Assembly: GCA_032027045.1 (NCBI GenBank)
Contig: JAVSMU010000001.1
Span: 1-64,000 of the forward strand
Reading direction: 5' to 3'
DNA: 64,000 nt
DNA from: Truepera sp.
Lineage (GTDB): Bacteria > Deinococcota > Deinococci > Deinococcales > Trueperaceae
The notes below the pieces were generated by a model. The model was not told the DNA's origin. It made no database searches and worked only from the letters and a program-made list of their open reading frames with translations. The position numbers and the translations under genes are program-made. This document shows positions 1 to 64,000 of this stretch, piece by piece. Every line of letters starts with the position of its first letter. Positions within the stretch are counted from its first letter, which is position 1.

Positions 1-3000
1 ACGGCCACTCGCGGGATAAGCGAGAAGATGGCCGTACGCTCGTCCGTGCTGCGGGCGATGTCGCGGAACCCCAACAACCAAGGCTGCTCCCACCGCCAGA
101 TCACGTTCCCATCCCGGTCCCGCTTCACGAGCCGCTCCTCGACCTCCACGTCCTCCACCCAGTACCTCGGCATCGGCGCGAAGCTCGGATCTTGGTGCTC
201 CTCGAGTGTCGTGTCGCGGATTCTGCCGTCGCGCTCGTACGTAGCGAAGCGGTGGTCGAAATGGTGAATCATCTTCGCTTCGTAAAGAGGCAGGTAAGTC
301 CCATTACCTTGCCGAAAGATGTTGCCGTCGAGCTCATACCCTTGCGCTTCGAGCTGGTCGCGGGTGCGGAAGAGTCCGGAGTCGCTGGTCATGTTGAACA
401 GCCCTTGCTTGAAGGTGATGTCCCAGGGATTCTCGCCGGTTTCTTCGTTGATGAGGACGGGGAAGCGTTGGTAGATGCGTTTGGTTATCTCGGCGTCGCG
501 GCGGGTGCGGAAGGTGGGTGCGGTGCGCGTGTTGGGGTTGAGGAGTTTGATGTCGTCTGCGGTGAGGGTGAAGCGCTTGTCGGCGTCGAGCACGTCGGTG
601 GGTTCGTGGGCGAAGAAGACGTACCAGGCTTCTTGGATGGGTCGCGCGGAGCCGCTGAGGGTGACGAGGGCGAACTTCACCCGGCTGTCCACGGCTGGGA
701 AGACCTTGCGGCGGTTCTCGAAGTCGTAGAGGCTCACGAGGTTGTGGTTCTCGGTGATGGCGCGGAAGTAGTGCTGGGTGGTGTGGTCGGTGGCGATGCC
801 GCTGGGGACGATGAAGCCGGCGCGTCCGGTGGCGCGGGTGAGGTCGCGGTCGAGTTCGGCGAAAGCGGCGTACGTGTTGATGCGACCCCGCCCGCAGAGC
901 GGGTAGCGACCCGATTTCGCTATGAAGTGCGCGATTCCATCATGCCGGCGCTTAGCCTCCAAGAATGCGCGGTGGAGACTCGGATTCTCGTGTTCGAGGC
1001 GGTCGATGGCTGCTTTGCGGGCGGCACCGGTAGGTGCGTTTGTGATGTCTTGGTCTCGGCTGGCGAACCACTCCTGCTCTTTGAGTTCGGTGTGCTCCCA
1101 GGGCGGGTTACCGAGGACGACATCGAAGCCCGGGTGTTCGCGGTGGAAGACGTCGGCGAACTCGATGCCCCAGTGGAAGTAGCGGTGTCGGTCGCGTAGA
1201 TCGCCGATGACGGCTTGCCGGTCGCTGGTGAGGGTGTGGTCGTTGGCGAGGTCGTGGAGGTCGTTGGTGGTGATGGGGGTGGGTTGGTCCGGGCGTTTGG
1301 GCCAGAAGAACGCGGCGGTCCAGGCGTCGGCGATGGCGTGCGCGCGGGTGAAGCCTTGTTGTTCCTCGAGCTGGTGGTAGGCGACTTCTTTGGCGCGCGT
1401 GGCTTCGATGTCGTCGTCGGGCGTGGCCTCGAGTTTCCGGAGGGAGCGCGCAACTGCGGCGCCGGGGTCGGCGTCTTGGTTGGCGAAGAGGCTGCTTTGT
1501 CCGCCGCGTTCTTCCCGGTTGCGACGCTTGGCTGCGTTGGTGGTTTGCTTGTCGTCGCCGAGGAGGGCGATGTAGGCGTTGTCGGGGATGCCGTCTTGGA
1601 GGAGTTGGGGGATTGTCTTGGTGTGGGGTGCCCCGATGAGGCTGTTGCCGGTCTTTATGTGGTGATCGAGGAAGGTAAGGGGTTTGCCGGGGTCGAGGGC
1701 TTCGAGCCAGAGCGCGACTTTGCAGAGCTCGGCGGCCATGTCGTTGAGGTCCACGCCGTAGAGACAGTGGGTGATGGTGTCGCGAAGGGCGGCTCGGGTG
1801 GCTTGCGGGGTGGGCTCGTCGTCGCCGGTGCGGACTTGGGCGAGGCGTTTGGCGATGCGGTGGGCTGCGGCGATGAGGAAGTGACCGCTGCCGCTGGCGG
1901 GGTCGACGACCTTGAGTTCGAGGATGGCCTTCTCGGCGTCGTCCTTGCGCATGGCTTCGTCGAGGACGGGGTCGAGGGCGCTGTCGAGGAGCAGGGTGAT
2001 GAGGCTGGTGGGGGTGTAGTAACTGCCGGTGGTCTTGCGTTCGTTGCCGGTGAGCGTTTCGAGGGTGAAGTGGCTGGGGTCGGGGTCGAGGCGGGGCTGG
2101 AGTTCGAGGAGGCTTTCGTAGACGCTGCCGAGTTCTTCCGCGCCGAGGTTCTTGTAATCGATGGGGTAACGGGCGTGGTTGACCTGGGTGTATGCGAGGT
2201 GGCGGATGGCGGTGAGGAGGCTGCGGTTGGTGAGCTCGGCGGTGTCGAGGTGGGGGGTGGCACCGGGGCTGAAGAGGAAGCCACCGAGGGCAGGGATGGC
2301 GAGGTCGGAGGCACCGTCGCTGCCGAGCCAGTGCCAGGTGCGTTTGAGGAGCTGGTACTGGTCGGGGTGGCGTCCGCCGGGGATGGCGTCGGCGAGGTCG
2401 CGGAGGCGGCGGGTGGAGTAGTAGGTGTAGCGGCGTCTGGCGTCTTCGCTGGCGGTTGGTGGGTGGAGGAGATCGCGGTCTTCGCTGGCGAAGAGCACGA
2501 GGAAGCGGTAGATGACGCGGAGGAGTTGCCGGTAGTAGTGCTGGGGGGTGAGCGTGCCCTTGGTGAGGTCGGTGCGGAGGTTGGTGTTCGCGGGGTGTTC
2601 GAGGAAGCCTTGCCCGAGGGTGGTGAGGGCTGCGTGAACGCCGTCGCGCAGGCGGTCGAGGGCGCGGGTGCCTTGTTCTTGAGCGGCCCGGGTCCATTGT
2701 TCGAGGAGGGTGTTCTCGGGTTTGTCGGCTTCGAGGCGGCTTTGGTGGAGGGTGAGGTAGAGCAGGACGAAGTCGGCGTAGACCTCGCCGGCCAACATGG
2801 CTTCGAGGTCGAACTCGAGGTACGCCTGGCGGGTGAGGGTGTGGTTGTCGCGTAATAGGCGGAGTTTGAGGCCGTTGCTGACTACACCCCAGAGGCTTTC
2901 GTCGGTGGCGTTGAGGTAGGTCTGGATGAGGCCGTGGGGGCTTTGCCTGGCGGCGCCTGCAACGCCGGCGGTGCGGGTGTCGAGGTCGATATTGCAGCCG

Positions 3001-3380
3001 ACGAGGTGGATGGGGACGTGCGACCAAGCGTGGCTAATGGGGTAGGTCTTGCCGCCCAACTCGCGAACGGTGGTGGTTTGGAGGCGACCGTAGTCGAGGA
3101 CTTGGAAGAGTGGGAGGAGCCAGCGGTCACGAGTGGTGGCGGTGCCGGGGTTGCCCGGGGGAATCGTGGCGCGGGCCGCTTGGAAGGCGGCCCAGGCGCC
3201 TTGGAGTTTGTTCCAGGCTTCGCTGATGGCTTCGCTGAGCCGGGTGTGCCCGATGAGGTGGTAGGCGTCGGGAGTGAGGCCGGGGAGGTCTTTGTCGGTG
3301 TCGCGGAGGCGTCTGAGGAGGTCGGGGGGAAGGAGCGCGCCTTCGGTGCGGATGGTGGTGAAGTCGTGGTGGCGGGCCAT
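1..3380 (-). CDS. Eco57I-class N6-adenine DNA methyltransferase (DrmMI/PglX-like), 3' end outside window
   Basis: Probable adenine-specific DNA methyltransferase that would mark host DNA for the neighbouring helicases. The reading frame is open from ATG at 3380 to the left edge, about 1126 codons, so the C-terminus is missing. SAM-binding motif I (VVDPASGSGHFL) lies near residues 491-502 and the catalytic NPPW at 758-761 (1098-1109), preceded by GFDVVLG. The N-terminal 450 residues resemble the long lead region of PglX/DrmMI proteins. The last visible residues (RSTDERTAIFSLIPR) match the block that follows the target-recognition part in these families. The start is 3 bases after the SNF2 stop, so the genes are co-transcribed. 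The family assignment is secure; the choice between a DISARM, BREX or other system rests on the neighbours. Confidence 0.9.
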   Translation of the reverse strand, partial: MARHHDFTTIRTEGALLPPDLLRRLRDTDKDLPGLTPDAYHLIGHTRLSEAISEAWNKLQGAWAAFQAARATIPPGNPGTATTRDRWLLPLFQVLDYGRLQTTTVRELGGKTYPISHAWSHVPIHLVGCNIDLDTRTAGVAGAARQSPHGLIQTYLNATDESLWGVVSNGLKLRLLRDNHTLTRQAYLEFDLEAMLAGEVYADFVLLYLTLHQSRLEADKPENTLLEQWTRAAQEQGTRALDRLRDGVHAALTTLGQGFLEHPANTNLRTDLTKGTLTPQHYYRQLLRVIYRFLVLFASEDRDLLHPPTASEDARRRYTYYSTRRLRDLADAIPGGRHPDQYQLLKRTWHWLGSDGASDLAIPALGGFLFSPGATPHLDTAELTNRSLLTAIRHLAYTQVNHARYPIDYKNLGAEELGSVYESLLELQPRLDPDPSHFTLETLTGNERKTTGSYYTPTSLITLLLDSALDPVLDEAMRKDDAEKAILELKVVDPASGSGHFLIAAAHRIAKRLAQVRTGDDEPTPQATRAALRDTITHCLYGVDLNDMAAELCKVALWLEALDPGKPLTFLDHHIKTGNSLIGAPHTKTIPQLLQDGIPDNAYIALLGDDKQTTNAAKRRNREERGGQSSLFANQDADPGAAVARSLRKLEATPDDDIEATRAKEVAYHQLEEQQGFTRAHAIADAWTAAFFWPKRPDQPTPITTNDLHDLANDHTLTSDRQAVIGDLRDRHRYFHWGIEFADVFHREHPGFDVVLGNPPWEHTELKEQEWFASRDQDITNAPTGAARKAAIDRLEHENPSLHRAFLEAKRRHDGIAHFIAKSGRYPLCGRGRINTYAAFAELDRDLTRATGRAGFIVPSGIATDHTTQHYFRAITENHNLVSLYDFENRRKVFPAVDSRVKFALVTLSGSARPIQEAWYVFFAHEPTDVLDADKRFTLTADDIKLLNPNTRTAPTFRTRRDAEITKRIYQRFPVLINEETGENPWDITFKQGLFNMTSDSGLFRTRDQLEAQGYELDGNIFRQGNGTYLPLYEAKMIHHFDHRFATYERDGRIRDTTLEEHQDPSFAPMPRYWVEDVEVEERLVKRDRDGNVIWRWEQPWLLGFRDIARSTDERTAIFSLIPRVA

Positions 3381-3383
3381 GAC

Positions 3384-6212
3384 CTAGGCGGGAAGGTAGG
3401 TGTACACGCCGAGGATATCGACGGGAAGGAGCGGTTCGACCTGGTACCGCAGGCCTTTTGCGCGCGCCGCTTCGCGCACGCGGCGGTGCGCCTCCAGCAG
3501 CGCCTGCGCGTGCGCCTCGGCGGTGTCGTTGAGGTGGGGGTTGATGGCGTTGGCGCCGTCGAGGAAGCGTTGGTGGTAGTCGCGGGCCTGGCCGGGGTCG
3601 ATGTTGCCGCCCGGGGTGGCGGCGAGGAGCGCGGCGGTGGCGTCCTCTTCGAGCCAGGTAGCGCTCTCGGTGGCGCCTTGGTAGGCGAGGAGGGCGATGT
3701 CCTCGGCGAGAGTCTGCCAGGTGCGGCCGGCGTGGGTGGTGGTGAGGTGGTAGCGGAACCGGGCGAGCAGGAGAGTCGTACGGACTTCGACGGCGTGGGT
3801 GCGCATGACGCCGGCCCGTTTGGCGGTGCTCTCAAGGTGTTCGTCGAGGGCGGCGTCGAGCACGTACGTGGCTAGCGCCTCGGTGAACGGATGGGTGCGG
3901 GTGAGAAGCGTCTCGCCGGGTCTGGTTGGTGGTCCGAGGCGTGCGCGCATGCGCGTGTGCTCGGCGTGGATGGCGTCCTTGAGAGCGGTGGGGGCGCTGC
4001 TGAGGTCGAGGTCCAATGCGCCGTGGCGAGTAGGGGTGGCTATGCCCTTGTGGGCGCGGACGGCGGTGGTGAGGAAGCGCTCGAGCAGGTGCTTGCCGCC
4101 GAGGGCGGTTTGGGCGGCCGTGAGTTCGCGCATGACCTCGTCCGGTTTGAGGCTTTCCTGCGCGAAGACGGTGCGGGAGCGTCGTTCGCGGTCGGCGGCG
4201 GCGTCCCACTTACGGCCAAGGTCGGCCGCCTTGGGTTTGATGTACTCGTCGAGGTCGTCGAAGAGCGCGGCTTGCTGGGCGTGGCCGCGGTCGAGGCCGC
4301 GCAGGAGCAGTCCTTCGAAGATGGCTTCGATGAGTTCGTCGCTTTGGGCGGGCACTGGGACGCTGATGCCGAGGCTGGTGCGGATGGTCTTGTGCTTGCG
4401 GATGAGCACGTCGAGCACGATGCCGTCGATCTGGTTGTCGGTGCCGTACATCGTGCGCATCAGGACCTTGGGTTGAGGTTGGCCGTAGCGATCGACGCGG
4501 CCTTCGCGCTGCTCGTGCCTCGTGGGGTTCCAGCTGAGGTCGTAGTGGATGACGGCGTCGAAGGCGGCCTGCAGGTTCACGCCTTCGCTGAGGCAATCCG
4601 TCGCGACGAGCACGCGTTTTTCGGATTTGGCGAGGTCGAGGATCCGCGCTTCACGTTCCTCGGGCACCAGCCTGCCGGTGACGGCGGCGACGTCCACGCC
4701 GTTCATGGCGCCGCGGAGCGCGTCGGCGACGTACTCGGCGGTGGGGATGAAGCGGCAGAAGACGATGGGCGCGTACCCGTCCTTGACCAGATCCTTCACG
4801 AGCTTGATGACGGTGGAGAGCTTGTTGTCGTGCTCGCCGCCAAGCGCGTCGGCTTCGCGGGCGTAGGCGAGGAGGCGCTTGCGGTGGTTGCTGGCGTCGT
4901 CGTCGGTCTCTTGGCTGCCGGGGGTGACGTCGATGCCTTCGTTGGTCTCGTCGTCTACTTGGTCGAGGACGGTGCGCCGCCCGAGCTCATCGGCCTCCGC
5001 GGCGGACTCGGTCTCGCTGACGACGGCGCGGTTGCGTAGAGTGCTGGCGGCGGCGGCGGGACTGCTGGCGAGGGCGCGCAGCAGCGCGAGCATGCTCCAC
5101 CAACGCACGCGTTGCCGGTGGCTGCCGTCGCCGGTGTCGAGTGTCTCGCGGGCATATGCCAGAACCTTCTCGAAGAGGCCCTTGTACTCGGGGCTGAGCG
5201 TGTAGGGCACGTCAGCGTCGTCGCGTTCAGGGAAGGGCGTGGCGGCGTCCATGTAGCTGCGGATGTCGCCGCGTTTGCGTTGCACGAAGTGTCGTGCGAG
5301 GGCGCGCCGCGCCTGCTGGTTGTGCTGACCGCTGAGGTCCTCCGGGAGTTGCGCGAAGGCTGGCTCGAGGAGGCTCAGGAGGCTTCGGAAGGCGTGCTCG
5401 TTGCCGCTGTGGGGGGTCGCTGTGACGAGCAGGAGGTTGCGCGTGGGGTCGCGCGCGAGGTCGCGCAGCAGCCGGTGGCGTTGGTGTTGGCTGCTGCGCC
5501 CGACGGTGCCGGGGTCGGCGCAGGTGTGCGCCTCGTCGACGATGACGAGTTCGGGCGCGCCGCGCAGGAACTCGTCGCGGTGCCGCTCAGACTTGATGTA
5601 GTCGAGGCTGACGATGGTGAAGGGGTGCCGGTCGAAGACGCTCTCGCCGAGGCGCAGACCGCGTTCGAGCTTGCGCACGGTGCTGGGCAGCACCAGCTCG
5701 GCGGCAATGTGGAAGCGCTCGGCGAGCTCGTCACGCCACTGCTCGGCCAGGTGGGGTGGGCAAAGGACGCTGATGCGCGTGATCTCGCCCCGGTCGAGCA
5801 GCTCGCGAGCGACGAGTGCCGCTTCGATCGTCTTGCCGATGCCGACGTCGTCCGCGATGAGGAGTCGTACGGGGTCGAGCTTGAGCGCCATGAGGAGCGG
5901 CACGAGTTGGTAGGGGCGCGGTTCCACTGCGATGCGCCCGAGGCTGCGGAACGGCCCGGTGGTGGCGCGTGCGGTGAGCATGGCAGCGTCGCGTAGCATG
6001 CCGGCGCTGCGAGCGTCACCCAGGTCGTCGCCAGTTGGAAGGGCGAAGGTGGCGCTTGTGACGTCGTCGCGTTCGAGGGGGAGGTAGACGGCGGTGGTTT
6101 CCTCTGCCCGCCCGCCGAGCGCGCGCAGGACGAGGAAGTCGTCGGTGCTGTCGGGTTGCACCACCCACTCGCGGCCACGGGTACGGACGAGGCTACCGGT
6201 TTCGAACGTCAC
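3384..6212 (-). CDS. SNF2/HepA-type helicase (DrmD-like)
   Basis: A 942-aa superfamily 2 ATPase of the SNF2/RapA branch. Walker A is DDVGIGKT at residues 121-128 and DEAH is at 226-229. The helicase motif III TATPHSGN and the motif VI region QREGRVDRYGQ are both present. An acidic and basic insert separates the two RecA lobes. The size and the adjoining adenine methyltransferase resemble DrmD-DrmMI of class 1 DISARM. The start is GTG at 6212 with GGAGA seven bases upstream. The stop lies 3 bases before the methyltransferase ATG. The likely role is DNA translocation or remodelling in a restriction-like defence complex; this is inferred from family and context. Confidence 0.9.
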   Translation of the reverse strand: MTFETGSLVRTRGREWVVQPDSTDDFLVLRALGGRAEETTAVYLPLERDDVTSATFALPTGDDLGDARSAGMLRDAAMLTARATTGPFRSLGRIAVEPRPYQLVPLLMALKLDPVRLLIADDVGIGKTIEAALVARELLDRGEITRISVLCPPHLAEQWRDELAERFHIAAELVLPSTVRKLERGLRLGESVFDRHPFTIVSLDYIKSERHRDEFLRGAPELVIVDEAHTCADPGTVGRSSQHQRHRLLRDLARDPTRNLLLVTATPHSGNEHAFRSLLSLLEPAFAQLPEDLSGQHNQQARRALARHFVQRKRGDIRSYMDAATPFPERDDADVPYTLSPEYKGLFEKVLAYARETLDTGDGSHRQRVRWWSMLALLRALASSPAAAASTLRNRAVVSETESAAEADELGRRTVLDQVDDETNEGIDVTPGSQETDDDASNHRKRLLAYAREADALGGEHDNKLSTVIKLVKDLVKDGYAPIVFCRFIPTAEYVADALRGAMNGVDVAAVTGRLVPEEREARILDLAKSEKRVLVATDCLSEGVNLQAAFDAVIHYDLSWNPTRHEQREGRVDRYGQPQPKVLMRTMYGTDNQIDGIVLDVLIRKHKTIRTSLGISVPVPAQSDELIEAIFEGLLLRGLDRGHAQQAALFDDLDEYIKPKAADLGRKWDAAADRERRSRTVFAQESLKPDEVMRELTAAQTALGGKHLLERFLTTAVRAHKGIATPTRHGALDLDLSSAPTALKDAIHAEHTRMRARLGPPTRPGETLLTRTHPFTEALATYVLDAALDEHLESTAKRAGVMRTHAVEVRTTLLLARFRYHLTTTHAGRTWQTLAEDIALLAYQGATESATWLEEDATAALLAATPGGNIDPGQARDYHQRFLDGANAINPHLNDTAEAHAQALLEAHRRVREAARAKGLRYQVEPLLPVDILGVYTYLPA

Positions 6213-6248
6213 GCTGGATCTCCGTTTCGTGGGCCTGTGGCTGCTGAG

Positions 6249-6364
6249 GCGCTCACGGGGGCTCGGTTGGGGCGGCGTGCCGTCGTTGCGTGGGCACGAC
6301 TGGGGCGGTGGACGGTCATCGCGCGGGCACGGTTGAGTCGGCGAATGGTCATCGCGCGGGTCCG
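6249..6364. repeat. 33-bp tandem repeat, about 3.5 degenerate copies
   Basis: Clear units begin at 6282, 6315 and 6348, with a more diverged copy before 6282. The units share GTCRTYGCG and GGGCACG cores. The last partial copy covers the final codons and stop of the large helicase gene, so the array grew from, or into, its 3' end. It fills the 136-base gap before the SNF2 gene. Confidence 0.75.
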
Positions 6365-9300
6365 AACAGCCAGGCGTACTCCTCGAGTTTCCGGGGCCAG
6401 TCGTCGTAGTGGTGGAAGCGGATGACGGTGTAGCCGCGGTCGTCGAGGCGTTGGTCGAACTCGCAGTCGCGCATCTGTCGCTCGGGGTGGTCGTGATGTG
6501 GGCCGTCGACGTATATGACGGCCTTGATGCTGTCGGTTAGATAGGCGAAGTCGGGGCGGGTGCCGGCGTCCTCGATGCGTTGCTGCGCGTGCGTGGGCAG
6601 GCGGTGCCCGCGACGCTCGAGTAGGTCGAGGAAGTTGCGTTCGAGGTCGGATTCGCACAGGCGCCGGAGGCGCGTGAGTTGCTCTGAGCGCGGTAGATGC
6701 GTGCTGGACGCCTCGGTGCGCGCAGCGGTCAGGGCCATGAGGTGCTCGTGGATGGCGTGCCGGTCGAGTAACGCGTGGCTCATCTGGTTGCTGTAGGACA
6801 TAAGGCAGTCGTAGCAGGCGGCCTCGCAACGTTCGGCGGCGTGCGGGGCGTGGTCTTGGTCCTCGCCCGAGATGGGGTCGAAGTGGCAGATCTCCAACGC
6901 GCGCATGGCAATGCGGCTCACGGCGGTGGGTTCGTCCAGCAGGTGTCGCAGCACACCGGCGCCGCCCTCGGCGGCCTCGTAGAGCAGGATGGTGCGCGGT
7001 GGAGTGTCCGGGGTGCCGGGGAGAAGTTCGGCGGCGAGCTCGTTCTCCTCCAGTTGGTACTCGACTTGGATGGCGGTCTTGAGCGCGTCGCGTAGCGTGT
7101 GGAACTGCGCCTCGTCCAGGTGCAGGTTGCCGCCCGGTTCCCACAGCATGGCGTTGCGCGTGTCGTCGACGTAGGGGATGACGGTCTTAACCTGCTTGAA
7201 GCCTTCGGCGGCAGCGTCGTTGTCGGCCTCGTCGAGGCCTTCGGCTTCCTTGTTACTGGCCCACTTGCCGCTCTTGAGGTCGAGTGGGAAGCCGTAGGCG
7301 TGCTTGTTCTCGCGTCGGCGCCAACCCAGGTTGATGCGCCACAGGGTGGCGGCGGGCGCGATGGTCACGTTGGCCAATTCCGCACCATCGGCGCCCTTGA
7401 CAGTGCCGGCGCGGGTGACGGGTCGGCCATCGCTGGTGGCGAAGCGCACGGCCGTGATGACCTCGTAACCGAGGCGTTGGCGTTCCTCCTCATCACTGTT
7501 GATGCGCGCCACTCGCGTGGTGGAGACGTTCTGCAGGCGCAGCAGATCGACCAGGGTGTGGTCGAGTTGCGCGCGGCAATGCTCGCACGTGTCCGGGCCG
7601 GGGTCGCCGACGAGCGGGTGCAGGTACCCGCAAACTCTGCACAGCTTGGCACGGCCGCTGGCGAGGCCCTCCACTTCGTTGTCCTGCGCGAGATTGACCT
7701 TGGTGACGCGGTACTTCGAGCCTTCGTGGTAGATGAGCGCGCGCGGCCCGAACTCGTGGATGGCCAGGAAGCGCGGGCGTTGCACGAACTCGTCACGCAC
7801 CGCGCCAAGGCGCCGGCCGGGGATGTACGCCGCCAGCGGCAGGCGCGGGAACGAATAGCCCGGTAGGAAGCCTTCGCTGGCGAAGTAACGGTAGGAGTAG
7901 AAGTCGCTCTGCATCGCCTTGCCCGTGTCGGTGAGTAGTCCCATCTGGTTCTCGGCTTCGCCGCGCAGGCGCTTGGCTTGCGTCTTCTCCCCCGCGCTCT
8001 TGGTGGCGTCGGCGATGACGGCGTTGGCAGCGTGGAACTGCGCGGTGGAGCTGCGGTACAGCTCGCGCCAGCGGTCGCAGGCCAGGTCGAAGTTCTCCGC
8101 GGCGTTGCGCAGTGTGTCGTTCAACCACTCCGGGTGGTACCAAGGCGCATTCGCGAACGCTTCTTCGTCCCGCTCGAGCAGCTTCGCGACACGCGTGGCC
8201 GCCCGCAACCTAGCCTGTGGGTTCTCCAGGTCTGCGCGCAGTTGCTCCCGGACGGGCAGGGCGGGTTCGTCGATGACCAGAACGTCGCGCAGAGAGCGGC
8301 CAAGGTCGGCCTTCGTCTCCGACAGCCACACGGCGTGCACGTGCGCACGCACGAGGTCTTCGTTGGCGAGATCGAGGCGCGGTGGCTCCACCACACCCGC
8401 CACCATGCGGTCTTGCCGAGCAAAGTAGTACTGGTCGTGTCCGCTGCCCGTGGCGCAGTAAGTGAACACCAATGCTGGTTGCCCACTCCGGCCGGCACGG
8501 CCCGAGCGCTGTGCGTAGTTCGCAGGGGTGGGAGGCACGTTGCGCATGTTCACGATGTTCAACTCGGCGATGTCTACCCCAAGCTCCATCGTCGGGGAGC
8601 AGTACAGCACCGGCAGGCGCCCCTCGCGGAACTCCTCCTCGCGCTCCTCGCGCCACTCGCTCGGCACCTGCGCGGTGTGCTCGCGCGCCTCGAGGTTGCC
8701 CAGGTGCAGCGCCGTCTCCTGATAGAAGCGCCGGAAGAAGACGTTGATGTGCCCATCCTCCTCCTCGCCGCGCACGGCTTTGAGCGGGTCGTCGTACGGG
8801 TGGGTGCCGTCCCCCGCATGCCACCTCAGAGCACTGGGGCGCAGACGGTACCCGGGGACTTGCCCCTCCTTCGTGCCAGGGTGCACGACCGCCAGGAATC
8901 CGTAGTTGGCGAGTCGTTCGAGCAAGATCTTGATGATGGTCTGGGAGTCCTCGACGGTCAATTTCGCGTCCAGGTGTGGGAAGGTCGCCAAGCGCCGCAG
9001 GTAACGTGCGTACTGGCTGCGGCCGGACACGTAGATATTCTTGCCACGTTCGAGCTTGGTTTGCGAGCGCGGGTACGCGGTCGTGTGGTACTCCAGTTTC
9101 TCGTTCTCGTCGAATGCCCAATGGCCCTTAAGGAAGTTGCGGCTGCGCGTCTGGACCTGCTCCTGGAAGGCCGGGTCGAGCCACTCGGTGTCGATGGCAA
9201 GGTTGCGGCGGAAGTGCTCCAGTAGCACCTTGGCGACGTCGAAGCGCTGCTGCGCGTTGGCACCTGCGAGAGCCTCGTGTGTGTCCGCCCACAAGGCGTC

Positions 9301-11565
9301 CTGCGAGCAGGCGTCCAGCAGATCCGGGTAGCGGATTTCAAGCAACCCGACCTGCTCGAGGTTAGGCGCGGTGAGGCGCCAGCCCCGCTCCAAGTCGCGG
9401 TAGATGCGGTACGACAACACCTCGCGCAGCGACTTCGCCGCATCGTTCCGGATGGCGGTGCCCACGAACTGACCAACGTTGGCGGCGTACTCGAACAGAT
9501 CCATGTCGAGCGCCTGGAACACCGCCGGCGCGACTGCGTCGAAGCCGAGACCTGCATCGCCCGCGTCGCGCACCGCCTTGTACAGCGAGCCGCGAAGCAT
9601 GCCGACATCCACGAAGTCGTTGAAGTGCCCCGCCTGCAAACTGGCGTCCTGACGGTTGTCCGTGAAGCTCAACAGTTTCCGCGCCTTCGCGGGCAGGTCG
9701 TCCGTAGCCTGTAACTGCCGGATGGCGGAGAGCGACAAGACGGTGGTTGCGGTTGCTCGTCCACCTGTTCCCAGCACGCTGACGCGCGAGTACTCGTTGC
9801 CGCTTGACGGGTAATACACGCCGCAGTTCAGGCAGAAGTTCAGCGCCGCCGGCACGAACTGGAAGGCAGCGCCTCCCACGCCCGGCCGACCGTCCGGCAG
9901 TAGGCTGACGGGCGATGGGACTCGCTCGCGCTTGTCGTACTTCACGCGCAGCTCGCCGTTCTTCTCCTCGAGCCAATCCTCCGGCAATGCCTGAAACTCC
10001 TCGAGTGAGTCCTTCGCAGGCCATGGCCGCTCCGCGTTCATGTAGAGATATCCGGCGCTGGCGTCACCCGTGCCACGGACCTCACCCAGGCGCCTCGGCG
10101 TGAACCTCAGGCCGCCCTCGTCCTGCGCTCGCCACACGGTGTAGTACTCGTGCCCGCATTCGCGGCAGAACGCCAGCGGCAACAGCACCTTCTGGGGCTC
10201 CCCTGGCACCAGTTTCTGTGCCCGCAACGTCACGTACCGTTCGCCTGGTGGTTCGGGCGAGGCGTACACGGTGTCGCCCCGGTTGTAGAACTGGTGCAGC
10301 CGGAACGCGAACGCCCGCAGCGGCCGGTTGCTGGCCGGGTCGTCCACGATGTCGTACCCGGCAGTAAGCAAGCGCTGCAACGGGGCCTCTGTACTGCCCG
10401 TTGGGAGCCCCGTGAGATGCTCGAGCGCGGCAGCAACGCCGTCCGGGCCGGTGAGGCGCTGCGGCGTCTGCCGCACGAGCGTGCCCGTTTCCTCGTCCAC
10501 CCGCACGCCGATGGTCGACTCCACCCACGAGCACAATGGATCCTGCACGAACTCCGAGAACGGCTTAGTGATCAGCGACTCGACGGCCTGCACGCTGGCG
10601 GCCAACCGCTCGGGCAGGCTGGCGTCATCGAGGTCGATGGGGGCCGTGATGCGTCGGAGGGTTTCGCCGACCACGTGTTCGGCCTTCACGTCGTCACCGA
10701 ACACCTTGGTGGCGACGCGCGCCACCTCCTCGCGCTGCTCGCGGATGCCGCCGCGGCTACCCATGGTGGCCGACGTACCGATGCACTGCAGGTCGGGCCC
10801 GCCCATGCGGTCGCGGACGCGGCGGATCAGCATGGCTACGTCTGCACCCTGGCGACCGCGGTACGTGTGCAACTCGTCGAACACCAGGTACTTCAAGCCC
10901 GACGCAGACTGAACGAGGGACTCATCCCGTCCCCGCGTGAGGATGAGCTCGAGCATCACGTAGTTGGTCAGCAGGATGTCCGGAGGGTTCTCCTTGATGC
11001 GCCGGCGGGTTTCCTCGTCGTCTTGACCCGTGTAGCGGTTGTAAGTAACCGGCGGCGTGCTGCCGAAGCCGAATCCCAGGAACTTCTCGAGCTCACCCGC
11101 TTGGCTGTTCGCCAACGCGTTCATGGGATACACGACGATGGCCTGGATGCCCTTGCCGGACCCATGTCGAAGCACGTGGTCGACGATCGGGATGATGTAC
11201 GTAAGACTCTTTCCCGAACCCGTGCCCGTCGTGACGACGTAGTTGTCGCCGCCTCGCGCGATGTCGATGGCTTCCACTTGATGCTTGTACAGATCGAGAG
11301 GCACGCCGTACTCCGTCTCGCTCTTGCCGTGACGGAAGACGTCCGCGCACAGCGGATGAAGCTTGTCGCCCTTGACGAGGTCCGGCACGCTGGCGCCGGT
11401 AGCAAAGGCCGGGTTCAGCTGCACCAGGGGCTCGGGCCAGAGCTCCTGGGTATCGAAGGCTTTCTGCACTCTGTTTGCAACATCGTGCGTCGTGACGTGG
11501 ATGAAGCTGCGCGCATACTCGGAGTAGTCGCGGGTGAGTAGGTTGCGGAAGTTGAAGATGTCCAC
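6349..11565 (-). CDS. Giant DEAD/DEAH helicase with DUF1998-type region and C-terminal Vsr/DUF559-like nuclease (DruE/DrmAB-like)
   Basis: A 1738-aa superfamily 2 protein. Walker A TGTGSGKS is at residues 113-120, DELH at 230-233 and GTSATMGS near 263-270. The conserved helicase C-terminal segment NYAQRSGRAGRSGQ lies mid-protein. Zinc-type cysteine pairs occur at CRECG, CLNCG, CRVCG and CEHC. The DUF1998/MZB-type signature CEAACYDCLMSYSNQ comes late. The last ~110 residues (LERNFLDLLERRG, then PDFAY and VIYVDGPHHD) resemble Vsr/DUF559 nucleases. Length and order recall DruE of Druantia, or DrmA and DrmB joined. I chose GTG at 11565 because MDIFNFRNLLTRDYSEY is the usual family start and GGGGGA lies just upstream. 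An ATG at 11691 would add 42 unconvincing residues. Confidence 0.88.
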   Translation of the reverse strand: MDIFNFRNLLTRDYSEYARSFIHVTTHDVANRVQKAFDTQELWPEPLVQLNPAFATGASVPDLVKGDKLHPLCADVFRHGKSETEYGVPLDLYKHQVEAIDIARGGDNYVVTTGTGSGKSLTYIIPIVDHVLRHGSGKGIQAIVVYPMNALANSQAGELEKFLGFGFGSTPPVTYNRYTGQDDEETRRRIKENPPDILLTNYVMLELILTRGRDESLVQSASGLKYLVFDELHTYRGRQGADVAMLIRRVRDRMGGPDLQCIGTSATMGSRGGIREQREEVARVATKVFGDDVKAEHVVGETLRRITAPIDLDDASLPERLAASVQAVESLITKPFSEFVQDPLCSWVESTIGVRVDEETGTLVRQTPQRLTGPDGVAAALEHLTGLPTGSTEAPLQRLLTAGYDIVDDPASNRPLRAFAFRLHQFYNRGDTVYASPEPPGERYVTLRAQKLVPGEPQKVLLPLAFCRECGHEYYTVWRAQDEGGLRFTPRRLGEVRGTGDASAGYLYMNAERPWPAKDSLEEFQALPEDWLEEKNGELRVKYDKRERVPSPVSLLPDGRPGVGGAAFQFVPAALNFCLNCGVYYPSSGNEYSRVSVLGTGGRATATTVLSLSAIRQLQATDDLPAKARKLLSFTDNRQDASLQAGHFNDFVDVGMLRGSLYKAVRDAGDAGLGFDAVAPAVFQALDMDLFEYAANVGQFVGTAIRNDAAKSLREVLSYRIYRDLERGWRLTAPNLEQVGLLEIRYPDLLDACSQDALWADTHEALAGANAQQRFDVAKVLLEHFRRNLAIDTEWLDPAFQEQVQTRSRNFLKGHWAFDENEKLEYHTTAYPRSQTKLERGKNIYVSGRSQYARYLRRLATFPHLDAKLTVEDSQTIIKILLERLANYGFLAVVHPGTKEGQVPGYRLRPSALRWHAGDGTHPYDDPLKAVRGEEEDGHINVFFRRFYQETALHLGNLEAREHTAQVPSEWREEREEEFREGRLPVLYCSPTMELGVDIAELNIVNMRNVPPTPANYAQRSGRAGRSGQPALVFTYCATGSGHDQYYFARQDRMVAGVVEPPRLDLANEDLVRAHVHAVWLSETKADLGRSLRDVLVIDEPALPVREQLRADLENPQARLRAATRVAKLLERDEEAFANAPWYHPEWLNDTLRNAAENFDLACDRWRELYRSSTAQFHAANAVIADATKSAGEKTQAKRLRGEAENQMGLLTDTGKAMQSDFYSYRYFASEGFLPGYSFPRLPLAAYIPGRRLGAVRDEFVQRPRFLAIHEFGPRALIYHEGSKYRVTKVNLAQDNEVEGLASGRAKLCRVCGYLHPLVGDPGPDTCEHCRAQLDHTLVDLLRLQNVSTTRVARINSDEEERQRLGYEVITAVRFATSDGRPVTRAGTVKGADGAELANVTIAPAATLWRINLGWRRRENKHAYGFPLDLKSGKWASNKEAEGLDEADNDAAAEGFKQVKTVIPYVDDTRNAMLWEPGGNLHLDEAQFHTLRDALKTAIQVEYQLEENELAAELLPGTPDTPPRTILLYEAAEGGAGVLRHLLDEPTAVSRIAMRALEICHFDPISGEDQDHAPHAAERCEAACYDCLMSYSNQMSHALLDRHAIHEHLMALTAARTEASSTHLPRSEQLTRLRRLCESDLERNFLDLLERRGHRLPTHAQQRIEDAGTRPDFAYLTDSIKAVIYVDGPHHDHPERQMRDCEFDQRLDDRGYTVIRFHHYDDWPRKLEEYAWLFGPAR

Positions 11566-11739
11566 TTGTCCCCCGATGCAACTGGCGCAATCGCTCAGAT
11601 AGCCTACCTGGAATGCCTCGAAGTCTTGGGGGAGACATCGCACATTCTTACGTCTGGTAGCCGATAGTCGCGCTTCCTGCGGTGCTGGCATGCTGCGGCG
11701 GACTTCGGCAAGGTCCGCAGGCCACGAGCGGCTGGACGG

Positions 11740-11752
11740 CGCATGTCATGCG
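11740..11752. promoter_or_regulatory. Palindrome in divergent defence promoter region
   Basis: CGCATG-T-CATGCG is a perfect 6+1+6 inverted repeat between the divergent helicase and WYL genes. A similar pair of GATCA-containing blocks lies at about 11759 and 11868. The position suits an operator for the WYL regulator; this is inference only. Confidence 0.35.
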
Positions 11753-11903
11753 TTTGGCGTGATCAGGATTACCTCGAAGGACAGGCAATCTCGAGCACTC
11801 CACCGAGGCAAGCGCAGTAGTTGCATCTTGAACGCGTATTTGGCGCGAGGGTGACCTCCGAGGTGTTGCGATCACCGATTGAACCTAGCCTGGCCTCCAC
11901 CGG

Positions 11904-11909
11904 TAGCAT
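11904..11909 (+). promoter_or_regulatory. Leaderless -10 element of the WYL gene
   Basis: TAGCAT lies 6 bases before the ATG at 11916, and there is no Shine-Dalgarno sequence. A weak TTGAAC lies 19 bases upstream of it. Confidence 0.5.
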
Positions 11910-11915
11910 GACCTC

Positions 11916-12893
11916 ATGGCGCGCAGCCTGACAAAGGCTCAGAACCTCCAGCGGTTGATCGACCTTCTCAGGTCGCGTCCGATGTCGAGCCGGGACCTGG
12001 CTGGCGAGTTGGACCTCAGCCAGCGCAAGATCCAGCGCTACCTGAACGAGCTTAGTTCGGATTTTCCCGAGTTGAACCGCGATGAACGCGGCCGCTATAG
12101 CCTGCCGAAGGTCGACCGTAGTGGAGAACTGAACCGGGTCGAAGCGCTGGCTGTGCACAGCGCGACTCGACTGTTGTTGCATCACACCAGGTCGAACGAG
12201 CGGCATTATCGGAGCGCGCTACGGAAGCTGGCAACACGCTTGCCCGAGCCGGCGCGGCTGCAATTGGAGCGTAGTCTCGAGCGCCACAAGTCGAAGACCG
12301 GCGAGCCTAGCCAGCGAAACCTCGAGCTGGTGGCCGAGGCCTGGTTCAGTGGTCGGGTGATGAAGTTCAGTTATACGGCTCCCATCGGTAGTGGCAAGCC
12401 GCATCCTTACGTGTTCGAGACCTACTTCGTCGAGGTGAGCCCGATCAACTTGCTGACCTACGTCATCGGGTTGGAACGCAGTCACTTCAAGCATCAGGTG
12501 ACTCTGTTGATTGATCGCATATCGAACGCCTCGTTGACCGATGAGCAGTATCAGATCCCAGCAGAATTCGATGCCAGTGCCTATTTGGAGCACGCCTGGG
12601 GCATCGTCGGTGGCAAGAAGATCGAGGTGCTGATCCGGATTTCGGAGCAGGGGGCGCGCCACTTGGACGAGAGCTTCGTGCGGGCGGCCGTGGTGGAGGA
12701 GATCAGCGAGGAGGGTGACCTTTTCTTACGGCTCACTGCTGGGGTAGATAAGCACGGCATCCCTATCGATTTGATTCCCTGGTTGCTCAGTTGGGGCGAG
12801 CAGGTCGAGGTTCTCGAGCCCGTTGAGTTGCGCGCGTACGTGGCGAGTCGGCTGGGCGAGGCCGCTCGCCAGTACGGCGGGACTAGCTCTTAA
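11916..12893 (+). CDS. WYL-domain transcriptional regulator
   Basis: A 325-aa regulator. A winged helix-turn-helix occupies roughly residues 5-60 (SSRDLAGELDLSQRKIQRYLNEL). The middle holds a WYL-type ligand-binding domain (VMKFSYTAP, then INLLTYVIGLER) and the C-terminus a WCX-like region. WYL regulators often sit beside phage-defence operons and repress or sense nucleic-acid-type ligands. Here the gene is divergent from the helicase-helicase-methyltransferase operon with about 350 bases between the two starts, so it probably controls that operon. No Shine-Dalgarno site precedes the start; see the leaderless -10 at 11904. Confidence 0.88.
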   Translation: MARSLTKAQNLQRLIDLLRSRPMSSRDLAGELDLSQRKIQRYLNELSSDFPELNRDERGRYSLPKVDRSGELNRVEALAVHSATRLLLHHTRSNERHYRSALRKLATRLPEPARLQLERSLERHKSKTGEPSQRNLELVAEAWFSGRVMKFSYTAPIGSGKPHPYVFETYFVEVSPINLLTYVIGLERSHFKHQVTLLIDRISNASLTDEQYQIPAEFDASAYLEHAWGIVGGKKIEVLIRISEQGARHLDESFVRAAVVEEISEEGDLFLRLTAGVDKHGIPIDLIPWLLSWGEQVEVLEPVELRAYVASRLGEAARQYGGTSS

Positions 12894-12924
12894 CCGAGGC
12901 GAGCACAATCAAGCAGACTTACCT

Positions 12925-12938
12925 GCCTCCGGGGAGGC
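12925..12938 (+). terminator. Short GC hairpin after the WYL gene
   Basis: GCCTCC-GG-GGAGGC is a compact stem 32 bases after the WYL stop. It has no T-tract, so termination would be weak or factor-dependent. Confidence 0.3.
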
Positions 12939-13025
12939 GAAGTCCCTGGTTTGACGTCACACCGCGTCATTACTTGTCGCGTACCGCGGCTACGGTGGTC
13001 CTAGAAACACTAGGGAGGAAGCCGT

Positions 13026-13874
13026 GTGAAGTTGTTATCGCTGAACGCAACCGATGGCGGAACGAGGCTCTACCCGCGTTTCTTTAGTCGGCTGGGTGAC
13101 TTGGCGCCGGACGTCGTCACGCTTCAGGAGATGCGGCGTCAGCAAGTTGGTTATTGGCGGCGTGGCCTGGCCGAGCGCGGCTATCAGGTGGTTGACAGTT
13201 TCGAGTTGGCTGATAGGTTCGGTGTGGCGCTGGACGGCGGCTTTCGGCTCGATGGCCTGCTGTTGGCTAGCCGCTGGCCTTTCGAGGTTCTGGATCCAAC
13301 GCGTTGGGATTTGCCTTGGCCGGAGCGAGCGCTGTCGGCGGTGGTGGCGGGCCCGGGCGGCAAGTTCGCGGTTCACACGGTTCACGTGCCGAACGCTTCG
13401 ACTGGCATCACACTTTATCGGAAGGACAGGGAGGCTGGTGCTGATCGGTTGGCGAAGAAGACGGAGACTTTCGAAGGTGTTTTTGCCGGCCTGGCCGAGT
13501 CGCCGGAGCTTCCTAAGGTGTTGACTGGTGATTTCAATACGCCGCGTTTCGAGCGGCCTGATGGGGAGGTGGGTTACTGGGAGGAGTCGTGCCCTGCGGC
13601 GTTGAGGCCGGTCTTGAGGGACCGTTGGCTTGCGGCTGAGCGCAACGTTATTCAGGGCCTTGGCAAGTACGGCATGTATGACGTGTTCCGTGGCTTGCAT
13701 GGCTATGAGAGGGAGGCTTTCAGTTGGGAGGCGACGAACAAGGTGTCGCGCTACCGTTACGATCATGTCTTCGCTTCGGAGGTCTTCAAGCCGGTTGCTT
13801 GCGAATACTTGCATGAGTTCAGGCTGAATTCCAGTCATCACGCGGGGATCTTGGCGGACTTGGAGCTTCGGTGA
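13026..13874 (+). CDS. Endonuclease/exonuclease/phosphatase (EEP) family protein
   Basis: A 282-aa protein of the DNase I/exonuclease III fold. The Mg-binding glutamate sits in TLQEMR near residue 35. GDFNTPRF carries the central Asp-Asn pair, YDHVFAS is the late Asp-His segment, and SSHHAGI replaces the usual SDHxP end. The start is GTG at 13026, with GGGAGGAAG seven bases upstream and a small inverted repeat (CCTAG...CTAGG) just before it. The gene lies 132 bases after the WYL regulator on the same strand. It could be an extra nuclease of the defence locus or an independent phosphodiesterase; the sequence does not decide. Confidence 0.85.
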   Translation: MKLLSLNATDGGTRLYPRFFSRLGDLAPDVVTLQEMRRQQVGYWRRGLAERGYQVVDSFELADRFGVALDGGFRLDGLLLASRWPFEVLDPTRWDLPWPERALSAVVAGPGGKFAVHTVHVPNASTGITLYRKDREAGADRLAKKTETFEGVFAGLAESPELPKVLTGDFNTPRFERPDGEVGYWEESCPAALRPVLRDRWLAAERNVIQGLGKYGMYDVFRGLHGYEREAFSWEATNKVSRYRYDHVFASEVFKPVACEYLHEFRLNSSHHAGILADLELR

Positions 13875-13898
13875 GTACGTATGATTGCGAGGTGCGTA

Positions 13899-13915
13899 GG
13901 AACCGTTGCGGTTCC
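13899..13915 (+). terminator. Hairpin after the EEP gene
   Basis: GGAACCG-TTG-CGGTTCC is a perfect 7-bp stem 25 bases after the stop. No T-run follows. Confidence 0.45.
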
Positions 13916-14066
13916 GGTGCAGATGGCGCTATTCGAAGAGCTGCCCTCAGACACATCTTCCCTCAGAGGGGAGTACCGCCCCTCGGCAATTGCCCACGCG
14001 GGTGTACTTTCAACGCGCCGATGTAGCATCCTGTAGTAGGAGGAGCCCATCCTGACTGTCACCGAG

Positions 14067-14777
14067 ATGGAACCAGCGTTTTACGTCCTGCCGGACCCGC
14101 GTGAGGTACCGAACTACGGCCCTACGCAGGCCGCGCGGTACTTGCGTATGAATGTTTCCACGCTCCGCACGTGGTTCTTCGGCCGTCCATACGAGACGAC
14201 GGCTGGCCGCTCTCACTTCGATCCCTTGATCCGCCCGGCAAGCGAGGTTCCGAAGCTGTTGTCGTTCAACAACCTCATCGAAGCGCACATGCTGCTTGCG
14301 CTGCGGCGCGTCCACGAGGTGCCCATGAGTGCTGTACGTGAGGCACTCGACGTGGCGGCGGAGCGCCTTGGCGTTGGAAGGCCCCTTCTGCTAGACAGCC
14401 TGGGGACGGCGTTCGGAGAGATCTTCATCGAGCAGTACGGCCGCGTCGTGCACCTGCGGCGCACCCAGCAGATCGCACTCGAGGATTATTTCGAGGCGCA
14501 CCTGCAGCGGGTAACTCTCGACCAGCTCTTCACACCCACGGAGTTCTTCCCGTTCCCGCGAGCGTCAACGGTGTTCCTTGGCGAGGATGGCGACCGCCCC
14601 ATCTCGATCAACCCGCGCCGGGGCTTTGGGCAACCGGTGATAGCAGGCACCGGTATTCAGACAACCGTGATCGCCGAGCGTATGAACGCCGGTGAGGACG
14701 AGCACTTCCTCGCTGAAGACTACGGCCTAACGACGGCCCAGATCCGTGCCGCAATCGTCTTTGAAGAAGCCGCCTGA
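14067..14777 (+). CDS. DUF433 antitoxin with N-terminal HTH
   Basis: A 236-aa protein. The N-terminal MerR-like helix-turn-helix (TQAARYLRMNVSTLRTWF, about residues 17-34) probably binds the operon promoter. The C-terminal ~60 residues (RRGFGQPVIAGTGIQTTVIAERMNAGE) are a DUF433 domain, known as the antitoxin partner of PIN-like toxins. The gene overlaps the PIN gene by 32 bases, as expected for a coupled pair. The start is uncertain. ATG at 14067 has no close ribosome site, whereas AGGAGGAG at 14038-14045 is ideally placed for an in-frame CTG at 14052. Confidence 0.85.
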   Translation: MEPAFYVLPDPREVPNYGPTQAARYLRMNVSTLRTWFFGRPYETTAGRSHFDPLIRPASEVPKLLSFNNLIEAHMLLALRRVHEVPMSAVREALDVAAERLGVGRPLLLDSLGTAFGEIFIEQYGRVVHLRRTQQIALEDYFEAHLQRVTLDQLFTPTEFFPFPRASTVFLGEDGDRPISINPRRGFGQPVIAGTGIQTTVIAERMNAGEDEHFLAEDYGLTTAQIRAAIVFEEAA

Positions 14778-15228
14778 ACCGCTCGAGTTCTTCGTCGATC
14801 GAAGCCTAGGGCGGATTGTGTTCCCCGGCATTCTGCGCAAGCACGGACTGCCAGCGCGCGTGCACGATGAGATCTTCTCGCCTGACACTCCAGACGAGGA
14901 GTGGATCACCCAAGTAGCAGCCTGGGGACTCGTCGCGATTACGCGTGACAAGCGGATCGGAAGCACACCAACCGAACTGCACGCGGTGTTCGCCGCGGGT
15001 CTTCGGCTGATCGTGATCGTAGGCGGGAGCGTCCCAGCGGACGAACTCGCACACAACTTCGTCAAGGCGCATTCATCGATCCAGAGATTCGTGGCGAAGC
15101 ATCCGGCGCCCTTCATTGCGAAGCTCTCGCGGCCAGCGTCCGCCTCAGTGCTGAAGCGCGGAGGGCACGGGGAGCTCCGGATTTACAAGTCGCGCGAGGA
15201 TCTTTCGACCCAGTTCGGAGGGGGCTGA
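14746..15228 (+). CDS. PIN-like (VapC45/DUF5615-type) toxin
   Basis: A 160-aa protein, the probable ribonuclease toxin of the DUF433 pair. Acidic residues typical of this PIN-like branch are visible in FFVDRSLG, SPDTPDEEWI and AITRDKRIG. The start shown is GTG at 14746, inside the antitoxin gene. A TTG further on (about 14763) would also keep the domain intact. Cleavage target unknown. Confidence 0.8.
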   Translation: MPQSSLKKPPEPLEFFVDRSLGRIVFPGILRKHGLPARVHDEIFSPDTPDEEWITQVAAWGLVAITRDKRIGSTPTELHAVFAAGLRLIVIVGGSVPADELAHNFVKAHSSIQRFVAKHPAPFIAKLSRPASASVLKRGGHGELRIYKSREDLSTQFGGG

Positions 15229-15364
15229 GCGAGCGCCGTACCGCCGAGTCCGATGCTAGACATCATCGTGCCGATCTACGCCGAGCAGCCGGTCGGTTGG
15301 GTGCCCCGCGGTGCCGTCGGTCCGTGCGGTGGGCTCCTCACTGCCCGGCCCGTCCACGATCCCC

Positions 15365-15370
15365 TACAAT
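15365..15370 (+). promoter_or_regulatory. Leaderless -10 element of the PEBP gene
   Basis: TACAAT lies 6 bases before the ATG at 15377. No Shine-Dalgarno sequence is present. Confidence 0.6.
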
Positions 15371-15376
15371 CGAAGC

Positions 15377-15853
15377 ATGGCATTCGCACCTTCCAAGATG
15401 CAGTTGACCAGCAGGGCCTTCGGGTCACTAGGCGCTATCCCTAAGCGCTACACGGGGGAAGGGGACGACGCATCTCCACCGCTCGCGTGGCAGGGCGCTC
15501 CAGAGGGAACCAAGTGGTTCGCGATCTTCTGCCACGATCCAGACGCGCCAAAGGTAGAGCACGGGAGTTACGGCTTCGTGCACTGGGTGCTTTACAACCT
15601 GCCCGCATCCACGACCAACCTGGCGGAAGGAACCCGAGAGGGTACGCAGGGCCGCAATGACTTCGGCGGCACGGGGTACGGCGGACCGATGCCGCCCCCG
15701 GGCCATGGGCCTCACCACTACTACTTCTGGGTGCTGGCCCTGGACACCGACACCGAGTTCGAGGCGGGCCTCGATCTTGCGGGGCTCTTGCGTGCTGCCG
15801 AGCCGCACCTGCTGGGGATGAACCGGCTGATCGGTACCTACCAGATCGGCTGA
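15377..15853 (+). CDS. PEBP (YbhB/YbcL) family protein
   Basis: A 158-aa phosphatidylethanolamine-binding-protein-like protein. The anion-binding core is visible as FCHDPDAPKVEHG, FVHWVLYNLP and GPMPPPGHGPHHYYF. Bacterial members are small, soluble and of unclear function. I use ATG at 15377 because a -10 hexamer lies directly before it; an in-frame upstream start at 15311 would place the promoter inside the gene. The gene stands alone. Confidence 0.9.
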   Translation: MAFAPSKMQLTSRAFGSLGAIPKRYTGEGDDASPPLAWQGAPEGTKWFAIFCHDPDAPKVEHGSYGFVHWVLYNLPASTTNLAEGTREGTQGRNDFGGTGYGGPMPPPGHGPHHYYFWVLALDTDTEFEAGLDLAGLLRAAEPHLLGMNRLIGTYQIG

Positions 15854-16047
15854 CGGTCGAGCTGGCCCGGTGTGGCCAGTGTCATGCGTCGCCCTCGGCT
15901 CGTCGTGACAAGCCGGCTAAGGAACTTTGCCTTCGGCGTCTTCAGAGGGCGTTTGTCGTTTTCTCACCTGGAGTCTTCTGACATGGGCAACGGCCTGGCA
16001 TGGCTAACGCCCACGACTCGGCTTCAGAACTTCCTCCCGCCCTCGCC

Positions 16048-16995
16048 TCAAGGCCGAAACACCACGTCCCCGTGCCACTCCAAGTATTCGCGTCCTGGCC
16101 TGTCCTCCTGGCGCGTGGGCACCACGCTTAATGGCTGGTTCTGGAAGCGGTAATAGTCCCTGCCGTTCGCGTACTCCGTGTCTAGCCGGCTCGAGACGTG
16201 GAACTTGAGGTTGCTGTCGACGGTCACGTAGCCGAGGTCGAACAGGCGGTGGATGTCGGCTCTGAGGGTCAGGCCGTTCGTTACGAGGTGGGGGCCTTCG
16301 TTGGCGTAGGGCCTGATGTGGGCGGCCTCGAGGACGGGCACCACGCGTTCGCCGGTGACGGCGCAGCGTTTGTCGTACGCGTCCAGGACGCTCAAGCGGA
16401 AGGCGCCTTGGCCGAGGCGGTGCCTGATGAGCCTGGGCTCCGAGTACCGCGCACGTTGGTCGGCCGCGAAGAGGCCGCCCTGCGTGGGTTCCTGGATGGT
16501 TGGCCCGGTCTTGGTGCGGGGGTCTGCCAGGCGTTCCACGACGGTGTCCCAGAGCCGCGCCCCGATCTCGTCGGCGGTCGAGTACCGTTTGCCGCGCACG
16601 ATGTTCCTGGCCCAGTCGGCGGGCGGGTCCACCCACAGCTCCTCGGGGAAGAAGAACGGCTCGGTGAGGATGGTGCAGCCGATCTCTGGGTCGGGTGAGT
16701 CGTCACGGCGATACTTACGCATCCTCGCTAGGAGCGTGTGCGCGTCGGGCGTGCCGTTGGCTTCGCCGAATGCCTGCCAGGCCAGGGATACGGGCGCCGT
16801 CACGTACCGGACGAAGAACCCGCCGCCAACGATAGACCAGTAGGGGCTCTTGGCTTTGAAGAGGAACGGCTCGCCCGGTTCGAGCGACTTGAACGGTTGG
16901 CCGGCGCTGGGCCACCAGAAGTTGACCTCGTCCGGCGCGAGGTCGCGCAGGTACGTGTACCAATCGTGGTCTGTAAGGCCCAGGAACAGGTTCAT
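16048..16995 (-). CDS. HNH endonuclease with N-terminal PUA/EVE-like domain
   Basis: A 315-aa protein, possibly a modification-dependent (type IV-like) nuclease. Residues 1-140 look like a PUA/EVE-type fold (GEPFLFKAKSPYWSIVGGGFF, with aromatics that could flip out a modified base). The C-terminal HNH domain (about residues 215-265) reads CAVTGERVVPVLEAAHIRPY, then TNGLTLRADIHRLFD. EVE-HNH and SRA-HNH fusions are known to cut modified DNA; activity here is inferred. A TAATAT -10 candidate lies at 17017-17022 on the minus strand. The gene is not in an operon. Confidence 0.8.
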   Translation of the reverse strand: MNLFLGLTDHDWYTYLRDLAPDEVNFWWPSAGQPFKSLEPGEPFLFKAKSPYWSIVGGGFFVRYVTAPVSLAWQAFGEANGTPDAHTLLARMRKYRRDDSPDPEIGCTILTEPFFFPEELWVDPPADWARNIVRGKRYSTADEIGARLWDTVVERLADPRTKTGPTIQEPTQGGLFAADQRARYSEPRLIRHRLGQGAFRLSVLDAYDKRCAVTGERVVPVLEAAHIRPYANEGPHLVTNGLTLRADIHRLFDLGYVTVDSNLKFHVSSRLDTEYANGRDYYRFQNQPLSVVPTRQEDRPGREYLEWHGDVVFRP

Positions 16996-17390
16996 GGATG
17001 GCGGCTTCCTGTGGCGATATTAGCGGTTTTCAGGTGTGTGGTGGCCGGCCGAGAACCGAGCTTCACTCCGGCCGGCGAGCAGCGGTCTCGCCAACCGCGG
17101 CCCCCGATCGCGCGGTGCAACCCAACTGTACTTCGGGAAATTGGATGTCCCCCAACCGAGGGAAACCAGGTTTCCCCTGGACAGTGTCACGAATATCCGC
17201 TGGATGACTTTGGTGCATTCGGGAGCGGTTCTCGGTGCTGCGCTGGCCCGTGGAGCGGGTATTCATCACCAAGAACGAGGTAAACCTCCTCGCGATCGCA
17301 GGCGACCTAGCGTCGGGCGCCGACCCGACCGACGCTGGGCCTCATCCGAGAGGCTGGTTCCTGGGCCAAGTCCTCGCCTACAATTAGGAC
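16996..17390. other. Intergenic region between divergent genes
   Basis: No credible gene was seen. It holds a perfect inverted repeat at 17160-17176 (GGGAAACC-A-GGTTTCCC), the likely promoter of the HNH gene at 17017-17022 (minus) and the -10 of the next gene at 17379. Confidence 0.6.
17379..17384 (+). promoter_or_regulatory. Leaderless -10 element of the first Orf3-like gene
   Basis: TACAAT lies 6 bases before the ATG at 17391. Confidence 0.6.
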
Positions 17391-17957
17391 ATGTCCGAAG
17401 ATCTAACGCCCACAGGTGGCCCTGTTTTTCAGCTGAAGGTCACCCTTGAAGGGATCAGGCCGCCCATCTGGCGCACTCTGCAAGTTCGAGCCGGCATGAC
17501 GCTGGCCGAATTTCACGATCTGTTGCAGGTAGCGTTTTACTGGTGGGATTACCACCTGCATGAGTTCACTGCCGGCGGTCACGAGTACGGCGTCGAAGAT
17601 CCGGAATGGCCACGTGGCGTTCGGGATGAGAGGGCCTACACCATAGGGTCAATTCTCAAGAAAACTAAAGATACGATGATGTACGAGTACGATTTCGGTG
17701 ACGGTTGGCGGCACAAGATCGTGCTGGAGAAGATCTTCGAGCCCGATCCTACGACTAAGTACCCCAGGTGCATCAAGGGCAAACGCAGCGCTCCACCCGG
17801 AGATTGTGGCGGCATTGGAGGGTACATGAACCTGTTGGCCGTGCTCGGCGATCCGGAACACGAGGAACACGCTGAGTACCTCGAGTGGGTGGATGACTCG
17901 TTCGACCCTGAAGCGTTCAGCCTAGAGGAGATCAACGCGGCGCTTGGTGTTGTCTGA
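17391..17957 (+). CDS. Plasmid pRiA4b Orf3-like protein
   Basis: A 188-aa protein of the pRiA4b Orf3 / IS1096 TnpR-like family. Family signatures seen are IRPPIWRTLQV, the YEYDFGDGWRHKI block and the PPGDCGGIGGY loop. Its function is unknown. The family is common in mobile and accessory DNA, often as single genes. A second, divergent member is at 38536. The start is supported by the adjacent -10 element. Confidence 0.88.
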   Translation: MSEDLTPTGGPVFQLKVTLEGIRPPIWRTLQVRAGMTLAEFHDLLQVAFYWWDYHLHEFTAGGHEYGVEDPEWPRGVRDERAYTIGSILKKTKDTMMYEYDFGDGWRHKIVLEKIFEPDPTTKYPRCIKGKRSAPPGDCGGIGGYMNLLAVLGDPEHEEHAEYLEWVDDSFDPEAFSLEEINAALGVV

Positions 17958-18012
17958 CGGTTCGCGCGCCACACTTAGCCCGTGTTTCGCCGCCTTGCCC
18001 ACGGTTCGGTAG

Positions 18013-18126
18013 CTATCCTGATCGGCGCTTTCGGTTGCCCAGGTAGGCGTGCCCAAGGGCGTCTTCGAAGAACTCCAGTACTCGTTTCTGCGTCTGGATC
18101 TCTCGTTCGCCGACCTCACCGTTCAT
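18013..18126 (-). pseudogene. hsdR 5' stump (type I restriction subunit R remnant)
   Basis: A 37-codon frame beginning ATG at 18126. Its first ~30 residues read NGEVGEREIQTQ, VLEFFEDALG and YLGN. This matches the conserved start of HsdR (VGQxERxTQNRV, LGYxYLGNW). Homology stops after LGN and a TAG follows at 18013; no further HsdR sequence is visible downstream. It begins 14 bases after the Fic stop and has GGGAAGG upstream, as in type I loci where fic sits before hsdR. Confidence 0.6.
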
Positions 18127-18140
18127 GCGGGGGCCTTCCC

Positions 18141-19273
18141 CTAACTCTCATCGTAGAACAGCTCGACGTACTCGCTATAGATGAAACGGCGATTACGCTT
18201 CTGTCCGGTTATTTCGTGCAGCACGCCGTGCGCGACGAGCTGCGCGACCAGATTGTTGGCAGCGGGGTAGCTCGTCTCATTCAGGTCCTGGATTTCGGTC
18301 ACGGCCACGATCGGATGCTGGTAGAGATGTTCTAGCACACGATGTCCGTTGCCGGCCGCGCGGCCAAGAGCGTCGGCGATGAGCTGCCTGTGGCGCTCGC
18401 GCAACGACAGGATGCGGCCGGCCGTCTCGGTGGCTTGCTGGCTTACTTCGTAGACGCCCGTTAAGAAGAAGATCAGCCACTGCTCCCAGGCGCCCTGGTC
18501 CCGCACCGCCTGCAGATGATCGTAATACTCCTGGCGATGGCGCTTGAAATAATGCGAGAGATACAGTACCGGCTTTAACAGAACCTGCTTCTCACACAGC
18601 AGGAATGTGATCAGCAGCCGCCCGATCCGGCCGTTGCCGTCGAGGAAAGGATGGATGGTTTCGAACTGGGCATGGGCTAGGCCGATTCGAATTAAGAGTG
18701 GCAGCGGCGACTCGTCGTGCAGGAAATCTTCAAGTTCGCCCAGCAGACGGGGCAATTCATGCGGTGGAGGAGGCACGAAGGTCGCCTGATCGAGCGTACA
18801 GCCGCCGGGACCAATCCAGTTCTGACTTGTGCGCAGCTCGCCGGGCGACAGGTGTTGCCCGCGGACACCGGCTAGTAGCCGATCGTGGATCTCTCGTATC
18901 AGCCGCACCGATACCGGTAGGGTAGCCAGCCGCTCGAGCCCGTAGTTCATGGCATTGACGTAGTTGAACACCTCGTCAACGTCATCCGGATGAGCTGCCG
19001 AGAAGATGCGGCCTCCGCTGTTAGCACGTCCTGGAGCGAGCTTTGTGTACCCTCTATCTGGCTGGATAGCACCGCCTCCTTGCGGACGTACATAGCAACG
19101 AAGGGATCGGGATGCGGCAGGGTCAGGATTGAACCATCGAGTCGACCCAGTGCACGGTCGGCTTGGGAGAGCAGAGCTTGAAGTTCACCCTCTATTCGAA
19201 TGGGCGGATCAGGTGGCAGCGGCGCCGGCAAGAATGCCTGATATCCACCTTTGCCGGACATAGCGGCCGGCAC
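18141..19273 (-). pseudogene. Fic family protein split by a frameshift
   Basis: Two overlapping frames together make a normal ~378-aa class II Fic protein. The first (19273-18947) carries the N-terminal domain, including the inhibitory helix SSQIEGT. The second (18971-18141, GTG start) carries the catalytic core with HPFLDGNGRIGRLL and a C-terminal winged helix. Continuity is restored by one extra base near 19005: after AEA the other frame reads IFSAAHPDDVDEVFNYVNAMNYG, which is family-typical. So a 1-base deletion (or sequencing error) separates AMPylation core and inhibitor. If the core is translated alone it would be deregulated. It lies next to the hsdR stump. Confidence 0.8.
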
Positions 19274-19619
19274 GATCGGCGGGATCGGCGAGCGTCATAG
19301 GAAACGCTGCCTTGCGTACAGGCGGTTCATGGCTACATAGTAACGGCTGCCTTTACCATGGACAAGGTTTATGGCCATGTGAAAGCTGGCCTTCACCAAA
19401 GCAGTTCACCGAAGCGGAGTCGGTCATTGGCTTGCGGCGGATATCGTCGACCCGGTACTGCATGGCAGCATCTCTCGAGCTCGTTGGACCCTCCGGACAC
19501 ACGCGTACTCAAGGTATTCCGTCCTTTAAGAACGCGCTTCCTCCTTTAGGACTCGCTCTCCCGATTGTGGCTTCTACCGGCGCACCTCGCGCTGGAACGG
19601 GCGATGATGGCCGCAACGG
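19274..19619. other. Divergent intergenic region with a leaderless mini-ORF upstream of fic
   Basis: On the minus strand TACTAT (19337-19342) lies 6 bases before an ATG at 19330 that opens an 11-codon frame ending at 19295, upstream of fic. On the plus strand I saw no convincing promoter for the helicase gene and no other gene. Confidence 0.4.
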
Positions 19620-21548
19620 ATGGCGCTCGTGTACTCCCCTAACGCGCAGCAACGTGCCGCGATCGAGTGGCGTGGCGGGCACGCGTTGGTGTTGGCGGGC
19701 GCCGGCACCGGCAAGACGTTCACCATCATCGAGCGCGCCCGGAGCCTAATCGGGGACGGTGTCGACCCGGCCAGGATCGCGCTGCTGACGTTCACGCGCC
19801 GCGCGGCTCAGGAGATGCGCAGCCGCATCGGGACCCGCCACCATGGCCTCTTCGCGGGGACGTTCCACGCGTGGGCCATCCACCTGATGCACGCGCGCCG
19901 CGACCTGCCCGTGAAGCCGCACGAGTGGACCATCATCGATCGCGGTGATCAGCTGCAGGTGCTGAGGCGCATCAAGGTTCAACTCATCCCCAAGGGGCAG
20001 TTGCGGCTTTTCCCCTCCCCTGCCGAGGTGCTTGACTACGTGAGTTATGCGCGCAGCACGCTCGTGTCCGTCGAGGCGTACCTGGAGAAGTTCACTGAGC
20101 TCGGCGGCGAGCAGACCAAGTTCGTTGGGGCTGCCGTGCTGAGGTACGACGAGTACAGGAAGTCGCGCCGCTACTTGGATTTCGACGACATCCTCGAAGT
20201 TCTGGCCGACTCGTTGACGCAAGACCCTAAGCTGGCCGAGAAGGTCGCCACGCGGTACGACGAGGTTCTCATCGACGAGGGGCAGGACCTTAACCCGTTG
20301 CAGTGGAAGATCATCGACGCGCTGGTGCCGCACACGCGCGTTTTCATGGTGGGCGACGACGGGCAGAGCATCTACGGTTTCAGAGGGGCCGACTTCGAGT
20401 CGATCCACTCATTCACGAAGCGCGTGCTGGGCGGCACGGTCCTAAGGCTGGAGGAGAACTACCGCAGCGGCCAACGCATCCTCGACATGGCGAACTGGTT
20501 GCTCGAGCAGAGCCCCCTTGACTACGACAAGCACCTGGTTGGCACTCGCGGCGAGGGCGAGAAGCCTGTCATGCGGCACTTCGCGTCGGCCTTCGAGGAG
20601 GCCGACTGGGTAGCGAATACCATCCTGCAGGCGCATAACGCGGGGGACGCGTTCGGTACGAACAAGATCCTCATGCGCACCATGAGCGCGGCGCGGGAGA
20701 TCGAGGCAAGCTTGGTGGAGAAGGGCATCCCACACGTGGTGATCGGTGGCACGAGCCTGTTCGCACTATCTCACACCAAAGACCTGTTGGCGCTGGTGCG
20801 TGCCACCACCAACGTCAGGGACGAGCTCGCGTGGATGCGTTACTTGACGCTATTCAGGGGCGTGGGTGATGTGACGGCCGACCGCGTGGTGTCGAGGCTG
20901 ATGGAGTGCAGCACCATCGCCGAGGCGCGACTCGTGATCGAACAGGAACTCGACCGGCGCGCGCTAGAGGTGCTGGCGCCAATCCGCGCAGTGGCGCAAC
21001 ACCCCACCGAACCCGGTCGGGCGTTAGCCGCGGCGTTGGCGACGATGGAGCCCACGTTCGAGCAGCAGTACAAGGAGGAGTGGCCGAAGCGCCGGCCCGA
21101 CATGAAGCTGATGGTAAGCCTCGCTGAGCGTCGCAGCGACCTGAACGATTTCATCGAGACGTACACGCTCGACCCGATTCACGGCACGCAGGCGAGCACG
21201 TCAGGTGGCGACGTCGTGACCCTGATAACCGTACATAGCGCCAAAGGGTTGGAGGGAAAGCGTGTGTTCATCCCGCAGGCGCAGTTCGGGATGTACCCGT
21301 TCGTGCGTAGCCTTGGGAGCGAGGCGGAAGTAGAGGAGGAGCGCCGCATTCTGTATGTCGCCATCACACGCGCGCAGGACGAGTTGTTGTTGAGCAACTC
21401 CCGGGGCGGTTATGTGGGGTTCCAAACGAGCGGCGCGGCGCCCGCGTTCTTAGAGGAGGTGCCCGACGCGTTGATGGATCATGTTGGTGAGGCGACGTTG
21501 TCGACGAGAAGGCCCGCGCCGCTAGTTGATCTGGACGAGTGGGGTTGA
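19620..21548 (+). CDS. UvrD/PcrA-like superfamily 1 helicase
   Basis: A 642-aa 3'-5' DNA helicase of the UvrD/Rep type. Walker A is GAGTGKT at residues 27-33. Motif II reads LIDEGQDLNPLQ, with Gly in place of the usual Tyr/Phe. Motif III is GDDGQSIYGFRGA, motif IV LEENYRSGQ, and motifs V-VI are VHSAKGLEGKRVFI and ILYVAITRAQ. It is slightly shorter than PcrA (about 720 aa), lacking the long C-terminal tail. The likely role is DNA repair or displacement. Its 3' end contains a hairpin. Confidence 0.92.
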   Translation: MALVYSPNAQQRAAIEWRGGHALVLAGAGTGKTFTIIERARSLIGDGVDPARIALLTFTRRAAQEMRSRIGTRHHGLFAGTFHAWAIHLMHARRDLPVKPHEWTIIDRGDQLQVLRRIKVQLIPKGQLRLFPSPAEVLDYVSYARSTLVSVEAYLEKFTELGGEQTKFVGAAVLRYDEYRKSRRYLDFDDILEVLADSLTQDPKLAEKVATRYDEVLIDEGQDLNPLQWKIIDALVPHTRVFMVGDDGQSIYGFRGADFESIHSFTKRVLGGTVLRLEENYRSGQRILDMANWLLEQSPLDYDKHLVGTRGEGEKPVMRHFASAFEEADWVANTILQAHNAGDAFGTNKILMRTMSAAREIEASLVEKGIPHVVIGGTSLFALSHTKDLLALVRATTNVRDELAWMRYLTLFRGVGDVTADRVVSRLMECSTIAEARLVIEQELDRRALEVLAPIRAVAQHPTEPGRALAAALATMEPTFEQQYKEEWPKRRPDMKLMVSLAERRSDLNDFIETYTLDPIHGTQASTSGGDVVTLITVHSAKGLEGKRVFIPQAQFGMYPFVRSLGSEAEVEEERRILYVAITRAQDELLLSNSRGGYVGFQTSGAAPAFLEEVPDALMDHVGEATLSTRRPAPLVDLDEWG

Positions 21549-21565
21549 CGGGCTGGCCCTCAACC
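21543..21565 (+). terminator. Hairpin at the helicase stop codon
   Basis: The arms GGTTGA and TCAACC enclose a GGG/CCC inner pairing. The stem begins at the stop codon. There is no T-run. Confidence 0.4.
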
Positions 21566-21582
21566 GCTCTGCGCAACCCATC

Positions 21583-21588
21583 TATACT
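21583..21588 (+). promoter_or_regulatory. Leaderless -10 element of the inositol monophosphatase gene
   Basis: TATACT lies 8 bases before the ATG at 21597. Confidence 0.55.
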
Positions 21589-21596
21589 GCCCGAAT

Positions 21597-22385
21597 ATGA
21601 ACCCTTACCTAACCGTAGCGATCAAAGCGGCCCAGGCAGCGGCCGCCATCCACCGGTTCCACGCGGCGGACAGCGACAAGCAGGTCGACACCAAGGCGAA
21701 CTACGCCGACATCGTCACCAAGGTCGACAAGCTGAGCGAGGAGCGCGTTAGAGAGGTCATATCCGCCGCGTACCCGAGCCACAGCGTCCTCGGCGAGGAG
21801 GAGGGAGAGCACGAGGGCGCCGACGCCAGTCACCGCTGGATAGTGGATCCGCTCGACGGCACCACGAACTACGCCAGCGGCTTCCCTTTCTACAGCGTCT
21901 CTATCGCGCTCGAGGTCGAGGGTCGGTTGGAAGTGGGTGTGATCCTGGACAGCGTACGGGGTCAGCTCTACTCCGCCGTACGCGGCAAGGGTGCGCAGAT
22001 GAACGGTGCGCCCATCCAGGTAAGTAGCACTTCCAGCGTCGATAGGTCGGTTTTGTCGACGGGCTTCAACGCCATCGAGAAGGATATCGATGTCAACCTT
22101 CCTGCCTTCGGCCGTGGAGTGCGGCAGGCCAGGGCCGTCAGGCGGGCGGGCTCCGCGGCGCTGGACCTGTGCATGGTGGCCTCCGGCCAGACCGACGGCT
22201 TCTGGGAGCTGAAGCTCCATTCGTGGGACGTTGCGGCGGGGATCCTCATACTTAGCGAAGCCGGTGGCCGGGTGACCGACCAGCATGGTGAAGAGTACGA
22301 GTTGGGCAGCGCCGTCATGGTGTCGAGCAACGGCCTCATTCACGACGAGCTGCTCACCATGCTGGCGCTGCCGGACAGCTGGTAG
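21597..22385 (+). CDS. suhB: Inositol monophosphatase family protein
   Basis: A 262-aa Mg-dependent, Li-sensitive sugar phosphatase family member. Metal-site motifs are GEEEGEHEG, WIVDPLDGTTNYASG and the late LHSWDVAAGILI. It probably hydrolyses inositol-1-phosphate or a related sugar phosphate; SuhB, CysQ and fructose-bisphosphatase paralogues share the motifs, so the symbol is only a family label. It has a full-length domain and a single-gene unit with its own -10. Confidence 0.88.
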   Translation: MNPYLTVAIKAAQAAAAIHRFHAADSDKQVDTKANYADIVTKVDKLSEERVREVISAAYPSHSVLGEEEGEHEGADASHRWIVDPLDGTTNYASGFPFYSVSIALEVEGRLEVGVILDSVRGQLYSAVRGKGAQMNGAPIQVSSTSSVDRSVLSTGFNAIEKDIDVNLPAFGRGVRQARAVRRAGSAALDLCMVASGQTDGFWELKLHSWDVAAGILILSEAGGRVTDQHGEEYELGSAVMVSSNGLIHDELLTMLALPDSW

Positions 22386-22535
22386 CGGCGCGGCCCTCGC
22401 CAACTCGAAGGTAGTCCATACCGCGGGGTCGGCCCTCGTGCCTTCTTGCGTTACTCCAACAGTGTTCCTCTCGACGACGCTCACGTTGCGGCGCACTGTG
22501 GCCGCTAGTCAGGTCTGCCGCCCGCAACAGTCAGG

Positions 22536-22541
22536 TAGCAT
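22536..22541 (+). promoter_or_regulatory. -10 element close to the phosphoribosyltransferase start
   Basis: TAGCAT lies 9 bases before the ATG at 22551. There is no Shine-Dalgarno site. Confidence 0.45.
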
Positions 22542-22550
22542 GCCGACCGG

Positions 22551-23282
22551 ATGACAACGAAGGGGCACTTCACAGAACCGACCACTGATTACTGGCAGCG
22601 CTTCGTGCACGAAGAGGAACTGCCAGAGGGGGTGCGCAGCGGTGACGGTCCGTGGCGTTACGGTTACCCGGCGAGGCTCCCCGATGGGCGTTTCCTGGTT
22701 CTGCCCATCCGGCAAGTCGCGGCCGACCAGGCGCTGGCCGTCGCGTCGCTTATCAGCAACCACGCTTCCCTCGAGGTAGTCGAGGCGCTGGGCGAGATGC
22801 TCGCCCGCTTCCTGGCGCCTTACTCGCCGGAGGTGGTCGTTGGCATGCCAACGCTCGGGCTGGCTTTTGCTCCTGTGGTCGCCAAGGAGCTGCGTCTCGA
22901 GCGGATAGTGCCGCTTGGTTACTCGCGTAAGTATTGGTATGAGGAGGCGCTGTCGGCGACGGTGCGGTCGATTACGGCTCCGGATGATGCCAAGCGCGTT
23001 TACCTCGACCCGAACCTGGCACCGCTCCTGCGTGGCCGTCGTGTCGTGTTGGTCGATGACGTCGTGAGCAGCGGCACGACGCTCGACTTACCTTGGCGCT
23101 TGGTCGAGTCGGTGGGTGCCGAAGTGTTGGCTTGCGGTGTAGTCATGCGGCAGGGTGATCGTTGGGCCCGTACCTTGGGACCCGATCGGGCGGCGAAGGT
23201 CGTTGGGGTGTTCGACACCCCGCTGCTCACGGCCGTGCCGGACGGCTGGGTGAGGCGGGGCCTCAGCGGCGAAGTGACGTGA
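22551..23282 (+). CDS. Phosphoribosyltransferase-type protein
   Basis: A 243-aa type I PRTase fold. The PRPP-binding loop is RRVVLVDDVVSSGTTLDL (about residues 163-180). An upstream segment, PEVVVGMPTLGLAFAPVVAKEL, is the usual PPi-loop region. The N-terminal 75 residues form an extra cap (YWQRF, then GDGPWRYGYPARLPDGRFLVLPIR). The substrate base cannot be named; it resembles adenine-PRTase-like proteins of unknown specificity. Confidence 0.82.
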   Translation: MTTKGHFTEPTTDYWQRFVHEEELPEGVRSGDGPWRYGYPARLPDGRFLVLPIRQVAADQALAVASLISNHASLEVVEALGEMLARFLAPYSPEVVVGMPTLGLAFAPVVAKELRLERIVPLGYSRKYWYEEALSATVRSITAPDDAKRVYLDPNLAPLLRGRRVVLVDDVVSSGTTLDLPWRLVESVGAEVLACGVVMRQGDRWARTLGPDRAAKVVGVFDTPLLTAVPDGWVRRGLSGEVT

Positions 23283-23336
23283 CCAGCTACGTGCGGCGAG
23301 CGCACCGTCGTGAGCGACTGATTCCCCACGCCGACA

Positions 23337-23424
23337 CGGACTTCGCCCCGCGCCGGCACGGACTTCGCCCCGCGCCGGCACGGACCTCGCCCCACGCCGG
23401 CACGGACCTCGCCCCACGCCGGCC
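23337..23424. repeat. 22-bp tandem repeat, 4 copies
   Basis: Units start at 23337, 23359, 23381 and 23403. The unit begins CGGACYTCGCCCC and ends CGCCGGCA or close to it. A partial unit precedes the array. The second pair differs from the first by the same two substitutions, showing stepwise duplication. The array lies between two same-strand genes. Confidence 0.85.
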
Positions 23425-23497
23425 GTGACCCGATGAAGGTCGAACGAAGCGGGTTGAAGATGACCCCGGCGGCGCTGCCGTCTCTCACGAGCAACGG

Positions 23498-23503
23498 TAG
23501 ACT
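23498..23503 (+). promoter_or_regulatory. Leaderless -10 element of the amidase gene
   Basis: TAGACT lies 8 bases before the ATG at 23512. Confidence 0.5.
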
Positions 23504-23511
23504 CGGTGATC

Positions 23512-25092
23512 ATGCAGCGTTCTTCGTTGGGACCCGAGGCGGAAGGCGACGCCACCCGCGAGCTCGGCCGCGTAGTGTTCGAGCGATCGCTCGCCGAGCT
23601 CGGTAGAGAGCTGGGCGCCGGTAACCTCACCTCGGAAGCGGTCGTGAGTGCCTACCTCGAGCGAATCCGAGCGCTGGACCAAGGCGGCCCGCGCCTGGGC
23701 TCCGTCATCGAGACGAATCCCGATGCCCTGGGCGTCGCCCGCGAGTTGGATGCCGAGCGGCGTGCCAAGGGAGCGCGGGGGCCGCTCCACGGCGTACCCA
23801 TCCTGCTCAAGGACAACATCGACACCGCCGATGCTACCCGCACCGCCGCCGGTTCCTTGGCACTCGCCGAGTCGTTCGCCCAGCAAGACAGCGGCGTGGC
23901 CGCGCGGTTGCGAGCGGCAGGCGCGGTACTGCTTGGCAAGGCCAACATGTCGGAGTGGGCCAACTTCCGGTCCACGCGTTCCGTCTCCGGCTGGAGCGGC
24001 CGTGGCGGTCAGTGCCACAACCCTTACGCGCTGGACCGCAGCCCGAGCGGCTCGTCCAGCGGCTCCGGCGCGGCGGTGGCCGCCAGCCTTTGTTCTGGGG
24101 CCGTTGGTACCGAGACCGACGGTTCCATCGTGGCGCCCGCCTCGGCGAACGGGGTCGTCGGCTTCAAGCCGACGGTCGGACTGGTCTCACGCGCCGGCAT
24201 CATCCCCATCGCTCACAGCCAGGACACGGCCGGCCCAATGGCGCGTACGGTGGAAGACGCTGTGCTGTTGCTAGCGGCCATGCAGGGGTCCGACCCGCGC
24301 GATCCGGCCACTGCCGACGTTCCGGCTAGCGGTCTGATCGATCCGGTCGAGGTGTTGCGGCTCGACGGGCTAGAGGGCGTGCGGCTGGGCATACTGCGGG
24401 GGTTCGTGATCGCTCACCCCGAGGTGGAGCGGCAGTTCGAGGCCCTGCTCGGCGTGCTGCGGGCCGCCGGCGCGCACTTGGTCGACGACTTAGCCATGCC
24501 ACACCTCGGCGAGTGGCGTGATGCCGAGACCGAAGTACTGCTCTACGAGTTCAAGCACGGCCTCGACGCCTACCTGGGTGGCCTGCCTGAAAGTGGGCAG
24601 CCCAGGACGCTCGAGGAACTAATAGAGTTCAACCTTGCCAGCTCCGGTCGCTCCATGCCCCTATTCGGCCAGGAACTCCTCATTATGGCGCAGGCGAAGG
24701 GGCCGCTCACGGAGTCCACTTACCTCGAGGCCCTTACCACCGGCCGCCGCATGTGCCGCGAGGATGGCATCGACGGGCTACTCGCTAAGCACGGCCTCGA
24801 CGCGCTTATCAGCCCGACGATGGGCCCAGCCAGCCTCATAGACCAGGTACTCGGAGATCCGAAGCGGCCCGGCGGCTCGGCTGCCGGCCCTGCCGCGGTG
24901 GCAGGCTACCCTCACGCGACCGTGCCGGCGGGTACGGTTCACGGCCTGCCGTGGGGCCTCTCCATCTTCAGTACTGCGTGGCGCGATGCCCAGGTGCTGC
25001 GTTACGCCTACGCCTTCGAGCAGGCGACGATGGCGCGGCGCGTCCCGCGGCTGTTGGCCACGGTGGAACTGCAACCTGGGGCGGCGGTGTGA
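23512..25092 (+). CDS. Amidase signature family hydrolase
   Basis: A 526-aa amidase of the Ser-cisSer-Lys class. The catalytic Lys is in GVPILLKDNIDT. The Gly/Ser signature SPSGSSSGSGAAVAASL supplies the cis-Ser, and GTETDGSIVAPAS carries the nucleophile Ser. The length fits free-standing amidases rather than GatA (about 480 aa), and no gatB or gatC lies nearby. The substrate is unknown. ATG at 23512 is preferred over a GTG at 23506 because of its -10 spacing. Confidence 0.9.
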   Translation: MQRSSLGPEAEGDATRELGRVVFERSLAELGRELGAGNLTSEAVVSAYLERIRALDQGGPRLGSVIETNPDALGVARELDAERRAKGARGPLHGVPILLKDNIDTADATRTAAGSLALAESFAQQDSGVAARLRAAGAVLLGKANMSEWANFRSTRSVSGWSGRGGQCHNPYALDRSPSGSSSGSGAAVAASLCSGAVGTETDGSIVAPASANGVVGFKPTVGLVSRAGIIPIAHSQDTAGPMARTVEDAVLLLAAMQGSDPRDPATADVPASGLIDPVEVLRLDGLEGVRLGILRGFVIAHPEVERQFEALLGVLRAAGAHLVDDLAMPHLGEWRDAETEVLLYEFKHGLDAYLGGLPESGQPRTLEELIEFNLASSGRSMPLFGQELLIMAQAKGPLTESTYLEALTTGRRMCREDGIDGLLAKHGLDALISPTMGPASLIDQVLGDPKRPGGSAAGPAAVAGYPHATVPAGTVHGLPWGLSIFSTAWRDAQVLRYAYAFEQATMARRVPRLLATVELQPGAAV

Positions 25093-25259
25093 GCCGCTGC
25101 GGCCGGGGGGCCGCCTCCGGCCACGAAAGCGCTCGACGGTGAGGAGTTCGGGCGGCCGTCGACCACCTGGGGAACTGGCCAGCATGGCACGCTGTGACCA
25201 AGATGCGCGCTGGTTCCCTTGCGAGAGGGGAGCTGGTATCAAGACTGGAGGGTCTCCCA

Positions 25260-25706
25260 GTGCACGATAAGTTCAAGTTGGACCGTTTCCTCGCCGCCCA
25301 GGCCGACACGTACGGTTCGGTGGTCTCCGAACTAGCCGCCGGGCATAAGCGCACTCACTGGATGTGGTTCATCTTCCCGCAGGCCGCCGGGCTGGGCCAC
25401 AGCCCTACTTCGGAGTTCTACGCCATCCGGTCCAGTGCCGAAGCCCGCGCCTTCCTTGACCACCCAGTACTCGGTGAGCGTTTGGTTGAGTGTGCCAACC
25501 TGCTGCTCGCAACGACTGGGCTAGCCGCGTTAGAGATCTTCGGCTCACCAGACGACTTGAAGTTGCGGTCGAGCATGACGCTCTTCGCGTCCGTTGCAGG
25601 TCCAGGGAACGTGTTCGACAAGGTGCTGGAAAAGTTCTATCAAGGCCTGCATGACGCAGCCACGATGGCGATCCTTGCGAGCTGGTCGGGTGAAACCACC
25701 GCGTGA
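25260..25706 (+). CDS. DUF1810 family protein
   Basis: A 148-aa cytoplasmic protein of DUF1810 (sometimes labelled calpastatin). The signature KRTHWMWFIFPQAAGLG, followed by SEFYAIRSSAEARAFLDHPVLGERL, is diagnostic. Function unknown. The start is GTG at 25260 with GGAGGG seven bases upstream, which gives the normal family length; the frame upstream to 25194 is not conserved-looking. Confidence 0.88.
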   Translation: MHDKFKLDRFLAAQADTYGSVVSELAAGHKRTHWMWFIFPQAAGLGHSPTSEFYAIRSSAEARAFLDHPVLGERLVECANLLLATTGLAALEIFGSPDDLKLRSSMTLFASVAGPGNVFDKVLEKFYQGLHDAATMAILASWSGETTA

Positions 25707-25945
25707 ACGCCAAACGGATGGACTCTCCTGTCGGACGTGGTGCCGTCCCGGCCGGTGGTGCCGGCCTTGCTGTGGGCCAGGGGCCTCAGGCTGAAGGCTA
25801 AACGAGCGTAGCGGCGTAGTCACCGAAGCTGTCCGCGTTTGCGACCAAGCCTTGGGACGGAGCACTTATGAATCTCCCACTCTCAAGTCCCGTGATCACT
25901 GGCCCTGGTGATCGCCGGACTCGGAGAGGCCCCGCCTCCCTGCGT

Positions 25946-25951
25946 CATACT
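25946..25951 (+). promoter_or_regulatory. Leaderless -10-like element of the aminotransferase gene
   Basis: CATACT lies 7 bases before the ATG at 25959. The first base is not the consensus T. Confidence 0.4.
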
Positions 25952-25958
25952 GACCCTC

Positions 25959-27158
25959 ATGCCGCATAGTTCACGCGGAGGCCAACCCGCGTCCGATGAC
26001 CTCGTCACCCAGGCGATAAAGCCGGAGCTGTGGCTGCTCGATCCTGAGGTCGTGCATCTGAACCACGGTTCGTACGGCGCGGTGCCCACGCCTGTTCTGG
26101 CGGCGCAGCGCCACGCGGCCGAGGCCGTGGAGCGCAGCCCCGAGCGGTTCTACCGCACCGAGCTGGCGGTCCAGATCGACGCCGTCAGGCGCCTCGTGGC
26201 CGAGTGGCTCAAGACCGACCCAGACGGCCTCGTGCTGGTGCAGAACGCTACGGAGGCGGTGCAGGTGGCGCTCTCGAGTTTGCGGCTGCCCCCGGGATCC
26301 GAAGTCGTTTACACGGACCACGCCTATGCCTGGGTCAAGGCGGCGATCGCTCGCGAGTGTGCGGACAGGGGCGCCGTGCCGCGGTGCGTCGAGTTACCGG
26401 ACCCGAACGGCCTGACGGAGCCCGAGTTCGCCTCTGCGCTCGTCGCGGCCCTCGAGCGTGCGCTGAGCGAGCGCACGGCTTTGGTGGTTCTCGACCAGAT
26501 CACTTCGGCTTCGGCCCTGAGGTTGCCGATGGAGGCTGTGTGCGCCGAACTGGGGGACCGGGTTCCCATCCTCATCGACGGCGCGCACGCCCCCGGCCTC
26601 ATCGACGCGCCCGTGCCTGCCGGTGTGGCCTTCTGGCTCGGCAACCTCCACAAGTGGGCGTTCGCGGCGCGGACCGCGGCCGCGCTCGTGGTGGCGCCGC
26701 AGTGGCGCGAGCGGGTACGGCCGCTCGTGGCCAGCGCAGGCGCGGCGCGCGGTTTCCCTGCGTCGTTCAGCTACTTGGGTACGCAGGACGCCACGGCCTA
26801 CCTCGCGCTCCCGACTTCCCTCGACTTCCCGACCGCGCATCTTGGGATGACGTTCAACCGGCTGCGAGAGCGCAACGCGGCGGTGCTCGAGCTCGGCGCC
26901 GGCCGGCTGGCGGACGCGCTGGGTTCGCCCATGCCGGTAGCGACGGGTCTGCCACTGCGGACGGTGTCCCTCAACCGGAGCGGTGGTGACGCAGAGGCGG
27001 CGGAGCTGGCCGGCCGGCTGCGGGAGATGGGCGTCGAGGTGGCGATAACCTCGCTGCGCGGGCAACTGTACGCGCGCATCTCCGTGCAAGCGTACGTGGG
27101 CGTGGAGGACTTCGACCGGTTGGCGGCGGCGTTGGGCGTGCTCGGTCTGTTGCGCTAA
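25959..27158 (+). CDS. Class V PLP-dependent aminotransferase (isopenicillin-N-epimerase-like)
   Basis: A 399-aa fold type I PLP enzyme. The N-terminal VVHLNHGSYGAVPTPVL and ATEAVQVAL segments are typical. The cofactor Asp-His lies in ILIDGAHAPG and the Schiff-base Lys in WLGNLHKWAFA. The closest family pattern is isopenicillin N epimerase/cysteine-desulfurase-like proteins. The actual substrate cannot be inferred from context. ATG at 25959 is chosen by promoter spacing over an upstream in-frame start at 25908. Confidence 0.88.
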   Translation: MPHSSRGGQPASDDLVTQAIKPELWLLDPEVVHLNHGSYGAVPTPVLAAQRHAAEAVERSPERFYRTELAVQIDAVRRLVAEWLKTDPDGLVLVQNATEAVQVALSSLRLPPGSEVVYTDHAYAWVKAAIARECADRGAVPRCVELPDPNGLTEPEFASALVAALERALSERTALVVLDQITSASALRLPMEAVCAELGDRVPILIDGAHAPGLIDAPVPAGVAFWLGNLHKWAFAARTAAALVVAPQWRERVRPLVASAGAARGFPASFSYLGTQDATAYLALPTSLDFPTAHLGMTFNRLRERNAAVLELGAGRLADALGSPMPVATGLPLRTVSLNRSGGDAEAAELAGRLREMGVEVAITSLRGQLYARISVQAYVGVEDFDRLAAALGVLGLLR

Positions 27159-27192
27159 GTGGCTCCGCTGCCAAGGCAGAGCGCCCGAAGGC

Positions 27193-27227
27193 GTAGCATG
27201 TCGTTTTCTTCCTGCTGGCGATGCTAC
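27193..27227. terminator. Inverted repeat between convergent genes
   Basis: GTAGCAT and ATGCTAC are 7-bp arms with a 21-base loop containing GTTTTCTT. It could act as a weak bidirectional terminator. Confidence 0.3.
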
Positions 27228-27353
27228 CCCGGTTGTGCGGCGTGGCGATCGTGCGGCAGTTGGTGCGGGTAGCACCAAGTCTCGAGACAAATCGGCCGCT
27301 CGAACCAAATGCACGCCGCATCGAGCCGCCGCCGGAACGGGCAGTGCCGACAG

Positions 27354-27716
27354 CTACTCGGTAACTTGCTGCGCCGCCTTACGCGTGTTGGCTTCAATGG
27401 CGAAGAGGACCCCGATGCTCTCGCCGGCGGCCACAATAAAAAGACCGTTGAGAACGATGACAAGGCTGAAGATCAGGGTTTCGAAACCTCCGAGGAAGCC
27501 GAAGCGTAGGCCGGGCGAAAATCCACCCGCGAAAGCGGCGATCACGCCCAGGCCTACGAGAACCCAGCCAACGAAACGCAAGATGTTCGACACGGCCGTA
27601 AGAACAGGAAATCTGGACAACGGTCTATCCTCCTCGAATTTTGTGTTGTGCGATTCTATCGATTCCCCTTCATTTGACGCAAGTGCGCAAGAACCAGCAG
27701 TGCCACTCAGTTTCAC
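27354..27716 (-). CDS. Small two-helix membrane protein
   Basis: A 120-aa hypothetical protein. About 35 polar residues are followed by two hydrophobic stretches (FVGWVLVGLGVIAAFAGGF and LIFSLVIVLNGLFIVAAGE), then a short polar tail. I do not recognise the family. The start shown is GTG at 27716; no internal Met is available. Base composition is less GC-rich than in the neighbours at the 5' end. It is convergent with the aminotransferase and divergent from hicAB. Confidence 0.6.
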   Translation of the reverse strand: MKLSGTAGSCALASNEGESIESHNTKFEEDRPLSRFPVLTAVSNILRFVGWVLVGLGVIAAFAGGFSPGLRFGFLGGFETLIFSLVIVLNGLFIVAAGESIGVLFAIEANTRKAAQQVTE

Positions 27717-27785
27717 TGTTGGAGGCCTGCTGCGGTCTGAGCGTTGGGTGTTCAGTCGAGGCGTAGCAACAAGGGCGAGTCATCT

Positions 27786-27811
27786 CAAAAGTAAATCGTA
27801 CCGGGGTTGGG
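27786..27811 (+). repeat. Dispersed 26-bp repeat, copy A
   Basis: It is 24/26 identical to 49115-49140. The shared core is TCGTACCGGGGTTGGG, preceded by CAAAAGTA. Both copies are followed within about 10 bases by TTGAC. A degenerate third copy (TCGTACCCGGGGTGGG) lies at 27832-27847. Confidence 0.7.
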
Positions 27812-27856
27812 GTGGTTGACTCATTAGTCTTTCGTACCCGGGGTGGGTGGGAAGGG

Positions 27857-27885
27857 TTGTCGGATGGTACCGGATGCGGTACCAT
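27857..27885 (+). promoter_or_regulatory. hicAB promoter with overlapping palindromic operator
   Basis: TTGTCG (27857-27862) and TACCAT (27880-27885) are spaced by exactly 17 bases. A perfect inverted repeat, ATGGTACC (27864-27871) and GGTACCAT (27878-27885), fills the spacer and the -10. Binding of HicB through its ribbon-helix-helix would block RNA polymerase. Confidence 0.7.
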
Positions 27886-27910
27886 CAACCTCCTGACGTG
27901 ATAGGGGAGC

Positions 27911-28147
27911 ATGGGGAAATGCGACAAGCTGCTTGACAAGGCACGAAACTCCCAAGCTAGCGTCACGTTCAAGGAGCTTTGCCGTCTCGCCGAGTGCTTC
28001 GGCTTCGCATTGGCCCGGACGAGGGGTAGCCACCGTATCTACAGGGCGCCGGGTGTTCAGGAGACGGTGAACCTTCAGCCCATGTCGAACGGGAAGGCGA
28101 AGGCTTACCAAGTACGGCAGGTGTTGAAACACATCGATGTGCAATGA
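27911..28147 (+). CDS. hicA: HicA family mRNA interferase toxin
   Basis: A 78-aa double-stranded-RNA-binding-fold toxin. The catalytic His is H41 in the motif RTRGSHRIYRAP. The N-terminal helix (FKELCRLAECFGF) and the C-terminal KAYQVRQVLKHI match the family. The start is supported by GGGGAG just upstream. It overlaps hicB by 4 bases (ATGA). The operon order is toxin first, so early translation depends on HicB repressing the operator at 27864. Confidence 0.9.
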   Translation: MGKCDKLLDKARNSQASVTFKELCRLAECFGFALARTRGSHRIYRAPGVQETVNLQPMSNGKAKAYQVRQVLKHIDVQ

Positions 28148-28569
28148 GGACAGGACGGGTAGCCGTGGATCAGATCGACCGATACAGCATCCATCTCTTC
28201 GCTTACGAGCAGGACGGCACGTTCCTCGCCGTGTGTCCGGAGTTTCCAGGCGTGTCGGCGTTCGGCGATACCCGTGAGGAGGCCATCGCAGAGGTGCGGA
28301 TCGCTCTTGAGCTTGCAGTTGAGACGTACCTTGATGAGGGCTGGCCCTTGCCGGCGCCAGAGGGGGTCCCTGATGAGGAACTTCCCAGCGGTGAGTTCCG
28401 CGTTCGGCTTCCTCGCTCCTTGCACGCGCAACTGGCGCGACGCGCAGCTGGGGAGGGTGTCTCGCAGAATCAACTCGTCGTGTACTACTTGGCGGCTGGC
28501 CTCGCGAAGGCGGACGCCTTGGACCGAGTAGAGCGTGAGCCTCAGCGACTTCCGGAGGTTACGCGATAG
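28144..28569 (+). CDS. hicB: HicB family antitoxin
   Basis: A 141-aa protein. The N-terminal HicB domain (YSIHLFAYEQDGTFLAVCPEFPGVSAFGD and following) has a partly degraded RNase H-like fold that binds HicA. The C-terminal segment (EFRVRLPRSLHAQLARRAAGEGVSQNQLVVYYLA) is a ribbon-helix-helix DNA-binding domain for autoregulation. It is coupled to hicA by an ATGA overlap. Confidence 0.9.
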   Translation: MRTGRVAVDQIDRYSIHLFAYEQDGTFLAVCPEFPGVSAFGDTREEAIAEVRIALELAVETYLDEGWPLPAPEGVPDEELPSGEFRVRLPRSLHAQLARRAAGEGVSQNQLVVYYLAAGLAKADALDRVEREPQRLPEVTR

Positions 28570-28626
28570 AACTCGTTACCTGGTCTTGGGGCACGTCGAG
28601 GGGTTGCGCTGTGTCCTCGGTCGTCG

Positions 28627-28941
28627 TTGTGCTCGGTTCTCGTCGAGCTTCTCGACGGCTTCCTCCACGGGCACGAGTTGGCTAGCGTTCTTGAGTTGGA
28701 GGGGTCCGGGTTATCCGCAAAGGACTGGCCAACGCGCATGGACCTAATGCACGATTCTGCCGGTGCGTCATCGACGCCGTTCAAGGATTACGTCGAGGAC
28801 GCGCCTGGTCAGTTCTTCGAACTGTTGGTAGGCGATTGGTCCCGCGTGACGGGTCTCGGGACGACCGCCGATGAGATCTCGGATTTCGTTGCCGAGCATT
28901 GCCCTGGGTGGTTGTCGCGGCTGCGCCCCCAACCACATTAA
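28627..28941 (+). CDS. Hypothetical small protein (doubtful)
   Basis: A 104-codon frame with plausible amino-acid content (EDAPGQFFELLVGDWSRV). I recognise no family, and no ribosome site or promoter supports the GTG-type start. An internal ATG at 28738 would give 67 aa. It may be non-coding. Confidence 0.3.
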   Translation: MCSVLVELLDGFLHGHELASVLELEGSGLSAKDWPTRMDLMHDSAGASSTPFKDYVEDAPGQFFELLVGDWSRVTGLGTTADEISDFVAEHCPGWLSRLRPQPH

Positions 28942-29203
28942 TTGCCGTTTCGCGGTCCTCCTGCCGAGCTCATTGCGGTGTAGGAGTGGAGCGTCGTCTC
29001 CTCCCGACACCGGAAGTCTGGCCGCCGCCGAGAGAGACTCCGTGTCCCGCGGCCCTGAACTACCCGCGAGAGTAGGAACAGGTTGGCTCGTGCTCGACAA
29101 GCACACGGCCCGCTACCGGACTGCCCGCGCGAGTAGGGACAAATTGAAAGGACACGTAAGGACGGATGTGACGGCCCTCTAGCGTGCCCAACCTCCTTCC
29201 CTC

Positions 29204-29209
29204 TATCAT
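29204..29209 (+). promoter_or_regulatory. Leaderless -10 element of the TIG/Ig-like secreted protein gene
   Basis: TATCAT lies 6 bases before the ATG at 29216. Confidence 0.6.
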
Positions 29210-29215
29210 CCACGC

Positions 29216-30694
29216 ATGGGAAAAAACTGTCGTGCTGCAGCGAACCGCCTGTTCGCGCTCTGCTGCCTGTTGCTCATGGGATCGAGCCTCGCGTTCGCGC
29301 AGGGCAAGCTCAACTTCGACCCCGTCGACGGTTCCGTCGGCACGCACGTTACGGCGGTGGCGACAGGGCTCGAGCCGGGAACTACCGTCACCCTCGCCTG
29401 GGAGAGCGCGGCTGCGCAGTGGAATGTCGATCCGGACGGTCGCTTCTTGGGCATTACTGCAGAGGCGACGCTCACCACGCTCGGCGAGGCAGTGATAGGT
29501 GCTGACGGCGGCGCCACCTTCGCCTTCACGGTGCCGGAGGACTTCGGTTACATGCACAACGTGTTCGTGCTCTCAGGCGGCGCCAAGGTTGCACGGCAGG
29601 GCTTCACAGTGGTGCCCGAGTTGAGCATCGAGCCGACCTCGGGGCCGGTCGGCACGCCGATCACCGTCACGTTGACGGGCGTTGGCTACGGGTTCTGGGA
29701 GGCTGTCTGGCACTTGCTTTACGACGATTCTCACACCGGTTGGATGTCCGCCGTATCAACTAAGGGCACTTCCGTGGCCGTGGTCCCGGCCTCGGGCGCT
29801 ATCGGCCTCCACACGCTGCAAGTCTTGTCGGGAACGCATCCGGTTCCGTATCTCAACCAGCAGCAGGCGCCCATCTATAACCCACAGATCCCTACCGTCA
29901 TGGGGGAAACGTTCGAGATCACGCCTGGGCCCGCCGTCACGCCTCGCGATGTGAGCGCACAATCGTTGCCCCGAGAGCAATCGGGTCAAGGAAGCAGTTC
30001 CGAGGGTCCGACACTGAGCCTCGACTACTCCTCCGGCACGGTCGGGAGCCTCATAAAGCTACACGGTTCGGGCTTCTCGGCCGGCGGCAACGCGCTGTTG
30101 ACTTGGACGACCACGCGCGGGAACGACATCATCTCCGGCCTGGTCACGGCCACCGTTGACCTCGGCTCGGTGCAGGTGGGGGACGACGGCACCTTCGATA
30201 CGGTGATTCCGACCCCGGACGATCTGGGTGGGCATCACACGATTGAAGCGACGCAGGGCGACACCAAGGCGGTGGCGTCTTACACGATCACCCCGAGCGT
30301 GACGGCGGTGAGCCCCAGCGTGGTCGCTCCCGGAGGCGACATCACCGTTACGGTCAAGGGAGTCGGCTGGAGCGATACCGCCAACATCTACGCGTTCGTC
30401 ATGAACAACGGCTACCTCGGCTACGGCTGCGGGGTGAACAGCCACGGGGACGTGACTGTCCACCTGAAGGCGCCCGGCCGGGTGGGCACTCACTTCTTGG
30501 ACATCTACCCGTCGATCTACCGTGGGGTGGTCACGGCGCCCGGAGCGCCACCACCCCCACGGCTCGAGCCGGGTCAAGACGCCTCCTTGCTGCCCGGGGC
30601 GAACAGCACCTTCTTGCAGCTCCCCATGCTCAACTGGCAGGATCACCCGGGGGAGGAGCTGCCCGCGTTCCACCTGTCGTTCGAGGTGCGGTGA
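29216..30694 (+). CDS. Secreted multi-domain TIG/Ig-like repeat protein
   Basis: A 492-aa exported protein. The signal peptide (about residues 1-29) is basic MGKNCR, a hydrophobic core FALCCLLLMGSSLAFA and cleavage near AFAQG. Four beta-rich modules follow, with the recurring pattern PxSGxVGTxITVxxxG (residues near 35, 145, 275 and 365), as in IPT/TIG domains. There is no anchor or sorting motif at the C-terminus. It is probably extracellular or surface associated; function unknown. Confidence 0.8.
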   Translation: MGKNCRAAANRLFALCCLLLMGSSLAFAQGKLNFDPVDGSVGTHVTAVATGLEPGTTVTLAWESAAAQWNVDPDGRFLGITAEATLTTLGEAVIGADGGATFAFTVPEDFGYMHNVFVLSGGAKVARQGFTVVPELSIEPTSGPVGTPITVTLTGVGYGFWEAVWHLLYDDSHTGWMSAVSTKGTSVAVVPASGAIGLHTLQVLSGTHPVPYLNQQQAPIYNPQIPTVMGETFEITPGPAVTPRDVSAQSLPREQSGQGSSSEGPTLSLDYSSGTVGSLIKLHGSGFSAGGNALLTWTTTRGNDIISGLVTATVDLGSVQVGDDGTFDTVIPTPDDLGGHHTIEATQGDTKAVASYTITPSVTAVSPSVVAPGGDITVTVKGVGWSDTANIYAFVMNNGYLGYGCGVNSHGDVTVHLKAPGRVGTHFLDIYPSIYRGVVTAPGAPPPPRLEPGQDASLLPGANSTFLQLPMLNWQDHPGEELPAFHLSFEVR

Positions 30695-30835
30695 GGGAGG
30701 GGGCTTGTTAGTTACAATGTGGGTATCAGCGCTCCCGTCGGTCCGACCGCGGCCCGGAGATGCTTCCGGATTCCAAAAGCCGTGACTCTTCGGGGAACCC
30801 GTGGGCGCGGCAGTTCGTCGGACCTAGAACGGGAG

Positions 30836-30841
30836 TATTAT
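30836..30841 (+). promoter_or_regulatory. Leaderless -10 element of the first Xre/RES pair
   Basis: TATTAT lies 5 bases before a GTG at 30847 that is in frame with the antitoxin. Confidence 0.55.
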
Positions 30842-30846
30842 GGGTC

Positions 30847-31479
30847 GTGCCAATTTTCCAGGAAGCACCCAGTAAGCGCGCGACGCTCCGTCTAGAGGAG
30901 ATTCCGGTAGCTCTACGCACGCTGCACCGAGGGGAGGCCATGGGATTCGTGCCGCAACGGGAGCCGGATATCGAGAAGGGCCTCGAGATCCTCCTCGAGT
31001 CCCTCCGGCAAGAGGACATAGGCTCGACAGCGATCACCGCCCTCAACCGCGCCTTGGAACGCCCCCCTGGAGAGCGTCCGGGCGTCGGCGCCTACCTCGA
31101 AGCGGTCTACGACGCTCTGGGCCAGAACCCGGCGCCCCGCCGGGAGATCAACGCACTACTCAAGTACTTCGACAACGAACAGCTGACGGAGCTTCTGCAG
31201 ATCTCCCCGAGCAGCGTCCAGCGCTACGCGAGGGGCGAACGCAATCCTCCCGAACCCGTGGTGGACCGCATCCATTGGCTCGCCCTAGTCGTCGGATACC
31301 TCACCGGCACCTACAACGAGTTCGGCGTGCGTCGCTGGTTCGAGCGGCCCCGCACAGCACTCGACGGCAAGGGCCCGAAGGACGCGCTCCTAGCCGACAA
31401 GGCTTGGACCTCTGAAAGTGACGGTGCTCGGCAGGTAGAACAACTAGCTAAAGCGCTCATCGGGATGCCCGCTACTTGA
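30847..31479 (+). CDS. Xre/MbcA/ParS-type antitoxin of a RES toxin
   Basis: A 210-aa antitoxin. The C-terminal ~110 residues carry a helix-turn-helix (FDNEQLTELLQISPSSVQRYARGER) followed by the helical toxin-binding segment. GTG at 30847 is preferred over ATG at 30760 because TATTAT sits directly before it. The last codons overlap the RES gene by 4 bases (TTGA). It is larger than typical Xre antitoxins (about 150 aa) owing to an N-terminal extension of ~90 residues. Confidence 0.75.
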   Translation: MPIFQEAPSKRATLRLEEIPVALRTLHRGEAMGFVPQREPDIEKGLEILLESLRQEDIGSTAITALNRALERPPGERPGVGAYLEAVYDALGQNPAPRREINALLKYFDNEQLTELLQISPSSVQRYARGERNPPEPVVDRIHWLALVVGYLTGTYNEFGVRRWFERPRTALDGKGPKDALLADKAWTSESDGARQVEQLAKALIGMPAT

Positions 31480-32006
31480 TTCTATACCGCCTCACGCACC
31501 CCGCCTACTCCTTCCTGTGGGAAAGTGACGAACAACCGCCCGCACGGTGGCACGATGTCGGAGAGGGGCCCGTCCACTACTTCGCCACCACACCCGAGGG
31601 AGCTTGGGCCGAGCTACTGCGTCATGAGGAGATAACCAGCCCGGAAGACCTCGAGGGCCTGACCGAGCAAGCCATGTGGGTCGTGCACGTCGACGACGTT
31701 CACCTCGACGCCCCCAATCTCGAGGAAGGCGTTCTCACCGGAGGAATGCGAACCTACGCTGAGTGCCGAGCCGAAGCCAAACGCCTCCGCAACGCGGGCA
31801 GCCAGGGCATGATTACCACCTCAGCAGCCCTCGAACCAGGCGGCGCGGTTCTCTACCGCGTGAACGGCGGTCTCGAACTCGAACCGATAAACAGTCGGGT
31901 CGTTATCCTCTTCGGACACCGACCTGGCGTCACCGGCCAACTTGCCAGCCTCGGCGGACGTCCCCACCCTCGCATCCTCCAGCACGTCAGGCGTCTTACG
32001 CCGTAA
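31476..32006 (+). CDS. RES domain toxin, first locus
   Basis: A 176-aa RES-fold protein; the family depletes NAD+ in cells when unrestrained. The N-terminal R of YRLTHPAYSF, the conserved HYFATTPEGAWAELLRHEE segment with its Glu, and a later Ser (RNAGSQGMI) supply the R-E-S signature. The start is TTG at 31476, overlapping the antitoxin stop, so translation should be coupled and weak. Confidence 0.82.
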   Translation: MILYRLTHPAYSFLWESDEQPPARWHDVGEGPVHYFATTPEGAWAELLRHEEITSPEDLEGLTEQAMWVVHVDDVHLDAPNLEEGVLTGGMRTYAECRAEAKRLRNAGSQGMITTSAALEPGGAVLYRVNGGLELEPINSRVVILFGHRPGVTGQLASLGGRPHPRILQHVRRLTP

Positions 32007-32079
32007 GACATTGGCGCCAAGCAAGCGTGGCTCATCGGCACAACCGATCAGGGAACGGGAAATCCCATGTGGTTCCTCA

Positions 32080-33543
32080 TCACGCCGCGCTTTCCCTCAC
32101 GACGCCCTCCACCACCCGGCCTGCCACTCCCGGATCTCCCCCGAGCGGCACGGCTAACAACCCCACTTCTACGTTCCGCGGCGAGGTCCGCACCCGGGCG
32201 CGGACCAGTTCCCGGCCACGCTCCGCAAGCCGGCGCCACCGGTCCATTCCGCACGGGTAGGCGAGCAGCGTGACCACGCGCGGCGCGTCGAACAGGGTCG
32301 AGTAGGCCAGCGCCTGTAGCAGGTCGTCACGGTGCTGCTCGCGCAGGCGGTCGCTGGCGGCGCGCCAGCCGAGTCGGTCGATCTCTTCGGCGTGCTGCTT
32401 GTACTTCGCGTCGAGCACGACGACCACGTCTGGCCTCGACAACACCACGTCGGGCAGGAGCGAGCGTTGCGAGCCGGCACCGGGCGGTGACCAGTCGAGC
32501 GGTACGCGCGTCTGCTCCGTGCGGCCGCTACGTAGAGTTGCGCCCGTCCGGGTCGCCGCCCATGCGGCGGCCGTCTCCAGCCACGCTTCAAAGAAGACAT
32601 CCATGTCCAAGCGCCACGAGAGACCGGCTAGGTCCGATAGGCCGGCCAAGCCGCGCTCGTCGACGGTCCAGTCGATGGCGTCGAGGCCCTCCTTGAATGC
32701 CGCCGGGGAGAAGGGCAGGCGGTGCCAGGCGGCGCGGAGTCTCGCGTCGGGGGGTTGCGGTGGGCTGCCGGCCAGATGGGCGAGCAAGCGTTCGCAGACG
32801 GCGAGGAGCTGTCGCACTACCAGCCCGCCGGCGGGTGCCGCCAGTAGCGCCTCGCGGTGGCGCCGGACGGTCCAATGGATGGCGGAGCGAAGCTGCTCGT
32901 CGTCGCGCAAGTCCGGGAAGCTGCACGGGACATCGAGGGCTCGCCCTACGGGGAAGCGCCGGGTCGCGTAAGCCGCCCAATCGACGGTGCCACGCGGCGC
33001 GCGCAGGTCGGCTTCGACAGTCTCGAAGCGGCGAGCGGTGGCCTCGAGCAACCGTTCGAGGCGCTGCAGCACGACGGACGTCAACACCCACGGCGGAATG
33101 CGCCGTTCGGAGTGCGGCAGTTCGGGCAGCGGTAGCAGGTCCGGCACGATCCTGAAGCCCGTATGCGCGAGGACATCCCCCAGGCCGGACCAGGGGAATC
33201 GGGGGTTGATTATCAACCCGAAATCGGCGCGGCCGGTAACGGGCGACCGGAGCGGGATGGCGCCCACACGGACTCCGGTGCTCAAGTGCAGGCCGGGCTC
33301 GCCGCGCACCCGGCCCACCTCCGCGTCGACCCGCAAGTGTTGGAGGAGACCGCGGTTGAGGCGCACGAGGTCTTCAGCGCGGCGTTCCGCGTTGCCGCGT
33401 GCGTCGCCGCCGCTGCCTCCTAACCAGTCGAGCGCGGGAATGAACTGGCGCGAGGAGTCACGCAACTCACGGGTGCCGCTTACGGACCTGGCGATGCGGC
33501 GGCGCTCGTAGACGCGCAGCTTTGCCCGTTGGGCTCGCCTCAA
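32080..33543 (-). CDS. mcrC: McrC-like nuclease subunit
   Basis: A 487-aa McrC/LlaJI-type protein. The PD-(D/E)xK catalytic centre is PD at 364-365 and DAK at 378-380, preceded by the FEAWLE helix (318-323). It would cut DNA after GTP-driven translocation by the McrB-like partner. It starts at TTG 33543, overlapping the mcrB stop by 4 bases (TTGA). Longer than E. coli McrC (about 350 aa), it is closer to the ~450-500 aa branch. It converges with the first RES gene. Confidence 0.85.
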   Translation of the reverse strand: MRRAQRAKLRVYERRRIARSVSGTRELRDSSRQFIPALDWLGGSGGDARGNAERRAEDLVRLNRGLLQHLRVDAEVGRVRGEPGLHLSTGVRVGAIPLRSPVTGRADFGLIINPRFPWSGLGDVLAHTGFRIVPDLLPLPELPHSERRIPPWVLTSVVLQRLERLLEATARRFETVEADLRAPRGTVDWAAYATRRFPVGRALDVPCSFPDLRDDEQLRSAIHWTVRRHREALLAAPAGGLVVRQLLAVCERLLAHLAGSPPQPPDARLRAAWHRLPFSPAAFKEGLDAIDWTVDERGLAGLSDLAGLSWRLDMDVFFEAWLETAAAWAATRTGATLRSGRTEQTRVPLDWSPPGAGSQRSLLPDVVLSRPDVVVVLDAKYKQHAEEIDRLGWRAASDRLREQHRDDLLQALAYSTLFDAPRVVTLLAYPCGMDRWRRLAERGRELVRARVRTSPRNVEVGLLAVPLGGDPGVAGRVVEGVVRESAA

Positions 33544-35033
33544 GCGGCGGACTCCTCATTCGAATCTATCCAGGCCTGGATCTCATCGGCAAAACCGGCC
33601 ACGTAACCCTGGCGGAGATACTCGCGCAGCAGGGGGATGATCTCGGTCTGCAGGCGTGCGCGACCGGCCGCTCCATCCTTCGCCAGGAAGTAGGCGTGGC
33701 CGGGCATGAGGGTGAAAGCGTCCTCGGAGGCGTGCTCCAGAAACACCATCAGCAGGTCGTGAAATGCCCGCTGCAGCTGCGTGCCGGCGTGCTCCTCAAC
33801 CACCCGTAACTGCGGCCACAGCTGCAAGAACGCGAAGCGGCGGCGTACGGCAAGGTCCAAAATCGCAATGCTGCGATCAGCGCTGTTCATGGTGCCGAGC
33901 AGATGTAAGTTGGGCGGCAACCGCAGGGTGCGGCCCACGCCGTCGAACTCGTGCGCAAGCGTCACCTCCCGCTCGTGTCGGCCCGGTTCGAACAGGTAGA
34001 TCGCTTCTCCCAGGACCTTGGCAAGGTCCGCGCGATTGACTTCGTCCACCACCAGCAAGTAGGGCGCGTTACTCCTGCCTGCGGCAATGGCCGCCTCCAT
34101 CAAGTGTCCGGCGGCCGGTGCGAAGGTGAAGCCCATCGCCCCGCCGTCGCGGGGCGCGAGGCCGCCGATGAAGCTCTCGTAAGTGGTGCCGGGATGGAAC
34201 TGGATGACGCGGCCATTGCCTGCGTAATGCTCCCGCAGCAAGTTGGCCGCAAGCTCGGTCTTGCCCGTCCCGGGTGGGCCCTCCAGCACGGCGTACTTGC
34301 GTCGTTCGAGGATCTCGGCGACCTCCTGACCTGTGATATCTGGCAGGGTGGTCGCGAGCCAAGCGCGACGAATCCGCTCGCTATCCTGCCGCGCCGCCGT
34401 GAGCACCTCGATGCCCCGCTCCGCGAAGAACAAGTCGATGAACGCCGTCAACGCATCGCGCACTAGCTCGTCACCCGCCGCGCTGCGTTCGGACGGGGGT
34501 GCGAAGGCCGCGTAGAGCACTCGCCCGTAACGGTCGGTTGCCGCTTTCCACGGCGCGAGCGGACCGCCCAACGAGGCTGGCAGGGGCACGTCGATACGGA
34601 CCGGATCCTGCTTCGCCCACGCGTGCTTAGCGCCGCGTGACCGCAGCCAGGTGCTTATGGCCTTCACCTTGCGCGCGTGGCCCGGCCGACCCAAGATCTC
34701 CTCGTCCGGAGCCAGGCCGTTCGTGCCGACCACCATGCCAATCAGCGCCGGGGCGCCCGCCTCTTTGTCGGGGAACATGACGAAGCTCATGCCGCCGTAC
34801 GGGCCGGAGCGCTCCTGATCCGGGCCGATCAACGCCGCGAACGGCACGTTGGTGCCTTGTGTTGAGGCGTTGATCCGCAGTTGGAAGCGCCGCTCGCCTT
34901 CTCCGCGAGGGTCGAGCAGAGCGTCTTCGGCCACGCGGTAGTAACGCGGAGCGAGGGAGCCGGCGAACGCGGGCCGCGCCGCTTCCTCCCAGGCCTCGGG
35001 CGGAGTGTAGACCAGGTCGACTAGGGAATCCAT
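33540..35033 (-). CDS. mcrB: McrB-like AAA+ GTPase of a type IV restriction system
   Basis: A 497-aa protein. The AAA+ domain has Walker A GPPGTGKT (252-259), DEVNRAD (330-336) and MNSADRSI (382-389), the last being the McrB-type GTP signature. Residues 1-180 are an N-terminal recognition domain (GTNVPFAALIGPDQERSGPYGG, then VVGTNGLAPDEE). It resembles DUF3578-like McrB lead domains rather than the E. coli McrB-N fold, so the modified base recognised is unknown. GAGGAG lies five bases before the ATG. It is the first gene of the mcrBC pair. Confidence 0.87.
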   Translation of the reverse strand: MDSLVDLVYTPPEAWEEAARPAFAGSLAPRYYRVAEDALLDPRGEGERRFQLRINASTQGTNVPFAALIGPDQERSGPYGGMSFVMFPDKEAGAPALIGMVVGTNGLAPDEEILGRPGHARKVKAISTWLRSRGAKHAWAKQDPVRIDVPLPASLGGPLAPWKAATDRYGRVLYAAFAPPSERSAAGDELVRDALTAFIDLFFAERGIEVLTAARQDSERIRRAWLATTLPDITGQEVAEILERRKYAVLEGPPGTGKTELAANLLREHYAGNGRVIQFHPGTTYESFIGGLAPRDGGAMGFTFAPAAGHLMEAAIAAGRSNAPYLLVVDEVNRADLAKVLGEAIYLFEPGRHEREVTLAHEFDGVGRTLRLPPNLHLLGTMNSADRSIAILDLAVRRRFAFLQLWPQLRVVEEHAGTQLQRAFHDLLMVFLEHASEDAFTLMPGHAYFLAKDGAAGRARLQTEIIPLLREYLRQGYVAGFADEIQAWIDSNEESAA

Positions 35034-35159
35034 GGCGCTCCTCGATCGAGTGGCTAATCGCTGCTCCTCGAGCCTATCAGGCGCGCGCGTCGAGTTCCTC
35101 GCGCCTGCTCAAGTCCGGTGGTAGTGGCTCCGCTCCACCCGGCAGAAAGCCAGGTGCCC

Positions 35160-35888
35160 CTACCTGCCCAGGTACTCGCCGAGCACTTCCTGCCCAGTGC
35201 GCTCGTGGCGCAGCGTGTACCGATAGGCGCCTATCGGTCCCCTGGCCAGCCTTACTGTCACGTTATCGACCGGCAACCAAAGCATCGTATGTATCTGGTC
35301 AATGCCGTAGATTTCCCAGCGGCTTCCGTCGCTTAGCGTCACAGTTCTGCCAGCATTCCCCACGCTGCTCACCCACCATTTCATGTTGGTGCCGGCGTAC
35401 GTGCCGGCGTCAGGCGTTCCCGGCGGGCGCAGCGAGGGTGAGGGAGTGGTGGCGCCGGCTAGGAAGCCCGAGAGCGACTGGTTGGAGTAGTAGTTGCTGA
35501 ATATGGGCTTGATGCGCGCCATCTGGCGAACTCCGCGGATGGGTGCTATGCGTTGCAGGCTCTTGATCGGCTCGACCCGGGACGGTGTGATCAGGACGCC
35601 GTCTCTGGCGCCCACCGCGTTGCCGTTCAGGTCGCGGAGTATGCCTTCCTCGTACCAGCCCAGGTGCTGTCCTGAGAACGAGTAGATCAGAACGCCTCTG
35701 CCGCTCTCATATAGGTATGCGGTGGGCTCACCGGACCAAAGGTAAATGGTGTCGTCTCGTGCGGTGTCGATGTAGGCGATGTAATGACCGTCCTGATCCA
35801 CCAGTGGGATCTGTTCGGCCGCCGCGCTGGCTAGGACGCACATGATGAGTATGGCTGATACTTGTTTCGCGACTCCGATTTTCCGCAT
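35160..35888 (-). CDS. Secreted 4-fold beta-flower domain protein
   Basis: A 242-aa exported protein. The signal peptide MRKIGVAKQVSAILIMCVLASAAAEQ is cut near AAAEQ. The next ~80 residues have the repeated SGxxxAYL / YSFSGQHLGWYEEG / DLNGNAVG pattern of the 4-fold beta-flower fold. A linker and a second beta-rich part (SDGSRWEIYGIDQ) follow. Function unknown. I prefer ATG at 35888, with GAGGAG upstream, to an in-frame GTG at 35903. Confidence 0.75.
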   Translation of the reverse strand: MRKIGVAKQVSAILIMCVLASAAAEQIPLVDQDGHYIAYIDTARDDTIYLWSGEPTAYLYESGRGVLIYSFSGQHLGWYEEGILRDLNGNAVGARDGVLITPSRVEPIKSLQRIAPIRGVRQMARIKPIFSNYYSNQSLSGFLAGATTPSPSLRPPGTPDAGTYAGTNMKWWVSSVGNAGRTVTLSDGSRWEIYGIDQIHTMLWLPVDNVTVRLARGPIGAYRYTLRHERTGQEVLGEYLGR

Positions 35889-36074
35889 GGAGTGTCTCCT
35901 CACCGCGCTGAATTGGGCCCACTCCAGTTATCAGGAAGGGGCTACGTTGGCGCCAATGCGTTGTTCACGAACGGCGATGCCGCCGACTTGCTTCGAGCGT
36001 ACGCCGCCGGTGCGTCAGGTAATGACGACGACAACTCCTAAAGGGACCCGCACCCCAAGACGTGCTATCGCAAG

Positions 36075-36102
36075 GCACGTGCTTGCTCACACAAGGTATG
36101 CT
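36075..36102 (+). promoter_or_regulatory. Promoter/operator of the second Xre/RES pair
   Basis: TATGCT (36097-36102) lies 5 bases before the ATG at 36108. The palindrome GCACGTGC (36075-36082), flanked by CAAG and TTG, sits at the -35 region and suits an Xre-type operator. Confidence 0.5.
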
Positions 36103-36107
36103 GGTTC

Positions 36108-36614
36108 ATGGCAAGCTCCAGCGCAGCGCCTGTTACGGATAACGCGCTCGACATCGTCGAACGCTCCATGGCCGAGAACGGCCCGCGGTCCGCCGCACGC
36201 ATCACGAACCAGGTCTTCCAAGACTTCACGGGAATAGACTCGTACGATCTACCAGGCCTCCTCCTTCGAGGCGAGGAAGTTTCTGAGCTGACCGGCGCTA
36301 AGCACCTCCGAGACCAGCTCGCCACGCTGCTCGACTGTCGCCGTGTAGACGCCGGTACGCTCCTCGGTGCTAGTGAGAGCCGTTTCAGCCGCAACGACAA
36401 CCTGGACCGAGACATGCTCGACCGCGCCCACGCCATCATCGACACGTACGTACATGTGGCCGCTGCCATCGGTCCCCCCAACGCCACGCGTTGGTTCAAA
36501 ACACCCCATCCAGCGCTCGACGACCAACCCCCCAGCCGGCTCCTCAAGACCCAATACGGCCGGAATCTAGTCAACGATCTGGTCGAAGCGCTCCTGGCAG
36601 GCACTTACGTTTGA
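36108..36614 (+). CDS. Xre/MbcA/ParS-type antitoxin, second locus
   Basis: A 168-aa protein preceding a RES toxin. The helical C-terminal part (DRAHAIIDTYVHVAAAIGPPNATRWF, then PHPALDDQPPSRLLKT, then LVEALLAGTYV) is the MbcA/ParS toxin-binding domain. The N-terminal HTH is weaker (TLLGASESRFSRND). The stop overlaps the toxin start (TTGA). Confidence 0.82.
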   Translation: MASSSAAPVTDNALDIVERSMAENGPRSAARITNQVFQDFTGIDSYDLPGLLLRGEEVSELTGAKHLRDQLATLLDCRRVDAGTLLGASESRFSRNDNLDRDMLDRAHAIIDTYVHVAAAIGPPNATRWFKTPHPALDDQPPSRLLKTQYGRNLVNDLVEALLAGTYV

Positions 36615-37093
36615 AAGCCTACCGACTCGTTCACGCTTTCGAACTAGCGAAGAATCCACCCTTCAAGCCGAGCCCCAACCGCCTGGGCCGCTGGACACAC
36701 GACTACGCAGCCGCGTACGCCAGCGAACACCTGGCACTCGCTGCCCTGGAGATCCTCTGCCAATGGTCCGCATTCGCCGACCTGAACTGGTACAGCATCT
36801 TCGCGTTCAATCTCGAAGAGGGCGACGTCGAGACCGCCCTCGACACCGACCCAAGACTCGACATCAGAGACAAGGTCGCCACCCAACGGTTCGGTGACGA
36901 ATGGATCCGCACCGGGCGCTCACTCGCGTTACGCGTTCCCAGCGTCCGACTGCCGTACAGCAACAACTTCCTCATCAACCCCGACCATCGAAGCTTCAAC
37001 GAGACGAACATCGAGCAGCTAGGTGAGCTCCACTGGGACGAACCTATCGGCAGGCTGATTGCCGCAGCCAAGGCGAATCAGCGTAAGAAGTAG
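36611..37093 (+). CDS. RES domain toxin, second locus
   Basis: A 160-aa RES-fold toxin; the family phosphorolyses or hydrolyses NAD+. Conserved elements are YRLVHAF, the GRWTHDYAAAYASEHLALAALEIL helix with the catalytic Glu, and the late YSNNFLINPDHRSF serine segment. It starts at TTG 36611 inside the antitoxin stop. It is divergent from the first RES protein in sequence, so the two pairs are probably independent arrivals rather than a local duplication. Confidence 0.85.
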   Translation: MKAYRLVHAFELAKNPPFKPSPNRLGRWTHDYAAAYASEHLALAALEILCQWSAFADLNWYSIFAFNLEEGDVETALDTDPRLDIRDKVATQRFGDEWIRTGRSLALRVPSVRLPYSNNFLINPDHRSFNETNIEQLGELHWDEPIGRLIAAAKANQRKK

Positions 37094-37242
37094 GAACGAC
37101 ACCGAACCTACCGTGAACAGCGGGTCCTGCAGTACGTTCATGGCCGGCCGTTGGGCGCGAGGGGCACGTCATGGCCATGAACTGCCGGGCGGCCGGGCGA
37201 GCCCCAGTAATCGGCGCGCGTCGGCTCTCGGTCACCGCGGCG

Positions 37243-37267
37243 ACATGTGCTGAACATGTGTTATGGT
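37243..37267 (+). promoter_or_regulatory. Promoter/operator of the FitAB/VapBC pair
   Basis: ACATGT occurs at 37243-37248 and again at 37254-37259, 11 bp apart (one helical turn). The -10 TATGGT (37262-37267) lies 7 bases before the ATG at 37275. This suits ribbon-helix-helix autoregulation. Confidence 0.55.
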
Positions 37268-37274
37268 GCCGCAC

Positions 37275-37538
37275 ATGAGCAAGATGATTCAGATCCGAAA
37301 CGTGCCCGACGAACTCCACCGTGAGGTGAAAGCGCGAGCGGCTCGAGCAGGAATGAGCTTGTCAGACTACCTCCTGCGCGAGGTTGAGCGTACGGTCGCC
37401 ACGCCCCCGGTGGACGTAGTGCTGGCGCGTATAGCGGCGAGAGGGCGGCCGCTGCTCGAGGAGACCCCCGCCGAAGCCGTGCGGGCCGAGCGAGAAAGCG
37501 AGCGTGAGGTTGCGGTGGCTGAGCGAGCCGCGCGTTGA
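37275..37538 (+). CDS. FitA/VapB ribbon-helix-helix antitoxin
   Basis: An 87-aa protein. Its N-terminus, MIQIRNVPDELHREVKARAA then GMSLSDYLLREVER, is a classic FitA-type ribbon-helix-helix. The Arg/Glu-rich tail would wrap the PIN toxin. It overlaps the toxin start by 4 bases (TTGA). The start is ATG 37275 by promoter spacing. Confidence 0.88.
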   Translation: MSKMIQIRNVPDELHREVKARAARAGMSLSDYLLREVERTVATPPVDVVLARIAARGRPLLEETPAEAVRAERESEREVAVAERAAR

Positions 37539-37942
37539 TAGTCACCGACGCTTCGGCCCTCATAGATCTGCTGCTCGGGAACGCGGGCCCTGCGGGAGAG
37601 GCGCTAGCTGCGAGGTTCCAAGCGCGCGAAGTCGTCTGCGCTCCGCACCTGATCGACGCGGAGGTCGGGCAAGTATTGCGGCGCTTCACACTGCGCGGAT
37701 CGATGTCCCGCGCCCGGTCGTCGGCAGCCATCCAGGACCTCATCGACCTGCCGATCGAACGCTTCCCGCAGGCCGCGCTCCTACCTCGAGCCGTTCAGTT
37801 GATGGACAACGTCACCGTCTACGACGCGCTCTACCTCGCGCTTGCCGAGGCGCTCGAGTGTAGCCTCCTCACCAGTGACGAGGCATTAGCGGGCGTTCCG
37901 GGTTGCACGACGACGGTCGTGGTGTTGCGATCGGGCGGCTAG
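37535..37942 (+). CDS. vapC: VapC-type PIN domain ribonuclease toxin
   Basis: A 135-aa PIN protein. Acidic active-site residues are visible: D5 in VTDASALID, E43 in IDAEVGQ, D97 in TVYDALYLALAE and D115 in LTSDEAL. The start is TTG 37535, coupled to the antitoxin. It probably cleaves tRNA or rRNA like other VapC proteins; target unknown. Confidence 0.88.
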   Translation: MIVTDASALIDLLLGNAGPAGEALAARFQAREVVCAPHLIDAEVGQVLRRFTLRGSMSRARSSAAIQDLIDLPIERFPQAALLPRAVQLMDNVTVYDALYLALAEALECSLLTSDEALAGVPGCTTTVVVLRSGG

Positions 37943-38200
37943 GCCGGGCCCTGGCCGCGAACGAGTCATCCCAGGAGCATAGTCCGTGTTGAGGAGCCGG
38001 GGTTGCAGGCTTAGCGTGTTCCTAGTTTCATTGGTTCAAGGTCAGGACTTGAGGGCGATGGGCACGGGGAAATGGACCCGTGGGAAACGGGCCCGTGGCC
38101 ATGAGGCTCGTGGGCAACGGGTCCGGCCCAACGGGCGGAGCAGCAGACAGAGTTGGCGCCACCGGAGGCGGATGCCGGCCGCCTCTTCAGCAGCCGGCTG

Positions 38201-38500
38201 GTGAAGACCGTCAACCCGCACCTCGACTTTCGGGGTGACGCCCGTGAGGCTTGCGAGTTCAGCTACCTGCCCACCATCCGTGACGGCGGCGGCGACACCA
38301 CCGGAGTCGCGGAAGCGGAACTCGATTGGGTGAGGTACGTAGCGCTGCCCCTTACTTACTGCTGGCGTGTCCCCGATGGGCAGCGACATGACTTACTCGT
38401 GGGCGGCCGGCTTCAGCATCGGCAGCAACCACTACATCTCGATCGAGACTGATGACGTGGAGGAGGCGTTGGACCCGCTCGCTGGCCTGAGCGGCGGACG
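38201..38500 (+). pseudogene. Decayed PhnB/YjdN-like VOC protein
   Basis: One frame from GTG 38201 encodes a family-like start (VKTVNPHLDFRGDAREACEF). A different frame from about 38378 encodes the later family segment (MGSDMTYSWAAGFSIGSNHY, then ISIETDDVEEALDPLAGLSGG). The middle and the C-terminus are missing. It is thus a deleted and frameshifted remnant of a ~140-aa glyoxalase-fold protein. Confidence 0.55.
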
Positions 38501-38522
38501 TGGAGTTGCACGACCTCAGGGC

Positions 38523-38528
38523 TACTAT
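38523..38528 (+). promoter_or_regulatory. Leaderless -10 element of the second Orf3-like gene
   Basis: TACTAT lies 7 bases before the ATG at 38536. Confidence 0.55.
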
Positions 38529-38535
38529 GAACCCC

Positions 38536-39144
38536 ATGGCTAAGCACCTGGTCCATCAGTTCCGCGTGACACTGCTAGACGTCGAACCTACCGTGTGGCG
38601 GCGGATCCAGACGCCCGCTGGGTATTCGTTCTGGGACCTCCACGTGGCCATCCAGGACTCGATGGGCTGGTTCGACTCGCACCTGCACGTTTTCCGCATC
38701 AAGAAGCCGCGAGGGCGGAAGGTGTGGGAGATCGGGATTCCGGACGAGTTCATGGAAGGAACGCTGGCGGGATGGCGAACCGCCGTGGCGGACTACTTCA
38801 CCGAGCCGGGCGCGACCGCGCTTTACGAGTACGACTTCGGGGATGGTTGGCGACACGAGATCCTCCTGGAGGGCGTGCTGCTAGCAGAGTCCGCCGTCAG
38901 GTATCCAACGTGTCTGGCTGGGGAGCGAGCGTGTCCGCCGGAAGATTGCGGCGGCCCCCACGGCTACGAGGAGCTGCTGAAGATCATCCGCGACCCGAAA
39001 CACGAGGAACGCGATGAGTACCTGACTTGGCTAGGCGGTCAGGCGCCGGCGAACCGGCCGTTCGACCCCGAGCGGTTCGACGCAGGCGCGGTGGTCTTCG
39101 ACGATCCTTATGAGCGGTTCTTCATTGCGTTCCAGTCGGACTGA
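38536..39144 (+). CDS. Plasmid pRiA4b Orf3-like protein, second copy
   Basis: A 202-aa protein. It shares with the protein at 17391 the blocks EPTVWRRIQTPAG, ALYEYDFGDGWRHEI and PPEDCGGPHGYEELL. It has an extra C-terminal ~15 residues and differs elsewhere, so it is a distant paralogue. Function unknown. It follows the VOC remnant. Confidence 0.88.
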   Translation: MAKHLVHQFRVTLLDVEPTVWRRIQTPAGYSFWDLHVAIQDSMGWFDSHLHVFRIKKPRGRKVWEIGIPDEFMEGTLAGWRTAVADYFTEPGATALYEYDFGDGWRHEILLEGVLLAESAVRYPTCLAGERACPPEDCGGPHGYEELLKIIRDPKHEERDEYLTWLGGQAPANRPFDPERFDAGAVVFDDPYERFFIAFQSD

Positions 39145-39195
39145 TCGGGTACGTAACGGCGCGGTCTGCCGGTACTGCTGCCCAGGGCCGGAGCG

Positions 39196-40584
39196 CTACT
39201 CGAAGCCCCGCCGCGTCATCACGCCCCACTTCCCGCGGCTCGAGCGGATCTTGAACATGGCTACGACGCGCACCACCGCCAGCCATTGCCGGTAGCCGAG
39301 GTTCTCCGTGAGGATGGCCACCATCAGGCGGTAACGATCGCCGGCGCCGCGCGGCGAGTGCGGCAACGCCTGATCCAGCGCGGCGCTCGCGAGGCCCACG
39401 ACCATGCCGTAGAAGACCGTGAGGCCGAGGAACGCCAAGACGAAGGCGGCGTCGAGGGCGCCGAGGATCGCGAGCACCAGGATGATGAGGTAACCAAGGA
39501 CTTCCATGATGGGCGTTATGCCCTCGACCAACCAGACGTATGGAACAGCCACGAGGCCGATGCGGCCGTAACGCGGCCGGAACAGCATGTCGCGGTGCCG
39601 CCACAGCGTCTCCCACAAGCCGCGATGCCAGCGGTCGCGCTGCCCGCCCAGCACCTTGGCGGTTTCGGGAACCTGGGTCCAGCAGACGGGTTCCGGCAAG
39701 AACTCGAGGCGGTACGCCTCGTGCCGGTCGCGGTAGTGACGGTGCAAGCGGAAGGTGAGTTCGAGGTCCTCGCCGACCGTGTCGACCCGCAGGCCGCCGA
39801 CCTCGATGAGCGAGGCGCGGCGGAAGATCCCGAAAGCGCCCGAGATCGAGATGAGGCAGCCGGCAGCGCTCATCGCCGTGCGAGCGGCCATGAATGCGCG
39901 GATGTACTCGAGTTGCTGCCACCGCGCGATGAAGTTCCGTGGACTGCGCGGGCGCGTGACGGCGCCGCCCACGACGTCCGCCTCGTTGACGACGCGGATC
40001 GTTCCGCCGACGCCCCGCAGTTCGGGCGCGTCCATGAACCGCGCGCCGATCTTCATCAAGGCCGCGGGATCTATCAAGCTGTCGGCGTCGGTAAGCACGA
40101 CCAACGGGTAGCGGGCCTGCTCGAGGGCGGCGTTGAGCGCGTCGGCTCGGCCCCCGTTTGCCTTGTCGACCACCAAGAGGTCCGGGTACGAGCGGCTCCG
40201 GTAGGCGGCGCGCACGTCCGCGTGCGGCGCGAAGCGCCTTGGGCTCGGCTCGGCCCTAACGAGCTCGAACGCGCCGGTCAGCACCGCCAACGTGTCGTCC
40301 TTGGAGCCGTCGTTGGCGACGATCACCTCGAACTCCGGGTAGTGCATGGCGAGCAGGCTCTTCAGGCTGCTGACGATGGTGGCCTCCTCGTTGTAGGCCG
40401 GGATGAGGAAGCTCACCGGCAAATACGCCTCGGCCCTGGTCAACACGGTCTCGGAGAGGGTCCGCTCGCGGCCGCCGAAGAGCAGCATGGTGCGCGCCGC
40501 CAACACGATCGCGACGATGTTCACGGTGTTCACCAGGAAGAACACGAGCAGCGCGAACAGCTTCAAAGCCAGCGGAAGAACCAC
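39196..40584 (-). CDS. Family 2 processive-type glycosyltransferase, membrane bound
   Basis: A 462-aa GT2 enzyme of the PgaC/NodC/hyaluronan-synthase type. An N-terminal membrane helix is followed by the catalytic domain with NDGSKDDT, TDADSLIDPA (metal-binding DxD) and GEDLELTFRLHRH. QRDRWHRG is the Q(R/Q)xRW motif of processive enzymes. Several C-terminal membrane helices follow. It probably makes or exports a cell-surface polysaccharide from a UDP-sugar. It is the last gene of a three-gene operon, starting GTG 3 bases after the HEAT gene. Confidence 0.9.
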   Translation of the reverse strand: MVLPLALKLFALLVFFLVNTVNIVAIVLAARTMLLFGGRERTLSETVLTRAEAYLPVSFLIPAYNEEATIVSSLKSLLAMHYPEFEVIVANDGSKDDTLAVLTGAFELVRAEPSPRRFAPHADVRAAYRSRSYPDLLVVDKANGGRADALNAALEQARYPLVVLTDADSLIDPAALMKIGARFMDAPELRGVGGTIRVVNEADVVGGAVTRPRSPRNFIARWQQLEYIRAFMAARTAMSAAGCLISISGAFGIFRRASLIEVGGLRVDTVGEDLELTFRLHRHYRDRHEAYRLEFLPEPVCWTQVPETAKVLGGQRDRWHRGLWETLWRHRDMLFRPRYGRIGLVAVPYVWLVEGITPIMEVLGYLIILVLAILGALDAAFVLAFLGLTVFYGMVVGLASAALDQALPHSPRGAGDRYRLMVAILTENLGYRQWLAVVRVVAMFKIRSSRGKWGVMTRRGFE

Positions 40585-40587
40585 GGG

Positions 40588-41889
40588 TCAGGCCTGAGCC
40601 TGCGCCGGCAGTGTTGCGGCGGCAGACAGCGGAGTACCGGACGCTGCAGCGGCCGGGTCGCCATCGCCCCAACTCGCGATCCGCGCCGAGTCGCGCGCGA
40701 ACCGGTCGGGGTGCAACTCGATCGCGGCCAGCAGCATCTGCCACCCCTTCGTGCCACTGTCACGCGCAGCCTTTGCTGCGGCAAGGCGCACCTCGAACGA
40801 AGTGTCCCCCAGCAAGCGCCAAAGCGTGGGCAGGCCGCTCTCCGGCGGAACGCTAGCGAGGGCGTGAGCCGCCTGAACGCGCACCCCTTCGTCCTCGTGG
40901 TGGGTGGCCGCCAAGATGACCGTCTGGCACTCCTCGGGTGCTACCCCGATGGCGGCGAGCGTGCGTAGCGCGGCGGCCAGGGCCTCGCCGGTCAAGCCTT
41001 CGAGGAGCGCCGAGCTGACCACCGCGACCGCGCCCTCGGGCTGCATGATGGCGAGCGCGTCCAACGCCGCCGCCTTGATCGGCTCGGGGAGGTCGCTGGC
41101 CAGCAGCTCCTCGCACACGGCGAGCGTGCCGTCGCCGGCGTTGGTGAGTACCCCCGCCAGGAACGGGCGCGCAACGCCGGCGCGCTCGGCCATCCCGACG
41201 TGCGCCGTGATGACCTCGATAACCGCGCTTACCAGGTCACTTTCGTGCGGCGCTTCGCCCAAGCATCTGCACGTGCCCAAGAGTGCTGCACGAGCGTGCG
41301 CGAGTTCGTTGCTGGTCGCAGCTTGCAGGAAGAGCGGTAGGGCCTCCGCAGGGGCCTGCCACGCGAGGCGCTGCAGCGCGGCCGTTGCGCGCCGCGACGG
41401 CCAGCCGCCGCCATGCACACTTACCGCCCGTCGCCACCCGCGGCTCCCCCTGACGCGGCTCGCGACGGCGATGTCGTTAGCAGTGATTCCGGTTTCGTGT
41501 AGCGCTAGCCTCACCGCCACCGCAGCTTCGCCCGTCAACTCGCGCAGCACGGCCGCCGCCGCCTCGCTCGCTGCCACGAGATCGCGTCTTCGCACGCTTG
41601 GTTGCGCCTCGCCGCTGGCTCCGCGCACCCAGGCCAGTTCCCACTCCCCGGCCCTGCGCCTGACCGCGGCGGCCGAGAACGCTTCGCCGGCCAGTAGGCC
41701 AACGTGGAGGACGGCCATGATGGCCAATGCGACGGCGACGCCACCGAGGGCGAGTTCGAGTGACCACCAAGCCCGCACCGGGTTGAGCGTCTCGCCGAAC
41801 CACAGCACCAAGCCGCCCATCGTCGCCATCACGGCCACCGCCGCGATCACCGTCGAGAGGAACACGGCGACTACTCTCGGCCTTTGCAT
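40588..41889 (-). CDS. Membrane-anchored HEAT-repeat protein
   Basis: A 433-aa protein. Two N-terminal transmembrane helices (residues ~8-30 and ~45-68) are followed by about 320 residues of alpha-helical HEAT-like repeats. The clearest are near the end: DEGVRVQAAHALASVP and SFEVRLAAAKAARDSG. No catalytic motif is visible. It is likely an adaptor between the response regulator before it and the glycosyltransferase after it. It starts immediately after the response-regulator stop. Confidence 0.82.
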   Translation of the reverse strand: MQRPRVVAVFLSTVIAAVAVMATMGGLVLWFGETLNPVRAWWSLELALGGVAVALAIMAVLHVGLLAGEAFSAAAVRRRAGEWELAWVRGASGEAQPSVRRRDLVAASEAAAAVLRELTGEAAVAVRLALHETGITANDIAVASRVRGSRGWRRAVSVHGGGWPSRRATAALQRLAWQAPAEALPLFLQAATSNELAHARAALLGTCRCLGEAPHESDLVSAVIEVITAHVGMAERAGVARPFLAGVLTNAGDGTLAVCEELLASDLPEPIKAAALDALAIMQPEGAVAVVSSALLEGLTGEALAAALRTLAAIGVAPEECQTVILAATHHEDEGVRVQAAHALASVPPESGLPTLWRLLGDTSFEVRLAAAKAARDSGTKGWQMLLAAIELHPDRFARDSARIASWGDGDPAAAASGTPLSAAATLPAQAQA

Positions 41890-42291
41890 TCACCCCTCGG
41901 CAGCGCCGGCCGCGCGCTCTACGCGGGCCATCAACACACTGACGTCCACCGGTTTCGTGATGATGTCGACGGCGCCCGCCGCGAACGCCCGACGTGTCTG
42001 TTCGGCCCGCACCAAGTTGGACACGACGACGACCGCCAACCCGTGCTTCCCGAAGTCAGCTACGCGGTCGAGCCCGTTACCGTCCGGCAAGTGGATGTCC
42101 AGCAGCACGACGTCGGCCGCAGGACTTACCGCAAGCGCGGCAAGCGCCGAGTTGAGGTTGGAGAACTCCGTTACCGACCAACCTGCGCGCCCGAACACCT
42201 GCTGCACGATCAGCCGGAACGCCAAACTATCATCGACGACCCACAAGCCGCGCTTTGGCACCGCGTAACCCTCGCTCATTGATTGCTGCAT
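41890..42291 (-). CDS. Single-domain response regulator (CheY-like)
   Basis: A 133-aa receiver domain with no output domain. D20 and D21 (WVVDDS) bind Mg, D65 (LLDIHLPDG) is the phosphorylation site, S91 is the switch residue and K113-P114 closes the site. It is the first gene of the response regulator-HEAT-GT2 operon, so it probably signals to the membrane protein or glycosyltransferase. There is no histidine kinase in the window. Confidence 0.9.
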   Translation of the reverse strand: MQQSMSEGYAVPKRGLWVVDDSLAFRLIVQQVFGRAGWSVTEFSNLNSALAALAVSPAADVVLLDIHLPDGNGLDRVADFGKHGLAVVVVSNLVRAEQTRRAFAAGAVDIITKPVDVSVLMARVERAAGAAEG

Positions 42292-42419
42292 GTTACAGCG
42301 TGTGCTCGCGAACGAGAAGACGACGCCGCTGAGCTACCCGCTCCCCTCCGCGTAACGGCGGCGTCACGCCTGAGTCCGTAGCCTCGCCCCGTACATCATC
42401 GTTGCGAAGGAGGAGGCTC

Positions 42420-43340
42420 ATGTACCTGATCGTCGGAGCAACCGGATCTCTCGGAGGGCAGGTCGCCAAGGCCATCCTGGCCAGGGGTGAGCGGGTGAGG
42501 GCGGTCGTAAGGCCGGAGTCGAGCTCACCGTTGCGGCGCACGGGGCGCTTCACCGACCCCGGCGAACTCAGGGCGCTGGGCGCGGAGCTGGTCGAGGCGG
42601 ACCTCAAGCGACCGGAGTCGTTCGACTCGCACCTAGTGGGGGTCAAGTCGGTGCTGATGACGGCGTCCGGAACCAAACGGGCGCCTCCGGATTCGACCGC
42701 GGCCATCGACGCTAACGGCGCCGCGGGGTTGGCTGCAGCCGCCAAGCTGGCAGGCGTCGAGCACTTCGTCTACATGTCGGCGCGCGGCACCGGCCCCGAC
42801 GCTCCCGAACTGATCCGCGCGAAGTGGGAAGGCGAGAACGCCATCCGCGCGACCGGCCAGACGGCCACGTTCGTGCGGCCGGCGATGTTCATGCAGGATT
42901 GGATCGGTTTCGTGCTAGGGGCGCAACTCCAGGGCGGCACGCGCATCCAACTCATGGGCGAGCACGACGCGGCCAAGTGGTTCGTCGACGAGGGCGACGT
43001 CGTCAAGCTGCTCACCGAGATCCTCTTGGCGGGGCCGCCTGACTCGGGAGAGTCGACCACCGTGATGGAGTACGCCACCGACAGGGCTTCGCATGGCGAG
43101 ATCATCGCAAGGATGGCGCGCATCTCGGGCGTCCCGCTCACCGTCGAGCGGCTTCCTATCGGTCAGCCGGTAACGACCGTGGCGGAGCCGGCCGCCGGGG
43201 CGCTCACGCACTTGCTGGCCGTGGCCGCCGCGACGCCGCCGGCTGAGAGCTTGCCGCCGGAGGTGACGCAGCGCTACGGCATAAGGCCACGGACCATCGA
43301 CGACTTCTTGCAGAGGATGCTCGCGGCGGCGCCCTCCTAG
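42420..43340 (+). CDS. NmrA/SDR-type NAD(P)-binding protein
   Basis: A 306-aa atypical short-chain dehydrogenase. The Rossmann motif is YLIVGATGSLGGQVAKAIL at the N-terminus. YMSARGTGPDA replaces the usual catalytic YxxxK area, which is typical of NmrA-like redox sensors or isoflavone-reductase-like proteins. It carries AAGLAAAAKLAGVEHFVYMSA. AAGGAGGAGG directly precedes the ATG at 42420. It is divergent from the response-regulator operon. Confidence 0.88.
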   Translation: MYLIVGATGSLGGQVAKAILARGERVRAVVRPESSSPLRRTGRFTDPGELRALGAELVEADLKRPESFDSHLVGVKSVLMTASGTKRAPPDSTAAIDANGAAGLAAAAKLAGVEHFVYMSARGTGPDAPELIRAKWEGENAIRATGQTATFVRPAMFMQDWIGFVLGAQLQGGTRIQLMGEHDAAKWFVDEGDVVKLLTEILLAGPPDSGESTTVMEYATDRASHGEIIARMARISGVPLTVERLPIGQPVTTVAEPAAGALTHLLAVAAATPPAESLPPEVTQRYGIRPRTIDDFLQRMLAAAPS

Positions 43341-43366
43341 ACGAGCGCGAGCCGCGTGTAGCCACC

Positions 43367-43392
43367 GGAGCCGGCGGCCTCACGCCGGCTCC
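43367..43392. terminator. Bidirectional terminator hairpin
   Basis: GGAGCCGGC and GCCGGCTCC form a perfect 9-bp stem with an 8-base loop. It lies between convergent genes and overlaps the stop of the membrane-protein gene. No strong T-run. Confidence 0.55.
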
Positions 43393-43943
43393 ACCTCGGG
43401 TTGACGAATCCCGCGCTTCCGCGTGGCCAGCACGAAGATCGACGTGGCGTAGGCGATGACTACCCCGAGCGACACCATAGTCAACCTGCTCTCCGGGAAC
43501 AACCACCAGAACAGGGTCACGAGCCCCGTCCGCAGGATCGCGTGGATGGTTCCGATGGGGTGACCGATGACCCATGAGAACACGATCCAATGAAGCCCCA
43601 AGCCGATGCCCAAAGTGAGCGGCAGGTACTGCGGGTCCAAGAACACCACCGTGAAGTGCACGGCCCAGAGGAGGTTCACCATCAACACGGACATCCCCAT
43701 GAGCTTCGCAAGCGGGTTGGTATTACCGATCAGTGACTCGCCAAGAGGCTGGGAGAGAAGCATGGCGAGAGGAAACATGGTGCCGGATCCGAACAGCAGA
43801 ACGAGGTTCGCCGTTCGCTGCGGCAGGAACAGCGCCGCAATACCGACTATCGTCCAGACGACGGCGCCTGCTATCGGCAAGGCAAGCGAGCGTCCGGCCT
43901 GGCGCTCATAATCTGCTCTGAGTGCAACCAGATGATCCTGCAT
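43380..43943 (-). CDS. Multi-pass membrane protein (DUF7010-like)
   Basis: A 187-aa protein with about six hydrophobic helices (LPIAGAVVWTIVGIAALFL, LVLLFGSGTMFPLAMLL, and SVLMVNLLWAVHFTVVFL among them). The N-terminus QDHLVALRADYERQAGRSLALPIAG and the FGSGTMFPLA and IVFSWVIGHPIGTIHAI blocks suggest the DUF7010 group. The family label is from memory and moderately sure. The start is ATG 43943 with GGAGGAAG upstream. Function unknown. Confidence 0.75.
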   Translation of the reverse strand: MQDHLVALRADYERQAGRSLALPIAGAVVWTIVGIAALFLPQRTANLVLLFGSGTMFPLAMLLSQPLGESLIGNTNPLAKLMGMSVLMVNLLWAVHFTVVFLDPQYLPLTLGIGLGLHWIVFSWVIGHPIGTIHAILRTGLVTLFWWLFPESRLTMVSLGVVIAYATSIFVLATRKRGIRQPEVEPA

Positions 43944-44005
43944 CGTCTTCCTCCGGAAAGTCCCCGAAGAAGGTATCACAAGGGCTAACTCGCCCGCTTC
44001 TCTCA

Positions 44006-44075
44006 GAGGCTACTCGTCCAGCAGGGGGATATCGGCCCGCACGACGTAGCGCGCGCCGGCAGGGTGGAGGTGGCT
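44006..44075 (-). repeat. Partial duplicate of the thpR 3' end
   Basis: It is 69/70 identical to 46816-46885 and in the same orientation. It encodes the last ~20 codons and stop of thpR (HLHPAGARYVVRADIPLLDE). No other part of thpR accompanies it. With the true copy it brackets the lipoprotein gene as direct repeats 2810 bases apart. Confidence 0.9.
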
Positions 44076-44185
44076 TCCGATCTTGTGACGGATTCAGGTA
44101 GCCGCTGCACTCACGTCATCCAGCCGCCGGAACGGCCGGAATGCTTCCCGGGAGCCTCGTCCATGCCTCTTGGTGCCAGCGCGCG

Positions 44186-46651
44186 TTAGCGGTAGTCGGT
44201 CCCCGAAGCGGTGCAGATGATGTCGACGGCTACCGGGTCCTTGTTCTTGTCGAGTACACTCACTATGCCTAGCAATTCAGCCTCTGCCTTGACCAGGCCG
44301 CCGCCGGACCTGAAGGTATCCGCCCTTATGTTCAAGCTCGAACTGGTTAGGTAGGAAGGGGTTTCAACGGCAAAGGTGATGTAAACGTCACGCTCGATAG
44401 TCTCGGTGACGGAGAGCGGTTCGGCGCCAGCCCGGAGCTCGAAGGTGTAGTACGACCCGCTTTTCGCGCGCGGGTAGAGCCCCACTCGCGCGGCTGGGCT
44501 TGTCTCCGACGGTCCGTTCGACTCGAGGTGGTACCTGAACCTGACCCGCAGGTAGCCATCCTGACCGACGAGCGTACGGTCCTCAGGGACCACGGCGATG
44601 AAGTCATGGGTCTCCGTTTTCGCGCCGCCGTTGTTGGACTGGGCTGAGACCTTGCGGTACGAAGGAGCGCTCGCCACGCCGTCGCCGTACTCGTCAAGCC
44701 GGATGCTCTCCTCACCCAGGATCTTCTCGCAAAGGTTCGGGTCGACGGTGCCCTCTCCTACGTTCACGGTCGCCTTCCCGTCAATGGCGACTTCTAGTGG
44801 GACGGGTAGGCTCATGCCGAAGAGCTTGGCGTGTACGAAGGCGTAGAAGGTCTGTTCGCCTTCGTGTTCTGGCAGGAAGTCGGTCTGGCACTCGAAGGTG
44901 GTCTGCCCGCTGCCGGCGGTGACGTCGACGCAGTTCGGGCGGCCGTTCTCGAGGGTGAAATCGCCGGCTCCTCCTTCCTTCTTCCACAAGATCTCGATCT
45001 TCTCTACGGAGTCGATGCCCAGGTAGGTGACTGGGTCGAGTTGGATGTGGAAGGTGGCAAGTTGGCCGAGTTCGTCGTCGCTGCCTGGTGTGACGCTGGT
45101 TGGGGTGATGATGAAGGTGCCTCTTGGCGATTGGGCGAGCGGCTCGTTGACGAGGTCGAAAGACAGTGCGTTGACCTTCAGTTTGAGGAGCTTGATGACC
45201 TTCTCGATGTCCTTGCCGATCTTGGCTTGGGCGAGCAGGCTTAGGTCGAAGGTGGACGCGTAGGCGGGGTTGGCTGCCTGGGCGTAGGTGGTGGCCAGGT
45301 CGAGCTTCTGTTTGGCGCTGGCGGTGAAGCGCAGCGCCTGGACGCGCAACCTCTTGGACCAGCGCGTGCCGATGGCGACGTCGGCGAAGGCGTAGGCCGA
45401 GAACTCGGCTTCGACGCGGAACTGCTCGTCGATGGCGGGGAACTTCGGTGTTACCTGCGCTTCCAGGCTGGCGTCACCGGTGGCGTAGTTGGTGCAGTCG
45501 CCGCCCGATGCGGGGCAGGTGAGGCCCATCTCGAGGCTCGCCTTGCCCGTGGCGCTGGTCTGCAGTCCGAGTTGCGCGAGGGCGAGTTTGCCCGTCAACT
45601 CGAAGCCGGTGCCGACAGGGACTTGCCCGCCGATGATGAAGGCCAGGGGTCCGCCGATGGGGATGGGGATCACGAAGAGTTCAACTTCGCACTTGAGTGA
45701 GCCCTCGAACGCAGCGGTGATGGTCGGTTCGAACTTGAAGGCGGCGTCGACGCTGCCGCTGGCGGCCAGCTTCTTGAGGCCACCCTCGGAAAGGTCGTAG
45801 TCGATGTCGAAGCTGAAGGACGGGTTGAGGGTGAAGGAGGGTGCGGCGGCGAGTTCGACGTTGAACGTCGTGTCGGTCGTGCATTCGAACGAGCCAAGCG
45901 CGGTGGTGCCGGTGACCTCAGTGGTGGTGAGCGTCGGCTGCGGGGCGCGGATCGCGACGAACTCCATGGCGCCGTCCGCCAACTCGCGCACTGCGTACGC
46001 CTCCTGGATCTCGTCGTTGATGACGGCCTCGACCTGGCTCAGGTCGAGGCTCTCGCTTACCTTGAGTGCCACGAAGAGCGCATCTAGCGTCACGATCTCG
46101 AGCGTCACGAGCTGTTTGGACTCTGGTTGTTTCGTGCTGGCAATTACTCGGCCGCCGACGGGCAATTCACCTGTGCCCACTACCAGGTCCCCAGCCTGCA
46201 GGGCGTCGACGCCGGTGAGCGTGACCTGGTATTGCCAGCCGAGGTCGTATTCGGCCTCGGGGTCGACGGGCTCGATCTCTCCGGCTACCTGATCGTCGGA
46301 GACGAGCACGGCGCCTGGCACCGGCTGCGCGACTACTATCAGAACGGGCGCCGACTCAAGGCCCTTGGCGCGAGCGACGACGTAGCCGGATCCCAAGGAG
46401 CCGGCTGCGGTGACTTTTCCGGCGTCGTCGACGCTAATGACATCGGCGTCGGAGTGCCAGGTGACCTCGTCTTCGGTGGTGTTGCCGCTGCCGTCGAGCA
46501 CCACGGCCGACAGTTCGATCGAGTCACCCGGCGACGTCAGCAGCGCGTAACCTGGCTTCACCACTATGCGGCCGGTTGGCATCGGGGGTTGGGTCTGGGT
46601 GCAGGCGGCTAGAACAAGCGCTAGTAATGACAGGGCCGCGAAACGCCTCAT
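44186..46651 (-). CDS. Large lipoprotein with Big-type Ig domain
   Basis: An 821-aa predicted lipoprotein. The signal peptide ends in the lipobox LVLAAC (Cys18). Residues ~30-110 (GDSIELSAVVLDGSGNTTEDEVTWHSDADVISVDDAGKVTAAGSLGSG) are a bacterial Ig-like group 2 domain. A long beta-rich region with several Cys pairs follows, without a recognised enzyme motif. The C-terminal ~150 residues look like another beta-sandwich. It is probably a cell-envelope surface protein. AAGGAGGAAG precedes the start. It is flanked by the thpR 3' direct repeats. Confidence 0.85.
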   Translation of the reverse strand: MRRFAALSLLALVLAACTQTQPPMPTGRIVVKPGYALLTSPGDSIELSAVVLDGSGNTTEDEVTWHSDADVISVDDAGKVTAAGSLGSGYVVARAKGLESAPVLIVVAQPVPGAVLVSDDQVAGEIEPVDPEAEYDLGWQYQVTLTGVDALQAGDLVVGTGELPVGGRVIASTKQPESKQLVTLEIVTLDALFVALKVSESLDLSQVEAVINDEIQEAYAVRELADGAMEFVAIRAPQPTLTTTEVTGTTALGSFECTTDTTFNVELAAAPSFTLNPSFSFDIDYDLSEGGLKKLAASGSVDAAFKFEPTITAAFEGSLKCEVELFVIPIPIGGPLAFIIGGQVPVGTGFELTGKLALAQLGLQTSATGKASLEMGLTCPASGGDCTNYATGDASLEAQVTPKFPAIDEQFRVEAEFSAYAFADVAIGTRWSKRLRVQALRFTASAKQKLDLATTYAQAANPAYASTFDLSLLAQAKIGKDIEKVIKLLKLKVNALSFDLVNEPLAQSPRGTFIITPTSVTPGSDDELGQLATFHIQLDPVTYLGIDSVEKIEILWKKEGGAGDFTLENGRPNCVDVTAGSGQTTFECQTDFLPEHEGEQTFYAFVHAKLFGMSLPVPLEVAIDGKATVNVGEGTVDPNLCEKILGEESIRLDEYGDGVASAPSYRKVSAQSNNGGAKTETHDFIAVVPEDRTLVGQDGYLRVRFRYHLESNGPSETSPAARVGLYPRAKSGSYYTFELRAGAEPLSVTETIERDVYITFAVETPSYLTSSSLNIRADTFRSGGGLVKAEAELLGIVSVLDKNKDPVAVDIICTASGTDYR

Positions 46652-46815
46652 CGCTTCCTCCTTGACCGGTGTCGGCTAGGTCGAGGCATCGTAGGGGGCC
46701 GGGCGTTACGCGGGCGTTACGCCCTCGTGGCGGGTCGGCCAGGGCATGCCGGACTGCTGCGGTAGCAACCAACCGCTTGGCTTGGCCGCCGGACGACCTC
46801 GCCTGCTTCTCTGGC

Positions 46816-46885
46816 GAGGCTACTCGTCCAGCAGGGGGATATCGGCCCGCACGACGTAGCGCGCGCCGGCAGGCTGGAGGTGGCT
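46816..46885 (-). repeat. thpR 3' end, parental copy of the 70-bp direct repeat
   Basis: This is the functional counterpart of 44006-44075, with a single mismatch at 46874. It includes the thpR stop at 46820-46822. Confidence 0.9.
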
Positions 46886-47368
46886 CTCGATGAGCTGCAG
46901 TTCAGTCACGGGCCACTCGCCGAACACCTGCAGCCGCGGCAGTCGCTCGGGCATCCGTTGCGGCACGCGGAACCTCGCCAGCGTGATGTGCGGCCGGAAG
47001 CGCTTCTCCTCAAGCGTGAAGCCGGAACGCTTTAGTTCGGCGGCCAGGGAAGACCGCATCGCGATCAGCGCGGGCACGTCGCCCGTGAGGCCGGCCCATA
47101 GCACCTTCGCGCGCTCCTCGTTCGGGAAGGCGCCAAGGCCCTGGGCGATGAGGCGCAGCGGCTCCGCGTAGCCCTCGGTGGCCACGTAAGCGGCTTCCTC
47201 GGCGTCCGCAACTCGCCGCTCCTCCACCTCGCCCAGGAAGGCCAGCGTGAGGTGGAAGTTCTCGGGCTTAACCCACTTCACGCCCCTGACGTCGGCGGCG
47301 GTGCCCACCCGGGCGAGGTTCGCACGCACGCTCTCGGGGATGGAAACAGCGATGAACAGTCGAGCCAT
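46820..47368 (-). CDS. thpR: RNA 2',3'-cyclic phosphodiesterase (ThpR/LigT)
   Basis: A 182-aa 2H phosphoesterase. The two catalytic HxTx motifs are HLTLAFLG (near residue 39) and HITLARFR (near residue 133). It opens cyclic phosphates on RNA and may act in tRNA processing. ATG at 47368 gives the standard family start (MARLFIAVSIPE); the frame continues upstream without family similarity. It is divergent from the CoA-disulfide-reductase-like gene. Its 3' end is duplicated at 44006. Confidence 0.92.
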   Translation of the reverse strand: MARLFIAVSIPESVRANLARVGTAADVRGVKWVKPENFHLTLAFLGEVEERRVADAEEAAYVATEGYAEPLRLIAQGLGAFPNEERAKVLWAGLTGDVPALIAMRSSLAAELKRSGFTLEEKRFRPHITLARFRVPQRMPERLPRLQVFGEWPVTELQLIESHLQPAGARYVVRADIPLLDE

Positions 47369-47443
47369 CCGTTCACCATGGCGCAAAGCAGGGCGAGGCG
47401 GTGTCGCGCGCGCTCTCGCGACTTGATTCCCGTCACGTGCGTG

Positions 47444-47517
47444 TAGCCTGAGGCATGTTTCGGACATCGATCTACCCCGTCGTTGAAACCGGACGCGAAT
47501 CCGCGGGCCACGCATGA
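47444..47517 (+). promoter_or_regulatory. Leaderless promoter and 20-codon leader ORF before the CoA-disulfide-reductase-like gene
   Basis: TAGCCT (47444-47449) lies 5 bases before an ATG at 47455. This opens a 20-codon frame ending TGA at 47515-47517, overlapping the ATG of the next gene (ATGA). Its peptide starts MFRTSIYPVV. It could deliver ribosomes to a gene that has no Shine-Dalgarno sequence of its own. Confidence 0.45.
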
Positions 47518-48893
47518 AGAAGCTTGTCGTCATCGGCGGTGACGCCGCCGGCATGTCGGCCGCCGCGCGCGCCAGCCGCGGCGCGGAGCCGCCCGAGACG
47601 GTGGTGTTCGAGCGTGGCGAGTACACGTCCTACGCGGCATGCGGCCTGCCGTACCACGTGAGCGGCCTCATCACCGACCCGCAGGCGTTGGTGGCGCGCA
47701 CGCCCGAGGAGCACCGCGCCAGCGGCATAGACGTGCGCATGCGGCAGGAGGTCTTGAGCATCGACCCCGAGGAGCGCTCGGTGACGGTGCGCTCCCTGGA
47801 CGATGGGCGCACCTACCAGGAGAGCTACGACGAGCTGCTCATCGCCACGGGCGCCTCGCCCATCGTGCCGAAGCTTCCCAACGTGAACGCCAAGGGCGTG
47901 ACGACCATCAAGACCATCCCCGACGCCGTCGCGCTGGACGCGCTCATCCGCGAACGCACTCCGCCGGCCGCCGTGGTCATCGGCGGCGGCTACATCGGCC
48001 TGGAGATGGCTGAGGCGCTGGTGGGTCGCGGCCTCGAGGTCACGCTCATCGAGATGCTGGAGCAGCCGATGGCGACGTTGGACCCCGACATGAGCGCGCG
48101 GGTGGCCGACGCGTTGCGGGAACTCGGCGTGTGCGTGCACCTGGGTGTCACCGCGACTGGTTTCGAGGTGGATGGTGAGGGTTGGGTGCGCGCCGTTGCC
48201 ACCAGCTCGGGCGAGATTCCAGCGGAGTTGGTGGTGCTCGGGCTCGGCTTCCGGCCGAACGTGAGCCTGGCGGTGGGGGCGGGCGTTCCCCTCGGACCCA
48301 GCGGCGCCATCGCGGTGGACGCCCGCATGGCCACGCGCACGCCTCACGTGTGGGCGGCGGGCGACTGTGTGGAGAGCCTGAACCGCGTGAGCGGCGCGCC
48401 CGTCTGGGTGGCGCTCGGCACGCACGCCAACAAGCAGGGGCGGACGGCCGGCACGAACTTGAGCGGGACGCCGGCGCGTTTCGAGGGCGTCATAGGCACC
48501 GCCATCACGCGCGTCGGTGACGTCGAGATCGCGCGCACGGGCCTCAGTTCTCGCGAGGCGCAAGCCGCGGGCTTCGCGGCAGTGGCTAACACCATAGAGT
48601 CGGGAACCCGCGCTCACTACTACCCGGGCAGCGAGTCGCTAGCGGTGCGCGTGGTGGCGGAGCGGGGCAGCGGGCGGCTTCTCGGGGCGCAGATCGTCGG
48701 CGGGGCAGAGTCCGGCAAACGCATCGACGCGCTTGCCGTGGGCGTGTGGAACGGCATGACGGCCGCCGAGTTCAGCGGTCTCGACCTGGCGTACGCCCCG
48801 CCGTTCGCGCCCGTTTGGGACGCCATCCTCATTGCCGCGAGGCTCGCGGGGGAGAAGGCGTGGGAGTCGGAGCGACCGATTTCGACGCTGTAA
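47514..48893 (+). CDS. CoA-disulfide reductase / NADH oxidase family flavoprotein
   Basis: A 459-aa FAD- and NAD(P)H-dependent oxidoreductase. FAD-binding VVIGGDAAGMSAAARA is at the N-terminus. The single redox Cys is C43 in YTSYAACGLPYHV, the position used in CoA-disulfide reductases. A second Rossmann motif reads VVIGGGYIGLEMAEALVGRG, HVWAAGDCVE is the late FAD motif, and the C-terminal dimerisation domain is intact. It would regenerate thiols or reduce CoA/per-sulfide disulfides. No rhodanese domain is fused. Confidence 0.88.
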   Translation: MKKLVVIGGDAAGMSAAARASRGAEPPETVVFERGEYTSYAACGLPYHVSGLITDPQALVARTPEEHRASGIDVRMRQEVLSIDPEERSVTVRSLDDGRTYQESYDELLIATGASPIVPKLPNVNAKGVTTIKTIPDAVALDALIRERTPPAAVVIGGGYIGLEMAEALVGRGLEVTLIEMLEQPMATLDPDMSARVADALRELGVCVHLGVTATGFEVDGEGWVRAVATSSGEIPAELVVLGLGFRPNVSLAVGAGVPLGPSGAIAVDARMATRTPHVWAAGDCVESLNRVSGAPVWVALGTHANKQGRTAGTNLSGTPARFEGVIGTAITRVGDVEIARTGLSSREAQAAGFAAVANTIESGTRAHYYPGSESLAVRVVAERGSGRLLGAQIVGGAESGKRIDALAVGVWNGMTAAEFSGLDLAYAPPFAPVWDAILIAARLAGEKAWESERPISTL

Positions 48894-49114
48894 TCACTGC
48901 CCTGGAGCCGTTGGCCCAGGGCTTGGACGACGAACTGATAGCGCGGTTTCCCGGAGTGTGAGCCCTCTAGCCACATCAGTATGAGTTGGAAGTTCGAGCG
49001 TCCGTTGCCCGCACACGGCAGTAACCGTATCGTGTGCCGCTCCCCGGAACGTGTAACAGGGTTCCGTTGAACGTAGCCGTTCATACCTGCGGTGCGCCGC
49101 AGCCCACGGCAACA

Positions 49115-49140
49115 CAAAAGTAGTTCGTACCGGGGTTGGG
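49115..49140 (+). repeat. Dispersed 26-bp repeat, copy B
   Basis: 24/26 identical to 27786-27811. It ends 5 bases before the -35 of the next promoter, so it may be a regulator-binding box. Confidence 0.7.
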
Positions 49141-49145
49141 CAGTC

Positions 49146-49174
49146 TTGACATTCGACCCAATCGTCCACATAAT
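49146..49174 (+). promoter_or_regulatory. Sigma-70-type promoter
   Basis: TTGACA (49146-49151) and CATAAT (49169-49174) are spaced by 17 bases. This is the best -35/-10 pair in the window and drives the thioredoxin-like gene with a leader of about 35 bases. Confidence 0.7.
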
Positions 49175-49217
49175 GCGTCCAACGTAAGAAGTACTACAAG
49201 TAATGAGGGGGATGCAT

Positions 49218-50327
49218 ATGCGCGTTCGTAGCTGGACCGTAACGGCCTTCCTGTTCGCCTCGCTCCTTCTTGGGGCGGCTAGTAGCCAAGCCTACAGGGT
49301 TGGCGCCAAGGTGGCCCCCGGCACCCTCGTGGACTTTCCACTGGTCCAAACCGTTACTGGAGAGACCATAAAGAAGGGTCTGCCAACGGTGGTCATCTTC
49401 GCGAAGGTCAAGGGGTGTCCGCTCTGCGAGGCGGTGCCCGAGATTGCGACCAGCTGGATACGGAAGTACCAGAACCTGCAGGTCTTCGTGGTCGAGACCA
49501 GTTCACCGCGCGTAACGGTGGAAGCGTGGGCTCAGGAGCATGACGTTCCCATCGTCTTCGACGCCGACTCGAGCTTCAAGGATGCCTTCGAGACCAACCT
49601 CACGCTCCTGTATCTCCTGGACGAGAGTGGCATGGTTCGAGACAAGGTGCGCCCGAAAACCCGCCGGCAGTGGGTTGACTTCGATCACCAGCTTGCGCGC
49701 GCCGACAGCGGCGACTGGCAAGCGGTCGACGACAACGCCGTCGTCTTGCCGGTAATCGGCGGAGTGGCGCGCTCCTCACCAGTGGTTCCTCTCGGCACCG
49801 GCGCGCCCGCCCTTGTGATCGTCGGGGACGGTTATTGCAGCTTCTGCCGGGAGATCGTGTCGAGCGGTTTGCAGAAGGCGGTCAAGAGACTGCTCGACGA
49901 GCAGCCGGACATGGGCGTCTACCTTCTGGAGCCGAGCCTGGAGTCGATCGCTGAGGGGTTCTACGGTTTCGCGCCTTACGTTGACTACGGTCCCCGCGCG
50001 GTTTTCGCGGAGTACGCCGAGCTCTTCGGTGAAGAAGCCGCTGGCGCTGACATCATGAACTACTTGAGTACCGGGGAACCCCCTAAGGGCATGTTCGTGC
50101 CTACCACCGTGTGGCCTGACGATGGTTGGGCCGATGGGGTGAGCATCGTTCGCTACGAGGTCGGTGGACCCGATGATCCGGTCACCACGTGGGGTTACGG
50201 CGAGAAGGACTTCGGCGTGCTGGTGTTCGATGGTGAGGGCAGGTACCTTGGACCCGCACCATTCTTCACGGGTGAGACGGGCAACATGCTGGTTCTGACC
50301 GTCAAGAAGCTGCTCGGCATGCCGTAG
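49218..50327 (+). CDS. Secreted double-thioredoxin-fold protein
   Basis: A 369-aa exported protein. The signal peptide is MRVRSWTVTAFLFASLLLGA with cleavage near SSQA. Two thioredoxin-like halves each carry a CxxC: CPLC at 67-70 (TVVIFAKVKGCPLC) and CSFC at 207-210 (LVIVGDGYCSFC). It may act in extracytoplasmic thiol-disulfide exchange. In-frame ATGs also lie at 49203 and 49212; AGGGGG at 49206-49211 is best spaced for 49218. Confidence 0.75.
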   Translation: MRVRSWTVTAFLFASLLLGAASSQAYRVGAKVAPGTLVDFPLVQTVTGETIKKGLPTVVIFAKVKGCPLCEAVPEIATSWIRKYQNLQVFVVETSSPRVTVEAWAQEHDVPIVFDADSSFKDAFETNLTLLYLLDESGMVRDKVRPKTRRQWVDFDHQLARADSGDWQAVDDNAVVLPVIGGVARSSPVVPLGTGAPALVIVGDGYCSFCREIVSSGLQKAVKRLLDEQPDMGVYLLEPSLESIAEGFYGFAPYVDYGPRAVFAEYAELFGEEAAGADIMNYLSTGEPPKGMFVPTTVWPDDGWADGVSIVRYEVGGPDDPVTTWGYGEKDFGVLVFDGEGRYLGPAPFFTGETGNMLVLTVKKLLGMP

Positions 50328-50501
50328 CGATGAGACGCTGCCGTACTGCGGCTGGGCTGCGCCGACCGACCAGGAGCCGAAGGCTTCACCGGCGGGAGAG
50401 AAAACCGTGGTCGTTTAGTTGGCGTTTAGCAGGTGTTAGCAGTCTATTTCCTAGCCTCCTCTCACGGTTCCTACCAAGTTCGAACCGTCCGAGGAGGAAG
50501 G

Positions 50502-52247
50502 ATGATGATGACTACCAGAGTTCAGCAACGGGCGGCTCTTCTAGCGAAGCTCATTCCATTGGTGGCCTTGCTGTCCTTGGGCCTGGCAGTGGGTCAGACC
50601 TACGTGTTCCAGCGATTGTTCGACGCTGAGACGCTGGACCCGCTCAACTACGACTCGCCGTGGGGTCAGAGCGTCATCGAGAACGTCTACGAGACCCTCT
50701 ATGGCTACGAGGGCGCCACCATCCTGTTCAGGCCGGCGCTGGCCACGGGTCACGAGCTCTCCGATGACGGGCGCACGCACACCTTCCGCCTCCGTGAGGG
50801 GGTGAAGTTCCATAGCGGCAACGGGTTCAGTTGCAAGGACGTCGATTACTCGCTGAAGCGGGCGCTCATCGTCGACCCCGGTTTCGTGGGCCAGTCGCTT
50901 ATCGGCACGGCCACCGACGCGTTGACGGAGCTGGGGGAGGCCGGGACCGACGCGGCCTACGCGGACTACTGGAAGCGGATCTCGGGCAGCGTCGAGTGCC
51001 TGGGCGAATACACCGTAGCGATCCATTCGCTGGTGCCGGATCCTATCCTGTTCGCTGGCCTGATGAGCCCGCAGTTCGCCATCGTCGACAGCGCATTGGT
51101 CATCGCGAACGGCGGCTGGGACGGCACGCAGGCTACCTGGCGTGACTCGATCGGTTCCGACCTTAGTGAGGGGTACTTGCAGAACCACGATGGCGGCACG
51201 GGAGCCTTCCGGGTCGTTAGTTGGGAACCTGGAGTGCGTTTGGTAGCCGAGCGGAACCCGGAGTACTGGGGCGCCAGGCCACAGATTCAGACCATCGTCT
51301 ACGAGGTGGTGCCGGACGAGGACGCCCGCATCGAGGCTCTCCTCTCGGGCGCTGCAGACCAGATCGACGTGCGCTTCACGCCACTGTCGGACCTCGAGGG
51401 CAAACCCGGTGTCAAGGTGCTCGACCCGGCGCGTGACCCGACGCTGCCTTCCGGGGTCCGGGTGGTGGGCGCCATCTTCCTGAACCAGCAGATGGGAGGG
51501 GAGGAGAACCCCTTCATCGGCAGCGGAGAACTCGACGGTTCGGGCGTCCCACGCGACTTCTTCTCGGACGTCGACGTCCGCAAGTGCTTCGCCTACTCCT
51601 GGGACACGGGTGAGGACGATCCGCAGTACGCCGGTGACGGCACCTTCTATCCGAACATGATCCTCCTACCCTCCTTCTCCGCTTACGATCCCGGCATCCC
51701 CCACTACAAGTTCGACCTGAAGAAGGCCGAAGAGCACTGCCGGGCTGCTTGGGGCGGCCGCTTGTGGGAGAACGGCATGCGCCTCGCCGTGCCGGCCGAC
51801 GACTGGGTCGGCGCGACCTACAAGGCGACCCTCGAGGCCATGAACCCGAAGTTCACCATCGAGCTCAAAGAGATCACGCCGGAGCAGGCCGACCGCGTGT
51901 GGGCGGAGATGCAGATGCCCTGGGCTACCCCGGCGGGCTCCGCAACCTTCCCGGACGCGTACGCTTTCATGGCGGACTGGTACCAGTCGTCTACTTCCAT
52001 TTCCGCCCGTTTCGGCTACGCGAACGAGGAGATAGATCGCCTCATCGCCCAGGCGCGCACCGAGTTCGATAGTGCGAAACGCGATGACCTGTATAGGCAG
52101 GTCGGACGGCTCGCCTACGAGGACGCGCCGTTCGTGCTGCTCCCCAGCTTCCCTTACGCTCTAGTGGTGAGTGACAAGGTCTCGGGCGCCTACAGGAACC
52201 CGATGTTCTCCGAGGTTCGCTGGGCCGACCTCGTCAAAGCCGAATAG
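50502..52247 (+). CDS. ABC transporter substrate-binding protein, family 5 (peptide/sugar type)
   Basis: A 581-aa extracytoplasmic binding protein of the DppA/OppA/NikA family. The signal peptide spans residues 1-29 (LIPLVALLSLGLAVG). The family pattern reads LDPLNYDSPWGQSVIENVYETLYGYE, then RLREGVKFHSGNGFSCKDVDYSLKR. The usual late-domain NEEIDRLIAQARTE and DAPFVLLPSFPYALVVSDKV are present. No permease or ATPase gene is nearby, so its transporter is elsewhere. GAGGAGGAAGG precedes ATG 50502. Confidence 0.9.
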   Translation: MMMTTRVQQRAALLAKLIPLVALLSLGLAVGQTYVFQRLFDAETLDPLNYDSPWGQSVIENVYETLYGYEGATILFRPALATGHELSDDGRTHTFRLREGVKFHSGNGFSCKDVDYSLKRALIVDPGFVGQSLIGTATDALTELGEAGTDAAYADYWKRISGSVECLGEYTVAIHSLVPDPILFAGLMSPQFAIVDSALVIANGGWDGTQATWRDSIGSDLSEGYLQNHDGGTGAFRVVSWEPGVRLVAERNPEYWGARPQIQTIVYEVVPDEDARIEALLSGAADQIDVRFTPLSDLEGKPGVKVLDPARDPTLPSGVRVVGAIFLNQQMGGEENPFIGSGELDGSGVPRDFFSDVDVRKCFAYSWDTGEDDPQYAGDGTFYPNMILLPSFSAYDPGIPHYKFDLKKAEEHCRAAWGGRLWENGMRLAVPADDWVGATYKATLEAMNPKFTIELKEITPEQADRVWAEMQMPWATPAGSATFPDAYAFMADWYQSSTSISARFGYANEEIDRLIAQARTEFDSAKRDDLYRQVGRLAYEDAPFVLLPSFPYALVVSDKVSGAYRNPMFSEVRWADLVKAE

Positions 52248-52264
52248 CCCGAAGACGCTTGCAT

Positions 52265-52299
52265 GCGGGGGAGAGGAACCTCCTCGGCCCCTCCCCCGC
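52265..52299 (+). terminator. GC-rich terminator hairpin after the binding-protein gene
   Basis: GCGGGGGAG and CTCCCCCGC form a perfect 9-bp stem closing a 17-base loop that itself can fold. It starts 18 bases after the stop. No T-run. Confidence 0.5.
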
Positions 52300-52301
52300 C
52301 A

Positions 52302-52390
52302 GAGTTCACCCCGCACTGAGTTCACCGCGCACTGAGTCCACCGCGCACTGAGTTCACGCGCACGGAGTTCACCCTGCACGGAGCTCACCC
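52302..52390. repeat. 16-bp tandem repeat, about 5.5 copies
   Basis: Units begin GAGTTCACC and end GCACT or GCACG, at 52302, 52318, 52334, 52350, 52365 and 52381. One unit is 15 bases long. The array lies directly after the terminator hairpin. Confidence 0.85.
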
Positions 52391-52486
52391 ACGGGAGTCC
52401 AGGGGCCCACGGCGTTCGAGCCGGCGGCGCCTTCAGCGGCCCGGAGACATGGTCCCCGCAGCTTCCATTCCGCTTCGCAGTACCCC

Positions 52487-52492
52487 TATACT
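52487..52492 (+). promoter_or_regulatory. Leaderless -10 element of the BTAD-STAND regulator gene
   Basis: TATACT lies 6 bases before the ATG at 52499. Confidence 0.6.
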
Positions 52493-52498
52493 CGGCGC

Positions 52499-55400
52499 AT
52501 GCTTCTGCGCACCCTCGGGGGCGTGGCCATGCCGGAAGCCGGGTTCAGCCGTCCGAAACCGCTACTGCTGCTCACGTACCTGACGCTCGAAGGACCCCAG
52601 GAGCGCCGCTACCTGGCCGAGTTGTTCTGGCCCGGCGCGGGGCGGCCGCGCCAGAGCCTTTCGGTCGCGTTGTCGCAGTTACGCCAGGCGTTGCCGGGTG
52701 CGGTGGAGGGCGACGACGTGCGCCTGTGGGCCACCGTGGAGTGCGACGCACAGCAGCTCAGGGACGCGGTTGCTGAGCATGACTGGCGTGCTGCGGTCGA
52801 GTTGTACGCCGGGCCGTTCCTGGCGGGCATGGAGACCGATACCGGCAACGTGGAGCTGGAGGAGTGGCTCTACTCGACGCGCGAGCGGCTGGCGGCTCAG
52901 GCCGTCCGCGCGCTGCTAGAGGTCGCGAAAGAGACCCTTGCGGCGGGAGACTCGCGTGCTACTGCTCGGTTGTTCGAACGGGCCCTGGTGGCCTGGGCCT
53001 CAACGGGCGAGGACGATGCACAACTCATGCAGCGTCTGCACGGGTTGGCCCACGCGCTAGGCGATCCGGTTGCCGCCACCCTCGAGAGGGAGGCGGCTGC
53101 GCTCGGAATCGTCTTGGCGGCTTCGCCCACTACCGGAGCCGCGCCGATCAACGCCGGTGCCCTCGGCCTACCCACCAGCGCGGCGGCGTTCGTCGGGCGA
53201 GAACGAGAACTGGCGGAGCTGGAACGGCTGCTCGCGGAGGGCGCGCGCCTGATCACCATCACTGGGTTGGGCGGGATGGGCAAGACCAGCCTGGCGCTCG
53301 CCTTGGCGCGCCGCCTGGAGGAGCACAGCACGTTCGAGCAGGTCTTCTTCGTTCCCTTCGAGGCGCTGAGCGATCCTCAACGGGTACTTGAGCGGCTGGT
53401 CGCCGTGTTGATGCCGACCAGCACGGGCGACGACCCGTTGACGGCCCTGCGCGAGCGGCTTGGCGTTGGGCGGTCGCTGCTCGTGCTCGACGGTTTCGAG
53501 CACCTGACCGCCGGAGCTGGGCGAATAGCGGAGCTCCTCGAAGCCTCGCCGACCACTAGCCTGGTGGTTACTTCTCGCGAACCGCTAGGGCTCTCGGCGG
53601 AAACCCTCTATCCGCTCGCGGGACTCGCCCTTCCGCAGTCGGCCTCGGAGGCACTCGCCTCACCGGAGAAGTTCGGCGCGCTGAACCTGTACTTCCTCAC
53701 TGCGCGGCGCCTCGACCCTCGCCTCGCAAAGGACGAAGGGAGCCTGGAGACAGCCCTCGGCCTCTGCCGGCTGGTCGTGGGTGCTCCCCTCGGGATCCAG
53801 TTGGCGGCGGGCCTCACGCGCGCCGTGGCGCCCGAGGAGCTACTGCAGCTGCTGGAAGGCGACATGGACGAGTTGGTGAGTACCGACTCCGCCGTGACCG
53901 AGAGACACGCAAGCCTGCGGGCGGTTTTCGAGCGGTCGTGGGGTCTGCTCTCCGAGGTCCAGCGCGGCGCGTTGGCCGGCTGCAGTGTGTTCCGGGGCGG
54001 CTTCAGCCGGGCTGCAGGTGCTGCCGTGCTGGGTTTGGACCTGAGGCGGCTCACTGCACTCATCGACAGGTCACTGCTGTGGCGAACCGGCAGGCGTTAC
54101 GAGTTGCACCCACTGGTGCGGCAGTATTCGCTCGAGAAGCTCGCAACCATGCCCGCAGCCGACGAGTTGCGAGCCAGGCATGCCGAGTACTTCGCTGGAC
54201 TGCTCGAGTCGAAACTCGCCTTCGACATGGCCGGTGGGCAATTCGACGCCTTCGAGGAGCTCGAGCTGGAGTACGACAACCTCCGGACCGCGTGGGAGTG
54301 GGCCATCGCCGCCGACCGCTTCGACTTGCTGGAGCGGATGACCCACATGTTCTCGCGCTTCTTGTTCGACCGCCGCACGGTGGAGGAGAGTGCGGGCTTG
54401 ATGGAGGCGGCATTGGCGCGTTCGAACCCCGAATCGTTGCTGACGGCACGGCTATTGCGGGCCAAGGGGCGGCTCATGGCCAGGAGCAAACCGGCCGAGG
54501 CAGTGCTACTCCTTGAGCGCGCCGTTACGCTGGCTCACGAGTTCGGCAGCCCGGCTGATGCCGGGGCAGCACTGCACGTTCTCGGAATCGCCAACGCGTA
54601 CCGGGGTGAGGAGACGTCAGCCGGCAAGGCATGGAGCGAGGCCTTACCGCTCTTGGAACGACACGATACCGAGCGGCTGCTTGGCGGCTGCTACTCGAAC
54701 CTCACCCTCGTTACTGCGGATCCTTCGGAGAGTGCGCGCCTCTTGAGCGAGGCCATCTCCGCCTGTCGCAAGAGCGAGAACCTCTACTACCTGGCGACTG
54801 TGCTGCACAACTACGGTGTTGTTCTCTCCTCCACGTACGGCGATGACGCCGCGGCCTTGGAGCTCGGCTGCGAAGCGCTACTGATCGAGCAAAGGGCGGG
54901 CCGCAGACCCTACATGCTTGGCATGTTCCACAACGCGGTCGGTGAGTACCTGGCGGGACTCGGCGACTACGTAGCTCTAAGGGCGCACCAGTCCGAGGCG
55001 GCAAGCCTGCTCTTGACCCGCAAGCCCTGGGAGGATCACAAGTTCCGCAGTTACCTGGAGCACGACCGGCTGAAGTTCGTCGTGCACGACGTGCAAGGCG
55101 AGTTGGGGCTCGCGCGCCGGGTTGCAGCCTCCATGATGGGCGACCGAGACGTGTGTGAGCAACTAGCCTGGGCCGACTTGGCGGAGGGTGACGCTGCGGC
55201 GTTGCAGCTTCACCTCGGGAAGTTCCGCGACGCACGAAGCAGTTCCTGGGGTATCCGCAGCCAACGTTTGGGTGATGTCACCGACAACCTCTTGAGCGCC
55301 GGCGTGGCGGCACTGATGAACGCCGGCTCAAGCACCCACGCCGCGAACCCGGGAGTAGGCGAACTGCTGGCGGCCTTGCGCATCATCATCGATCTGACGT

Positions 55401-55696
55401 TCGTGCCGGCCGCGTTCGACGCCTTCGTGACCGCGTACCTGGTGGCGCCCGCCGCCGTGGACAAGGAGCTCTTGGAGCTGGCGGCCACGCAGCCGGCCGC
55501 CAATTACGGCTGTCGGCGCTGGGCGACCGAGCTCCTGCACCACTACCCCTCGCCGGTGCCGGTGCGGTTGGAGGGGGTCGCCGCCCCCGCCCCCTCCGCG
55601 GCTAAGCGCCTCGAGGTCGACGCAGTCATGAACCTGGCGCGCGACCTGATGTGGCGGTTGACTGCGGCGCAGGCGACACCCTCCCTACCCGCTTGA
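52499..55696 (+). CDS. BTAD-domain STAND-type transcriptional regulator (AfsR/SARP-like)
   Basis: A 1065-aa signalling regulator. Residues ~1-95 form an OmpR-like DNA-binding domain (RYLAELFWPGAGRPRQSLSVALSQLRQAL) and ~95-195 a bacterial transcriptional activator domain. A STAND NTPase follows with Walker A GLGGMGKTS (about 258-266) and LLVLDGFEH as Walker B. The C-terminal ~500 residues are TPR-like helices (AKGRLMARSKPAEAVLLLERAVTLA). It probably activates nearby genes after sensing a ligand or partner through the repeats. Candidate targets are the binding protein upstream or the glycosidase genes downstream. Confidence 0.87.
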   Translation: MLLRTLGGVAMPEAGFSRPKPLLLLTYLTLEGPQERRYLAELFWPGAGRPRQSLSVALSQLRQALPGAVEGDDVRLWATVECDAQQLRDAVAEHDWRAAVELYAGPFLAGMETDTGNVELEEWLYSTRERLAAQAVRALLEVAKETLAAGDSRATARLFERALVAWASTGEDDAQLMQRLHGLAHALGDPVAATLEREAAALGIVLAASPTTGAAPINAGALGLPTSAAAFVGRERELAELERLLAEGARLITITGLGGMGKTSLALALARRLEEHSTFEQVFFVPFEALSDPQRVLERLVAVLMPTSTGDDPLTALRERLGVGRSLLVLDGFEHLTAGAGRIAELLEASPTTSLVVTSREPLGLSAETLYPLAGLALPQSASEALASPEKFGALNLYFLTARRLDPRLAKDEGSLETALGLCRLVVGAPLGIQLAAGLTRAVAPEELLQLLEGDMDELVSTDSAVTERHASLRAVFERSWGLLSEVQRGALAGCSVFRGGFSRAAGAAVLGLDLRRLTALIDRSLLWRTGRRYELHPLVRQYSLEKLATMPAADELRARHAEYFAGLLESKLAFDMAGGQFDAFEELELEYDNLRTAWEWAIAADRFDLLERMTHMFSRFLFDRRTVEESAGLMEAALARSNPESLLTARLLRAKGRLMARSKPAEAVLLLERAVTLAHEFGSPADAGAALHVLGIANAYRGEETSAGKAWSEALPLLERHDTERLLGGCYSNLTLVTADPSESARLLSEAISACRKSENLYYLATVLHNYGVVLSSTYGDDAAALELGCEALLIEQRAGRRPYMLGMFHNAVGEYLAGLGDYVALRAHQSEAASLLLTRKPWEDHKFRSYLEHDRLKFVVHDVQGELGLARRVAASMMGDRDVCEQLAWADLAEGDAAALQLHLGKFRDARSSSWGIRSQRLGDVTDNLLSAGVAALMNAGSSTHAANPGVGELLAALRIIIDLTFVPAAFDAFVTAYLVAPAAVDKELLELAATQPAANYGCRRWATELLHHYPSPVPVRLEGVAAPAPSAAKRLEVDAVMNLARDLMWRLTAAQATPSLPA

Positions 55697-56635
55697 TCGC
55701 TGGGGGAAGCGGAAGTCGGGCACGTGCTCGGAGGCAGAGGTTATCTGCACCGTCTCAGGGTGTGGTGAACGCACCGTGTCGGGCGTCATTCTTGAACGCC
55801 CGAACGTAAGGCCCCTGGAGCGCCCGCCAACGTTTACCAGCATGGGTAAGTATGCGGTTCGACTCAACCTCATGCGCGACTGATGTCGCGTGGCGACGAG
55901 CATCCACTCGCTCCCGTAGCTCCAGCTGCGTGGCGAACGGTGACTGGACCACCGCAACGCGATCTTTAGTTGAACCGTACTGGGTCTGGCGGAGGCTCCT
56001 CTCACTCGTTCGGAGCGAATAGAGCATGGCATCGAGATACGATTCTGAGGCTAGGGAGCGAGTTTTCAGGATGTAAGGCGGGCGTCGCTTGGAGGTTCCG
56101 CTGGAGCCTTCCAGGCTGCGTTCAGATACTTGTATGAACTGGTCGGCATTACAGTACTTCCGACACCAAGCGCGTTCCATTATCCTCGCCCAGTCAGTAT
56201 CCTCCGCTTGGGGCAGGGACGCCATCGAACATGTACCCAATACTAGTGCTCGGAGAAGTCGAAGCTAGAGGCCTGACCTTTGGCGGTCGCTGAGAAGTGA
56301 TGGACGGAGACTACATAGCGTTGAAGCCTCGGGGCCAAGCGCGGCCCACTCGGTAGGCCGATAACGGCTAGTTGTGCGTACTGCGCGATGTGCGACTTGC
56401 ACGGATAGCTGTTGCCGCCGGACTTACCCTTGCCTCAGAGTATGAACCTCCCTATTGATCATCAAATGCCCAATTTCAAGAGTACGCTGGGATTTGTCAT
56501 GGCCCGGCGCACGCCGTGGACAGGGACCAGACGAGCGTATGGGCCTGAAACCGCAAGTCCACAAGCAACGCGGCTTCCCCGCCCTCCTCACTCTCCCCGT
56601 GCTAGCGGCCTTACCTCGGCGCGAGGTTGAGCGCG
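55697..56635. other. Long gene-poor region
   Basis: About 940 bases with lower GC than the neighbours. Only one minus-strand frame (55755-56240) might be a gene. I see no RNA gene, transposase or repeat array here. Confidence 0.5.
55755..56240 (-). CDS. Hypothetical protein (doubtful)
   Basis: A 161-codon frame with a TTG-type first codon; ATG at 56225 is the first standard start. Composition is rich in Arg, Ser and Thr, and no family, signal peptide or membrane helix is seen. TAGTAT lies at about 56243-56248 on the minus strand, too close to the TTG and 17 bases from the ATG. The low GC suggests foreign or non-coding DNA. Confidence 0.3.
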   Translation of the reverse strand: MGTCSMASLPQAEDTDWARIMERAWCRKYCNADQFIQVSERSLEGSSGTSKRRPPYILKTRSLASESYLDAMLYSLRTSERSLRQTQYGSTKDRVAVVQSPFATQLELRERVDARRHATSVAHEVESNRILTHAGKRWRALQGPYVRAFKNDARHGAFTTP

Positions 56636-58087
56636 ATGCCCACGTTTGCCTGCAGCCTCAACGAAGAGACGACTCCTCTGAACCACGTCTGGGAACACAC
56701 CGTGGGCAGCGGCCACGCGGCACTCGCGCTGCGCGCGGATTGGCGGGCGCAGCTGGAGCGCTGCCGGCGTGAACTGGGCTTTCGCCACGTACGTTTTCAT
56801 GGCTTGCTTACGCACCCGATGGACATCGTGGTTCACCGCGACGACAAGGCGCTTTACTCCTTCTTCAACGCCGACCAGATCTTCGACTACCTGCTGTCTA
56901 TCGGCATGAAGCCCTTCGTCGAGCTGAGCTTCATGCCGGACGCCCTGGCCTCGGGCACCAAGACGGCCTTCAGTTACAGGGCCAACGTGACCGCCCCGAA
57001 GGACCCGCGCCAATGGACGGCGCTGATCCGAAAGGCGATGCGCCACTGGATCGAGCGCTACGGTGCGGAGGAAGTCAGAAGCTGGTACTTCGAGGTCTGG
57101 AACGAGCCGAACCTGACCGTCTTCGGGACCGGTCTGCAGGAAGACTATTTCGCGCTCTATCGCCTCACCGTAGAGGCCATGAAGAGCGTCGACGGAGCCC
57201 TGCGAGTAGGGGGGCCGGCAACCGCCAACGGCGAGTGGGTCGCGGATTTCGTCGCCTTCACCCAGAAGCACGACCTGGCGGCCGATTTCATCACCACCCA
57301 CCAGTACCCCACCGACGCCTTCGGCAGCCCGGGAGACGACACCGAGCACCAGTTGGCCAAGAGCACGCGCGGCTTCATGCGCGAGAGGGCGCTGGACGCT
57401 CGGCGCGAAGCGGCAGGACGCCCGCTTTACTACACCGAGTGGAGCACCTCGTCCAACCCGCGTGACAAGCTGCACGACGAGCCGTTCGCGGCGGCATTTG
57501 CGACCAATATCCTCATGAGCGTGGACGACACCGTGGACGGCTATAGCTGGTGGACCTTCTCGGACATCTTCGACGAGAACCAGATGCCCGGCACGGCCTT
57601 CGAGGGTGGCTTCGGTCTGCTGAGCATCCACGGCATCGCCAAGCCCGTGTACCGGGCGTTCGAGCTCTTGCACAAACTTGGGCACCGGCAGTTGGTGGTC
57701 GACGGCCGGCACGACACGGTGTCTGCTTGGGTCGTAATGAGCGACGACGGCACACGCGCCACCCTTCTCCTGACGAACCACGCCCTGCCGCTCCACTCCG
57801 TCCGCACCGAGACCGTTCGCTTCGAACTGCGCGATGCGCCGACGCCGCTTAGCGCGAGCATCGAGCGCGTGGACGACGAGCATGCCAACGCACCGGGTGC
57901 TTGGCGCCACATGGGACAGCCGAACGACCTCCATGCAGAGAAGCTCGAACAACTGCACGAAGCGTCGCGCTTGGTGGTGGAGAAGCTCGACTTCGACCAC
58001 GCCGACGGCGTCACCGTCGTCGAACTGCAGTTGCCGCCGCACGGCGTGGCCGCGGTGACGTTGGAGCTCGGACCGAACGCGACATGA
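56636..58087 (+). CDS. Glycoside hydrolase family 39 (beta-xylosidase-like)
   Basis: A 483-aa retaining glycosidase of clan GH-A. The acid/base Glu is E157 in WYFEVWNEPNL and the nucleophile Glu is E268 in RPLYYTEWSTS. The N-terminal HVRFHGLLTHPMDIV strand matches GH39. It has a C-terminal beta-sandwich. There is no signal peptide, so it is probably cytoplasmic, cleaving imported xylo- or related oligosaccharides. It overlaps the next gene by 4 bases (ATGA). GAGG precedes ATG 56636. Confidence 0.9.
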   Translation: MPTFACSLNEETTPLNHVWEHTVGSGHAALALRADWRAQLERCRRELGFRHVRFHGLLTHPMDIVVHRDDKALYSFFNADQIFDYLLSIGMKPFVELSFMPDALASGTKTAFSYRANVTAPKDPRQWTALIRKAMRHWIERYGAEEVRSWYFEVWNEPNLTVFGTGLQEDYFALYRLTVEAMKSVDGALRVGGPATANGEWVADFVAFTQKHDLAADFITTHQYPTDAFGSPGDDTEHQLAKSTRGFMRERALDARREAAGRPLYYTEWSTSSNPRDKLHDEPFAAAFATNILMSVDDTVDGYSWWTFSDIFDENQMPGTAFEGGFGLLSIHGIAKPVYRAFELLHKLGHRQLVVDGRHDTVSAWVVMSDDGTRATLLLTNHALPLHSVRTETVRFELRDAPTPLSASIERVDDEHANAPGAWRHMGQPNDLHAEKLEQLHEASRLVVEKLDFDHADGVTVVELQLPPHGVAAVTLELGPNAT

Positions 58088-59373
58088 CCGCGGCGACCAA
58101 CGACGAGATGCTCCACGCGCTGCAACGCGCCGCCTTCAGCTACTTCACCCACGAGACGAACCCGGCCAACGGCTTGATCGCCGACCGGACCGAACCCGGT
58201 GGGCCGGCGAGCATCGCAGCCACCGGGCTGGGGTTGAGCAGTTACCCCGTGGCCGCCGAGCGCGGCTTCCTGACACGCGCCGAGGCCGCCGAGCGCACGT
58301 TGGTGACGTTGCGCTTCTTCGCCGCCAGCGAACAGTCACAGGCCGCCGACGCCACCGGCTGGCGTGGCTTCTACTACCACTTCCTCGACATTAACAGCGG
58401 CCGCCGCGTCTGGCGTTGCGAGCTATCGACGATCGACACGGCGTTGCTGATCGCCGGCATGCTCACCGCCGCGCAGTACTTCGGCGCCGATAACGCCGCG
58501 GAGGTGGAGATCCGCGAGCTTGCCACCATGCTTTACGAGCGCGTCGAGTGGGCTTGGATGCTGAACGGCGGCGCGACCATCTCCATGGGGTGGAAGCCAC
58601 GTAGCGGCTTCCTCAACTGGCGGTGGCAGGGTTACAACGAGGCGCTGATCTTGTACCTGCTAGCGCTGGGCTCGCCGAGCCATCCGATCGAGCCCGGCAG
58701 CTACGACGCCTGGACCTCGACCTACCGTTGGAAGAAGGTCTACGGCCACGAGTTCCTCTACGCCGGGCCGCTGTTCATCCACCAACTGTCGCACCTGTGG
58801 ATCGATTTCCGCGGCATCCGCGACGCGTTCATGCGCGACAAGCAGAGCGACTATTTCGAGAACAGCCGGCGAGCCACTTACGTCCAGCAGCAGTACGCGG
58901 TGCGCAACAGCCGTGGGCTACGCGGTTACGGGGAACACACGTGGGGAGTCACCGCCAGTGACGGGCCCGGGCCGGCGGAACGCAAGGTCGACGGCGTGAA
59001 GAGGCGCTTCTTCGACTACCGCGCCCGAGGCGTGCCCTACGGCCCCGACGACGGCACGTTGGCGCCCTGGGCCGTGGCTGCCAGCCTGCCCTTCGCCCCG
59101 GAGATCGTGTTGCCCACGTTGCAGGCGCTCACCCGTCACCCGCTACACCTCACCAGCCACTACGGCTTCAGGGCAACCGTCAACGAGACCTTCATCTCTC
59201 GAGACGGTAAGGGTTGGGTATCACCCTCGCACCTCGGGCTCAACCAGGGCCCGATAGTGATCATGATCGAGAACTACCTCAGCGGGCTGCCTTGGCGGTG
59301 GATGCGCGGCTGCCGGCCACTCGTGCTCGGACTGCGCCGTGCCGGCTTCAGCGGCGGCTGGCTAGGCGGGTAG
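58084..59373 (+). CDS. Glucoamylase-like (GH144-type) protein
   Basis: A 429-aa (alpha/alpha)6-barrel protein of the glycoamylase family, in which GH144 beta-1,2-glucanases are found. Diagnostic segments are AAFSYFTHETNPANGLIADRT, GFYYHFLDINSG, then NEALILYLLALGSPSHPI and GPLFIHQLSHLWIDFRG. GEHTWGVTASDGPG is another. It lacks a signal peptide. Translation is coupled to the GH39 gene, so both probably act on the same glycan or glycoside; substrate not determinable. Confidence 0.88.
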   Translation: MTAATNDEMLHALQRAAFSYFTHETNPANGLIADRTEPGGPASIAATGLGLSSYPVAAERGFLTRAEAAERTLVTLRFFAASEQSQAADATGWRGFYYHFLDINSGRRVWRCELSTIDTALLIAGMLTAAQYFGADNAAEVEIRELATMLYERVEWAWMLNGGATISMGWKPRSGFLNWRWQGYNEALILYLLALGSPSHPIEPGSYDAWTSTYRWKKVYGHEFLYAGPLFIHQLSHLWIDFRGIRDAFMRDKQSDYFENSRRATYVQQQYAVRNSRGLRGYGEHTWGVTASDGPGPAERKVDGVKRRFFDYRARGVPYGPDDGTLAPWAVAASLPFAPEIVLPTLQALTRHPLHLTSHYGFRATVNETFISRDGKGWVSPSHLGLNQGPIVIMIENYLSGLPWRWMRGCRPLVLGLRRAGFSGGWLGG

Positions 59374-59472
59374 CTCAGGCCTCGCGCAGCGAGACGGTGG
59401 TAGCCCGGGCCCCAAACATCGCCGATAGTTCGAGCCTTATGCATCTGGATCGCCCCACCACACGCACTACGT

Positions 59473-61035
59473 TCACTTGAGCCGCTCGGCAACGTGATCG
59501 CCCACGCGCAACGCGTTGGCGATGATCGTAAGGGCCGGGTTGACCGCGCCGATCGACGGAAAGAAGCTGGCGTCGGCAACATACAGGTTGTCCAGCTCGT
59601 GCGCCTTGCAGTCGAGGTCCAGCACCGAACTTCTCGCGTCGGTGCCGAAGCGCGCCGTTCCGGCCTGGTGCGCGGTGCCGCTAAGCGGGATGTTCTTGCC
59701 AAGGTACAGCGAGCGCTCGAGCAACACCCCGCCATGGCCTGAGCGGTTGAGCACGTCCTTGAGCTTACGCTTCAGGTGGGTCAGGGCCTGCGGGTTGCTG
59801 GCAACCAGATCCAGGTGCACTTTGCCGTTCTTGTAGTACACGCGGTTGTCCGGATGCGGTAGGTCCTCGGCCTGCAGCCAGAAGTCCATCGAGTGCCGGG
59901 CCATCGTCTCGAAGGGCATCTCGGGCAGCCATTCCAGCCATTCGGGCAGCGCTTCACCGCGGATCTGATCGGCGTGGCTCTTGGCGCACATCTGCACCAG
60001 GCCGAGCGGATACTGCCAGTCGTCGGCCCCGAAGTAGAAGTCGCTGAAGGCAAGCGTCTTCTGGAACACCGTGTCGTTCGGTTCCCTCATCACCGCCATC
60101 AGCACGCTCATGTTGTGACGCATGTAGTTGCGGCCGAGCTGCCCCGAGCCGTTGGCCAGGCCGTTCGGGTGAGCCTCGTTCGCCGAGCGCAGTAACAACA
60201 GCGCAGAGGAGAGCGCCCCACAGGCAACGACCACGATGTCGGCCGAGAAGACCTCGTCATGCCCCTCGTGCGTGACGTAGACCTTGTCTACGGCGCGGCC
60301 CGACGCGTTGGTGCCCAGGCGCGACACGTAGGCGTTGGTCAGCAACGTCACGTTCGGGTGCTGGGCGAGGGTCGGGTCTATCGAGATCACCTGCGCGTCG
60401 GCCTTGGCGTTGAGCGGGGAGGGGAAGCCGTCGAAGTAGGTGTTACGGATGGCGATGCTCGTCGGCGTCGTCTTGCCGTCTTTCTCGTCCAGCAGTATGC
60501 CTAGCGGCAGGTGGAACGGCTTCAACCCGATACCGCTCAGGTGCTCGGACAGTTCGGCGATCTTCGGCTCGTGACTCACCGGCGGATGCGGATACGGGCC
60601 GCTCGCCCAGGGCTCCAGCGGGTCGTCGCCGCGCAGGCCGTGGACCTGATAGAGCGTTTCGGCCTGGGTGTAGTACGGCTCGAACACGTCGTAGCCCAGC
60701 GGCCATGCCGGCGAAACGCCGCCGGCATGTTGCACCTCGCCGAAGTCGCGCTCCCGCAGCCTGAGCAACGCGGCGCCGTAGACCTTCGAGTTGCCGCCCA
60801 CGTAGTAGTGCAGCGCCGGGCTGAAGGTGTCGCCTCGAGCGTTGGTCCAGGTCTCCTTCGCCTGGTAGATGGCGTCCACGAAGACCGCCTGCGCGTTCCA
60901 GTTCAGCTCGCTGCGCGGCAGATAGTCGCCACGCTCGAGGATGAGGATGCGTTTGCCCGTGGCCGCGACCCGCTGCGCCAGAGACGCGCCGCCCGAGCCG
61001 CTGCCGATGACTATGAGGTCGTAGTGGTTAGCCAC
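59473..61035 (-). CDS. GMC-family oxidoreductase
   Basis: A 520-aa flavoprotein. ADP-binding LIVIGSGSGGASLAQRVAATG is at the N-terminus. YVGGNSKVYGAALLRLRERDF is the GMC signature region, IVVVACGALSSALLLLRSA follows, and the C-terminal VADASFFPSIGAVNPALTIIANALR is the GMC_C segment. GTAHQAGTARFG supplies an active-site His. It probably oxidises a sugar or polyol. The start is GTG 61035, overlapping the SDR stop by 8 bases. A frame extension to 61098 is not family-like. Confidence 0.88.
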   Translation of the reverse strand: MANHYDLIVIGSGSGGASLAQRVAATGKRILILERGDYLPRSELNWNAQAVFVDAIYQAKETWTNARGDTFSPALHYYVGGNSKVYGAALLRLRERDFGEVQHAGGVSPAWPLGYDVFEPYYTQAETLYQVHGLRGDDPLEPWASGPYPHPPVSHEPKIAELSEHLSGIGLKPFHLPLGILLDEKDGKTTPTSIAIRNTYFDGFPSPLNAKADAQVISIDPTLAQHPNVTLLTNAYVSRLGTNASGRAVDKVYVTHEGHDEVFSADIVVVACGALSSALLLLRSANEAHPNGLANGSGQLGRNYMRHNMSVLMAVMREPNDTVFQKTLAFSDFYFGADDWQYPLGLVQMCAKSHADQIRGEALPEWLEWLPEMPFETMARHSMDFWLQAEDLPHPDNRVYYKNGKVHLDLVASNPQALTHLKRKLKDVLNRSGHGGVLLERSLYLGKNIPLSGTAHQAGTARFGTDARSSVLDLDCKAHELDNLYVADASFFPSIGAVNPALTIIANALRVGDHVAERLK

Positions 61036-62026
61036 CGGTCGAGAACCCCGGGAACAGCGACATGCCGCCGTCGACGAACAACGAAGTGCCGACGACATAG
61101 TCGGAAAGGTCGGACGCGAGCCACACGGCGGCCCGCCCGATGTCCTCGGGCTCCCCGATGCGCTTGTAAGGAACCAGCTTCATCAGGTCCGAATAGGCCT
61201 CTTCGGTTTGCCAGGCCTTGGTGTTGATGGCCGTACGGACGGCACCCGGAGCGATCGCGTTGACGCGGATGCGCAGCGGCGCCACTTCCTGGGCCAGCGA
61301 CTTCATGAGCATCTGCACACCGCCCTTGGACGCGGCGTAGTCGGCATGCCCGGCCCAAGGGATCATCTCGTGCACCGAACTCATGTGGATGATCTTCCCG
61401 GCCGCGACCGACACCGTTTCGTCTACGCCACGGCGCATGAACTCTCGCACCGCGGCCCGGGCGCACAGGAACTGCCCCGTGAGGTTGACCGAGATGACCG
61501 TGTTCCATTGCTGCAGGGTCATCTCGTGAAACGGCGCGTCGCGCTGCAAGCCGGCATTGCAGACCACGATGTGTAGGGTGCCGAACTCGGCCACCGCCTG
61601 TGCGAACATCGCCGTGACCTCGTCCTCATGACTGACGTCGGCGTGAATCGCCAGAGCGCGCCTCCCGCTCGAGCGGATCTCGGCCACCACGGCCTGGGCG
61701 CTCGGCTCATCGGTGACGTAGTTGACCACTACGTCGGCCCCGGCTTGCGCCAAGGCCAAGGCCACGGCACGGCCGATGCCGGAGTTGGCACCCGTGACCA
61801 ACGCGCTCTGGCCGCGCAATACGAGCGGTAAGGAAACGCCTGGTAGTGGCGGACCGGCCTGGGGTGTCACCGGATCGGTGGGAGAGGGGCCTGTGGCCGA
61901 TACTTGCCCCGCTGCTTCGTGGCCCCTTTGGGCACTAAGCGCCGCCGCTTCTCCACCTCGGTGGTGGCCATGCGCGGGGTCAGAGGCGTTGTCGTGGGAT
62001 CGATACGACTTCGAGGGCACTGTCAT
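61028..62026 (-). CDS. Short-chain dehydrogenase/reductase (glucose-1-dehydrogenase-like)
   Basis: A 332-aa classical SDR with an extra ~60-residue Ala/Gly/Pro-rich N-terminus. The cofactor motif is ALVTGANSGIGRAVAL, followed by VCNAGLQ. The catalytic Ser lies in IHMSSVHEMIPWAG and YAASK is the Tyr-Lys pair. The pattern is closest to glucose/ribitol dehydrogenases. It is first gene of the pair with the GMC enzyme, suggesting two-step oxidation of the same polyol or sugar. AGGAGGT precedes the start. Confidence 0.88.
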   Translation of the reverse strand: MTVPSKSYRSHDNASDPAHGHHRGGEAAALSAQRGHEAAGQVSATGPSPTDPVTPQAGPPLPGVSLPLVLRGQSALVTGANSGIGRAVALALAQAGADVVVNYVTDEPSAQAVVAEIRSSGRRALAIHADVSHEDEVTAMFAQAVAEFGTLHIVVCNAGLQRDAPFHEMTLQQWNTVISVNLTGQFLCARAAVREFMRRGVDETVSVAAGKIIHMSSVHEMIPWAGHADYAASKGGVQMLMKSLAQEVAPLRIRVNAIAPGAVRTAINTKAWQTEEAYSDLMKLVPYKRIGEPEDIGRAAVWLASDLSDYVVGTSLFVDGGMSLFPGFSTGG

Positions 62027-62040
62027 GAAGACGCCTACCT

Positions 62041-62104
62041 CCTGGGTGCCAAACCCAGAAAAACCGCCGTAGGCCTACTTCAAGCGCGGGAACCTGGATC
62101 AGGT
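62041..62104 (-). promoter_or_regulatory. Structured leader of the SDR-GMC operon
   Basis: Read in transcript direction it holds ACCTG-ATC-CAGGT (62104-62092), the 10-bp palindrome GTAGGCCTAC (62078-62069), and a stem CTGGGT/ACCCAG just before the AGGAGGT ribosome site. No known riboswitch class was recognised. It may be operator sites or a translation-control hairpin. Confidence 0.4.
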
Positions 62105-62242
62105 ACGCCTCGTCATTTAAGCGCGCACGCCATCGCTCGTCAGTGCCGCTGCGCACGCCCAGCGTTGTTGGCTGGGAGGGGGGCCGTGCAGCGGCAGTGC
62201 CGGGGTTGGTACGTAGCGACCGTGTGTGACCAGGGCCTAGCA

Positions 62243-62309
62243 GCCGCCGCGCCGGGCTCGCCGTTTCGTAGCCGCCGCGCCGGGCTCGCTGCTTCGCAGT
62301 CGCCGCGCC
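62243..62309. repeat. 28-bp tandem repeat, 2.4 copies
   Basis: Units at 62243-62270 and 62271-62298 plus 11 bases of a third. The unit starts GCCGCCGCGCCGGGCTCGC. It lies at the end of the UbiA-fusion gene. Confidence 0.75.
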
Positions 62310-62310
62310 T

Positions 62311-63837
62311 TCAACCAGACCTGAACGCCGACCGGAACTCGTTCATCACCCGCCGCTGCCGCTCGATGTAGCGCCACACCCACGCCACCAGCCCTAATGC
62401 CGCGGCGAGGAACAGCAGGGGCAGCATCAGGCCGAGCGGCTCCAGCAGCAGCGCGAAGACCATCAGGAGTCCCGCGAACAGGTGCGTTAGCGCCGTGTGG
62501 CCGTTGCTGGGCGCCAGGTCGACGGCGCTGGCGTCGTGGTAGCGCTGCGCGTAACGCGCCGCCTGCACCGCGAACGGCAGCGAGAGGAACGTGACGTAGA
62601 CGGCGAATGGCGCCAAGCCCAGCAGCGGTAGGACCGCCACCAAGGCGTACGCGAGCGCGAAAACCACCAGCAGCACGTTTTTGGCGCGGCGCGTGCCGAG
62701 GCGCACCACCAGGGTCCGCTTGCGCGTCTTGGAGTCGGACTCGGCGTCGCCGAACGAGTTGATGAGCAGGACGTTCGTGACCAGCAGCGCCACGGGCAAA
62801 GACAGGAGCAGCGCCTGCCAGGAGTAGGCGCCGGTTTGCACGAAGTACGTTCCGAGCGTGATCCCCACCCCGTAAGTGGTGGCGATGAGCGCCTCCCCGA
62901 CGCCCGGTGCCAGGTTGATGAACGAGAACCTACCCTCGGCCGCGGTGTAGAAGACGCCCGCTGCCAAGCCGTACAGGATCAACGGCAGCAGTCCCCAGCC
63001 GCTCACCACCAGCAGGTAGACGCCGATGACGGCAGCCACCAGGCTCAGGGCCAGCCCCCAGAAGCCCATCTCGGCGCGCGACACCAGCCCTAGCTGGATG
63101 ACGCGGGAGCCGCCGCTGAACGGCCTGAGCGCCGCGCGGTTCTCGCCGTCGCGCTCGGCGTCCTTCCAGTCGTTGATCATGTTGGTTCCGACCTGCACGA
63201 GTAAGGCGGCGATCAGGGTGAGGGCGAACAGTCCTAAGTCGAGAGCGCCCATGGCGGATAGGGCCAGCGCCCCGCCCAGCAGCACCGACACGAGCGACGC
63301 CGTCAACGACAGCGGCCTGATAGCCGTACGGTACGCCCGGGCCTTCGCCAACAGGTCGTCCCAGGCGCTGGAGCGCTCCTGATTCTCGCGGAACTCGAAA
63401 ACCGTAGGCGGCTGCCCCTGCAGGATCTCGGGGACGAAGCGGTACTTCACGCTATGAGGCCTCACCCGGATGAACTCCAAGCGGTCGAGGGCGCCCTGCC
63501 GCTCCATCTGCGCCACGATCGGCGAGCGATGGCGCAACAGCTCCACCGCCCGCTCGCGCCCAGCGTCGGCGACGATCTCGGCGCGGCCGATGACCTCACA
63601 CTCCTCCATCTCCATGAAGGTCGCGCCCTGATGGATGAGCAGGGCCGTCTGCGGCACGTTGAGCCACTGGGTGATCTTGGGGTCACCCTTCATGCTCGTC
63701 AGGTAGATGTTGAAAGCTTCGTCTGCCGCGAAGTGCATCATGCGCAGCCTCGGCGCCCCAAGGTTGGACGTGCCGACCGCCCCAACCTCGGCCCGGGCCA
63801 GGTACGCGAGCACCTCGTCCTTCGAACGGTTCGCCAT
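62311..63837 (-). CDS. Flavin-reductase-like (PNPOx-type) domain fused to UbiA prenyltransferase
   Basis: A 508-aa fusion. Residues ~1-150 form an FMN-binding split barrel (MANRSKDEVLAYLARAEVGA, TFMEMEECEVIGRAEIV, IRVRPHSVKYRFVPE). Residues ~165-490 are a UbiA-type membrane prenyltransferase with about nine helices; NMINDWKDAERDGEN is the first Asp-rich, Mg-diphosphate-binding motif and NSFGDAESDSKTRKRTL the second. The UbiA half is MenA-like (quinone ring prenylation). The barrel might bind flavin for a redox step on the quinone. A leaderless TAGGCT lies 7 bases before the ATG. Confidence 0.87.
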   Translation of the reverse strand: MANRSKDEVLAYLARAEVGAVGTSNLGAPRLRMMHFAADEAFNIYLTSMKGDPKITQWLNVPQTALLIHQGATFMEMEECEVIGRAEIVADAGRERAVELLRHRSPIVAQMERQGALDRLEFIRVRPHSVKYRFVPEILQGQPPTVFEFRENQERSSAWDDLLAKARAYRTAIRPLSLTASLVSVLLGGALALSAMGALDLGLFALTLIAALLVQVGTNMINDWKDAERDGENRAALRPFSGGSRVIQLGLVSRAEMGFWGLALSLVAAVIGVYLLVVSGWGLLPLILYGLAAGVFYTAAEGRFSFINLAPGVGEALIATTYGVGITLGTYFVQTGAYSWQALLLSLPVALLVTNVLLINSFGDAESDSKTRKRTLVVRLGTRRAKNVLLVVFALAYALVAVLPLLGLAPFAVYVTFLSLPFAVQAARYAQRYHDASAVDLAPSNGHTALTHLFAGLLMVFALLLEPLGLMLPLLFLAAALGLVAWVWRYIERQRRVMNEFRSAFRSG

Positions 63838-63844
63838 GCCTACA

Positions 63845-63850
63845 AGCCTA
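63845..63850 (-). promoter_or_regulatory. Leaderless -10 element of the UbiA-fusion gene
   Basis: TAGGCT (minus strand) lies 7 bases before the ATG at 63837. No Shine-Dalgarno site. Confidence 0.45.
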
Positions 63851-63917
63851 AGCTAGCTCCCGGATCGCTTTCGCTCCACAGCATGCATAGCGGCGAACCG
63901 CTTGGCGGCGCTCCGGT

Positions 63918-64000
63918 TCAGGTCTCCAGGCTGGGCGGGTGCTCCGGTGTGAACCCGCTATCGGTCAGCAGTTGGTCGACTTCTCTTCTCTGGCTTGGGG
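63918..64000 (-). CDS. C-terminal end of an unidentified protein, 5' part outside window
   Basis: An open frame enters from the right edge and ends TGA at 63918. The visible tail is REVDQLLTDSGFTPEHPPSLET. Too short to name. It is same-strand and upstream of the UbiA fusion. Confidence 0.45.
   Translation of the reverse strand, partial: PSQRREVDQLLTDSGFTPEHPPSLET

Follow-up and report, generated by a model that had tools for sequence, protein, structure and literature searches.

A probable complete ARMADA type I operon and its second copy in a Truepera chromosome

Genes and domains of the operon

The window, that is, the whole stretch of 64,000 nucleotides of Truepera sp. DNA analysed here, begins with three genes on the reverse strand. 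The first gene (6349–11565) encodes a YprA-family (DruE/ArmC-like) SF2 helicase-nuclease with a GTG start at 11565. The initial annotation opened this frame at ATG 11691 (1780 residues); we placed the start at GTG 11565 because most homologues begin at that position, and the protein is probably 1738 residues long, judging from these homologues. It matches the DEAD (97 bits), Helicase_C (48 bits), and MZB/DUF1998 (41 bits) profiles and carries a Walker A motif (GTGSGKS, residues 114–120), a DELH motif (230–233), and the MZB/DUF1998 cysteine cluster (CEAACYDC, 1580–1587). The paired cysteines 467/470, 578/581, 1309/1312, and 1327/1330 are kept in the YprA alignment. The second gene (3384–6212, reverse strand) encodes a BrxHII/RapA-like SNF2 helicase (ArmA/DrmD-like) of 942 residues with GIGKT (124), DEAH (226), and QREGRVDR (568) motifs. 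The third gene, of which the window holds positions 1–3380 (reverse strand), encodes a PglX/DrmMI-like N6-adenine DNA methyltransferase of the Eco57I type (ArmB-like), which matches the Eco57I profile with 72 bits and has DPASGSG (493) and NPPW (758) motifs. The SNF2 stop and the methyltransferase start are 3 bp apart, and 136 bp separate the YprA and SNF2 genes. A 33-bp tandem repeat (2.2 copies, 6288–6360) lies at the YprA/SNF2 junction. The genes and motifs named in the initial annotation (DEAD/DEAH, DEAH, NPPW, the DUF1998 cysteine cluster, and a WYL regulator) were all recovered by profile and motif, and so was its single fused helicase-nuclease, one 1738-residue YprA gene in place of DrmA and DrmB.

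The left edge of the window is the start of a single 2.92-Mb contig, which we read as circular because its last 100 bases are identical to its first 100. When the contig was extended leftwards across this join, the methyltransferase gene, described earlier as running off the edge, continued to a stop at G000:C1:2918826 and a total of 1284 residues, a length that depends on the contig being circular. The further downstream components that had been suspected there do not exist; beyond the methyltransferase lie a fragment of another methyltransferase gene, oriented the other way, then genes for an Mrr-like endonuclease and an integrase, and tRNA-Val.

The C-terminal end of the YprA protein (6352–6723, reverse strand) carries the motif RPDF ... 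VDGPHH ... D ... G-x-V-IRF of a Vsr-type PD-(D/E)xK nuclease domain. A DUF559/Vsr-like profile matched it with 19.6 bits, slightly below the cut-off of 20.6; the domain was also compared at the level of predicted structure. An AlphaFold2 model of the C-terminal 124 residues (mean pLDDT 90.7) aligned with Escherichia coli Vsr (1cw0; Z 8.2, rmsd 3.0, 93 aligned residues, 23% identity; 1vsr, Z 7.7) and with the homing endonuclease I-Bth0305I (Z 9.5). Foldseek alone gave weak matches, several of them PD-(D/E)xK nucleases, and did not name Vsr; it was the second aligner that did so. Across 39 aligned sequences, the putative active site has three invariant Asp positions and one nearly invariant His. 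The modelled fold thus confirms a Vsr-type nuclease, predicted to be active, at the end of the giant protein, as the initial annotation had proposed in more general terms. A C-terminal Vsr nuclease that is predicted to be active is a published trait of ARMADA YprA proteins (PMC12458937).

Conservation of the gene set and the status of its neighbours

Scanning a single genome for each species gave at least 581 stretches encoding relatives, and 80 of the loci listed were kept, 51 of them with at least 7.5 kb of DNA downstream of the YprA gene. Among these listed matches, the SNF2 gene comes next on the same strand in 50 of 51 loci and the methyltransferase lies downstream in all 51, so that the gene order, which the initial annotation had proposed to look for elsewhere, is not unique to this genome. 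By record title, the hosts among the matches listed include Deinococcota, Chloroflexi, Actinomycetes, Bryobacterales, Planctomycetota, and several Proteobacteria. Comparison of these loci indicates that the three genes form a unit far beyond chance, with an order that is conserved across many phyla.

Several loci with the same order are on plasmids, namely in Deinococcus radiodurans (MP1), D. radiophilus, Nocardioides, Rhodococcus, Roseomonas, and Caballeronia. In D. radiodurans R1, the ARMADA I methyltransferase of plasmid MP1 (L026:18946-22497) is split into two annotated genes, and the operon, which has transposase genes on its flanks, is possibly a broken copy. The conjugative Nocardioides plasmid pNOCA01 (L027) carries DISARM drmAB, ARMADA I, and McrBC genes in one row. 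On the megaplasmid of A. caldus (L031), the three ARMADA genes are separated by insertions of an IS21 element and a VapC-type toxin–antitoxin pair. Plasmid pMESIL01 of Allomeiothermus silvanus (L046) has an ARMADA II-like order of SNF2, methyltransferase, YprA, and UvrD-like genes, preceded by a BREX brxL gene.

Upstream of the operon, on the forward strand, lie a divergent gene for a WYL/WCX-domain regulator (11916–12893, 325 residues) and a gene for an EEP (exonuclease III-like) protein (13026–13874, 282 residues). The initial annotation counted both among the components of the locus. Among the matches listed, homologues of these genes were found near none of 51 relatives with at least 3 kb of upstream DNA, and both were rejected as core genes; for the WYL gene this is a weak check, the neighbourhood profile having been built partly from unverified open frames. 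The EEP gene is moreover present in one of 41 related genomes, that of the window itself. Relatives of the WYL protein, with about 42% identity, are encoded elsewhere in congeners and in the window genome. Going by these neighbourhoods, the EEP and WYL genes are neighbours of the operon and not conserved parts of the system. The WYL protein also matches the first third of the PADLOC Cas3c model (163 bits), which suggests that members of this family are fused or linked to CRISPR genes as well.

Assignment to ARMADA type I and comparison with related systems

ARMADA type I was defined by Bell et al. (bioRxiv, September 2025) by a YprA homologue as the first gene, followed by BrxHII-like and PglX-like genes (PMC12458937). 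The window operon has this gene set in this order within one operon, and its YprA protein ends in the Vsr-type PD-(D/E)xK nuclease described above. In the YprA tree, which was built without the published type I reference WP_108720193.1, the window protein pairs with a paralogue from its own genome (100/99) and falls in a 15-row group made up solely of ARMADA I loci with the same or the reversed order; the support of this group is 88/100, with an ultrafast bootstrap below 95. Reversed gene order is known for cyanobacterial ARMADA type I (PMC12458937), and the Chroococcidiopsis locus found here agrees with that report. The ArmC and DruE III rows fall outside the 15-row group. Because the deep branches of the tree are long, we gave gene order and domain content more weight than the tree in deciding membership.

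We put the probability that these genes make up a complete ARMADA type I antiphage operon at about 0.93. The likeness extends to the gene set, the order YprA > BrxHII > PglX, the fusion of DUF1998 and a Vsr nuclease in one protein, and the broad phyletic spread, and we found no essential difference; the particular features here are a Deinococcota chromosome with two copies and a divergent WYL regulator beside the window copy. YprA proteins of ARMADA type I as a system have a BrxA-like insert after RecA1, a Zn-binding β-barrel and a MarR-like insert in RecA2, and one insert in the OB region. The operon is an ordinary member of an already described kind of system and not a new type.

The initial annotation had instead seen a candidate new type, a hybrid of DISARM and Druantia with the WYL and EEP proteins as components. 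Such a hybrid would account for the best PADLOC matches of the three proteins (DruE3, DpdE/DrmD, and DrmMI) and for the position of the WYL and EEP genes directly upstream. However, the three-gene set, its order, and its nuclease type had already been published as ARMADA I (PMC12458937), which refutes the claim of novelty, and the set is widespread; the two upstream genes do not accompany it in the relatives compared above. We therefore regard the hybrid as highly improbable. What does stand is the kinship with both systems, since ARMADA was described in 2025 as the link between DISARM and Druantia (PMC12458937).

The experimentally tested counterpart of the ARMADA type I operon is ARMADA type II of E. 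coli, which gives broad, non-abortive defence that needs all four genes as well as residues of the motors and the methyltransferase (PMC12458937). ArmA, ArmC, and ArmB of E. coli ATCC 8739 (NC_010468.1, locus L032) align with the window SNF2, YprA, and methyltransferase proteins, respectively; they were taken from the annotated island that also served in the published experiments (PMC12458937). The residues mutated in ArmA (K136/D236), ArmC (K110/D234), and ArmB (G605/N971), which were tested in the NCTC 12900 system (PMC12458937), are all kept in the window proteins (6 of 6), as K127/D226, K119/D230, and G497/N758. The type II order is ArmA-ArmB-ArmC-ArmD, with ArmD a RelE-fused GajB-like helicase, whereas the window operon starts with YprA and is without ArmD. 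A GajB-like UvrD helicase gene at 19620–21548 (forward strand) was rejected as ArmD; it is encoded on the other strand at a distance of about 8 kb and has no N-terminal extension.

DISARM class 1 shares with the window operon the genes for a SNF2 helicase (DrmD-like) and an adenine methyltransferase (DrmMI-like) and a YprA-family helicase. In DISARM, however, DrmA and DrmB are separate and a PLD nuclease, DrmC, is present, whereas in the window helicase and DUF1998 are fused in one gene and no PLD nuclease gene was found among the neighbours scanned, in line with the initial annotation. The SNF2 protein scores 321 bits against DrmD, below the cut-off of 610. Druantia shares the giant YprA helicase with DUF1998 and a C-terminal nuclease, and DruE3 is the top PADLOC profile (339 bits); Druantia type III has paired PLD domains, whereas the window YprA has a Vsr nuclease and is on a branch separate from the DruE III rows. 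No Druantia partner gene, such as DruH of type III, was found among the neighbours scanned with PADLOC.

The SNF2 protein could also be read as DpdE, the locus then being a Dpd- or BRIGADE-type modified-base system with an incidental methyltransferase. The PADLOC DpdE model PDLC02853 does match the SNF2 protein end to end, with 831 bits, and because it fits an ARMADA SNF2 protein in this way, we infer that the model probably contains ARMADA sequences. Against the NCBIfam models, by contrast, the SNF2 protein reaches 200 bits for DpdE (cut-off 500) and the YprA protein 77 bits for DpdJ (cut-off 800). A 7-deazaguanine gene was absent from the neighbours scanned, and a methyltransferase that is part of the operon in 51 of 51 loci among the matches listed is hardly incidental. 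A modified-base system is thus exceedingly improbable.

A further option makes the large methyltransferase the main enzyme of a restriction-modification system like BREX or type IIG, with the helicases as accessory proteins. Its matches to type IIG models (170 bits) and to Eco57I fit that arrangement, but a profile search detected no nuclease domain in the methyltransferase, its best score against BREX PglX was 41 bits (cut-off 400; 1126 of 1284 residues scanned), and the neighbours scanned include no PglZ, BrxC, or BrxL. We consider this arrangement extremely unlikely. The initial annotation was thus right in finding no fit to known DISARM, Druantia, or BREX systems: scores lie below the curated cut-offs and partner genes are lacking among the neighbours scanned.

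The profile search it had suggested gave PADLOC matches to parts (DruE3, DpdE, and DrmMI). The parts receive these names because there was no ARMADA model among the PADLOC 2023 matches, nor was there one among those of NCBIfam 2026; the labels are family resemblances. Standard defence profiles thus name one known system as three, and current annotation libraries hide ARMADA I.

Two copies beside tRNA genes and the proposed mode of action

A second complete ARMADA I operon with the same order is present in the same genome (L006, G000:C1:1420000-1439999), with its YprA, SNF2, and methyltransferase genes at L006 12737-17917, 9906-12788, and 5968-9909, all on the reverse strand. The two copies are 54% (YprA), 65% (SNF2), and 52% (methyltransferase) identical. 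The methyltransferases are least alike at their C-termini, where identity per 100 residues drops to 38% and then 24%, compared with 39–73% elsewhere; this would fit different target sites in the two copies.

Both copies have a tRNA gene and an integrase as neighbours. The second copy adjoins tRNA-Pro, a tyrosine integrase, and a ParB-like gene. The window copy adjoins an Mrr-like endonuclease (L005:17767-18951, reverse strand; PADLOC candidate PDC-S02, 443 bits), a tyrosine integrase (L005:15656-16852, reverse strand), and, beside the latter, tRNA-Val (L005:15479-15553). Another ARMADA-type methyltransferase has left a C-terminal fragment of about 165 residues immediately outside the left edge of the window (L005:18887-19399, forward strand), where it meets the intact methyltransferase gene tail to tail. 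The distance between tRNA-Val and the amidase block is 3.3 kb in the congener G005 and 27.9 kb here, so that this tRNA carries about 24.5 kb of additional DNA, to which ARMADA belongs. An attachment-site repeat was not found: the last 25 bp of tRNA-Val have no second copy in the genome, with up to 3 mismatches allowed, and the window holds no 14-bp match. A related YprA gene occurs in one of five congeners searched (G003, L033); it is 71% identical, is cut to 1344 residues, and adjoins a transposase gene, with no SNF2 or methyltransferase gene found nearby. Occurrence this scattered is consistent with a mobile defence island.

Besides the GajB-like UvrD helicase gene, the window holds further defence-like genes, for a SoFic-like Fic protein (18141–18971, reverse strand) and a McrBC-like pair (32080–35033, reverse strand). 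A DUF433 antitoxin-like gene overlaps a PIN_10 gene (14067–15228, forward strand), likely as a toxin–antitoxin pair. A predicted tRNA-Gly of 87 bases (33973–34059, reverse strand) lies inside an AAA_5 open frame and is probably a false call.

For the mode of action, the operon itself offers its gene content and order, key residues that are intact in motor, methyltransferase, and nuclease alike, its wide conservation, and its setting in a genomic island. The PglX-like methyltransferase would mark specific sites in host DNA, and together with the SNF2/BrxHII-like motor it could tell unmodified invading DNA from self. The YprA motor might then load on exposed single-stranded DNA and translocate, after which its Vsr-type nuclease would cut the invading DNA, so that replication stops and the cell survives; the type I YprA protein would in this way be a motor-nuclease effector. 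DruE, a YprA relative, is loaded onto 3′ single-stranded DNA and assembles there before it cuts (PMC13192584), and a 2026 review places ARMADA among the systems whose restriction of unmodified DNA works by unknown mechanisms (PMC12904381). Both the sequence of these steps and their substrate are wholly inferred. The divergent WYL protein may be a local regulator of the operon. Antiphage defence would be the role of type I systems in general, this operon included; in the literature we found no experimental test of type I, and the antiphage activity published so far is that of type II.

What stands out is that one genome holds two different copies of ARMADA I. As a tentative idea, these two complete and long-diverged systems may read different sites and so give layered immunity, and the methyltransferase fragment may be the relic of a third. 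Intact type I operons in Deinococcota, with a natural pair in one genome, are material for testing type I, and it is this pair that merits further attention.
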